Source: Trichuris trichiura
Lineage: Eukaryota > Nematoda > Enoplea > Trichinellida > Trichuridae
NCBI GenBank assembly: GCA_037903355.1
Contig: JBAJFE010000047.1
Span: 124,001-188,000, forward strand
DNA length: 64,000 bases
Direction: 5' to 3'
Positions within the stretch are counted from its first letter, which is position 1; every line of letters begins with the position of its first letter. A model generated the notes under the pieces. That model ran no database searches. It saw nothing but the letters and a program-made list of their open reading frames with translations, and was not told the DNA's origin. The translations under genes and the position numbers were made by a program. Positions 1 to 64,000 of the stretch are shown one piece after another.

Positions 1-1142
1 AAAAAATTGCTGACCTTGACGAATCGACAGCTGCTCTTTAACAAGAACTAGAATCGTCCCCTCTTGTCCTATCAGACGACGGGAACGCCCAAAGCTCAAC
101 GGACAGCAAAAGCTGTCGACGACAACGATGACGGAGTGAATGAAAGACAACTGAGCTCTTTAGGGTAAACCGGTCCTAGGGCAGGCGAAACCTTGGGCCA
201 TTGGCCGCCAAAGCCTCCGGCAACTACCCCTCTCGGTGGACACAGTTGGCGTTGCCATAACCTTTTTGTCCTTCCTTAGGCGACAAGGTAAAAGTCATTG
301 TTACCGACTGCCGAGGCTGCCAAAAGGCGCAGACTGGCCTCCGCGGCAAAGGGGGATCCCTTACGACCACTTTTACAACGGTAGTCGGACAGGCACCGAC
401 TGGCAATACCATCCAACGAAACTGCCCATTACGCTAATGCTTTTTTCCCCGCTATCATTTTACTACTACCATTCAAACAGATGGTGGCTATCCTTTGTCG
501 AATGTTAAATAGAAGGAAGCGGCTGGAAACGTTAAAAACAATTCAAAAAATCGTCCGCCTACGCTAGCGACACCTGCATCTTCGCAGACAGTAATTGGTC
601 GCATTGCAAAGCTGAAAGAAGTTCCAACATTGTTATCATCCTTTTAAGTTATTATTCGTTCCGCAATTGGCAGCGCGGCAATTAAAGACGCGTTTCGCTT
701 AATATGCAAAGCGTAACATATATCCTAACGTTTGCGCTACGCATCGCCTTGAGAACTGGGAAGCGGTACCTTGGAAAAAAAAACTTAAGAAAAAAAATAG
801 GACTGACGAAACGAAATAGAGATTCCGGGCCGCCAGCAGCTGCTGCGGTTGACTGGTTGCCTTGCCGCCGCCAAAAATGCAGGTTAATGATAGGACAGGA
901 CAACCTTTCGCAGAGGGCAGTAACGTCGCCGTGTCCTATCCACCCTGGCAGAAGGGTCGCTGCTGGCCTTTATTCTCTCTCAGATTTCAATGCCCTTTTG
1001 CAAGCCTATATTTCGCCTCCGGACGCGATACATCTGTCCCGATCGGAGAACAGTCGATGGCATGGCATATGCGCTACCGCCGACCCTGACCGGCAACAAA
1101 TGACAAGCACTAATAAAAGTAGTGGAACAAATCCTATCTTAC
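1..1142. other. Intronic sequence of the NLK-like gene, no exon seen
   Basis: This stretch follows the GTAAGA donor that ends the kinase exon on the minus strand, so it is taken as intron. I looked on the minus strand for the next conserved NLK segment (Leu-Ser-Ala-Leu-Asp-Ile-Leu type) and did not find it, so the following exon probably lies outside the window. The open frames here show no recognisable domain. Confidence 0.5.
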
Positions 1143-1455
1143 GTTGTCATTTTTGAACGAGCAAAGCATCCGGATTTCGCGGAAGACGCGTTTGCAGGAA
1201 GCCAAATTGAGAAACACGTTGGGCATACGCTTCAGAGCGACTTTTTTGCCGGAACGAGGGTCCGTTACCGACCTAAACAACTTCGTTGCAGTAACAGCAG
1301 TAGTGGCCTTTTGTTCCACTGCACTTACCAAACAACCCCAAAGGCTCCATAGCCGATTGGTCGATCTGGCTGAACGTTTTGCATCTGCTGGCCAACGGAG
1401 CCCGGAAAATAGGATTGCGTGGCGAGCAGGCTGCTCTTGTTTGAATCGTTTACCC
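1143..1455 (-). CDS. lit-1/nlk: Nemo-like MAP kinase (NLK/LIT-1), two internal exons, N-terminal kinase lobe
   Basis: This is part of a serine/threonine kinase of the Nemo-like family, which in animals phosphorylates TCF/LEF and tunes Wnt and Notch signalling. There are two exons on the minus strand. The first, 1455 to 1329, follows a TTTAG acceptor and encodes a Gln-rich stretch and then DRPIGYGAFGVVW, the glycine-rich ATP loop. It ends in TG|GTAAGT. A 56-base intron (1328-1273) follows. The second, 1272 to 1143, starts with the G that completes the Trp codon. It encodes SVTDPRSGKKVALKRMPN, which contains the VALK catalytic lysine, and then SCKRVFREI with the helix-C glutamate. It ends at a GTAAGA donor in phase 0. 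These segments match animal NLK almost residue for residue. The catalytic loop and activation loop are not in the window, so the gene is cut by the left edge. Confidence 0.93.
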
Positions 1456-4400
1456 CTAAATGAAAAGTAACGAAACTGCCAATGATGCAAAAATGCAAAA
1501 ATTCTTCTACAACCTGCTAATAGGCACCGTTGATGACTGACCAATGCCATTACGTTTCCAACGGTTCGTGAGGAGGAACTGCTGCTGGTCAAGATATCCC
1601 GAATGTTAGGCGTAGTTGCCAAGTTGATTGGTAGAAGTGCATGGTCGAGTTGCTCAAGCGACAATGACGACACAGTCACGCACTGTGTCCACTGTGTTCA
1701 GACCAAACAGACAACGGTGACGATGACGACGACGACGACACTGATAGGATAAATAGAGAAAAGACGTCTACGCAGCGGCGGCAGCCGGTCGGTGGTGGTT
1801 GCAGAGGACAGAGACGTGTTCGTGTCAGCTGAACTAGCTCTCCTGTCGTCATCGGCTGTCAGTTTTAACGTTCAAATGTTTCCACGGATCGACTTGGCTT
1901 TGCTAAAGGGAACTGCGGCCGTTACGTACACCACATACACACGTTTCTTCTTAGGAAAGAAGAAAGACCAACAGAACGACCACTTGCCGCCAATTCTAAG
2001 GCAGCAGCTCACACACTACGGGACACTCCTAAAACGAAGCTTCTGATTAGGAAGAAGCAAATAATGCAACAATCGGGTTGGCACTCTAATAACGCGTTGC
2101 TCATTTTTTCCAGCTCGTTCATTGCTACGTGACTCGACTGCCTCCACACACACTCTCTCTCTTTCTCAGAATTTATGTCTTCTCTGCACAATGCTGCCCA
2201 TATTGCCGGCATATATTCGCTCTCTTAGCCCACTACGCACAACTGGAAACCGATCGTCGACCAAATGCATAACGACCTGAATAGCAGCTCGGAGACGACG
2301 ACGACGTCGACACAGCGAGCCAGTCACGCAGGTATACACACATAGACGACGTCCAATTATCGCCGTCGACCCGACAGCGCCACAATCGACCAGCTTAGAC
2401 CGGTTTATCGATCAACTCGAATCGATCCGAGCTTGCGCATCACACAAGCTGCCTTCGTTGCCTTTGACCAATCGGTGGTTGGCAGAAGCGCAAGCTCATT
2501 GGTCCAACGGTAATGAGCGGAGCGACCATTCGTTTCCACATGTGGACACCAGCCGAACGGTCAAACAAAGATGTTTGTTCGACTAACCAACCGGTCGCCC
2601 GTTTGCCCAATGGTTCCCAGCAGCTTCGACGAACGGTAGGGGCGACGGCGTACGGTCGATGACCTTGACATATCATCACCGCGTGGACAGATTGCAAGCC
2701 AGACCCGTTCAGCTTCGCATAAAAGGACACGTTGGACTTCCTTCCGTCAACGCTGCGGCATATCTGATGACGAACGCAAGGCTGGTCCGTCGACAACTGC
2801 GTAGGACGCTAAGCGAATGGCCGTATCGTATATCCTTCCGGTTCAAAGCGCGCTGGCGTGGGTTGTATGGCCTTTCGCCGGACTGGAATGCGTGGCAACG
2901 GGAAATTACTTGGCTATGATGGATGTTAAGTCGGTATTCTTTGCGAAATGCCGACGCTTGGAGCGCGCAACGGCAAAAATGGGTACCCCAAATGGCCTTA
3001 CGACGATGAGTTGTAGGTAACGCGACAGCAGCGAGGCAAGGGAATTAATTTTCTATACTTTCAAAACGGTAATGCAGATAGTGTTGTCTTTACCTTCCAA
3101 CTATTGTCGTCCGGAAGATCGTTAAGGCAGCGGCGGGTCAATGGGAGAGTGATTCTCCGCTTGAGCGCGGCAGCACAATTGAGCGTTCCACTTGTATACG
3201 ACAACGGTAAATGCGTTATGGTCTAAAGCGCAACAGCTCATCACGCGACGTGCAGCAAACGACGATGAAGTCATCGGTTTAGGCAAATACGCCGAAGCCT
3301 CGCGAAGAACTGAAAAAAAAGCCAAATGACAATGCTTTTACGTTTGAACAGGTGATGCGCAGTTGGAAAATTGCAGCGTAGGCAAAGGCGAACTACGAAA
3401 GAAGCGCAAACGAAAAACTTACACACACTTTATTGTTCGATTAGGCAAAACTGTCACGCGCCTACTGTTCATCGTCAATTCAATGGATAAAGAAGAGGGC
3501 GCTGCGCGCGCTGAAATGAACAGCTCTCGGCTGAGTCAAAATTTGAATACGCGACCGCCGAAAGTTTAAATTTCAAATCGGAACGTTCTGATTGGTCGGA
3601 CGCCAACGCCAACGCTGGCAAAGTGCCAAAATACTTTTATTAGCTATGAGAATGGATGGAATTTTGTGATGAGGCGCCAACCACTTTCCGGACAAAGTTG
3701 CATGAACGCAGCATAGCTCTTTTCAAACGGCTCTCTACCTATGTAGGCAAATGGAACACTGCCAACGTGTACTTTGTTCGTACAAGCGATGTAAACAACA
3801 AGAGAGCACACTCAAACGTTTTCAAGCTGTCTATCAACGAGAACTATCACGAACTTGGCCCAATGCATTTTTCAGTGTCGTCTGTTTATTCGACTTTCTA
3901 GCAAAGATATCCCCTGCGCGTTTAAGCTCCAATGGTATGCAAAGAAGCGTGTGGATTCGCCAGGTTGGAGCCGGATAGAGGAACGTTTACCGTGCAGCTT
4001 TGCCTATTGAGAGCCGACGGTTACATCCGCCCTTTGAGACAAAGGGAGAACTCCCGCCGCAGCAAGGAGCCATGTGACAACTGTCGGAAGAGATGCGCTA
4101 AATCATGGAACCTGAACTTGTCAAGAGACATGGTCAGATGGACAAATATGGGACAAGACGGGTCACGCAGATAAAACTATTCAACTTAACAATGGCTCCG
4201 TCGCACTGCGGGAGCGGACGACAGGTGGCCAACTTGTGTATCGTCGCTCCTTGTCGCCTGACAATGAATGGAGGTGACCGTTGGACAGGAAGAAAGCTCA
4301 CCTCCTTTCTAAGGTATGTAATTTTACCTTCAATAAGCGGCCGAGTCGCGTATGTGTATGATAAGCAAAAATTGCGGCTTACAAACTGCTTTCAAGGTTA

Positions 4401-5745
4401 AATTAGCGCGCAAGCACTCGTGTAACTTACAGATCATTTTTGAAGAAGCTGAACTGCTCAGAAGATAGCGAGAAACGAAGCGGCTACCGCAGCGCTGCTG
4501 AATAAATTCAAATTACTGTAAACAGGGATACTAAAGCTAAAAGATAGTCAGGTCGCATGCTTGTTCAAATTCAATCTTATCGTTAGATAAAGCAACGTGT
4601 GGACAGCTTGTCAATTGTTGGAAAAATTACAATATACGCGGGCGGGTAACTTGTTGGCTGCTGTTGCGGAAAAGTTTCTTATCTCGTCAGAGCATTTCCA
4701 TTAGCAAAAATAGCAAAGTTCTTACTTGCCGGAGTAATAATAAAGACAAAATTGGTTTGCTTCGCTGAACGCCGACGAAATGGAATTTCAAACGTAGAGA
4801 AGAGACACTAACGGATGGCATACGCCGCCTGGCCGAAACGGGGTTGAACAGGTCGCGCAAAACAAACTAATAGAGCGTGCCAGCACGACGACTTTGAATT
4901 TAGCTGGACAAATGACCGCTTGGACGTGGCTGGCAAAACTGCTTTGCACTTTCGAGCAAACGTGTATTTAAGGAAGAAATGACAACGAGCGTTAAGTGAA
5001 CAGCAATTTCAAGATTATGTTGGCTCAATGAAACAAAGAAGCAAAATAAATTGCCCTAAGGTGACCGCGTGTGACAGGCAACGCCTCAATCGATTGCAGC
5101 CAGTCCCACCGCAAAAAAAAGTTGAAAATAAACTTGTCCAGACGCCACCAAGGCGACTCACCAACTCTCCGGCACCAATTCGAAGCGGCAAAAACGAAGT
5201 TGCAAAAGAAGCAATCGTCTCCCCGGGCAGCGGCACCGCAAAGAATGACAATCAATCTGCCGTTGGGCAGCCCGAAACCGGCAACCATGGCAAGAACGCA
5301 AAAAACCCCAAAAGCAAGCAGCCACTGACAGCCGGCCAGCGACTGTCGACAAATAAATCAGCGCGCCTGACGCTTTGAGCCAAAAAGCAGTCCTTCAAAA
5401 AAAAGAGGCTAGCAACGAATATCCGGGATACGTTTGCATAGGCCTAACGCAATAAGACGAGCAACATTAGCGCGTTTGGAAGCAACTGATTACATGCGAA
5501 TCATTAAAGTGTACTGTAGTTGGTTTAAAATACCGCGATGGCTTTTAGAAATGCCCAACCGAACGATTAACGCGCAAAGCCGTAGCAACCGAATTCGCGG
5601 GATAATTTTTTTGGTTTGAAGCAAACCGAATTTGGAAAAAAAGACGAGGCGGCGTACGGTGGTCAGCGAAGATCAGTGGGGCGCCTTCGCTTGTTGCGGA
5701 CAGCCACTGGTATGAAAACTCTAGACTTCAAGGTTAGTCGTTTAC
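1456..5745. other. Probable large 5' intron of the NLK-like gene
   Basis: No conserved coding segment was recognised on either strand. The stretch holds short GAC/GACGAC-rich runs near 1720-1740 and 2290-2310. Open frames of 60-120 codons occur but lack domain signatures and consistent splice flanks. It is read as intron because a phase-compatible candidate first exon lies at 5746-6034. Confidence 0.4.
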
Positions 5746-6034
5746 CTTGCAGTTGGAGAGCAGATGGAGTGGTGACTTGGAATACGGAAGAGTTGGATAA
5801 GTGCACGCGGCAAGGCGACCATTTTGTCCTTATGATTGATCTGCCGAAGAAGCGTCCTCCATCGAGAAGATGCGAACCGATGAATGGTTGATGATGAGAG
5901 CAGGCGGACTGCTGCTGCTTTTCTGCTGGTGATGGATTGGTGCTGGGGAAATCGATGCCAGCCGGCCGAAAATAGTTCCTCTCGTCGTCCTGACTTCGTG
6001 AGTTGACATTCGTTGGACCTGATTCATCGTTCAT
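5746..6034 (-). CDS. Candidate first coding exon of the NLK-like gene
   Basis: A minus-strand open frame starts with ATG at 6034 (MNDESGPTNV) and runs 96 codons to a CAAG|GTAAAC donor. It ends in phase 1. The next supported kinase exon (1455) needs exactly phase 1, so the two would join to an open frame without a shift. The encoded stretch is hydrophilic with Gln and His runs, which suits the low-complexity N-terminal tails of NLK proteins, but it has no conserved motif. Phase agreement alone arises by chance one time in three, so this remains a candidate. The alternative is a non-coding ORF with another first exon elsewhere. Confidence 0.35.
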
Positions 6035-9000
6035 ACTTGCTCATGCGTGCGTGTGCACTTGGTGAATTCGTGGACAACCTGAGGAGGCGTTTAATTCCGA
6101 GAATTTCTTCTTACCGGCCAGAAGACGCGTCATCTCTCTCTCTTTCTCTCTTTCCTTCGAGCCATACGCAACGTGTACGCCTGGCCGCTTAATGATTGGC
6201 AAGAGCAGCTTGGAAAAATTGGAATGCAAAGGTGCCAAAGGGCCTCCTCTGCTTAGGAGTGATTCATCGTTCTATCCCTGAATCACCTAAATAAAAGGAA
6301 GGCTAAAATATGCTCAAAACTGCGCGCTTTCCCTTCATTCACCTAGCCAACTACTCGAAAGCATTAATAATCTCTTAGCTGCCGAATTGACATTGCCTTC
6401 GAAAAGTGTTTAAAGTGCGAATGGACACTGTCCTTCTCGGTGAAGTACTATTTGAAGTGAGACTTTGCAATCGTTTAGCAAGGTGCCGGGAAACTGCTAC
6501 CGGAACGTCGACTACTTCGTCTGTTTACACGTAAAGTCAAGTCGTGCGTCAAATGTTTCAACGCATCTTATCGCAGGTTCGTTAACATCCTTTATTTTTT
6601 TTTGAATCTACGTATTGGGTAAACAAGCTCGCGAAGGCGAAATGCGACAATTCATTTAAATTTATGCTCATTTTAAAGTTGCCGCCGAGTTGCGGCATTT
6701 TTTAACCTACCTTTCGTCGCGCGTGTTGTTCCAATGTCGCTCGCGGAAAGCGTCAAAGGCGGTTGGAGAAATTTTGAAAATTCAAAATGAGTACTGTAAC
6801 AATAATTTGCATTTGTTCACCTGAGCATACAATTTGAAAATTCCACTTTGGCTCGCATTGCGGCTACAAAAAATAGAAACAACCGTTTGGTTTAGTGTTG
6901 CGTAATTTATACCAAGTAAAACTGTAAAAACGGAAACAATTCGTTTGACAAAGATGTTTTTATTTTCTTGAATGTGCATCCTTTCATTTTTAGCCTGCGC
7001 AGTAGTACCCGTGATCCTTTCGAGCGGTTGGCGTAATTATTAATCAAGAATAGCGATATGCTTTCACGTTTGAAATTTCGAAGGCGCAGTGACGTCAAAA
7101 TCCCTTTTGTTGTTTTCCAAAAATTTCTTTGTTTCAACAACAGCTAAGAAACTCCTTTGCAATGTTCGTTAGTGCGACAAAAATTGAAAAGTCGCTGAAA
7201 GGCAGTCACGTTGTTTTTCCGGAATGCTTTCCTCCTTAAGATGACGTTGTTACGTTACGTTTTCGCGCTTGTAATGGGCGGTCATTCATTTGAAGTTCGA
7301 CTTCGAAGTCAAAGCGACTGATGAAATGGTTTCTCCACGTCGGCGTTGGAAAAAACTCATTCAATAACTCATCGCGGATCGCTACTTTTCGAGTTTAAAA
7401 GTTTGAAACAAACTCGCGATCTTATTTGGCAAACAAAGTACGCGTTATATGCTTTTTTTTAAAAATAGGCGCTGTCTTGGCATTAGATCGTTTTCTTGAA
7501 TGGGTTCTTAAGTGAAACCAGCCTTTGAGTGACTTCAAGTATTGCTCGTTGATGGGTGTCAATGATCCATTGATAAATATTTCGCCAATTGAATGGTCCA
7601 ACTGCAATGGGCACTTTTCCACAACAGATGACAGCTGGTATATATTTAGCGCGGCTGTATATCATTTCACTTTAACGTACGCAATAAGGGAGTCGGCTTG
7701 AACGCGCTGTTGACTAGTTAACTTGTTATTTCACTTGCAACTAAAAGTTGTAATATTTGTCAGCAATTTCGCAATGGTGGGTTGTTTGGCTTAAAATTGG
7801 CACTTTGCAGCAGCCGTTGAGGAAAAGCATGCAATTACGCTTAGTAGTTTTAATTGAAGACCAAACTTTAATGGCTCAATTGTAGGCGCGTTAATATTGA
7901 AGTACAACACTTACGCGAGTTGAACCTGTGTTTTTTTTAATGAATGAGTAGTGCTTGAACTTTACTACTTCGATGTTATTCATAATTAAGCACGTGGCAG
8001 CGTGTCGAAGCAAGTTTCTTTGTCACGTGACATGTCAAAACTGGTGATTTTGTTTGTTTTGAAGCAGAATCGATGCGACATATATCATCGTTCAAGTTGT
8101 CGAAAACTTTGTTGGTTAGCCAATGGGCAAACTAGTACACCTATGTATTTTTCAATTCCGACTACGTATATATTGCAAAATGTGTTGACATAGAAAAATG
8201 GGCTTGAAAAAGAACGTAACTGTTCCATTCTGAACTTGCAGTTGTTTTCATTGTGGCCTTTGGCCCCTTGAGCAGTTGTAATTCATTGTACAGTAGTGCT
8301 AAATGGGCGTTTGTACTCTGACAACTACGGGACTTTCTTGACGAATGTTTTACCAAATTGAGAACGACAAGATGCAGCCGCTTGACGGCTTCACCGTTTA
8401 GTGAGCGGCGACAGTATGGGCGCTCAGTGGGGTTTTAGGTTGGCACAATTTTCGCAAAGGGAACTGGGCTGCCCTTTTTGCAAAAATAAGCACCTTTTGG
8501 TTTTGTTCGGTAGTTCTATTTGAATTTAAACGATTTTCCATTTTTGGAGGCAGCGCTTCTTGAGTAGCGCTTTAGTTGCTTCTCTTTTATGAACATTCGG
8601 CTTCCTTGCAGAGTAGCAAGCTTATTGTATACTCCTTCGAGCGGACAATTGAGATAGCTTGCATGAATTCACTTCATTTACATTATTTTTATGTTCAGCC
8701 TGTTCTAGTTCGAACAAACAGGCTTGTATGGCCTTCCGAAGCTTCAAGACTTCTATGGAAACGTCTAGTAGAGTGTTCGAACTTTTAGTTTGATTGCTTT
8801 GCGTAATTATATTCATTTTCTATTCTATCCATTCTTTCGTTAATCACTGCAAGCCTATCAAGTCGTAGTTTAAAAGCGTCCGTCGCGCCTAGCCTATTTT
8901 TGCTTCCAAAAAAGGCAGTTTGCATAACGAGCAGTCGGCTTCCACCTTTCAACAATGTCATTTACGTTATGATGCGACATCTTCGCATTCGAAGTTCTCC

Positions 9001-12000
9001 TTGTATTAACAGGCGCTTTTGCGGAGCAGTCCTTTGTTAATGCTTTTTTTAAATAGAAGACTTTGGCGGCATTCGGGAGCATTAAATGGCGATGACTGTT
9101 TTATAGCTTATAGCATCCGCCCAAGCGCCTCTGTTCGTCATTGCCAGCAAGTTTGCTTTTTTGTTTTCCAAAAGACTTATCTCGTTTTTGAACAAGCATA
9201 CCATTCAAATAGTTCTTCTTTTTCTTTGTTTGTTTAATTTTTCTTTTGTTTGCTTCAGCGGGAAGGTAATTTCGAACAAACGACCGAGCGGTTAAGTTAA
9301 GAGATGTTTAGTTGGACAGCCGAACCTCGGTCATCACTCTTCCCTTTTTTTCATTTTTTTTTACAGAATTGAGGTCCATTTCGCTGTTGTCGTTTTAGGG
9401 AACAAAGTCGTTTTGTTTTCCATCTTCGCGAGAGCGATTCAGAATGTCAAAAATGACTTTTTCTCTATCCTTTTCCTCTTTAAGGGACGTCGTCGTTTGA
9501 CGGAAGACTCGCTTTTGGACAATGATTGCCGCGGACGCTCGTCGAACTTCGAATGCGCACTTTTAAAAGGCAATTACTGCTTGTTTTGAAAGTTTTCATA
9601 TCTAAGGAAAACTGATCGATGGAAATTCACCGAAGCATCACTTGTTGTTGTCAACGAGCTTAGTCTCTCTCACTCGCACTCTGCTGAAATTTTCCTTTGT
9701 TTCATCAAGGAACAGTGGAAGAGCTTAGATGACTCTTTGACGCCATTGGTTGTTATTGAGCTAATGAACGTTTGGTTTTCGTTAATTGAAGGCTGACCGT
9801 CGTCGAGACACCTTATAACGTTAAGCGACTAAGATTTTCAGCACAACAATGTTCCGTTAGCCTTTTCGGTCGGCCGTTGAGCGTCGTTAAAGAAAGGGTT
9901 ATTCTTCATTACGGTAAGCGACGTTCCGACCGAGGCTTGATTGATGGAAGAGAAGTGAAGGCGCAGTACGATACCGTGCTAACCGAGCAAACCTGTTGAA
10001 TTTCTATTTTCAGCGCTACAGCGCGTCGGTGCTCTCCAGTTTGGCGTCGACACTTTGAGAAACGACGATGCTGAAGGTGGTCGGCCAGACAAGTTGTGTG
10101 ACCGGAGAGGCGGTTCCATGCGTCGACAGACCGAAGAGGTCGGAACGACGTGTTCGGTAAGTTGCGCACACGTTTGCGGCTACAGCATAGAAAACGCCAG
10201 CGACCCACCCGTCGGCGCGCGCTTCTCCTCCCCTTCCTCTTCGTCGACTCCTTGTTATCCACATGTCATTCACGTGCGTCGCAAAAAAACGCACGTGGAA
10301 AAGTTCAAAGTACACGCCCAGAAACTATATTATCGATTTAAAAAAACACTCCCTAGAGTCAATATACGTCCTTAGAGCTTGGCGCTGCACAACATGCTAT
10401 CTCAGATCTCTTATCTTATCCATTGTTGAAAAGATATTTCAACGTTAGAAACTTTAAGAAGATTTGCCTTGTTTTGCCTCTTGTAATGCTTATACTACCT
10501 CTTTTGCTGTGTATGTCAAATGGTTCAGTAGGGGGACGACTACAGACTTCGTATAGGCGCTATCATAAACAAACGAGCATCCGAAATGTTCAGCTGTTCC
10601 TTGTTTACAAAGTGGTTGTTGTCCGTACCCTTTCGCTGTCGTTGCTACGGCGAGTTGTCGTAGTCAATACGTAACGAATGAGGCGCTTTGGTCGCGTTGA
10701 AGTCTTGTTTGACGACCCTTATATGGACAAAATTTCGTGCCACATTCAGTCGAGTAGCTTTTGCTTGCTGCTTGTCTGCCTTATTTTCCTTTAGCTGCAA
10801 CGCTTCAGAAGTCAGTTGTACGATTGGGGGGACAGATTTATTTGCTTCTTTAATTGCTGCCTGAGTACTCTTCGATAACATGAGCGAACGATAAGCTGGC
10901 GTTCAACCGACTGACTGTTACCTTATTAGCCATTAAAAGCAATCGCGCGACCGAAGAGCCATGGAAGCAATAGAGTTTACTTTGTTGACAGCCGAACGGA
11001 AAGAGATACCGTCGCTTTAACTGTTTTCGACGTGATTCAATTGCTCAATGGAAAGGGGGCAGACCACTGTGGACGCGGTCTTCTAAATATTTTTATCCTA
11101 AACATAACCGTTATTGCCAGTTGAACCTTTGCATCATATTAAGCGTCGAAGCAGCATAGCACCGCCGCATGCAAATGCTTCAGTAAGTCGTAGAGTAGCG
11201 GCATCAAGGCCAATATGACATTTTTGACGAATCGTATTCACCTAATTTGCATAATTTGCTTCTGTCGTCCCGTCTTTCTGTAAAGCTTTTTTGCGAGCTA
11301 TTCAAACTTTCCTTATTCGAAAATAACTTTGCCGAAATAAATAAAAAATTTCAATCGTCAATCCGTCTCGCTGTTGATCGCCTCCCGAATGGCAAAGGCT
11401 ACGCGAGCCTCCTTGAATGGCCGTCAGTGCTCGTACGCGAAATTGCAAGTCTTAATTTAAAGTTGAAGACTTCAGCAGTAGTGTGAGTAAAAAAAGTTGT
11501 TGTACGACAGCGCTTTTCGTCGCTTCGGGTATGTGGCGCTTGCAATCTTGCGAGCGGAAGCGGGGAAGAAGCGGTGCGATAGCTGGAATGGCGAAAAAGT
11601 AAATTTGCATAAACTGATTCAAAATAAAAACAAAACTGTCCGTACAGTCAAACCTTGTTCACGCTTGTAAAACTAGCGGAAAATGGCTACGTGCGAATTG
11701 CAGTAGCGTCACTATTGTTTTTATGTTCGTTGCATTCAGCAAAAATTTGCATAGGCTAAGTTTTTCTTCCCAACCAAAATAAGGAAGACCCAATTAGGGA
11801 AGTGTCTGTGTTGCCACCTTTTTGGTTGAAATAGTGCGATGATTTCAAAATTGCTTCAATAGTTGTTGCAATGATTATTTTGTTTGCATACGCGAATGTC
11901 TTGTATTGTTTAAGCATAATTCATTTATGATCGCTGAAGACGGGTCAGGATAGACCCGAAAGCTCCGGCGAATTTTTTACGTTTATTGTATATATCAACG

Positions 12001-15000
12001 GGATAACTGATCCGTAATAAAGACAGTTCAATATGAAAGTCTAAGCATAATGACTTTAAGTTCAGATTCGTGATAGCGGGAAGCGGTTTAAAATTGCCGT
12101 GGGTAGCACAGCGTCTGTTCGTTTACTAATAAAACTCGTTTTGCTACCTAACCGATAAATATCGCCGCTTTGCTGCATTATGCTTTTCAATTCCGTCGAA
12201 ATGACCGGAAAGAGATATTCGCTTCTGCATTGCAGCAATACAAGACGTCCGATCTCGCTTTCACCATATTTTCCATAAATTCGAAATTCCGCTCCTGTGG
12301 GTCCATTTTTATTTAGATTCCATTGCTCCGAAAATGCAATACTGTATTCGAACGATTTTTTATTTACACTACAGCAGGCAGAGCTGTCCATGCCTGTTGG
12401 GAATACGTTATTTGCTCAGTAAAAAAACACGCTTCATTTGAAACGGAGCAATGCGTTTTCCTTCTGCTCGGTTTATTGTGCTTCTTAAGACGTGTACTGC
12501 AAAATGTTTAGTTTCCAACACCTGATTGTTTTGTCTCAAAAGCGTTCGGACGTTGTCAGCTTGCGCGGGTTGTAGAACGATTCGAAATTTTTCGTTTTTT
12601 CATAGTACTTCTTGTTTGCGCTGTAGTACATTTTGCTGATTTATTCGGTGAAGTTTTCTCTTGAATAATGGGGCGAGCTGAGTGCGTCATTCGGCTTAAA
12701 TTTTGCTAATCAGAAAGATGATTCGCAGGTTTGGTTAAAATTTTGAATTCAAAAAAAGGAGAGAACCTGCTTGCCATTAATGCAAACAGGTACCAAGGCT
12801 TGTAAACAGGCGGAAAAATGCAAATAGACTGCGTACGCACGAAATTTTTTCTGCAATTATTTATTATTTTTCCGCTTTAAACCACGATTAATCAGTTGAG
12901 GGCGAAAGCTTCTTCGAACACTTTTCGCATTGGCGTGTCGACGGAAATCGAAGTGCTGAGTTTTACCCGTCAGCGTTATTGCTAAGTTCGAAAACAAAAG
13001 AACAGTGTTTAATTGGAAACCGAAACTCCAACTATTCCATTCCGGCTGACATCGTAAATTCATGCACACACGATTCTCGTAAAACGAGCTGTGATTTCAC
13101 TCACTTGGTCCGTCGTTTCGAGTTATGAATTATTAAATCGAAATGGTTCTGCGTCCGATCAGAATTGTAGGCGTACGCAGTTGTCGCTCATCTATTTTTC
13201 CTTTTGAATTCAACGGCTGTTATTTCTGTGATGAACGTTTTCGTTTGTCTTTTTAGTTTTCTCTACAAGGCATAGACTTAGCGGTTCATTTCAGAACCAT
13301 TTTGCAATGGCAAAGAAAGAAGAGCCTTCATGCGCTTATCAAAAGTGTTCATCTTTCTGTGACCTTTCTAATCGAATGCCCGTTGAAATTCGATATCACG
13401 GACAATCTCGGCGCGTCGCCGCCAGTTGCTGTAAACAAATTTTCACGCTTTGAAAATATTTCAACTTTTCAACAGTAATCCAACTGAGCTTTGTCGCCAT
13501 TGTCAACTTTTCTCCCGCTGTTGACTACTGGAAGGCGGCAAAGTTCTGTTTACGCTCCGTTTAGGGGCGACGTGTTTCCCTTGGCCTCCGGCATGGCCTG
13601 ATTAATGGTAAACTGAAAGTTTTACGATCGCATAACTGTTGGCAGACCGTTGCCGCTTAGGTAAAGCTCCCATCAATCATCGACAACGAGCCGTCCAAAT
13701 GCCATGTCATCAAACGGGAAGTCAAAAATTGTAGTGTAGTGGCAGAGTAGGCGTCAAACTGGCGTTCCGCATAGTCATTCGGCTATTTCTATTCATTGTC
13801 GAGCGGTTGGTTGTCCTTTTTGCTCACTTTGCCTTCGTAAGATCGATGCGCCAACCCTAAAGTTTGTTTTTTAATTTTTAATGCCTTGTCCAGCCATTGC
13901 ATGTGCCAATTGCAGTATCATTTTCTTTGTGTTTTTGATGCTCGTTAGTTTGCTTAGTGGAAACGTGTTTCGTAGGGCGGAGAGCAAACAAAAGCAGTCT
14001 ATTTTTTTCAGCTTACTTCGCCGGCAGTCCTTCCTCCTTTGTCCTTGTCAACTTTCCTATTTTGCCAAGCAGTTGTACGAGCAGAGATACCTCTTTGTTT
14101 TAAACTTTCCTTCATCCTTCCGGAATCTAAGTTCTCCCAGATGATGTCTGCTTTTCGGAATTACTTTTTATTTAAAAGAACCGAGTTGAACAGCTCTTCT
14201 GGCAGCAAAAGCCATTCCTCAAAACGGGGCATCATCTTGTTTGCTTGCATTCAAGCTTCAATGCATAGGTTTTCCCAACGGATGACATTTTTCTCAGCGA
14301 TGACGTCACGACGAGCCACTGAACCACTGCCAGTAAGTATACGAGCTAAATTTCCGTACTTGGGAAAACAAAAACACCAGTATGCAAAGGGCAAAGTGTT
14401 CCCGTCTCATCGACACGTTGTTGTTTATTTCAAATTCAAATTTGTCGTCGACAATCGTTGTCCAAGGCAGAGATAACGTCGTAACCGGCAGAGCGATTAC
14501 TTTTCTTCAAGCGTAGCATGTGCAGCTAATGGCTTGGCTCGTTTTGTTTTCCTATTCCAAAGTGACGAGCAATTACTTCCGTCTTTTGAAATTTGCATTT
14601 GTGCCAACACTGCGCATTGGATAGCTTTCAAGAACTCGCCCGCGATGCCGTCGCAATTTTACCTTTTAAGGCAAGTCGCTCTAGGGTGCGACGACTCTTT
14701 GAGCGTTGCGAATAATGGCTGTCAAAAGAGTACTTTGAAGGTTCAAGAGCCCATTCGCTCTTGGAAGCGAGTTTTGAATTTAAACTTTTTTCCCGCATTC
14801 CCATTGTGGCCGCCGTCTCCTCTTTGCATACGGGCAAGGCAAAATGGAGGCAAGAGATCAATATGGCGCGCACGGCTGTTATTTCGCTCCGAAAGCAATT
14901 TTGCAAAATTTCATTCAGTCTCCGCAGGATTTCTTTCGCGTTCAGTTATCGCTGATTGAATGACTAGCCGCAAGGGCGGTTTCGAATTAAAGGCGGACTT

Positions 15001-16526
15001 GGGCCGCGGCAAGCCGGCTGATGAACAATTAGCGTAAGGAATCCGCCGCTTTTTTATTCATTCCATTTTGCTTTGAATATGTTCACCGTCTTCGCGCGAT
15101 GCCGCGAGTGCAGAACTCCTTTTGAACGATGCTACCTTTCCATTAAGCCTTGGCTGTCTTGGTCATTGTTCTTTGATGGACAATGATTTTTGCGTACTCA
15201 CGCCGTACGTAAAGTTCATTCAGCAATACGACTACTACCTGGACGCGAGAGATGGAGAGCTAAGCAGCGAACTGCTCTTCTTCTTCGTCAACTAGTTTGA
15301 AAAGTTTCGCCTGTCTGCTCTGTACATCCATCGATTGATTTAGTAGTGACCATTTATCTTCTTCGCTGTTTTTCGTTCAGAAGTTGGCTAATACGTATCG
15401 TTGATTGAACTTTCGGCTCTTCCGAGTTGTAGTGATTGTCGTTATTGGTTGACTTTGGCCGGCAGCAGCAAGCGCGCTTTGATTGACACTTGCATAGGCA
15501 TTGACGAATCTGGCCTATTTTTAAGCATCTTCTTGCCGGTATGCAAACAATCTTTTGGCTGCCTATTCTCAGGTTTAGGCTATGGGCGGTGTTTTGCCGC
15601 AGGGGCGCTTTACAGATTTGTGGCAACATTGAAAATCCGAGTCCAAAAAGCCAACGGTACCTTCGTTGACCGTTTATTGTTCCTTCAAGGCGACCAACCG
15701 CTCTTGAGTGGGTTCCTTCGCTAAGCGTTTCAAATGAAACGCTCGCTGTATAGTAGTCCGCCAACGGAAGCGCGCCGTGTTTTTTTCTGATAAAACTTTC
15801 CGTCTTATCGGCGGTCCATTTTAGAATTTCAGCTGACGTGTGCGCGATTTGATTAGTTGCTTTCGCAAGCGATTGTGACCTTTGAGCTCCGCTTAGTCGC
15901 GCCCATTTTGGCAAAGTTGGCTTCAAGCCGTCGACGGCTGTCAGTTGCTGTCACGCTTTGCCTTGCTACCAGTCGTACTTGATTAGGGATTCAACGCATT
16001 ATCGTTGGCAAAGCGCGTGCGTTACAAAGCAGTCATTGTTGACCAGTTTGGTTGCTTCTTCTCTAAGCGCTTTCGGCGGGCGGAGAGAATATAAGTCGTC
16101 ATTGCCGCCAGCGGCGCTACGTTCCCTCGGAACCGTTGTGCAATCGCGGCCCAACGCGCTATGTCAATATGATTACCATAAGAAGGAACTTGAAAATCCT
16201 TCAACCGATACCTGTAGTTGGTCCATCCTTCTTCGTACTTAAAGGTTGGCTTCCCGTTGTTCGCAAGCGGTGTGCTGCCGATAAGCATTGGCCCTTATTT
16301 ACCATCGTGCCGTTGTTGAGCGCCACCTATTAAGTACCGATATTATTGGGTGTTGCCGTGTCAAAAGTACCTTAGCGCGCCGCAGCATCATGGGTGTATT
16401 ATTGGCAGCGGCGGCGCCAGTTGTCACAGGACGCGGCATCGCGCTTGTCCAACAACTTCCTCGGCTTTTCGTGAGTGCGCGCGCTCAGGCGCGTGTGACT
16501 GATCGCGTGCCACCACCATTGCGAAG
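6035..16526. other. Long region without a supported gene
   Basis: This region lies between the candidate 5' end of the NLK-like gene (-) and the promoter of the trehalose-6-phosphate synthase gene (+), which are arranged head to head. Several open frames of 60-190 codons are present, the longest on the minus strand at 15354-15926. None shows a recognisable domain, a convincing signal peptide or a chain of splice-compatible exons. It carries a CT-rich run at 6130-6157 and many copies of the octamer ATTTGCAT. It may hold 5' untranslated exons or distal regulatory sequence. Confidence 0.4.
6130..6157. repeat. CT-rich microsatellite
   Basis: A short run of CT dinucleotides with few interruptions lies just upstream (on the minus strand) of the candidate first exon of the NLK-like gene. 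Read on the minus strand it is a GA run, a common feature of invertebrate promoters and 5' leaders. No function is shown by the sequence alone. Confidence 0.6.
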
Positions 16527-16534
16527 TATAAAAG
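16527..16534 (+). promoter_or_regulatory. TATA box of the trehalose-6-phosphate synthase gene
   Basis: TATAAAAG lies 167 bases before the first ATG of the TPS gene, so transcription would start near 16555-16565 and leave a 5' leader of about 130 bases. There is no other ATG in frame between it and the chosen start. Confidence 0.6.
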
Positions 16535-16693
16535 TGGCTAGTTTTGTTTTCCATCGGCGCTACAAACACTTTTAAGGAGAAGGGTTTGCGCCGCCGCGGC
16601 GTCGGGGCGCGGCGGACAAAAATCGATTTTCGCGCTTTGCTTACTTACACGACTTCTTGCGCTTTCAGCTTCAGCGAACTTTGCGTTGTCATC

Positions 16694-25884
<9,191 letters not shown>

Positions 25885-26049
25885 GGCGACGTCGCTGCCG
25901 CGTAGGCGGTGTCATTAACTTTTCTCTTTGAGCCGTGCAAAATCGTAAGTGCTCTTCGCTGTACCGTTCGTTGGAGATTCTAATCCCTCATCGGTGAACA
26001 TTGAACTCCAGTTTGTCGATTCTTTAATTTATATTTTTCACATTTTAAC

Positions 26050-26055
26050 AATAAA
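26050..26055 (+). terminator. Poly(A) signal AATAAA of the TPS gene
   Basis: AATAAA lies 166 bases after the TPS stop codon in AT-rich sequence. It is the first canonical signal downstream of the gene on the plus strand. Confidence 0.6.
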
Positions 26056-27643
26056 CTTTGGCAGACGCCCTTAATATGTAAATTCGTTCTTTTGGAGTGA
26101 CTGCGTGAAACAAGACAAACGTTTGTACTCGACTGTAGAAGTAACTGAGCCTGCGTTAATTTAAAAGTAAGGTATTAGTACCTGAGCATCAGCATAACTG
26201 ACAGTGCTTTGAGTTTCGTATTGTTTGCATTAATATTAAGAGTACTCACCGTAATCTGCAACGAATTTTGGGATGTCCCTCGCGCACACGGTAGTTCATT
26301 CTCTATGCGTAATTTCAGTGTACGCTAATCTAATGGCTTTATCGTGTAATAGATTCCAACGTTCCTTCTTTGAGCGTACTGTCATTCATCGCTAACAGCC
26401 GAGCCTGACTATACTTTAGTTCTTTCAATTTTTTCCTAATGACGGAATGGTTGCTGCGCCACCTTCGAGAGTGGAGAGAGGCTTCAAGACGTGCTGATTG
26501 TTACCTGAAAATCATTAAACCGAAGAACGTTGCTCTTATTTAAAAATCAGCAAAAGGAAAAAATCCAGCCAACAGTGTTCACCGTGAAACATCTAATGAC
26601 TCCGAAGAGTTACTGTTTACCGAAAAAAATACATTTTATTTTGCAGGACACTTCACTAATCATGAGTATCCAACAGCCTACTGTAAAGCTGCGTCATGCT
26701 GGCAACGATGCTCTATCTGCAAGGTATAACAAGTCGATTGGGAGGCGTAATCGATGTATTTTAGTCGCGCTTTTTCTCGCCGAAAATGCCCCTCTCTTGA
26801 AGTGTAGAAAGACTAGTGTAGTTTTCTCTACTTTTCAAAAAAATAAATATCTTCCCGCCGCGCAAAATAGTGAAAGCGGAAGAACCTGTTCTAACAATCC
26901 CGAGCTCATTTTTAAAAGATGCTCGGTTAGTACAGTATGCGAAAGTAAAATCAAGTTTCATTAATCTAAGTAAGCGCATACAGTCGAAACAAAAATCACT
27001 GCTAAAATTTAACTGTCGTCGTGGCTTTTACGGTCACTGAGGTCAAAGAGTTTCAATTTTCAACTTAAGTTTAGGCTGCCTCCGGCTACTTGGCCTAACA
27101 GAACGTGATTTTAGTTTTATCTACAGTATTCCCGACAGCCCTAAAACTGATATTCTGCAGTCATGAAAGAGAAGGTAAAGGAAGAAAACATTATCATTTG
27201 CCAAGCGCATCAAAGCGAATAGCCTTGTCGAAACGCGTGCAGGTACAGTAAGAGAACTGAAAGCAGGTTAGATAGTTTGAAATTTTAAATTTCTATTAAC
27301 ATCCTAATAAATACGGTATTTGTTATTGTTGACAACGGAACAACTAGGACTCTGAAAGTTCCGAGCACTTGTTTATTGATAAGTACAAGTAAACCTTTTG
27401 TACGGTTTGCGTAATAAATGCGTGCATTTAAAGCACGTAAAAGAATGTTATCGCTGAGACGTTTGTTCGATTAAGCTGGGCATCGAAAACAGCTACTTGC
27501 AAAAATACGCAGACACAGTATTTTCAAAATTGCCTTTTCAGGCAGCTTAATGGGGTAGTTAGTGCTTAGTTATACCTTTTCCCTGCGCATCAATAATTTT
27601 TAACTACAGTGTATATGGTGCAAGTGGGCGTTTTGTTGACGCG
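26056..27643. other. Intergenic region, no supported gene
   Basis: This lies between the TPS poly(A) signal and the UFM1 start codon. The largest open frame (26530-26964, +) has no recognisable domain, signal peptide or splice support. It should contain the UFM1 promoter, but no clear TATA box was seen. Confidence 0.4.
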
Positions 27644-28409
27644 ATGGCTTCGAAGGTTACATTCAAGATAACGTTAACGAGCGATTCACACTTACCGTTT
27701 AAATTGTAAGAATTTTTACCTTCTTTAATTGCAACATCTGGCAAGGCTTTATTGGTGCTGTGGGTTTCACTACGTCGTTGTGCCATGATGTTTTGTACGT
27801 TAGCTTCTGCGTCAAATCTCTTTAAATACTGGCTGAATTAGAGCATTCCGTAAATGGTTTCATGTCTGCAAGCTGCCTGTTGCTGGAATTCGTGCTCAAT
27901 CTGAGGACGCTTCAGCACGGCTATAGCAAGTAATCGTTTCTAAATCAGTCGCAGCGCATTTTTTGCTGCTACGAAAGGAAAAGTTTCGAACATTTCATTT
28001 ACTATCCAATTTTAGTCGTCGCCTCGTTTCGCCTTATCGTATTACATGCTTTTTAGGTTAAGTGTACCCGAAGAGACACCATTTACCGCAGTGCTAAAGT
28101 TTGCTGCAGAGGAAGTAAGTTTCGTCGACTGTTTTTGCTATTTCTTTTCATTCTTCAACTATCCATAGTTCAAAGTGCCTCCTGAAACTAGTGCAATAAT
28201 TACGGACGACGGTATTGGAATAACGCCAACTCAAACCGCCGGTAACTTCCTTGCTTTATTTAGTTTAGGCGGAATATTGTTATGTCGAATTTTCAGGTGC
28301 CGTATTCATGAAACATGGATCCGAACTTAGACTCATTCCGCGCGATCGCGTTGGCCACAAGCCTTTCGGTACACCCCTGAGGAAGCTAAATGCTCCTTCC
28401 CGTCCTTGA
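27644..28409 (+). CDS. ufm-1: Ubiquitin-fold modifier 1 (UFM1), complete, four exons
   Basis: UFM1 is a small ubiquitin-like protein joined to ribosomal and ER-associated targets by the UBA5-UFC1-UFL1 cascade. Exons are 27644-27705, 28057-28114, 28169-28241 and 28297-28409, all GT-AG with matching phases, giving 101 residues. Exon 1 gives [20 protein letters not shown], exon 2 gives [18 protein letters not shown], exon 3 gives [18 protein letters not shown], and exon 4 gives [15 protein letters not shown]. This matches animal UFM1 throughout. The conserved RDRVG ends at the glycine that becomes the mature C-terminus after UfSP protease cleavage. Here about 17 further residues follow ([10 protein letters not shown] onward), longer than the two-residue tail of the human protein. 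Each exon is short, so the gene is easily missed by ORF scans. Confidence 0.95.
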
Positions 28410-29091
28410 TGTTACAGCATGTTTTTTATGCATTGATTAAATAAGCCATATTTCGAGCATTTATCGTTGTTAAGCCAGATCGATGGAGGCTATGGAAAAG
28501 GCCCAGTTCAACCGCTGAATCTTACTACGTTGTTTCCATGCAGTTCTCAGTTTCATGCTTTGAACTGTGCAAGTAGAATTTATAAAAAAGTATGGCAAAT
28601 ATGCGTAGTATTTGAATGTAGTTGGGCTTCGCATGCAGCATAAAAATTGAACTGAATTAGCGCATGACTAAGATTAAAGCTTGCCAAAGCTCAGCAGTAA
28701 CATATTGACTGTAACAGTGCTTTTTCTTTAAGCGGTTTTCTTTCGTCAGAATTACTGTATAATGAATTGGCGTCAGGGTGTTAGAACCAACGTTGCAGCT
28801 TTTATTATGAGCGTTTAAACAGTTATACATTACTTAAAAGTAACTGATATTAGGTGGGACCTTTTCCACGTCCTTTATGAGCACGTCTAAATACTTACTC
28901 AGTAGCTTTCCCTTGTTAGTTTCTTCCTAGAATTGGTGACTGCTTTTTTACCGAAGAAAATTGTAACGACGAACGCATATGCGCTAAATATACGCAGTCT
29001 TCAATATTCAAATGTGCGTATCACAGTAGAGGTCATACCTGCAAATCAACTTGCGTTCCATCATCTGAATTTTTCCCTATCCAAAAGACTG
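28410..29091. other. Spacer between UFM1 and the tandem array
   Basis: AT-rich sequence with no supported gene. It ends at 29092, where homology to the repeated 9 kb units begins. It does not contain the 177-base direct repeat that precedes every later unit, so the array starts sharply. Confidence 0.5.
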
Positions 29092-29502
29092 CTTGATAAG
29101 TATAGTTCGAATAACGGGGTTTCACTGTAATCAGATTATCATAAAAAAATACGGTAGAAACTCCTAGAACAATTGTTACCTGAAGATCGCTACTTCGTTG
29201 CATCGCATTCTCGGTTTATTACATTAACTACTACTGTGTTCGGATTAATTGTTTCTTCACTAGCTCGAACTGATGATAGATGTTCTGAAAAAAGTTTAAC
29301 CTTCTGTTGTACTCATACGACTTAAATGCAACTGAGCTGATGCGCGTATGAACTGCTCTTCAACAAGTACAACTTGGAATGCTCACAGACTCTGCAAAAT
29401 TGATAAGCAAAGAGATTCTATTATCAAAATTATTTTCGATGGATCTTGACTCCTGGGCCCTCTACTGTCATGCTGTAAGTTAGCCATCTTGTCCTGCCCT
29501 TA

Positions 29503-29522
29503 CCTAAGCCTAAGCCTAAACA
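29503..29522. repeat. Telomere-like (CCTAAG)n tract upstream of Kunitz gene 1
   Basis: CCTAAGCCTAAGCCTAAA is three tandem copies of the complement of the nematode telomere unit TTAGGC. Related tracts recur at about 38261-38278, 47293-47310 and 56323-56340, always about 600 bases before a Kunitz gene. A looser copy lies about 300 bases after each gene (for example 30774-30800 and 39805-39840). Confidence 0.75.
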
Positions 29523-30050
29523 CAAGGTTTATTTCTTAGCCTAGATTTGAGTAAGGAATAAAAAGGATGATTGCCAAGATGTCCAGTAAAGCCCCAACAA
29601 GCTCCAGGGCTGCTTGCAAGAAAGGAACATGCATTTCTCAGGAAGAGAGGCGGCTAAGTGACGAAATCCGTTTTGATAATCGAAACAAACACAAAAATTT
29701 TTGAATTTGTTTAACAGAACTGAACAAACATGCCGCAACGCTGAAGTGTTACTGTACACAAAAAATGATTTCTATCAGTTAAACCAACCAGGCTGTGTTC
29801 AAACTGCCAAGCATGTAAGCTTGAGAATTAAACTTGCGCGAACTGCGTAGGACAGAAACCAGCAGCGACACGAAATATAAAAATCATTATTGCCATTTTG
29901 TTATCGAAAAGCATTGTGAGCAAAATGATGGTGACTTTGAGAAAGTCAGTTACAAAAGGCAACGCGCAGTGAAAATTATTTTATAACCGTAACGCTCAAA
30001 GCAAATAGAACGGAGCCTATTTTTCGAAACATAAGCGGCAAAGAATAAGC

Positions 30051-30058
30051 TATAAAAA
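30051..30058 (+). promoter_or_regulatory. TATA box of Kunitz gene 1
   Basis: TATAAAAA lies 63 bases before the ATG. The same sequence and spacing is kept before the other three copies (38810-38817, 47843-47850, 56872-56879), so the core promoter is conserved across the array. Confidence 0.65.
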
Positions 30059-30113
30059 AAGATGATCAGTTCTCGCTTCTATTCACTGCCATTGCAGAGA
30101 TCAGCTGCTCGAC

Positions 30114-30467
30114 ATGAAAACCATTTCATTGCTTTCCTTCGTTCTTCTAGCAGCCAATATCGCCCATGGACAAAAACCCAGCGGCCAAAAAAGTAACCCA
30201 ACTGATGATTGCGACTTCCCGAAGGAAGGTGGTTCATGCAGGGACATTTTTGGGAAATGGTATTATGACCCACAGAAAAAAGAGTGCGTTATGTTAATTT
30301 TCGCGGGCTGCGACGGAACTGGATTCAATAATCAGAATCAGTGCAAGGATCGGTGTGCTACCAAAAACGAAACGAACGCCAGTCCGCCGGTTGTGCACCC
30401 AACGGTACAACAGCAGAACGGGCAACGGCCAGTCATCACCGCTATAAGGTTGACTGTTCGCAGATGA
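30114..30467 (+). CDS. Secreted Kunitz-type serine protease inhibitor, array copy 1
   Basis: A single-exon gene of 117 codons. Residues 1-19 (MKTISLLSFVLLAANIAHG) form a signal peptide, so the product is secreted. One Kunitz domain follows with cysteines at 33, 42, 58, 66, 77 and 81. The spacing (8, 15, 7, 10, 3) is that of the BPTI fold except for a two-residue shortening before the fifth cysteine. The residue after the second cysteine, the P1 site, is Arg, which predicts inhibition of trypsin-like proteases. The glycine before the fourth cysteine (FAGC) is kept here. The tail from residue 82 is Pro/Gln/Thr-rich and disordered-looking. In parasites such inhibitors often target host proteases, but the target here is not known. 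The start follows a TATA box by about 60 bases. Confidence 0.92.
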   Translation: MKTISLLSFVLLAANIAHGQKPSGQKSNPTDDCDFPKEGGSCRDIFGKWYYDPQKKECVMLIFAGCDGTGFNNQNQCKDRCATKNETNASPPVVHPTVQQQNGQRPVITAIRLTVRR

Positions 30468-31297
30468 ATATAAAGAGCTTATTTTACGATATATATGCTA
30501 AAGCGCGCGTAGCGTTTACGTACATCGACTGAGATGGAAACGCGAGTGTTTTACTCATTGAAGCTGCGCGCTCTGCAAAATGTGCTTCTGTGTGTCAAAG
30601 TAAACTTCTGTTCGGCAAACAGATTTCCATCTGTCTATTTTATACCATTCTCTATGTCAGTTCGGATCTCTTATCACTACATCACGTTCGGTACGAATGT
30701 AATTCGTGGGCCTTATTTCTTAGCCACGCCAGTTTCATACAGCAACTTTACCGGCCTTCCTGTTATGACATTATCTAAGCCTAGGCTAAGCTAAACATAA
30801 GGCATAGGCTTGAGTAAAAGCAGAAGAAAGCAGCTAAGCATGCTTGTCAGAAAGGATTCTGCATGCATACACAACTGGACAACTAAGTTGCTTGTTGATT
30901 CCTTCCCTTCTTGTTGTACACTTATCTGCCCCTTTCATTGCAAGCTCATCTGCTACCAAGAAGGTAGAAAAGAAGTTGTGAATGCTCAGAGCTGCCGTAG
31001 CGGGTAGTCACCGTCTCCCCGGAATGGTGCTTCTTGAAAAGTATATTAATACTATTTCGGAATGGATGTTACATTGTCACCGTTGCGCTTTGGTTCTATG
31101 CTTCGTTTCTCGCTCATTGAATGCCTTAGAAAGAATGAAGTGTCTCATTCGAAAATATTTATTTGCCTTTCTTTTTTTACCCCATTGAAAGTGAAGCACC
31201 TTCTAACAGTAATGAGAAAAATCGTACTGGCGTGACGGAAATTCGAGCTGTGCAATTTTTATTTATTTCCGCCAAGCTTTCAGGAAGCTTGATGGAA

Positions 31298-31475
31298 ATG
31301 TAGGTTCGAAATGACTCATCATCTGAACTGTCAGCCTACTTGAACGTCTTTTTAATTACTGTATTATTCCTTGTTTACGTGACTTCATAAAACATGTAAG
31401 TTTCTTCTCTAGCGGTTGCGCCCCGAGCGCGTGCTAAATTACCCACCTTTGCTATTATTTTTTTCCATAACAGCA
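31298..31475. repeat. Direct repeat DR-a, unit 1
   Basis: A stretch of about 177 bases (from ATGTAGGTTCGAAATGACTC to CCATAACAGCAAG) has a clear second copy at 37674-37850 in the same orientation. Equivalent pairs are at 40330-40508 and 46706-46884 in unit 2, and at 49361-49540 and 55736-55912 in unit 3. The copies bracket the six-cysteine module, and their ends coincide with module boundaries, so they are likely the sites of the recombination that built the array. Confidence 0.75.
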
Positions 31476-34413
31476 AGAACTACTTTAGTCTTCTATATTA
31501 ATTTACTGGTATTAAGATGCTCTTTCATCTGTTTTTTTCTCTTTGCTGAGATATTCGTTGTGTCCATAGCTACTATTTTTTTAAACTGTGTGTGGATACA
31601 GTCAATTTTCACGCAGCTACGTTTCATGAGTTCAAACTGGGCTGCAGCGCAGCCATAACCGCCAGAAACCTCCAGTCAGTCTGGGATCCACAGCGTTCCA
31701 CTGAACGAACATTGAACTGAAGTAATAAATTTGCGTCTCAAGCTACTGAAATCCAAGACAAGCTTAGTAGTGATCAGAGTTCAGTGTTAAATAATGAAGA
31801 ATTATGTTCTGCCCAAAAGAAATATGGAGTTGGACAAATGTAATGCATAACTCAGAAAGGGGTTAATAGAGATGGATTGAAGGCGTTGAATAAAGAAACT
31901 GGTTAGCTAAGAGTAAACATGAGTAAAGCGGGATATTTATGTTGAAGTAGAAAATGGCATAAATGATAGAAGAAAGTTAACTTACAGTTTACTGTCAGAG
32001 ACCATGTCGATCAAAAAGCCCAACGAGGACAATTTTTGTTTTTTTAAATTTCTCATGTTGTAACAGGGATTGATTTAGCATTTGTAAAAACGGAGCCCTG
32101 TAATAATACATCATAATCAACAGGGCAGATGGTCACTGGGGCATTTTAATGACGCAGTAGGACGCCAAGATGTCTGCTACCTCTTGCGTTAGGATCACTT
32201 CGAAACCGCAGCGGTTGCCCAATGTCGACGGTGTTCCACAAGCTGCCAGTAACGTCAGATTTATAAACAGCGTTTTTCTCAGCGAAATCTTCTCTTAGAA
32301 TAAGAAATGCACATTCCCCTTTCGTGTCTGTTACCAACTACTCCTATGCTAAGCGCTCATCTTTTATAAACCTGGCAATAATGCCTTGTTTCCTAGCAGA
32401 TTTAATTTATCCAGTTGCAGTGAAAATTTCGCTATCCTTACGCTGTCTCACAACACGTTTTCCATGCCTTCAGCGATCTCGCCAATTCGACATTGGTCTG
32501 TATTAACGTACGCTTAATTTTCTGAGGTATGTCAGCCGTTGGTTTTGCAAAACGCGTTATCAAGAACTGCACCTATTACTGAAATCAACAATTTTTCCCT
32601 AATCGGATTGCAATTGCATGAGTTTTGTAGTCAACAATGAAATGAAGTGGGATGCACACAAGCCCTTATCATCTCTTTTGAATATTCAACTGCTCTGAAG
32701 GCTGCTGCTGCAGGAACAATTACAAAGCATCTGAAGAGTATCGACCGCGTATTGTTAGAAAACGATCTTGCTTTCTGTGCTTGTTATTATTGCTTGATTG
32801 CTGATGAGCTGCAGATATGCAGATTTGTTTACTAGCAAACCCTTACGCATTAAGACGAAATTTCCCCAGGCTATCTCCAAATCCTAAAAACACAGCATGA
32901 CCAAAATAATTTAGTAACATTGGATGCCAATTTAGCTGACGCGAACTGACTGAAAACTAATTCAGCGTAAGCAAAGTGCACTTTTTTGATAGACCTTAAG
33001 TTCGGCATGTCCAAATCCCCTTATCAATAAGTTAGCGATAAGTCCGCTTTACTTAGAGTAGAAAAAGAAGCATTTTTATATTATTTTCGAGAAGGTGTAC
33101 TAGTGGTCCACTGGAACACGCTATGATAGCGTATAATTCATGCTAGTAACGGTATTCTATCACAACAATGGAAATATACTCAGCAGCACGATTTCACCGA
33201 AATTTTTCTACAACTGGTTTCCATTAAACCATCGTTGCCGCAGCTAGCAGAACACCACTTTAAACCAAATTAAGAAATCAGCGGCGGTTTAATCAATCCA
33301 ACAGCTGTCCCTCCCTACCATAAAAATGTATTGGTGCAGTACACAAATTTGTTAATGAAGAAAAAATGCTGAATGAAACATTTGTAAAGCTTTGAAGAAA
33401 AACAGCTGAGAAAATGGTAAATCTGTCGTAATTTTATTGCTTTTAGTATAAACCGCAGCAATCTCTTACAATGTGAATGGCTGGAACGCATTAAATTATA
33501 ACGGATAAGCATTATTAGAAACACCAGAAATTCAAGGCTGTTAAAGTTAGCATACTAATTTAAATGGTGAATGTAACATTAGCAATTGATGTCGAGCACA
33601 GCAAAATTCAGTTATCAAAGCTCGATGCCATTAAACTTTTCAACACCATTTCCCGCTTGGCAAGACTTCCAACCGGTTTTTGAAGACATATAATGCCGCG
33701 GAAGCTGCTTAATCAGCTCCTAGCATTTTAAATAGCATTTCTCTAGCATGTAAGTGTTCATTATTAATATTCTTTAATATTATTAATCTTTAGGAGAGCT
33801 TTGTATTGCTCATTTTTCTTTTTTTGAAACCAGACTATACAGACGAACAATGAACTGATGGATGAGAGCCTAATAGAGGAACTTCAATGAAAAATTATTC
33901 TGGAGTTTTTCGCATTACTTTGTCATGTCCTCAAATATGCCGCCAGTGAAGCTTTTACAGTGTCACGTGGGTATGCATGCATACGTCGAGAAGGGACCTC
34001 CAGATGGTTCGGAGCAACAAGCGCTTTTGTCCTTAGAGTATTCCAAATCACATTGGCCACTAACCCCTTCTCCCATTTAATTGGCTTAATATTGAAAATG
34101 AACAGCGACTGCAACGTCTTTTAATATCAACCTTTCGTAACTACAATACATTGCAAGTTCTGATATTTGTAAGCTTTCACAAAATTCTAACCGTTTACCT
34201 CATGCTGCTACGGATAAGATCGCTTAACTACATAATGCCATAACTTCCTGAACTTGGACTTGCCTCGTTTCATGGACCGGTGATCAGAATTGTAGCAGCG
34301 CACAGTGAAATTGCAGAACTTGGCAACTATTCACTTAGTGTCTCCTAGGTGCAACCTATTCAGTGCGCTGATGACACACAGGTTTAAAACGTTTTCTTTA
34401 TCTACTTCCCGTT

Positions 34414-34707
34414 GTGGCCAGTCGGAAGCAGAAAACGAGAGAGTGGCAGATCTTCTGTAACAGGAGGTCCGTAATTGTCCGTACAAGCAGTAATACTCAG
34501 CGGCTTGTCCCGTTTATTATATTACTTTGCGTTTTGGTAGGGTTGCATCAAGTTTCAGAACAGCTACCTGATTGCATTTGTTCCTTAGGTCAGCATCTCT
34601 CCACTTGTCATACCCTAGCTAAGACTATCCTTAAAGGGAACACTCGCGCGGGTTCGAGAGACGACTTGCTTGCTGCAACATGTTTTCCAAAGAAAAACTT
34701 TCCTTAA
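34414..34707 (+). CDS. Possible small secreted peptide ORF (weak)
   Basis: An open frame of 97 codons whose C-terminal 76 codons stay open in the diverged unit 2 copy (43505-43735) and are repeated exactly at 52476-52769. Within it FIILLCVLVGLHQVSEQ resembles a signal peptide, followed by CICSLGQHLSTC. The upstream part is not conserved and no TATA box is near, so the true start, if any, is unclear. Between units the changes are mostly amino-acid changing with a few silent ones, which fits weak or no constraint. It could be an exon of a secreted gene or chance. Confidence 0.2.
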   Translation: MASRKQKTREWQIFCNRRSVIVRTSSNTQRLVPFIILLCVLVGLHQVSEQLPDCICSLGQHLSTCHTLAKTILKGNTRAGSRDDLLAATCFPKKNFP

Positions 34708-35238
34708 TGCCCACACAATAGCAAATTTATCAGAAACGAATGCAAGGCGACCCTAGCAAAACAGTACAGTGTGCGTGAGTACCTGCTTAATGCTTATTCA
34801 TCAGAATCATTAATGTTTTGGGTACCAATAAAGGTAAACCGGTTTCGTGGTTTTCGCTTTCATCATTAGTCGACCCAAGAGGAGCATGTCAGCGCATGGA
34901 AATTTTATTTTTTCAAGTAAAATACGATGGGTCACATCATTTTTCAACGAAACTGACGAATTCTGCTGTGACTTTATAAGTCACACGTGCCGTCCTGATT
35001 CCTTCACTTACGACTCCTAAAAACAGTTCGTATGAGCACAATGAAAGATGAAACTTCCTGCGTATTATTATTTGAATTGATGCCTCCAACTGCTTAAATA
35101 ATCTGGTCAGTAAAGTTGATTGCTGATGCCGCATAGGTTAACCGCAATAAATGATTTGTTCAAATCAGTTTTAGTAACGTCATGAACAAGCACACATTTT
35201 CTTCGCACCAGTCTTCATATTTGCCTTACATGTCTTAC

Positions 35239-36103
35239 CTGTTTGAACAGTCCATCATACAGGACAAATAACCTCTCAATGGTTTATCACAGTCATTTCC
35301 AGGCGCTTTGTTGTTTACACATTTTGTTGTACCACTCAATTTATCTTGGCACTTTTCAGCCAAACATTTTGACAATGTTGTCTACAATAAAGGCACTAAC
35401 TTCAGGACGGACAGTGTGGTGCAGTTTCATACGATATGGCGCATGGAAACAGAGGAGCTTCATCTCCAACCATAGCTAACTCAAACCTTTCATTAATAAA
35501 CTGTTTATCTTTCTACAGACCATTAAATAATTTTGCAAACTACAAATTAATCAGTCTGCGTTTTCAACGGATGACCGCGTCATCCTACGGATGCTAGGTT
35601 GACATATGTCAACCTACTACATACCATCTCACGTTTCTAAGCATGTACGCAGCGATTCTGATTAATAATGAACAGTTCAAGACTCCCTATGCGAATAAGA
35701 ACAGTTATGAGTTCCATGTTAAAAAGACAAGCTTAAGAGAGTGGCTTTCGTTCCGCAGTATGATAGACTTTAATTGCCTCCGTGAAACATGCATTGCATC
35801 TTATTGTGGGCACAAAGAACTCTACAGGAAAAACGCTAACCTTGCGCTGTACATTATAAACGTAGACGGCTTAAACGGAACAAAACTTCGCTTCTGACTT
35901 ATATGGCTTCGAAGTAGCATAAAAGCAGATGAGCATGAGCAGGTATTGCACAGGAGTGGACAGCAGGATTAGAATGCAAGACTGGGCATCCAATATTAGC
36001 AACTGCTGCTTTCGCTCAATTAACTTACCGCAGATGTAATTTCAATTCCCTGCTGGAACAGGATAGCAAAGAGCATCAGTAGAGCAAAAGACTTCATCAT
36101 CAT
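35239..36103 (-). CDS. Secreted six-cysteine peptide, array copy 1 (two supported exons)
   Basis: Exon 1 (36103-36029) starts with three Met codons and encodes a 25-residue signal peptide (MMMKSFALLMLFAILF and on). It ends at GCG|GTAAGT in phase 0. A 647-base intron ends in TTATTGTAG. Exon 2 (35381-35239) encodes the mature peptide with cysteines at residues 31, 36, 46, 56, 66 and 70, a C-x4-C-x9-C-x9-C-x9-C-x3-C pattern. It ends in phase 2 at AG|GTAAGA. A possible last exon starts after CTGTTTTTAG at 35016 and adds a few codons to TGA at 35004, but this is uncertain. A TATA box lies at 36137-36144. I do not recognise the fold: it is not Kunitz, and the spacing does not fit ShK. Splice sites, frame and cysteines are all kept in the diverged unit 2 copy, which is the main support. 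Confidence 0.82.
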
Positions 36104-36136
36104 TGCTTGTGATCGCTTTTGTGGCTAATCCACCTG

Positions 36137-36144
36137 CTTTTATA
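36137..36144 (-). promoter_or_regulatory. TATA box of six-cysteine gene copy 1
   Basis: TATAAAAG on the minus strand, 34-41 bases before the ATG. The same box and spacing occur at 45169-45176 in unit 2 and 54199-54206 in unit 3. The 5' leader would be very short. Confidence 0.65.
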
Positions 36145-37074
36145 CAAAAATACTAAAGTGACTGCAACATGTGATGCCGCTTAATGTCCAGCTAAACAAA
36201 CTGAATTTTGCACATTGATAATGACTTACTCGCATAACTTCTATGCGATGCATACGTCCTCCTCTTGCTGAGGTTTGTCAAAACGTTAGCAACGTGTGTT
36301 TTAGTAAAAGCGGTGCACAACTGAGCAAACCTCCCACCCAAGAACTGCCAGAAGTATTGCAACTCTTTTATCAGTGTTTTGGAATGAACATTTGCTGTAT
36401 TCTTAGCATAATGAAAACTTTACTTCAGCTATTCGCCATGGTGCTCAAGAGAACTGTTGTTCAATATTTCAACAGTCATTACTCCGTCGAAGACACCACT
36501 TGAATAATGCATGATCCCAGTGATTGAATAGTGGATGCCATTCTCTGCTGATGATGGGTCGTGAGTGGTCCTGAAAACTTCAGGGTGCGCCGACGATTAA
36601 ACACCGTGCTACTAAGCTGAGGTGAGTGATGTTCACCTCAAATAATACTGACATTTTTATGATAGACTTTAGAGTGCAACATGTCCGTGATTTGACATTG
36701 AAGCTGAAATCAACTTTTCAAATTTAATTGCATCCCGCAGCGCACGCTGTTGCAGCGACTACTTCTTTAGTGCTCTGTCACACAAAATTATTTTGCTTTC
36801 CGCGAATGCCCTTTCTTGTTTCCGAAGAAAAACGTAATGTTAGAAAGATGCCACTGGTAGGTTACAGTTGAATATGTAACCCAAATAGTGGACGATATGA
36901 AATTGTAAGGAGCATATTGTCATAAATGAGACAGGTTATAAAAGTGTTACAAACAGACAGCGGAAAGAAGTGCCCGAAAACAGTTGTCAGACTATTATTC
37001 ATACACAAGTTACGTACAAACATATAAATACAACTTGCATCGTTTTGGAATTGAGAAATAGGAAAATGCTGACG

Positions 37075-37157
37075 GACTGGATGGCCGAGCGATCCAGAGG
37101 ACTGCGGCTAGGCTGCAGTCTATTTCGATGGGTGTGGGTTCAAATCCAGCTCCAGTC
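37075..37157 (+). pseudogene. Degenerate tRNA-Leu(UAG)-like sequence, unit 1
   Basis: An 83-base sequence that folds like a long-variable-arm tRNA. The seven-base acceptor arms GACTGGA and TCCAGTC are perfectly complementary. The D-arm region TGGCCGAGCGATC matches the polymerase III A box, and GGTTCAAATCC matches the B box. The anticodon stem CTGCG/TGCAG closes a loop with UAG at the anticodon position. Position 33 is C rather than the invariant U, and the T stem has mismatches, so it is probably not a working tRNA. It could instead be a tRNA-derived SINE head. Confidence 0.6.
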
Positions 37158-37673
37158 AACTCACAGAGCAACTTTCGTTAATGCGAATAGCGGTGAAATT
37201 TTATGTTTTCCTGCATATTGTTTATTTGTATCTCAATTATTATACGTATGTCTACCTTAACAGAATTGCATATTTCGGACAAGCGTAAGCAGCACGTTAC
37301 GGTGCAAGCTTTCGAGTTCAAGAAATTTTAGAGCTGGGACGGCTGTTGCCGGTCAGCTTGGCGCTGTGACTTAGACGATTACGGCTTCATTGGCAATGGA
37401 TCAAGCTGTTTAAAGGTAGACCTATCTGAAAAAAGTGTCGCTGTAAACTTAGGAAGTAATAAAATTGACCTCTGAAATTCAGTTCATCAGAAAAGTGTGC
37501 AAGTGCCCCGGAAATATTAGGTGAGTGTTCGCCTATGGAATTTCTTTACTTGCTTTAAATCGCCCTTTAGACAGCACTGTGCAAGGTGTTAAGTTGAACT
37601 GAAAGTTTACACCCGCTTTAATACGGTTATTTCAGTCCATTCTTTCGTCTACTCTCCCCAGAACTGTTGAAAT

Positions 37674-37850
37674 TGTAGGCTAGAAGTGACTCATCACCTG
37701 AACTGTCGATCTACGTGAGCATCTTTCTAAGTACTGTGTTATTCCTTTTTTGCGTGACCCAGTAAAGCGTGTAAGTTTCTTCTCTAGCGGTTGCACGACG
37801 AGCGCGTTTTGAATTATTCACCGCTACTATTATTTCTTCCCATAACAACA
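37674..37850. repeat. Direct repeat DR-b, unit 1
   Basis: Second copy of the 177-base direct repeat. It ends the six-cysteine module and abuts the start of unit 2. It is clearly diverged from DR-a but aligns over its whole length in the same orientation. Confidence 0.75.
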
Positions 37851-38809
37851 CTTGATAAGTATAGTTCGGTTAATGAGGTTTACCAGAATCAGACTATAAT
37901 ATGTAAACACGGTCGAAACTCCTAGAGCAATTGTTACCTGAACATCGCTACTTAGTTGCATCGCATTCTCGGTTTATTACGTTAACTACTACTGTGTTCG
38001 GATTAGTTGTTTCTTCACTAGTTCGAATTGAGGATAAATGTTCTGAAAAAATTTTAATCTTCCGTTGTACTCGTACCGTTTAAGCGCAACTGAGCTGATG
38101 CGCGCACTAACTGCTCCTCAGCGAGTGCAACGTGGAATGTTTGCGGACTAAGAAAAATTGATAAGCAAAAAGATTCTATTATCGAAGTTACTTTCGATAG
38201 ATCTTGTCTCCTAGGCCCTCTACTGTTATACTGTAGGTTTGCCATCTTGTCTTGCCCTTACCTAAGCCTAAGCCTAAACACAAGGTTTATTACTGTGCCT
38301 AGATTTGAGTAAGGAATAAAAAGGATGATTGCCAAGATGTCCAGTAAAGCCGCAACAAGCTCAAGGAATGCTTGCAAGAAAGGAACCTGCATTTCTCAGA
38401 AGGTGGGGCGGCTAGCAGACGAAATGCGTTTCGATAATGGAAACAGACGCTAAATTGTTTGAATTTGTTTAACAGAACCGAACTAACACGCAGCAACGCT
38501 GAAGTGTTAATGTACACAGAAAATTATTTCCTTCAAATAAACCAGCGAGAGTGCATTCAAATTGCGGGTCACATAAAGTTAAGAATTAAACTTGCGCGAA
38601 CTGTATGGAAGAGAAATTAGCAGTGCGACGTGAAATATAAAACTCACTATTGACTTTTTGTCATCGAAAGGCATTGTAAGCAAAATGATAGTGACTTTGA
38701 AAAAGTCAATCTCAAAAAACTACGCAAGGTAAAAGTTATTTTCCAGCTACCATGCTCAAAGCAAACAGAAATCATCCTTTCTTCGAAACGTAAGCGGCAA
38801 AGAGTAAGC

Positions 38810-38817
38810 TATAAAAA
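38810..38817 (+). promoter_or_regulatory. TATA box of Kunitz gene 2
   Basis: TATAAAAA, 62 bases before the ATG at 38872, as in the other array copies. Confidence 0.65.
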
Positions 38818-38871
38818 CAATGATCCTTTCTCGCTTTCATTTACTGCCACTGCAGAGATTAACAGCCCAGC

Positions 38872-39225
38872 ATGAAAACCATTTCGTTGCTTCTCTCCAT
38901 TCTTCTAGCAGCCAGCATTGCCCGTGGACACAAGTCCAAAAGCCAAAACGGTTACTCAAATGGTGGTGATTGTAACTTCCCGGAGGATGGTTCATGCAGG
39001 GGCATTTTTGGGAAATGGTATTATGATCCACAGAAAAAAGAGTGCGTCATGTTAATTTTCAGTGACTGCCACGGAAGTAGATTCGATGATGAGAACGAAT
39101 GCAAGAAGCGATGTGTTACTAAAAGCAAAACGAAAGCCAATCCGCCAGTTGAATACACAACGAAAGAACAGCCCAGGTTACAACGGCCAGTCATCTCCAC
39201 TATAATGTGGACTGTTCTCGGATGA
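38872..39225 (+). CDS. Secreted Kunitz-type serine protease inhibitor, array copy 2
   Basis: A single-exon gene of 117 codons, identical in sequence to copy 4. The signal peptide covers residues 1-19 (MKTISLLLSILLAASIARG). The Kunitz cysteines are at 34, 42, 58, 66, 77 and 81; the first loop is one residue shorter than in copy 1. P1 is Arg, followed by Gly. The stretch IFGKWYYDPQKKECVMLIF is the same as in copy 1, whereas the regions on both sides differ strongly. The usually conserved glycine before the fourth cysteine is replaced by Asp (FSDC), which may change the binding loop and raises the possibility of a target other than a classical trypsin-like protease. The tail is Lys/Thr/Pro-rich. 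Confidence 0.92.
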   Translation: MKTISLLLSILLAASIARGHKSKSQNGYSNGGDCNFPEDGSCRGIFGKWYYDPQKKECVMLIFSDCHGSRFDDENECKKRCVTKSKTKANPPVEYTTKEQPRLQRPVISTIMWTVLG

Positions 39226-39399
39226 ATATGAGGAGATTCTTCTACGAAATATATGCTAAAGCATGCGTAGCGTTTACGTTTATTGGCTGAGAAGAAAACG
39301 CGAGTATTTTACTCATTGAAGCTGCGCGTTCTGCAAAAGGTGCTTCTGTGCATCAAAGCAAACTTTTGTACGGCAAACAGACTTCCATCTAATATTAGT

Positions 39400-39657
39400 T
39401 TTGTAAAGGCGTATGGTTTGTAACGGGTTTGGTTGTTGAACAAGAGATGTACATGGATTTTTCCCGTTTGTATTTGCCCATAAAACGAGTCAAAAAAGTG
39501 AAAAAACTTTAATCTCGTTCAAGGGCGCGAGCTGAGCCGAAAGCTTCACCAGACTTGTGTTCGGTTTTATGCCCCTGAACGAGATTAAAGTTTTTCACTT
39601 TTTTGACTCGTTTTATGGGCAAATACAAACGGGAAAAATCCATGTACATCTCTTGTT
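39400..39657. mobile_element. 258 bp fold-back element with 10 bp target-site duplication, unit 2
   Basis: The element carries arms of 83 and 82 bases (39439-39521 and 39576-39657) that are reverse complements with a one-base indel, around a 54-base loop. It is flanked by the direct repeat TAATATTAGT at 39390-39399 and 39658-39667. Unit 4 has a single TAATATTAGT at the same place and no insert, so the empty site is visible. A second copy sits at the matching place in unit 3 (48431-48688). It has no coding capacity. Confidence 0.85.
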
Positions 39658-40329
39658 TAATATTAGTCTTTACACCATTTCTTTATGTCGGTTCAGATCT
39701 CTTATCACTACATGACGTTCGGTATGAATGTAATTCGTGGATCTCATTTCTTAGCCGCGTCGGTTTCATACAGCAACTTTACCGGCCTTCCTGTTATGAC
39801 ATTACCTAAGCCTAAGCGAAGCTAAGCACAAGGCGTAGGCTTAAGTAAAAGCAGAAGAAAGCAGCTAAGCATGCTTGTCAGAAAGGATTCTGCATGCATA
39901 GACAACTGGACAACTAATTTGCTTGTTGATTCCTTCCCTTCTTGTTGTACACTTATCTGCCCCTTTCATTGCAAGCTCATCAGCTAGCAAGGAGGTAGAA
40001 AAGAAGTTGTGAATGCTCAGAGCTGCCGTAGCGGATAGTCACCGTCTCCCGTGAATGGTGCTTTGTGAAAATTGTCTTAATACTATTCCAGAAATGGATG
40101 TTACATTGTCACCGTTGCGCTTTGGTTCTATGTTTCGTTTCCCGCTCATTGAATGCCTTAGAAAGAATGAAGTGTCTCATTCGAAAATATTTATTTGCCT
40201 TTCTTTTTTTACCGCATTGAAAGTGAAGCACCTTCTAACAGTAATTAGAAAAATCGTACTAGCGTGACGGAAGTTCGAACTGTGCAATTTTTATTTATTT
40301 CTGCCAAGCTTTCAGGAAGCATGATGGAA

Positions 40330-40508
40330 ATGTAGGTTAGAAATGACTCATCACCTGAACTGTCAGCCTACTTGAACGTCTTTTTAATTACTCTATTATT
40401 CCTTGTTTACGTGACTTCGTAAAACATGCAAGTTTCTTCTCTAGCGCTTGCGCCACGAGCGCGTGTTAAATTACTCACCTCTACTATTAATTTTTCCCAT
40501 AACAGCAA
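40330..40508. repeat. Direct repeat DR-a, unit 2
   Basis: Copy of the 177-base direct repeat between the Kunitz module and the six-cysteine module of unit 2; its partner is at 46706-46884. Confidence 0.75.
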
Positions 40509-43504
40509 GAACTACTTTAGTCTTCCATATTAATTTACTAGTATTAAGATGCTCTTTCATCTGTTTTTTCTCTTTGCTGAGATATTCGTCGTGTCCATAG
40601 CTACTATTTTTTTAAACTGTGTAAGGATACAGTCAATTTTCACACAGCTACGTTTCATGAGTTCAAACTGGGCTGCAGCGCAGCAATAACCGCCAGAAAC
40701 CTCCAGTCAGTCTGGGACCCACAGCGTTCCACTGAACGAACAGTGAACTGAAGTAATAAATTTGCGTCTCAAGCTACTGAAATCCAAGACAAGCTTAGTA
40801 GTGATCAGAGTTCAGTGCTGGATAATGAAGAAATATGTTCCGCCCAAAAGAAATATGAAGTTGGACAAATGTAATGCGTAACTCAGAAAGCGGTTAATGG
40901 AGATGGATTGAAGGCGGTGAATAAAGAAACTGATAAACTAAGAGTAAACATGAGTAAAGCGGCATATTTATGTTGAAGTAGAAAATGGCATAAATGATAG
41001 AAGAAGGTTAACTTACAGTTTACTGTCAGGGACCATGTCGACTAAAAACCCCACGAGTGAAATATTTTTGTTTTTTTAAATTTCTCATGTTGTAACAGGG
41101 ATTGATTTAGCATTTGTAATAACGGAACCCTGTAATAATATATCATAATAAACAGGGCAGATAGTCACTGGGGCATTTTAATGACGCATTTTAATAACGT
41201 TAAGATGTCTTCTACCTCTTGCGTTAGGATCACTTCGAAACCGCAATGGTGGTCCAATGTCGACGGTGTTCCATAAGCTGCCAGTAACGTCAGGTTTATA
41301 AGCAGCGTTTTTTCTCGGCGAAATCTTGTCTTAGAATAAGAAATGCACGTTCCCTTTTGCGTTTGTTACCAAATACTCATATGCTAAGCGCTCATCTTTT
41401 ATAAACCTGGCAATAGTGCCTTGTTTCCTAGCATATTTAATTTATCCAGTTGCAGTGAAAATTTCGCTATCCTTACGTTGTCGCACAACACGTTTTCCAT
41501 GCCTAAAGCGATCTCGTCAATTCGGCGTTAGTCCGTATTAACGTACACTTAATTTACTGAGGTATGTCAGCCGTTGCTTTTGCAAAACGCGTTATCATAA
41601 ACTGCACCTATAACTGGAATCAACAATTTTTCCCTAATCGGATTGCAACTGCATGAGTTTTGTAGTCAACAATGAAATGGAGTGGGATGCACACAAGCCC
41701 TTATCATCTCTTTTGAATATTCAACTGCTCTGAAGGATGATGCTGCAGGAACAATTACAAAGCATCCGAAGAGTATCGACCGCGTATAGTCAGAAAACGA
41801 TCTTGCTTTCTGTGCTTGTCATTATCGCTTGATTGCTGATGAGCTGCAGATATGCAGATTTGTATACCAGCAAACCCTTACGCATTAAGACGAAATTTCC
41901 CCTGGCTACCTCCAAATCTTAAAAACACAGCATGACCAAAATAATTTTAGTAACTTTGGATGCCAATTTAGCTGACGCAAACCGACAGAAAACTATTTCG
42001 GCGTAAGCAAAGTGCACTTTTCTCAAAGCCTTTAAGTGCCGTATGTCCAAAATCCTCTTATCAATAAGTTAGCGATAACTCCGCTTTACTTAGAGCAGAA
42101 GAAGAAGCATTTTTATATTATTTTCGAGGTGTACTAGTGGTCCACTGGAACACGCTATGATAGCGTATAATTCATACTAGTAACGGTGATCAATCGCAAC
42201 AATGAAAATAAACTCAGCAGCGCGATTTTACCGAAATTGTCCTACAAATGGTTTCCATTAAACCATCGTTGCCGCAGCTGGCAGAACACCATTTTAAACC
42301 AAATTAAGAAATCAGTGGCGGTTTACTCAATCCAACGGCTGTCCCTCTGTACCATAAAAATGTATTGATGTAGTACACAAATTTGTTAATGAAGGAAAAA
42401 TGCTGAATGAAACATGTGTAAAGCTTTGAAGAAAAATAGTTGAGTAAATGGTGCATCTGTAGTAATTTTATTGCTTTTAGTATAAACCACAGCAGTCTCT
42501 TACAATGTGAATAGCTGGAACACATTAAATTATAACGGATAAGCAATATTAGAAACACCAGAAAGTCAAAGTTGTTAAAGTTAGCATACTAATTTAAATG
42601 GTGAATGTGACATTAGCAATTGATGCCGAGTACAGCAAAATTCAGTTATCAAAGCTCGATGCCATTAAACTATCCAACACCAACTCCCGCTTGGCAAGAC
42701 TTCCAACCGGTGTTTGAAGACATATGATGCCGCGGAAGCTGCTTAATCAACTCCTAATATTTTAAATAGCATTTCTCTAGCATGTAAGTGTTCATTATTA
42801 ATATTCTTTAATATTATCAATCTTTAAGACGGCTTTGTATTGCTCGTTTTTCTTTTTTTGAAACCAGACTATACAGATCAACAACGAACTGATGGATGAG
42901 AGCCTAATAGAGAAACTTCAATGAAAAATTATTCTGGAGTTTTTCGCGTTACTTTGTCATGTCTTCAAAGCTGCTGTCAGTGAAGCTTTCACTGTGTCAC
43001 GTGGGTATGCATACGTCGAGAAGAGAGCTCCAGATGGTTCGGAGCAACACGCGCTTTTGTCCTTAGAGTATTCCAAATTACATTGGCCACTAACCTCTTC
43101 TCCCGGTTAATTGGCTTAATACTGAAAATGAACAACGACTGCAGCGTCTTCTAATATCAGCCTTTCGTAAATACAATGCATTGCAAATTCTGATACTTGT
43201 AAGCTTTCACAAAATTCTAACCGTTTATCTCATGCTGATAAGGATAAGATCGTTTAACTACATAATGCCATAACTTCCAGAACTTAAGTGCCCCGTTTCA
43301 TGGACCAGTGATCAGAATTGTAGCAGGGCCCAGTGAAATTGCAAAACTTGGCAACTATTCACTTAGTGTCTCCTATGTGGAACCTATTCAGTGCGCTGAT
43401 GACACACAGGTTTAAAACTTTTTCTTTCTCTACTTCCTGTTGTGGCTAGTTAGAAGCAGAAAACGAGAGAGTGACAAATATTCTATAACAGCAGGTGCGT
43501 AATT

Positions 43505-43735
43505 GTGTGTACAAGCAGTAATGCTCAGCGGCGTGTCTCGCTTCTTATATTACTTTGCGTTTTAGCAGGGGGTTACCAAGTTTCCGAACAGCTGCCTAAT
43601 TGCATTTGCTCCTTAGGTCAGCATCTCTCCACTTGTCATACCCTCGCTAAGACCATCCTTAAAGGGAACTTTCGCGCGGGTTCGAGGGACGACTTGCTTG
43701 CTGTAACATATTTTCGAAAGAAAAACTTTCCTTAA
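43505..43735 (+). CDS. Possible small secreted peptide ORF (weak), unit 2 copy
   Basis: Homologue of the frame at 34414-34707, open over 76 codons with a hydrophobic stretch (LLILLCVLAGGYQVSEQ) followed by the same CICSLGQHLSTC motif. Thirteen residues differ from the unit 1 copy. There is no clear promoter. The call is kept only because the frame stays open after divergence. Confidence 0.2.
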   Translation: MCTSSNAQRRVSLLILLCVLAGGYQVSEQLPNCICSLGQHLSTCHTLAKTILKGNFRAGSRDDLLAVTYFRKKNFP

Positions 43736-44265
43736 TGCCCTCAGAGTAGCAAATTTAGCAGAAACGAATGCAGGCGGCCCTTGCAAAACGGTACAGTGTA
43801 CGTGAGTACCTGCTTAATGCTCCTTCATCAGATGCATGAATGTTTTAGGTACCAATAAAGGTGAACCGAAATCATGGTTCGCGCTTTCAGCATTAGTCAA
43901 ACCAAGAGGAGCATATCAGCGCGTGTAAATTTACTTTTTCAGATGAAATACGATGGGTCACATCATTTTTCAATGAAACCGACGAATTCTGCGGCTACTT
44001 TATAAGTCCCACGCGCCGTCCTGATTCGTTCACTTACGACTCCTAAAAACAGTTCGTATGAGCACAGTGGAAGATGAAAACTTCTTGCTTATTATTATTT
44101 GAATTGATGCCTCCAACTGCTTAAATAATCTGGTGAATAAAGTTGATTGCTGATGCCGCATAGCTCAACTGCAATAAATGATTTGTTCGAATCAGTTTTA
44201 GTAACTTCATGAATAAGCACACATTTTCTTCGCACCAATTTTCATATTTGCATTACATGTCTTAC

Positions 44266-45135
44266 CCGTTCGAACAGCTCCTCATGCAATCCATGTAGCC
44301 TTTAAATTGGTCATCACAGTTCGTTCCATGCGCTTTGCTTTTTACACATTTTGCTGCACCAGACAATTTACTTTTGCAATTTTTATCCAAACATTGTGAC
44401 ATTGTTTGCTGCAATAATGACACTAACTTCACGGACAGTGTGCTGCAGTTTCATACTATATAGGGCATGGAAACAAAGGTGCTTCATCTCCAACCATAGC
44501 TAATTCAAACGTTTCAATAATCAACTGCTTATCTGTCTTCAGATCATTAAATAATTTTGCAAACTACAAGCTAATCAGTCTGCGTATTAAACGGATGACA
44601 GCGTCATCTTTCTACGGATGCTGGCTGGGTAAACGTACGTTAACGTACTACGTCCCATCCCACGTTTCTAAGCATGTGCCCAACGATTCTTATTAGTAAG
44701 GAACAGTTAAGGACTTGCTATGCGAATAAGAACAGTTATGAGTTCCATGTGAAAAAGATAAGCTTAAGAGAAGGGCTTCAGTTCCGCAGCATGATGCACT
44801 TTAATTGCCCCCATGAAACATCCATTGCATCTTACTGTGAGTACCAAGAGCTCACCAGCAAAAACGCTAACCTTGCGCTGTACGTTATAAAAGTAGAGGG
44901 CTCAAACGAAACGAACGCTCATTTCAGATTTATGTGGCTTTGAAGTAGCATAAAAGCAGATGAGCATGCACAAGTATTGCACAGGAGTGGACAGAAGAAT
45001 TAGAATGCAATACTGGCGCGTTCAATACTACAAACTGCTGCTTTCGCTCAATTAACTTACCGCCGCTGTAATTTCACTTCCCTGCTGGAACAAAATAGCA
45101 AACAGCATCAGTAGAGCAAAGGACTTCATCATCAT
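44266..45135 (-). CDS. Secreted six-cysteine peptide, array copy 2 (divergent)
   Basis: Exon 1 (45135-45061) encodes a signal peptide that differs from copy 1 at two residues with four silent changes. It ends at GCG|GTAAGT. Exon 2 (44408-44266) follows TTATTGCAG and is the same length as in copy 1 (143 bases, ending in phase 2 at GG|GTAAGA). All six cysteines and the C-x4-C-x9-C-x9-C-x9-C-x3-C spacing are kept, yet 23 of 47 codons change the amino acid and only five differ silently. A TATA box lies at 45169-45176. Keeping splice sites, length and cysteines despite such divergence argues for a real gene under diversifying selection. The function is unknown. Confidence 0.82.
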
Positions 45136-46108
45136 TGCTTGTGATCGTCGTTGAGACTTCTCCACCCGCTTTTATACAAAAATACTAAAATGAATGTCGC
45201 GGGTGATATCGCTTAACGTCCAGCTAAACAAACTGAATTTCCCACATTGATGATGACTTATTCGCCTAACTTCTATGCCACGCATACATCCTTCGCTTGC
45301 TCAGGTTTATAAAAATATTAGCAACGTTTATTTTAGTAAAAGCGATATACAACTGAGCAAACCTCCCGCGCAAGAACTGCCAGAAGTATTGCAACTCTTT
45401 TATCAGTATTTTGGAATGAACACTTGCTGTATTCTCAGCATAATAAAAGGTTTACTTCAGCTATTCGCCAAGGTGTTCAAGAGAACTGTTGTTCAATATT
45501 TCAACATTCATTACTCCGTCGAAAGCACCATTTGAATAAGCCATGATCCCAACGATTGAATAGTGGATGCCATTCTCTGGTGATGACGGCTCGTGAGTGG
45601 ACCAGAAAACTTCAGGGTGCGTTGACGATTAAGCATTGTGCTACAAAGCTGAGGCAAGTAATGTTCGCCTCTAGTAATACTGGCATTTTTATGATAGACT
45701 GTAGAGTGGAACATGTCCGTGATTAGACATTGAAGCTGAAGTCAACTTTTCAAATTTCATTGCATCCCGCAGCGGAGGCTGTTGCAGCGACTACTTCTTT
45801 AGTGCTCTGTCACAAAAAATTATTTTGCTTTCCGCGAATGCCCTTTCTTGTTTCCGAAGAAAAACGTAATGTTAGAAAGATGCCACTGGTAGGTTACAGT
45901 TGAATATGTAAAATCCAAATGGTGGACGATATGAAATTGTAAGGAGCATATTGTCATAAATGAGACAGGTTATGAAAGTGTTACAAGCAGACAGCGGAAA
46001 AAAGTGTCCGAAAACAGTTGTCGGAGTATTATTCATACACAAGTTAAGTAGAAACATACAAATACAACTTCCATCGTTTTGGAATTGAGAAATAGGAAAA
46101 TGCAGACG

Positions 46109-46191
46109 GATTGGATGGCCGAGCGATCCAAGGCACTGCGGCTAGGCTGCATTCTATTTCGATGGGCGTAGGTTCAAATCCAGCTCCAGTC
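46109..46191 (+). pseudogene. Degenerate tRNA-Leu(UAG)-like sequence, unit 2
   Basis: The 83-base homologue of 37075-37157. Its D arm (CCAAGGC) is closer to a normal tRNA than the unit 1 copy, but the acceptor stem has one G-T pair (GATTGGA with TCCAGTC) and the anticodon stem and position 33 are still aberrant. A and B boxes are recognisable. Confidence 0.55.
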
Positions 46192-46705
46192 AACTCACAG
46201 AGCAATATTCGTTAATGCGAATAGCGGTGAAATTTTATGTTTTCCAGCATATTCTTCATTTGTATCTCAATTATTATACGTATGTCTGCCTTAACAGAAT
46301 TGCATATTTCGGACAAGCGTAAGCAGCACGTTACGGTTCAAGCTTTCGAGTTCAAGAATATTTAGAGCTGAGACGGCTGTTGCTAGTCAGCTTAGCGCTG
46401 TGACATAAACGATTACGGCTTCATTGGCAATGGATCAAGCTGTTTAAACGTAGATCTATCTGAAAGGAGTGTCGCTGTGAACGTAGGAAGTAGTAAAATT
46501 GATCTCTGAAATTCAGTTCATCAGAAAAGTGTAGAAGTGACCTGGAAATATTAGGTGAATGTTCGCCTATGGAATTGCTTTACGTGCTTTAAATCGCTCT
46601 TCAGACAGCACTGCGCAAGGTGTTAAGTTGAACTGAAAGTTTACACCCGCTTTAATACGGTTATTTCAGTCCATTCTTTCGTCTACTCTCCCCAGAACTG
46701 TTGAA

Positions 46706-46884
46706 ATTGTAGGCTAGAAGTGACTCATCACCCGAACTGTCGATCTACGTGAACATCTTTCTAAGTACTGTGTTATTCCTTTTTTGCGTGACCCAGTAAA
46801 GCGTGTAAGTTTCTTCTCTAGCGGTTGCACGACGAGCGCGTTTCGAATTATTCACCTCTACTATTATTTCTTCCCATAACAACA
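46706..46884. repeat. Direct repeat DR-b, unit 2
   Basis: Second copy of the 177-base direct repeat in unit 2, abutting the start of unit 3. Confidence 0.75.
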
Positions 46885-47903
46885 CTTGATAAGTATAGTT
46901 CGGTTAATGAGGTTTACTATAATCAGATTATCATATGTAATTACGGTAGAAACTCGTAGAACAATTGTTACCTGAACCTCGCTACTTCGTTGCGACGCAT
47001 TCTCGGTTTATTACGTTAACTATTTCTGTGTTCGTTTTAATTGTTTCTTCACTAGTTCGAATTGAGGATAAATGTTCTGAAAAATGTTAATCTTCCGTTG
47101 TACTTGTACCGTTTAAGCACAACTGAGATGATGCGCGCACTAACTCCTTTTCAACGAGTACAACGTGGAATGTTTGTGGACTAAGAAAACTTGATAAGCA
47201 AAAGGATTCTATTATCGAAGTTACTTTTGATAGATCTTGTCTCCTAGGCCGTCTACTGTTATACTGTAGGTTTGCCATCTTGTCCTGCCCTTAGCTAAGC
47301 CTAAGCGTAAACACAAGGTTCATTTCTGAGCCTAGTTTTGAGTAAGGAATAAAAAGGATGATTGCCAAGATGTCCAGTAAAGCCGCAACAAGCTCAAGGA
47401 ATGCTTGCAAGAAAGGAACCTGCATTTCTCAGGAAGGGAGGCGGGTAAGTGACGAGATCCGTTTTGGTAATCGAAACAAACAGAAAAATTTTTGAATTTG
47501 TTTAACAGAACTGAACTAACATGCCGCAACGCTGAAGTGTTACTCTACACAAAAAATGATTTCTATCAATTAAACCAACCAGGCTGTGTTCAAACTGCCG
47601 AGCACGTAAGCTTGAAAATTAAACTTGCGCGAACTGCGCAGGAGAGAAACCAGCAGAGCGACACGAGTTAAAAAAATCATAATTGCCATTTTGTCATCGA
47701 AAGGCATTGTAAGCAAAATGATAGTGTTTTTGAAAAAGTCAGTTGCATAAAACTAGGCACGGTAAAAGTTATTTTCCAACTGCCATGCTCAAAGCAAACA
47801 GAAATCGTCCTTTTTTCGAAACATAAGCGGCAAAGAGTAAGCTATAAAAAGATGATCCTTTCTCGCTTTCATTTACTGCTATTGCAGAGATTAACAACTC
47901 GGC

Positions 47904-48256
47904 ATGAAAACCATTTCGTTGCTTTCTCCGTTCTTCTAGCAGCCAGCATTGAAGGTGGACACAAGTCCAAAAGCCAAAAAGGTTACTCAACTGGTGGTGA
48001 TTGCGACTTCCCGGAGGATGGTTCATGCAGGGGCATTTTTGGGAAATGGTATTATGATCCACAGAAAAAAGAGTGCGTCATGTTAATTTTCAGTGACTGC
48101 CACGAAAGTAGATTCGATGATGAGAGCGAATGAAAGAAGCGATATGGTACTAAAAGCAAAACGAAAGCCAGTCCGCCAGTTGAATACACAACGAAAAAAC
48201 AGCCCAGGTTACAACGGCCAGTCATCTCCACTATAATGTGGACTGTTCTCGGATGA
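47904..48256 (+). pseudogene. Kunitz inhibitor pseudogene, array copy 3
   Basis: The homologue of the other Kunitz genes with three disabling differences. A one-base deletion in the signal-peptide region (within about 47923-47930) shifts the frame soon after the ATG at 47904. The fifth cysteine codon has become TGA at 48131. The sixth cysteine codon has become Tyr. The TATA box at 47843-47850 is intact. A different ATG at 47852, in what is leader sequence in the other copies, opens a frame that enters the Kunitz frame after the deletion, but it still stops at the TGA before the last two cysteines. Such a product would lack two of three disulphides, so loss of inhibitor function is likely. Confidence 0.88.
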
Positions 48257-48430
48257 ATATGAGAAGATTCTTCTACGAAATATATGCTAAAGCATGCGTA
48301 GCGTTTACGTTTATTGGCTGAGATGGAAACGTGACTGTGTTACTGACTGAAGCTGCGCGCTCTGCAAAATGTGCTTCTGTGCGGCAAAGTAAACTTCTGT
48401 ACGGCAAACTGATTTCTATCTAATATTAGT

Positions 48431-48688
48431 TTTGTAAAGGCGTACGGTTTGTAACGGGTTTGGTTGTTGAACAAGGGATGTACATGGATTTTTCCCATTT
48501 TTATTTGCCCATAAAACGAGTCAAAAAAGTGAAAAAACTTTAATCTCGTTCAAGGGCGCGAGCTGAGCCGAAAGCTTCACCAGACTTGTGTTCGGTTTTA
48601 TGCCCCTGAACGAGATTAAAGTTTTTCACTTTTTTGACTCGTTTTATGGGCAAATACAAACGGGAAAAATCCATGTACATCTCTTGTT
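48431..48688. mobile_element. 258 bp fold-back element, unit 3 copy
   Basis: At the same site as the unit 2 insertion, with the same TAATATTAGT duplication on both sides. It has a few differences in its left 70 bases and is identical to the unit 2 copy afterwards. Confidence 0.85.
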
Positions 48689-49233
48689 TAATATTAGTCT
48701 TTACACCATTTCTTTATGTCGGTTCAGATCTCTTATCACTACATGACGTTCGGTATGAATGTAATTCGTGGATCTCATTTCTTAGCCGCGTCGGTTTCAT
48801 ACAGCAACTTTACCGGCCTTCCTGTTATGACATTACCTAAGCCTAAGCGAAGCTAAGCACAAGGCGTAGGCTTAAGTAAAAGCAGAAGAAAGCAGCTAAG
48901 CATGCTTGTCAGAAAGGATTCTGCATGCATAGACAACTGGACAACTAATTTGCTTGTTGATTCCTTCCCTTCTTGTTGTACACTTATCTGCCCCTTTCAT
49001 TGCAAGCTCATCAGCTAGCAAGGAGGTAGAAAAGAAGTTGTGAATGCTCAGAGCTGCCGTAGCGGATAGTCACCGTCTCCCGTGAATGGTGCTTTGTGAA
49101 AATTGTCTTAATACTATTCCAGAAATGGATGTTACATTGTCACCGTTGCGCTTTGGTTCTATGTTTCGTTTCCCGCTCATTGAATGCCTTAGAAAGAATG
49201 AAGTGTCTCATTCGAAAATATTTATTTGCCTTT
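48502..49233. repeat. 732 bp block identical to 39471-40202
   Basis: Units 2 and 3 match without a difference across this stretch at an offset of 9,031 bases, whereas sequences on either side differ by several percent. This suggests a gene-conversion tract or exchange between neighbouring units. Confidence 0.75.
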
Positions 49234-49360
49234 CCTTTTTTACCCCATTGAAAGTAAGGCACCTTCTAACAGTAATGAGAAAAATCGTAATGGCGTGACG
49301 GAAGTTCGAACAGTGCAATTTTTATTTATTTCTGCCAAGCTTTCAGGAAGCTTGATGGAA

Positions 49361-49540
49361 ATGTAGGTTAGAAATGACTCATCACCTGAACTGTCAGCCT
49401 ACTTGAACGTCTTTTTAATTACTGTATTATTCCTTGTTTACGTGACTTCGTAAAACATGTAAGTTTCTTCTCTAGCGGTTGCGCCACGAGCGCGCGCTAA
49501 ATTACCCACCTCTACTATTATTTTTTCCCTTAACAGCAAG
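49361..49540. repeat. Direct repeat DR-a, unit 3
   Basis: Copy of the 177-base direct repeat between the two modules of unit 3; its partner is at 55736-55912. Confidence 0.75.
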
Positions 49541-52475
49541 AACTGCTTTAGTCTTCCATATTAATTTACTGGTATTACGATGTTCTTTCATCTATTTTTT
49601 CTCTTTGCTGAGATATTCGTCGTGTCCATAGCTACTATGTTTTTAAACTACGGATGGATACAGTCAATTTTCACACAGCTACGTTTCATGAGTTCAAACT
49701 GGGCTGCGGCGCAGCCATAACCGCCAGAAACCTCCAGTCAGTCTGGGACCCACAGCGTTCCACTGAACGAACACTGAACTGAAGTAATAAATTTGCGTCT
49801 CAAGCTACTGAAATCCAAGACAAGCTTAGTAGTGATCAGAGTTCAGTGCTGGATAATGAAGAATTATGTTCTGCCCAAAAGAAATATGAAGTTGGACAAA
49901 TGTAATGCATAACTTAGAAATAGGTTAATGGAGATGGATTGAAGGCGTTGAATAAAGAAACTGATAAACTAAGAGTAAACATGAGTAAAGCGGGATATTT
50001 ATGTTGAAGTAGGAAATGGCATAAATGATAGAAGAAAGTTAACTTACAGTTTACTGTCAGAGACCGTGTCAATCAAAAAGCCCAACAAGCACAATTTTTG
50101 TACTTTTAAATTTCTCACGTTGTAACAGGGATTGATTTAGCATTTGTAATAACGGAACCCTGTAATGATATGTCATAATAAACAGGGCAGATGGTCACTG
50201 GGGCATTTTAATGACGCAGTCGAACGCTAAGATGACTCCTACCTCTTGCATTAGGATCACTTCGAAACCGCAGCGGTTGCCCAATGTCGAAGGTGTTAAA
50301 TAAGCTGCCAGTAACGTCAGATTTATAAACGGTGTTTTTTCTCAGCGAAATCTTGTCTTAGAATAAGAAATGCACGTTCGCTTTTGCGTCTGTTACCAAC
50401 TACTCCTATGCTAAGCGCTCATCTGTTATAAACCTGGCAATAGCGCCTTGTTTCCTAGCAGATTTAATTTATCCAGTTGCAGTGAAAATTTCGCTATCCT
50501 TACGCTGTCTCACAACACGTTTTCCATGCCTTCAGCGATCTCGCCAATTCGACATTGGTCTGTATTAACGTACGCTTAATTTTCTGAGGTATGTCAGCCG
50601 TTGGTTTTGCAAAACGCGTTATCAAGAACTGCACCTATTACTGAAATCAACAATTTTTCCCTAATCGGATTGCAATTGCATGAGTTTTGTAGTCAACAAT
50701 GAAATGAAGTGGGATGCACACAAGCCCTTATCATCTCTTTTGAATATTCAACTGCTCTGAAGGCTGCTGCTGCAGGAACAATTACAAAGCATCTGAAGAG
50801 TATCGACCGCGTATTGTTAGAAAACGATCTTGCTTTCTGTGCTTGTTATTATTGCTTGATTGCTGATGAGCTGCAGATATGCAGATTTGTTTACTAGCAA
50901 ACCCTTACGCATTAAGACGAAATTTCCCCAGGCTATCTCCAAATCCTAAAAACACAGCATGACCAAAATAATTTAGTAACATTGGATGCCAATTTAGCTG
51001 ACGCGAACTGACTGAAAACTAATTCAGCGTAAGCAAAGTGCACTTTTTTGATAGACCTTAAGTTCGGCATGTCCAAATCCCCTTATCAATAAGTTAGCGA
51101 TAAGTCCGCTTTACTTAGAGTAGAAAAAGAAGCATTTTTATATTATTTTCGAGAAGGTGTACTAGTGGTCCACTGGAACACGCTATGATAGCGTATAATT
51201 CATGCTAGTAACGGTATTCTATCACAACAATGGAAATATACTCAGCAGCACGATTTCACCGAAATTTTTCTACAACTGGTTTCCATTAAACCATCGTTGC
51301 CGCAGCTAGCAGAACACCACTTTAAACCAAATTAAGAAATCAGCGGCGGTTTAATCAATCCAACAGCTGTCCCTCCCTACCATAAAAATGTATTGGTGCA
51401 GTACACAAATTTGTTAATGAAGAAAAAATGCTGAATGAAACATTTGTAAAGCTTTGAAGAAAAACAGCTGAGAAAATGGTAAATCTGTCGTAATTTTATT
51501 GCTTTTAGTATAAACCGCAGCAATCTCTTACAATGTGAATGGCTGGAACGCATTAAATTATAACGGATAAGCATTATTAGAAACACCAGAAATTCAAGGC
51601 TGTTAAAGTTAGCATACTAATTTAAATGGTGAATGTAACATTAGCAATTGATGTCGAGCACAGCAAAATTCAGTTATCAAAGCTCGATGCCATTAAACTT
51701 TTCAACACCATTTCCCGCTTGGCAAGACTTCCAACCGGTTTTTGAAGACATATAATGCCGCGGAAGCTGCTTAATCAGCTCCTAGCATTTTAAATAGCAT
51801 TTCTCTAGCATGTAAGTGTTCATTATTAATATTCTTTAATATTATTAATCTTTAGGAGAGCTTTGTATTGCTCATTTTTCTTTTTTTGAAACCAGACTAT
51901 ACAGACGAACAATGAACTGATGGATGAGAGCCTAATAGAGGAACTTCAATGAAAAATTATTCTGGAGTTTTTCGCATTACTTTGTCATGTCCTCAAATAT
52001 GCCGCCAGTGAAGCTTTTACAGTGTCACGTGGGTATGCATGCATACGTCGAGAAGGGACCTCCAGATGGTTCGGAGCAACAAGCGCTTTTGTCCTTAGAG
52101 TATTCCAAATCACATTGGCCACTAACCCCTTCTCCCATTTAATTGGCTTAATATTGAAAATGAACAGCGACTGCAACGTCTTTTAATATCAACCTTTCGT
52201 AACTACAATACATTGCAAGTTCTGATATTTGTAAGCTTTCACAAAATTCTAACCGTTTACCTCATGCTGCTACGGATAAGATCGCTTAACTACATAATGC
52301 CATAACTTCCTGAACTTGGACTTGCCTCGTTTCATGGACCGGTGATCAGAATTGTAGCAGCGCACAGTGAAATTGCAGAACTTGGCAACTATTCACTTAG
52401 TGTCTCCTAGGTGCAACCTATTCAGTGCGCTGATGACACACAGGTTTAAAACGTTTTCTTTATCTACTTCCCGTT

Positions 52476-52769
52476 GTGGCCAGTCGGAAGCAGAAAACGA
52501 GAGAGTGGCAGATCTTCTGTAACAGGAGGTCCGTAATTGTCCGTACAAGCAGTAATACTCAGCGGCTTGTCCCGTTTATTATATTACTTTGCGTTTTGGT
52601 AGGGTTGCATCAAGTTTCAGAACAGCTACCTGATTGCATTTGTTCCTTAGGTCAGCATCTCTCCACTTGTCATACCCTAGCTAAGACTATCCTTAAAGGG
52701 AACACTCGCGCGGGTTCGAGAGACGACTTGCTTGCTGCAACATGTTTTCCAAAGAAAAACTTTCCTTAA
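52476..52769 (+). CDS. Possible small secreted peptide ORF (weak), unit 3 copy
   Basis: Exact copy of 34414-34707 within the 7.0 kb duplicated block; it adds no independent support. Confidence 0.2.
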   Translation: MASRKQKTREWQIFCNRRSVIVRTSSNTQRLVPFIILLCVLVGLHQVSEQLPDCICSLGQHLSTCHTLAKTILKGNTRAGSRDDLLAATCFPKKNFP

Positions 52770-53300
52770 TGCCCACACAATAGCAAATTTATCAGAAACG
52801 AATGCAAGGCGACCCTAGCAAAACAGTACAGTGTGCGTGAGTACCTGCTTAATGCTTATTCATCAGAATCATTAATGTTTTGGGTACCAATAAAGGTAAA
52901 CCGGTTTCGTGGTTTTCGCTTTCATCATTAGTCGACCCAAGAGGAGCATGTCAGCGCATGGAAATTTTATTTTTTCAAGTAAAATACGATGGGTCACATC
53001 ATTTTTCAACGAAACTGACGAATTCTGCTGTGACTTTATAAGTCACACGTGCCGTCCTGATTCCTTCACTTACGACTCCTAAAAACAGTTCGTATGAGCA
53101 CAATGAAAGATGAAACTTCCTGCGTATTATTATTTGAATTGATGCCTCCAACTGCTTAAATAATCTGGTCAGTAAAGTTGATTGCTGATGCCGCATAGGT
53201 TAACCGCAATAAATGATTTGTTCAAATCAGTTTTAGTAACGTCATGAACAAGCACACATTTTCTTCGCACCAGTCTTCATATTTGCCTTACATGTCTTAC

Positions 53301-54165
53301 CTGTTTGAACAGTCCATCATACAGGACAAATAACCTCTCAATGGTTTATCACAGTCATTTCCAGGCGCTTTGTTGTTTACACATTTTGTTGTACCACTCA
53401 ATTTATCTTGGCACTTTTCAGCCAAACATTTTGACAATGTTGTCTACAATAAAGGCACTAACTTCAGGACGGACAGTGTGGTGCAGTTTCATACGATATG
53501 GCGCATGGAAACAGAGGAGCTTCATCTCCAACCATAGCTAACTCAAACCTTTCATTAATAAACTGTTTATCTTTCTACAGACCATTAAATAATTTTGCAA
53601 ACTACAAATTAATCAGTCTGCGTTTTCAACGGATGACCGCGTCATCCTACGGATGCTAGGTTGACATATGTCAACCTACTACATACCATCTCACGTTTCT
53701 AAGCATGTACGCAGCGATTCTGATTAATAATGAACAGTTCAAGACTCCCTATGCGAATAAGAACAGTTATGAGTTCCATGTTAAAAAGACAAGCTTAAGA
53801 GAGTGGCTTTCGTTCCGCAGTATGATAGACTTTAATTGCCTCCGTGAAACATGCATTGCATCTTATTGTGGGCACAAAGAACTCTACAGGAAAAACGCTA
53901 ACCTTGCGCTGTACATTATAAACGTAGACGGCTTAAACGGAACAAAACTTCGCTTCTGACTTATATGGCTTCGAAGTAGCATAAAAGCAGATGAGCATGA
54001 GCAGGTATTGCACAGGAGTGGACAGCAGGATTAGAATGCAAGACTGGGCATCCAATATTAGCAACTGCTGCTTTCGCTCAATTAACTTACCGCAGATGTA
54101 ATTTCAATTCCCTGCTGGAACAGGATAGCAAAGAGCATCAGTAGAGCAAAAGACTTCATCATCAT
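53301..54165 (-). CDS. Secreted six-cysteine peptide, array copy 3 (identical to copy 1)
   Basis: Exon 1 is 54165-54091 and exon 2 is 53443-53301, sequence-identical to copy 1 because both lie in the 7.0 kb duplicated block. The TATA box is at 54199-54206. The signal peptide, six-cysteine pattern and splice sites are as described for copy 1. If the block is an assembly duplication, the genome has only two distinct genes of this family here. Confidence 0.78.
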
Positions 54166-55136
54166 TGCTTGTGATCGCTTTTGTGGCTAATCCACCTGCT
54201 TTTATACAAAAATACTAAAGTGACTGCAACATGTGATGCCGCTTAATGTCCAGCTAAACAAACTGAATTTTGCACATTGATAATGACTTACTCGCATAAC
54301 TTCTATGCGATGCATACGTCCTCCTCTTGCTGAGGTTTGTCAAAACGTTAGCAACGTGTGTTTTAGTAAAAGCGGTGCACAACTGAGCAAACCTCCCACC
54401 CAAGAACTGCCAGAAGTATTGCAACTCTTTTATCAGTGTTTTGGAATGAACATTTGCTGTATTCTTAGCATAATGAAAACTTTACTTCAGCTATTCGCCA
54501 TGGTGCTCAAGAGAACTGTTGTTCAATATTTCAACAGTCATTACTCCGTCGAAGACACCACTTGAATAATGCATGATCCCAGTGATTGAATAGTGGATGC
54601 CATTCTCTGCTGATGATGGGTCGTGAGTGGTCCTGAAAACTTCAGGGTGCGCCGACGATTAAACACCGTGCTACTAAGCTGAGGTGAGTGATGTTCACCT
54701 CAAATAATACTGACATTTTTATGATAGACTTTAGAGTGCAACATGTCCGTGATTTGACATTGAAGCTGAAATCAACTTTTCAAATTTAATTGCATCCCGC
54801 AGCGCACGCTGTTGCAGCGACTACTTCTTTAGTGCTCTGTCACACAAAATTATTTTGCTTTCCGCGAATGCCCTTTCTTGTTTCCGAAGAAAAACGTAAT
54901 GTTAGAAAGATGCCACTGGTAGGTTACAGTTGAATATGTAACCCAAATAGTGGACGATATGAAATTGTAAGGAGCATATTGTCATAAATGAGACAGGTTA
55001 TAAAAGTGTTACAAACAGACAGCGGAAAGAAGTGCCCGAAAACAGTTGTCAGACTATTATTCATACACAAGTTACGTACAAACATATAAATACAACTTGC
55101 ATCGTTTTGGAATTGAGAAATAGGAAAATGCTGACG

Positions 55137-55219
55137 GACTGGATGGCCAAGCGATCCAGAGGACTGCGGCTAGGCTGCAGTCTATTTCGATGGGTGTGGG
55201 TTCAAATCCAGCTCCAGTC
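55137..55219 (+). pseudogene. Degenerate tRNA-Leu(UAG)-like sequence, unit 3
   Basis: Copy of 37075-37157 with the single G-to-A difference of the duplicated block, which falls in the A-box region (GCCGAG to GCCAAG). Confidence 0.55.
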
Positions 55220-55735
55220 AACTCACAGAGCAACTTTCGTTAATGCGAATAGCGGTGAAATTTTATGTTTTCCTGCATATTGTTTATTTGTATCTCAATT
55301 ATTATACGTATGTCTACCTTAACAGAATTGCATATTTCGGACAAGCGTAAGCAGCACGTTACGGTGCAAGCTTTCGAGTTCAAGAAATTTTAGAGCTGGG
55401 ACGGCTGTTGCCGGTCAGCTTGGCGCTGTGACTTAGACGATTACGGCTTCATTGGCAATGGATCAAGCTGTTTAAAGGTAGACCTATCTGAAAAAAGTGT
55501 CGCTGTAAACTTAGGAAGTAATAAAATTGACCTCTGAAATTCAGTTCATCAGAAAAGTGTGCAAGTGCCCCGGAAATATTAGGTGAGTGTTCGCCTATGG
55601 AATTTCTTTACTTGCTTTAAATCGCCCTTTAGACAGCACTGTGCAAGGTGTTAAGTTGAACTGAAAGTTTACACCCGCTTTAATACGGTTATTTCAGTCC
55701 ATTCTTTCGTCTACTCTCCCCAGAACTGTTGAAAT

Positions 55736-55912
55736 TGTAGGCTAGAAGTGACTCATCACCTGAACTGTCGATCTACGTGAGCATCTTTCTAAGTACTGTG
55801 TTATTCCTTTTTTGCGTGACCCAGTAAAGCGTGTAAGTTTCTTCTCTAGCGGTTGCACGACGAGCGCGTTTTGAATTATTCACCGCTACTATTATTTCTT
55901 CCCATAACAACA
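55736..55912. repeat. Direct repeat DR-b, unit 3
   Basis: Last copy of the 177-base direct repeat, abutting the partial fourth unit. Confidence 0.75.
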
Positions 55913-58121
55913 CTTGATAAGTATAGTTCGGTTAATGAGGTTTACCAGAATCAGACTATAATATGTAAACACGGTCGAAACTCCTAGAGCAATTGTTACC
56001 TGAACATCGCTACTTAGTTGCATCGCATTCTCGGTTTATTACGTTAACTACTACTGTGTTCGGATTAGTTGTTTCTTCACTAGTTCGAATTGAGGATAAA
56101 TGTTCTGAAAAAATTTTAATCTTCCGTTGTACTCGTACCGTTTAAGCGCAACTGAGCTGATGCGCGCACTAACTGCTCCTCAGCGAGTGCAACGTGGAAT
56201 GTTTGCGGACTAAGAAAAATTGATAAGCAAAAAGATTCTATTATCGAAGTTACTTTCGATAGATCTTGTCTCCTAGGCCCTCTACTGTTATACTGTAGGT
56301 TTGCCATCTTGTCTTGCCCTTACCTAAGCCTAAGCCTAAACACAAGGTTTATTACTGTGCCTAGATTTGAGTAAGGAATAAAAAGGATGATTGCCAAGAT
56401 GTCCAGTAAAGCCGCAACAAGCTCAAGGAATGCTTGCAAGAAAGGAACCTGCATTTCTCAGAAGGTGGGGCGGCTAGCAGACGAAATGCGTTTCGATAAT
56501 GGAAACAGACGCTAAATTGTTTGAATTTGTTTAACAGAACCGAACTAACACGCAGCAACGCTGAAGTGTTAATGTACACAGAAAATTATTTCCTTCAAAT
56601 AAACCAGCGAGAGTGCATTCAAATTGCGGGTCACATAAAGTTAAGAATTAAACTTGCGCGAACTGTATGGAAGAGAAATTAGCAGTGCGACGTGAAATAT
56701 AAAACTCACTATTGACTTTTTGTCATCGAAAGGCATTGTAAGCAAAATGATAGTGACTTTGAAAAAGTCAATCTCAAAAAACTACGCAAGGTAAAAGTTA
56801 TTTTCCAGCTACCATGCTCAAAGCAAACAGAAATCATCCTTTCTTCGAAACGTAAGCGGCAAAGAGTAAGCTATAAAAACAATGATCCTTTCTCGCTTTC
56901 ATTTACTGCCACTGCAGAGATTAACAGCCCAGCATGAAAACCATTTCGTTGCTTCTCTCCATTCTTCTAGCAGCCAGCATTGCCCGTGGACACAAGTCCA
57001 AAAGCCAAAACGGTTACTCAAATGGTGGTGATTGTAACTTCCCGGAGGATGGTTCATGCAGGGGCATTTTTGGGAAATGGTATTATGATCCACAGAAAAA
57101 AGAGTGCGTCATGTTAATTTTCAGTGACTGCCACGGAAGTAGATTCGATGATGAGAACGAATGCAAGAAGCGATGTGTTACTAAAAGCAAAACGAAAGCC
57201 AATCCGCCAGTTGAATACACAACGAAAGAACAGCCCAGGTTACAACGGCCAGTCATCTCCACTATAATGTGGACTGTTCTCGGATGAATATGAGGAGATT
57301 CTTCTACGAAATATATGCTAAAGCATGCGTAGCGTTTACGTTTATTGGCTGAGAAGAAAACGCGAGTATTTTACTCATTGAAGCTGCGCGTTCTGCAAAA
57401 GGTGCTTCTGTGCATCAAAGCAAACTTTTGTACGGCAAACAGACTTCCATCTAATATTAGTTTTTACACTATTTCTTTATGTGGGTTACTATTTGTGATA
57501 TATCTGTTATCACTTCATCACATTCGGCACGAATGTAATTCGTGTGTCTCATTTCTTACCCGCGCCAGTTTCATGCAGCAACTTTACCGGCCTTCCTGTC
57601 ATGACATTACCTAAGCCTAGGCTAAGCTAAACATAAGGCATAGGCTTAAGTAAAAGCAAAAGAAAGCAGCTAAGGATGCTTGTCAGAAAGGTTACTGAAT
57701 GCATAGACACCTGGACAACTAAGTTGCTTGTTGCCTCCTTCCCTTCTTGTTGTACACCTATCTGCCCCTTCTATTGCAAGCTCATCTGCTAGCAGAAAGG
57801 TAGAAAAGAAGTTGTGAATGCTCAGAGCTGCGGTAGCGGATAGTCAGCGTCTCCCCTGAAGGGTGCTTTGTGAAAATTGTATTAACACTATTCCGGAAAT
57901 GGATGTTACATTGTCACCGCTGCGCGTTGGTTCTACGCTTCGTTTCCTGCTGATTGAAAACCTTAGAAAGAATGAAGTGGTGCATTTGAAAACATCTGCC
58001 TTCCTTTTTTTTATCGCGTTGAAAATGAAGCACCTTCTAACAGGAATGCAAAAATTCGTAGTGGCGTGACAGGAATTCGACCCGTTCAATTTTTATTTAT
58101 TTCTGCAAAGCTTTCGGGAAG
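55913..58121. repeat. Array unit 4 (partial, Kunitz module only)
   Basis: Homology to the other units runs from the unit start through the Kunitz gene and stops at about 58121, roughly 50 bases before the place where DR-a would begin. It lacks the fold-back insertion seen in units 2 and 3. Confidence 0.85.
56934..57287 (+). CDS. Secreted Kunitz-type serine protease inhibitor, array copy 4
   Basis: Sequence-identical to copy 2, with which it shares the 7.0 kb block: 117 codons, a 19-residue signal peptide, six Kunitz cysteines at 34, 42, 58, 66, 77 and 81, P1 Arg, and Asp in place of the glycine before the fourth cysteine. The TATA box is at 56872-56879. It is the last gene of the array. Confidence 0.9.
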   Translation: MKTISLLLSILLAASIARGHKSKSQNGYSNGGDCNFPEDGSCRGIFGKWYYDPQKKECVMLIFSDCHGSRFDDENECKKRCVTKSKTKANPPVEYTTKEQPRLQRPVISTIMWTVLG

Positions 58122-58200
58122 AGTATCTACGCGCTGAGGGCGAAAACAAACGCTTGCTGGAAGGTTAGCAGAAATAAATAAAAATTGCTCAGGTCGAATT
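58074..58200. repeat. Inverted repeat at the right end of the array
   Basis: Arms of 33 bases (58074-58106 and 58168-58200) are reverse complements with three mismatches. The left arm is the normal unit sequence (CAATTTTTATTTATTTCTGC). The right arm is an inverted copy that continues a further ten bases into sequence resembling the unit. The array homology ends within the 60-base spacer. Confidence 0.75.
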
Positions 58201-60069
58201 TCCATCACATTTTTATCCTTTTTACTTAATTACCATTATTTGACGTGAGAGATTCTTCCATTCCGTAAAATGCAGCAAGTTGCATTCACTCTTTATTACA
58301 ACAGAAGAAGGCGACAAAAAACACCCAAAAAGAAGGCCCAAGTACAAAAATACCGTACGATTTTTAAAGGGAGAAATGTTTTCGTGTTATTGGTGCTTTC
58401 GTTGCAGACTGAGCAGACTCGTGATCAGTACGCCAGATAAGCTTTTCGCCATGTAGAGAGATGGTCTTTTTCTTGACTTGAATGTTTAATTCACGGAATC
58501 TCGAGTCATTTCCATAAGCAATATGAACTTTTGTCATGAAAGCTATGTCTGAGCTGCTTTTATTATTCTGCTTAGAGAGCAAGTGTAGAAGAGAATGTCA
58601 TCACTCTCACAACGCTCAAACGTCACATGGAAAATAGAGCAAAATTATGGATGGTTTTTTCGCAATAACTTAACTCGAGCAGTATGTTGCTGCAACTTTA
58701 ATGCTTCTATGCGCCGATATTATCGGGTTTGTATTGGGCAAATTAAAGTATTTACTTTTAGAGCCTGCGAATCAATTGAAGCGCAGCCTTTTTACGGCGG
58801 ATTAGCTAACCACTAAAACCTACTTTTGATATAAATTAGTGTTTCCCAAGTGGGGCAATTTGAGTTGTCCGGAGGATGATGAAAAACTGAAGGGCGCGAT
58901 ACAGCGTCTAGAACTGCTGCAATTTGCTTAAGAAGAAGGCCATCCTGTCTTGATGCAACAGTAGCTTACTGTACGGGTAGTCACGAGAGGGAGGCAGATG
59001 AATCTTAATGTGGCGTCAGTACTTTTTGTAGCCAGGAAAAGTTCTGTCGACATGAATCACTGGCGCCTGTACGTAGTTTGAGTATGGAAATCAGCGTATG
59101 CTCTGAACTAGCAGATAAGATTTAAAGGTTTCAAGGGCTGAATACTCCATATTTCAATGATGACTCGTGATCGTACGATAATGTAAATCCTGCATTTGAC
59201 CTACTACACAACTTTATTAGCTTTCCTTATTCATAGTAAGTGTTTGAGAAATATCTTCTAATACTACATTGTATGCCTATAGGGCAAGGTTTGAACATGA
59301 AAGCTATATGCAAGTGTATAAATAATAATTTTGGCCAATGTATCATTATCATTATAAAGTCTGGTTATCCAACTATTTCGCTTCAGCGGTTATGACGAGA
59401 TAAAAGTAACCTTACTATGTGTACACAGCTGGTATGGTTTATAAGGCTTGTTTTGAGTTATGAAGCAGAAAATGGCCAGGCAAGCAGAGTAACACGTTGA
59501 AGACGACTTCGTTTGATAACTATGGGCTCACCAGAATTCTGTTATTATCTTTCTGGTACTGCAGATAATAATTTCACATATTCAGCCGCATTCCACTGCT
59601 TGCAATAATAGAGCAGAGAGCAGCGCAAAGTTTTTCCAAATGACAGCAAGACAGATGATAAGATATATTTCAGCACTGCGCAACTGCAGCAATAGTTCTG
59701 AAGGGAAAGAACAGATTCATCCAATCCAAATGTCTATGCTGTTTATTGCAAACAATGCTCAAGGTAAATGTCCACCTGGTGGAAAAATCTGCATCATCAT
59801 TGGCGTGACTGGATTTTCTACTCAGGTGACTGTAAAAGCACTGCCTTTTAAATAAACACAGCCTACGTATGGAGTACAGAAAACAATGGAGCATGTCATA
59901 ATTATTATATTGCCATTTTGGCTGCGCATCAGATCAAGAAGATGACTCTGGGAGATTTCAAAATTCAGCAGTTGCAACTATCCCTATTCTTTATAGAGAG
60001 AAATTGTGAAACGAAAACAGGCGTCTGCGTACAGAACCATGCATTCTTCTGTTACACAAACAGTAGTGG
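58201..60069. other. Region without a supported gene
   Basis: Single-copy sequence to the right of the array. A minus-strand open frame at 58364-58582 (72 codons) and plus-strand frames at 58595-58816 and 59640-59855 show no domain I recognise and no splice or promoter support. Confidence 0.4.
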
Positions 60070-60077
60070 TATAAAAA
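60070..60077 (+). promoter_or_regulatory. TATA box of the eight-cysteine gene
   Basis: TATAAAAA, 43 bases before the ATG at 60113. The spacing is like that of the six-cysteine genes of the array. Confidence 0.6.
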
Positions 60078-60112
60078 GCATCCTTTTCCGCCTTCAGGGT
60101 AGCAATCATAAA

Positions 60113-62268
60113 ATGAGGTCGTCCGCGGCTGCAGTCACAGTCGCCGTATTGGTAATCATTTTTCACGCTCAGTTTGGAGGTATCTTGCATTTTTGCGACC
60201 GTAATGATTTTCAAGCAGAAAGAGCTGCCAACCTGTGCTAAAACTATTACGCTTCACGGAGCTTGCAGCCTAGTTAATTAAAAACATTTCAATAATCGCG
60301 CAGTTGCGTTTTTTTAAAGTTAATTCCACTGTCTGGTTTAAAGTAAGCCTTTGTTGGAAAAAGACTGAAAAGCAGTGGTAAACTAAGCTGGAACGCTCGA
60401 CCTAAATTGCGTAGCAAAAAGAGTAAACATTAATTGCTTGTCACTCCCTGCAGTAGAGTAATGCTGTTGCACAGGTACAGATATGAAACCGCCTATTTTG
60501 CATAGATAAAATGAGTAGCGCAGATTTCGCAAAGCTTCCACTGGCAAAGCCGAGTAAAAGCAGCCGGACTTTATAGGAAACGAGCAGACTGATTGTCAGA
60601 AATAGGCGAGTCAGCACTTCAAGCATGTTACGCGAAAAGCGGTGGCAAGCTCGACACTTCAAGTCTAGTCTGGGAGCGTCAGCCGGTCGATTGATTAACG
60701 GCACGGCAGAGCTAATCTTCCGTAAATGCCTTGTAGATCACTTAGAACCATTCAACATTGATCAGCGCAGGGCGGACCATTCCTGTAGCACCTGTTGTGA
60801 GTTCACCTTTCATATAACATAATGCCTGCTGTTTAGCGCTGAATATTGTCCGCGCATGTTAATACATATTAACAACGTTTTAGGTTAACATAATCATTTA
60901 AAGAAGTTTCCGCATAACATTCTTTTATATTATTAGCATAAATAGATCAGGATAATAACGGTGACGTTTTCCTCCATGGGTACACACTGTGCTATATCCA
61001 GCATTTAGGGTTTAGCAGAAGCGTAAGAGCGTTACACAACCAGTTTACTTCACACGTAAGTCACAACACAACGAAAGACAGAACCTGGTACCCGACAGAT
61101 AGGTATATATCATATGGTATCATTTTTTGATACCTAAGTAACAAGGGCTGTCGCGCCCGCTACAAGGGCTTTGCTTGCGCTGGCATACCATTGAATCGTC
61201 CAAGTCTGAAACCGCTTCATTGAACTGCAGTTGATTTCCATACAGCATTTGAGTTTGACCTTAATGGTCTCTTTTATTAAAGAAAACAAGCGAAGCTTTT
61301 TCCCAAGTAATTTGAGGTTACCAGTTAATGTATCAACGATTTCAGTTTTCATTTTGCATTAAGTTATATGCACTGTTCTCTAGGCGATTATCATCGCACT
61401 TTCCTCCTATCTTACTTTTAAGCTAAATAAGTAATAATCTTGATGACAAAAAATGTAAAAGATTACATCAATACTACAAGCGTTCAAAATATATGGTGCC
61501 TGTGGGATAATGGGAACGTATTAATACGTAGCCGTCTTTTCAATGACGCCCTTTGCGAGTTGCAAAAGTTTTCTGACCGCACTGTTCCTGCGCAGTCGAC
61601 ACAAAAGAATTAATAAAATGAGAGACGTTTTAGAGCTATCTGCCCCACCTTCAAAACTGGCGTTAAGTGGTACTACTTCAAGCGATTCTCTGGTAGTCAC
61701 CTATGAGCAAACGTGGTTAACTCTTTTCTCAAACCCTGTAACTGCTATTGGTTCACGTGCTTAACAGAGTAGACTGTTGTCAGAGCTCTGAATATTCTTT
61801 GGGTCAGAGCGAAAGCTAAGATGAATGACTGTTAGCCATTGAAGAAAGATAGGTGCACTGCGTGGTTTCAACAACTAACCATACTGGTCATAAAGTTCAA
61901 ACTTTCAAGTTGGTATATTCTCAATAGTCAAGATTATAATGCAAAAATTTATTGGTGATAAATTTTATTCTCTGCGTTATTTTTTAGAGCTCTGCCAAAC
62001 ATTGAATCATGACCAGTGTACTTTACAAAATACCGACGCCTCCATTAGCAACCTTTGTTTCCGGAAAAAGTGTATCCGAGCAAAAGTCGTGGAAAACTCT
62101 TATTGTAGAACAAATGCTCAGTGTCGACGAAAATATACACCAAATGGACATTCACGACAGGCAGTTGGATGCCGAAAAAGTAGATGCTACAGTTTGGAAA
62201 GTACTGTTTTCATTTTCTTGTTTCCATTTCGCAATGTAGTATCAGAAATGAGCTCCTTCATAGAATAG
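60113..62268 (+). CDS. Secreted eight-cysteine protein, two exons
   Basis: Exon 1 (60113-60179) encodes a signal peptide (MRSSAAAVTVAVLVIIFHAQFG) and ends in phase 1 at GGAG|GTATCT, a weak but valid donor. A 1.8 kb intron ends in TTATTTTTTAG. Exon 2 (61988-62268) opens with the two bases needed to complete the codon and carries eight cysteines at residues 25, 33, 46, 51, 62, 68, 84 and 89, with spacings 7, 12, 4, 10, 5, 15 and 4. The total is 115 residues. The exon is homologous to 63466-63776, which keeps the 12, 4, 5 and final 4 spacings and the same entry phase. Phase agreement, a TATA box and homology support the model, but the long intron leaves the exon pairing unproven. The pattern faintly resembles EB or WAP-like modules. 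The function is unknown. Confidence 0.6.
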
Positions 62269-63465
62269 TAACGACTTAGATCATGTAGATGTTTTTAAAA
62301 AATAAGAAATTTTATCTCTTTAAATCGATACGATTGAGCACTTTAGTTTTCAAAAAGTCGCTTTGTGTTTTCTTCACTGTGAAAAGTACATTCAGCAAAA
62401 GGGCTCTTAATGTGACTTCATCATCATTTTGCATTATCTATAAAGCATGTAAAACAAGCGAACTGCTGGGAGGATTCCCTTTCATCGGCAGTTAACGACT
62501 GCGCAAGAAATTTTTCCGTATGGGTAATGTACACTCTTGGTCAGAAGCGAGGCAAGAATTGGAAATAACATTGTTTGTATGCCCTGCGAAACCCCTGCGA
62601 AACTGATATTTTTTTCTGTTATCGTTAAGTGTTTGCAAGCACGTTTCCTACGGTCAGATTGGACAGGAGTCAAAGCAACAAGCAGCTACCGATCATCTCT
62701 ATTTTCTATTCAGTTTGAATTTTGCTTTTCATAGATGACCAAAAAGCATTGTGGCTCTTGCAAACTATTCGTGGCGCCGTCAAAAAGGGGTGAACTTTAG
62801 CCTCAAATACACCAAAAATTCTGGGGCGATAAAAATTGGTGAAATGATAGCTGGATTCGGATAAAATTCAGACACAGTCGAAACATTCACAGATTGGCAT
62901 TGATCACATAGAATTTGAGCAGACTGCGTTTATGTAAGTTGACTGGCGGTGAGATGCGTACAAAAGCTGTAAGACACCAATAAGTTGGGTTGGATTTCTG
63001 GCCTCCTGTTGCTTTGAAGGAGAGTAGGTCACCAGCTAAAGCAGGGCACTTAGTCTGTACTGGCCCCCATCGCCTGCTTGCCCGTGCTACCCAGTTGCTA
63101 AACAACTTTAGCAACATAGGAACTTTCTGTTTCACTGCACGCAACAACGGAAATGGTTGAAAGGTCCCTGCTGCGTGTCAGTACTTTCATAGGAACCACT
63201 GAACATACGCGCAATCAACTCGACATCGCCGCTACGGGAATGAAATCAGAAAACACGAATGTCTTCAGTCAGAGTTCACTGTCAGACATGAGTAACTCAG
63301 TGATCTCATCACGGGAAATGGCGTTAAACCAACGAAATTAAATGCGGGCATAGGTATTGAAGCGAATTAAAAATTTTCAACAAGTGTTGATAAGTGAAGG
63401 ATTTTAAACGGATTCTCTAATGAAGTAAGCCGTTCTTATGAATCTAAATCTAAACATTTCTTTAG
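62269..63465. other. Gap between two eight-cysteine exons, signal exon not found
   Basis: The downstream eight-cysteine exon needs a phase-1 signal-peptide exon, and I searched this stretch on the plus strand for an ATG followed by a hydrophobic run and a donor without finding one. Open frames at 62289-62495 and 63153-63341 look non-coding. Confidence 0.4.
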
Positions 63466-63776
63466 CCTTCGGTGAAAATACTCCAATCCGATGTCGTCGC
63501 CGTGATGATTGCACTCCTGCAGGTCCTAATGACGTCTTCGGCTATATGTGCGTTAGAAAAACATGCGTAGCTGTAGTGAGATCGAACTACAGCTGCAGGA
63601 AAAGGGGTCGCTGCGGCATTGGCGGACGATGTATGAATGGCATTTGCTACGAACTGTGGCATGGCTTTACAAACCCAACTACTTATCTTTCGGACACTGA
63701 CGAATTGCCAGAATACGATGGCCCTGATGCCTTTTATACATCGGCTGAAGAAGATCAAGACGACCTGAAAAATTAA
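63466..63776 (+). CDS. Eight-cysteine secreted-type exon, partial gene
   Basis: The exon follows a TTTCTTTAG acceptor at 63464-63465 in phase 1 and runs to TAA at 63776, about 103 codons. Its cysteines have spacings 5, 12, 4, 9, 5, 5 and 4. It aligns with exon 2 of the gene at 60113-62268, for example CVRKTC against CFRKKC and CRKRGRC against CRTNAQC. After the last cysteine it has an acidic tail rich in Asp, Glu and Tyr that the paralogue lacks. The open frame extends 28 bases upstream to an ATG at 63438, but that start would give no signal peptide, so a separate first exon is more likely. The gene could also be a partial duplicate. Confidence 0.55.
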
Positions 63777-64000
63777 GAAATACAAATAACACTGCGCATT
63801 GCAGAAGCCAAGATCTGGCTAACTTAATTATACTGAAGCTCAACAGAACTGAAACCACGGTGTTCACTGTCGCTATAATATGGAATATTCCGAAAGTAAA
63901 CTTCTATTTGCGTCAATGAGAGCGTGTTACCACTTTGGAAAAGTTCAGCGCGTGAAGGCTTTTTCTATCTGATTACATGATTTCCTGTGGAGCTGGAAAC
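63777..64000. other. Sequence after the last exon, nothing supported
   Basis: Short AT-rich tail of the window. No gene or canonical AATAAA signal was identified on the plus strand before the edge. Confidence 0.4.

Follow-up and report, generated by a model that had tools for sequence, protein, structure and literature searches.

A family of genes for putatively secreted, six-cysteine peptides with a predicted hairpin fold, apparently undescribed, in Trichuris trichiura

A stretch of 64,000 nucleotides of Trichuris trichiura DNA, referred to here as the window, contains three minus-strand genes (36103-35239, 45135-44266 and 54165-53301), one in each of three units of a tandem array with units of about 9 kb, that a first-pass annotation had proposed to encode secreted six-cysteine peptides under diversifying selection. 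The locus raises the question of whether these short exons belong to working genes, which fold the encoded peptides might adopt, and why the mature exon has changed so much while its cysteines have stayed in place.

Gene structure and the tandem array

The gene anatomy that had been proposed was found in all three copies: each has a TATA box of the same sequence (TATAAAAG, minus strand), a signal-like exon of 75 bases that ends at GTAAGT, and an exon of 143 bases that encodes six cysteines. In copy 1, the TATA box is located at 36137-36144, exon 1 (25 codons, phase 0) at 36029-36103 and exon 2, which encodes the putative mature peptide, at 35239-35381; the corresponding positions are 45169-45176, 45061-45135 and 44266-44408 in copy 2, and 54199-54206, 54091-54165 and 53301-53443 in copy 3, all on the minus strand. 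Intron 1 has a length of 647-652 bases. Judged by eye, exon 1 encodes a peptide with the shape of a signal peptide, that is, a lysine, a long hydrophobic run and an alanine at the junction. The cysteine pattern of exon 2 occurs three times in the window, each time inside one of these genes, and it was absent from every one of 60 windows resampled with a first-order Markov model; its occurrence is not due to chance. It should be noted that the three loci represent only two sequences, because copy 3, in both exons and throughout the gene, is identical to copy 1 and was rejected as an independent sequence.

The description of the genes as two-exon genes has to be revised, since exon 2 is directly followed by a splice donor (AG/GTAAG in copy 1, AG/GTAAG or GG/GTAAG among the three copies, the slash marking the splice site), and a third exon is likely. 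It would start at TTTTTAG/GAGTC and give the peptide the ending SN(R/G)SRK, followed by the stop codon. The acceptor CTGTTTTTAG/GAGTCGTAAGTGA lies 222-223 bases past exon 2, which is the length of the predicted intron 2, and leads to the SRK tail and a stop codon in each of the copies, with predicted coding starts of exon 3 at 35004-35016, 44030-44042 and 53066-53078 (minus strand). Retention of this intron is predicted to result in a stop two bases beyond exon 2 in copies 1 to 3. The splice sites are common to two paralogues on another contig (C2), both of which have a stop codon within exon 2, yet retain a similar donor and acceptor; in these paralogues, the predicted pair would then bound an intron of the 3' untranslated region, and the C2a version of the predicted intron comprises 79 bases with both ends intact. 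At all eight family loci described below, the last cysteine is followed by a donor-like site and there are several candidate acceptors; of the three candidates at C48b, one would, in our reading, give a short basic tail and then an in-frame stop. An AATAAA at 34909 was considered as a poly(A) signal but was rejected as a firm one, being absent downstream of copy 2.

The array begins about 29 kb into the window with a repeat length of about 9,030 bases, and the part that carries the three peptide genes extends from 30639 to 57464. The mean difference over the whole unit is 8.7% between units 1 and 2, and 1.3% between units 1 and 3. Unit 3 (48700-57464) is a mosaic: its initial 450 bases are exactly those of unit 2, and a single substitution separates it from unit 1 over the interval that corresponds to about 32432-39402 in unit 1. 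Gene conversion, unequal crossing-over or an effect of the assembly is indicated by this structure. A 225-base inverted pair is present at unit ends (39436-39660 and 48467-48691), and a 186-base repeat occurs twice per unit. The array also contains Kunitz-domain genes that consist of one exon and have a signal-like start; there is about one in every unit, on the strand opposite to the six-cysteine genes (30114-30467, 38872-39225 and around 57033, plus strand), and a second divergence peak between units 1 and 2, reaching 20%, is located upstream of a Kunitz gene (38419-38718). The Kunitz gene of unit 2 (47672-48130, plus strand) looks broken, with no aligned start and a stop before the last two cysteines. 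Just past the window, a locus with two adjacent Kunitz domains (L047:1794-2126, minus strand) contrasts with the single-domain genes of the array.

The gene family and its predicted fold

The genome (72.7 Mb in 62 contigs) was searched with five different family members, and the locus counts are lower bounds. An intact mature exon was found at no fewer than eight loci on three contigs, which comprise seven distinct sequences: the three window copies on contig C19, two loci on C2 (2429972, plus strand, and 2414672, minus strand) and three on C48 (269510, 275692 and 288380, all on the plus strand). This distribution is best explained by growth of a multigene family through tandem and dispersed duplication. 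The pattern C-x4-C-x9-C-x(8-10)-C-x9-C-x3-C is present in all seven distinct mature sequences, the middle loop alone varying, and one tyrosine and one methionine are also invariant. The net charge of the seven mature peptides is +3 to +6, copies 1 and 2 being counted with the SRK tail. Signal-like exons in phase 0, ending with GTAAG, were recognized by eye at seven of the eight loci, the exception being C48a, for which none was detected. No additional occurrence of a relaxed version of the cysteine pattern was seen in the window or the fetched genome loci, and candidates of borderline significance on C39, C34 and C1 (E 0.10 to 0.26), which do not have the cysteine pattern, were rejected.

Contig C48 additionally carries, in the stretch L043, a decayed family copy (260599, plus strand) and a signal-like exon (263877-263945, minus strand) with no recognizable mature exon within about 2 kb, the intron of which contains a repeat that recurs upstream of C48a; both are excluded from the counts of seven and eight. 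Such remnants, and the signal exon undetected at C48a, would be expected if noncoding DNA or decayed copies had been misread as working genes. Nevertheless, this explanation is extremely unlikely, considering that the open frames, splice sites and cysteine spacings survive in copies with a difference of up to 33% in intron 1, and that the resampled windows are devoid of the pattern.

The mature peptide is predicted to form a twin-CX9C helical hairpin with an additional outer cysteine pair. AlphaFold2 was run on two-sequence alignments from the window, the folded members being copies 1 and 2, and predicted helices at residues 3-24 and 32-46 (pLDDT 86.6) or, with the other sequence first, at 3-23 and 32-47 (pLDDT 86.4); both two-helix models contain helices only and have a pTM of 0.56-0.57. 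In both helices, residue identity follows the side that bears the cysteines (P 0.014 and 0.026 in permutation tests), and the disulfides would pair C1-C6, C2-C5 and C3-C4. Mdm35 and the bc1 hinge protein are among the structural neighbours of the predicted hairpin. The Pfam CHCH family was matched below threshold by two of the five members scanned (best E 1.2e-4, best score 22.3 bits versus a gathering cut-off of 27.2) and by none of ten cysteine-fixed shuffles. When the genome was searched with PF06747, copy 2 was eighth and C2a twelfth among 13 matches, both under the cut-off.

The proposal that the family is undescribed agrees with the searches made, on which it rests. Neither a single protein nor a five-member alignment had a word-level match among about 5.8 billion proteins. 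This collection includes nematodes, as the 11 best rows for an ORF of the window identified as trehalose-phosphate synthase (20820-21896, Glyco_transf_20) are all from nematodes, which does not in itself establish coverage of Trichuris. However, the absence of homologues is weak evidence, because short divergent peptides are easily missed by word matching. Searches of the PDB gave a best E of 0.8 with a single sequence and of 0.14 with the alignment (cytochrome b-c1 subunit 6, in addition to Mdm35 and TRIAP1), none of which is significant. No Pfam family was matched at the gathering cut-off by the five of seven distinct sequences scanned (all except C48b and C48c), nothing reached the gathering score in Rfam, and the tRNA search returned none. 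In the literature, nothing was found that combines Trichuris, CHCH and secreted, and the titles and abstract openings of the matches listed do not describe the hairpin family. A twin-CX9C scaffold serving as a secreted peptide was not found described, and the family is apparently undescribed.

Substitution rates in the mature exon and the introns

Between copies 1 and 2, the codon counts that had been reported proved to be exact, with four silent and two replacement codons of 25 in exon 1 (7 of 75 bases differ) and five silent and 23 replacement codons of 47 in exon 2; likewise, the DNA difference of about 26% in exon 2 was reproduced (37 of 143 bases, 25.9%). In contrast, the value of about 9% given for the adjacent intron was not reproduced: intron 1 differs at 89 of 644 positions (13.8%) and intron 2 at 15 of 222 (6.8%), or 12.0% when pooled, and 8.7% is the mean over the whole 9-kb unit. 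The difference in exon 2 exceeds that of the pooled introns (Fisher P 4e-5). A conserved signal-like exon versus a fast mature exon was also borne out: pN is 0.034 for exon 1 and 0.268 for exon 2, and in comparisons with C2a the values are 0.12 and 0.27-0.28, respectively.

For the rate tests, copy 3 was excluded throughout, and gapped codons as well as the C48 copies were excluded from the pairwise comparison. A joint maximum-likelihood fit included copy 1, copy 2 and C2a, with 47 exon-2 codons and 691 intron columns, and excluded C2b, the C48 copies, one insertion codon of C2a and gapped intron columns. Equal rates in exon and intron, which had been named beforehand as the outcome that would speak against the proposal, were not seen: replacement substitutions in exon 2 occur at 2.09 times the rate of the introns (LRT P 8.5e-5). 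The silent rate of exon 2 is 1.70 times the intron rate, which is not significant (P 0.15), and replacement and silent rates do not differ (omega 1.23, P 0.58). Over six pairs, omega ranges from 0.58 to 1.40, and the three pairs that include C2b have no significant excess of exon 2 over intron. Thus, the mature exon outpaces intron DNA in the closer pairs, and positive selection is unproven. Of the diversifying selection proposed initially, the elevated replacement rate remains, but dN/dS was rejected as a proof of it.

These values have to be weighed against an explanation without adaptive diversification, according to which exon 2 has a higher mutation rate or a longer history than its flanks, since conversion homogenized the introns and spared the exon, and the copies drift within the cysteine frame. 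A mutation rate peculiar to the exon, or a greater age of the exon next to converted introns, would be compatible with the silent rate and the omega value. Furthermore, divergence is not confined to exon 2, as the 13 windows of 150 bases that cover the gene region (34380-36320) differ by 6 to 18%, 11 of them by more than 11%, compared with the mean of the unit given above; and the mosaic identity of unit 3 is in line with conversion or unequal crossing-over within the array. However, relaxed constraint alone should not raise the replacement rate above that of the intron, and the six cysteines, their spacings (with a middle loop of 8-10 residues), the tyrosine and the methionine are fixed throughout the family. 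In view of both sides, drift of this kind is unlikely to be the explanation.

Possible roles of the peptides and comparison with known systems

On balance, it is probable that the family consists of secreted hairpin peptides that act outside the worm, either directed at the host or as antimicrobials. For the secretion that we infer, exon 1 would be the signal peptide, with cleavage at or near the exon junction, and therefore exon 2, in some copies together with the short basic tail encoded by exon 3, would constitute the mature peptide. This peptide would be oxidized in the secretory pathway, where three disulfides would clamp an antiparallel hairpin, and the cationic hairpin would then be released to act outside the worm. 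The scaffold would stay constant, with the remaining residues varying and, in the closer copies, doing so at a higher rate than the introns. A stiff hairpin, stapled by disulfides and presenting variable residues on a constant frame, would suit a ligand for a moving external target, and a mature part that changes faster than the introns between close copies is expected of molecules that act on the host or on microbes. As the target, a host surface protein or channel is tentatively placed slightly ahead of gut microbes, and a function within the worm would be the chief alternative.

The fast evolution could alternatively reflect an internal function in the worm, such as reproduction or signalling, as such peptides can also evolve fast, and a role of this kind would be compatible with everything in the sequence. 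The Kunitz-domain genes with signal-like starts in the array units fit a secreted set and argue, albeit weakly, against it; however, the sequence retrieved around the C2 and C48 copies yielded no Kunitz match. Taken together, a role within the worm seems quite unlikely.

If the peptides are released, as we prefer to assume, they might act as cationic stapled hairpins on gut microbes. The positive charge of all seven mature peptides would fit, and plant alpha-hairpinins are hairpin-shaped peptides that serve defence; an antimicrobial function nevertheless appears somewhat unlikely. In excerpts of a phylum-wide survey (PMC10506718), the set of antimicrobial peptides is reduced in clade 2/I, which includes Trichuris and Trichinella, and divergent ones may have been missed by the BLAST/HMM pipeline of that survey. 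The antimicrobial option is more interesting because this clade is reported to have few known antimicrobial peptides and perhaps divergent ones (PMC10506718, in the excerpts). A far-reaching possibility, which we regard as quite improbable, is that a nematode lineage has turned the twin-CX9C hairpin into a secreted, additionally stapled, cationic effector or antimicrobial family with a locked scaffold and a surface under adaptive diversification, the boldest part being descent from mitochondrial CHCH proteins and not convergence. If this were true, the family would be among the candidates for 'missing' antimicrobial peptides of a gut-dwelling clade-I worm. If the peptides are secreted as proposed, a parasitic worm would release a definable group of peptides that are short and probably stable, easily missed because each exon is short, and these would be testable candidates for host manipulation or for the handling of microbes in clade I, with its few known antimicrobial peptides (as outlined in the excerpts of PMC10506718). 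In that case, a twin-CX9C hairpin would also operate in the secretory pathway.

The worm peptides resemble CHCH proteins (PF06747, e.g., Mdm35 and the bc1 hinge protein) in having two C-x9-C motifs, in all seven distinct sequences; an antiparallel helical hairpin, as predicted for copies 1 and 2 (pLDDT 86-87), may be a further common point. In CHCH proteins, the outer cysteines are paired with each other, as are the inner ones, which the putative disulfides of the worm peptides would match. The twin-CX9C hairpin is best known from the mitochondrial intermembrane space, and CHCH proteins lack a secretory signal and are imported into mitochondria. In contrast, a hydrophobic signal-like exon 1 was recognized by eye at seven of eight loci in the worm, and the peptides have an extra outer cysteine pair, a loop of 8-10 residues and a Pfam score below the cut-off. 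Because of this score and the signal-like exon, the family was not classed as CHCH.

The framework of kappa-KTx toxins and alpha-hairpinins is C-x3-C ... C-x3-C, unlike the spacings of 4, 9, 8-10, 9 and 3 in all seven worm sequences. A small, disulfide-held helical hairpin, which is predicted in the worm and putatively secreted, is a feature shared with kappa-KTx, acrorhagin I, toxin B-IV, alpha-hairpinins and conotoxin im23a, as far as the latter are described in excerpts of PMC11722136 and PMC4278219. Nevertheless, these toxins and defence peptides have other cysteine frameworks and no sequence relation to the family in the searches made; the disulfides of im23a are I-II, III-IV and V-VI (excerpts of PMC4278219), and B-IV and acrorhagin I have four disulfides (excerpts of PMC11722136). 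Nematode antimicrobial peptides of the CS-alpha-beta type differ from the family in that the models predicted here are helix-only, and no defensin-type Pfam match was obtained for the five members scanned; for nemapores and other saposin-like proteins, the difference is that saposin is not among the four Pfam families matched by these five of seven members.

Conotoxin-type superfamilies are characterized by a common signal sequence, a characteristic cysteine frame and variable mature residues (excerpts of PMC4278219). The worm genes share with them a conserved signal-like exon, a variable mature region and cysteines fixed in all seven sequences, but no separate propeptide was seen, omega is not significantly above 1, and there is a single scaffold. 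HYP effectors are secreted nematode proteins that have a variable region and lack a Pfam domain (excerpts of PMC11228951), and the worm peptides, putatively secreted as well, resemble them in both their variable region and the lack of a Pfam domain at the cut-off. However, variation of the HYP effectors involves rearranged motifs (PMC11228951, in the same excerpts), whereas the hairpin peptides vary by substitutions and by loop insertions or deletions of one or two codons within a fixed cysteine frame.
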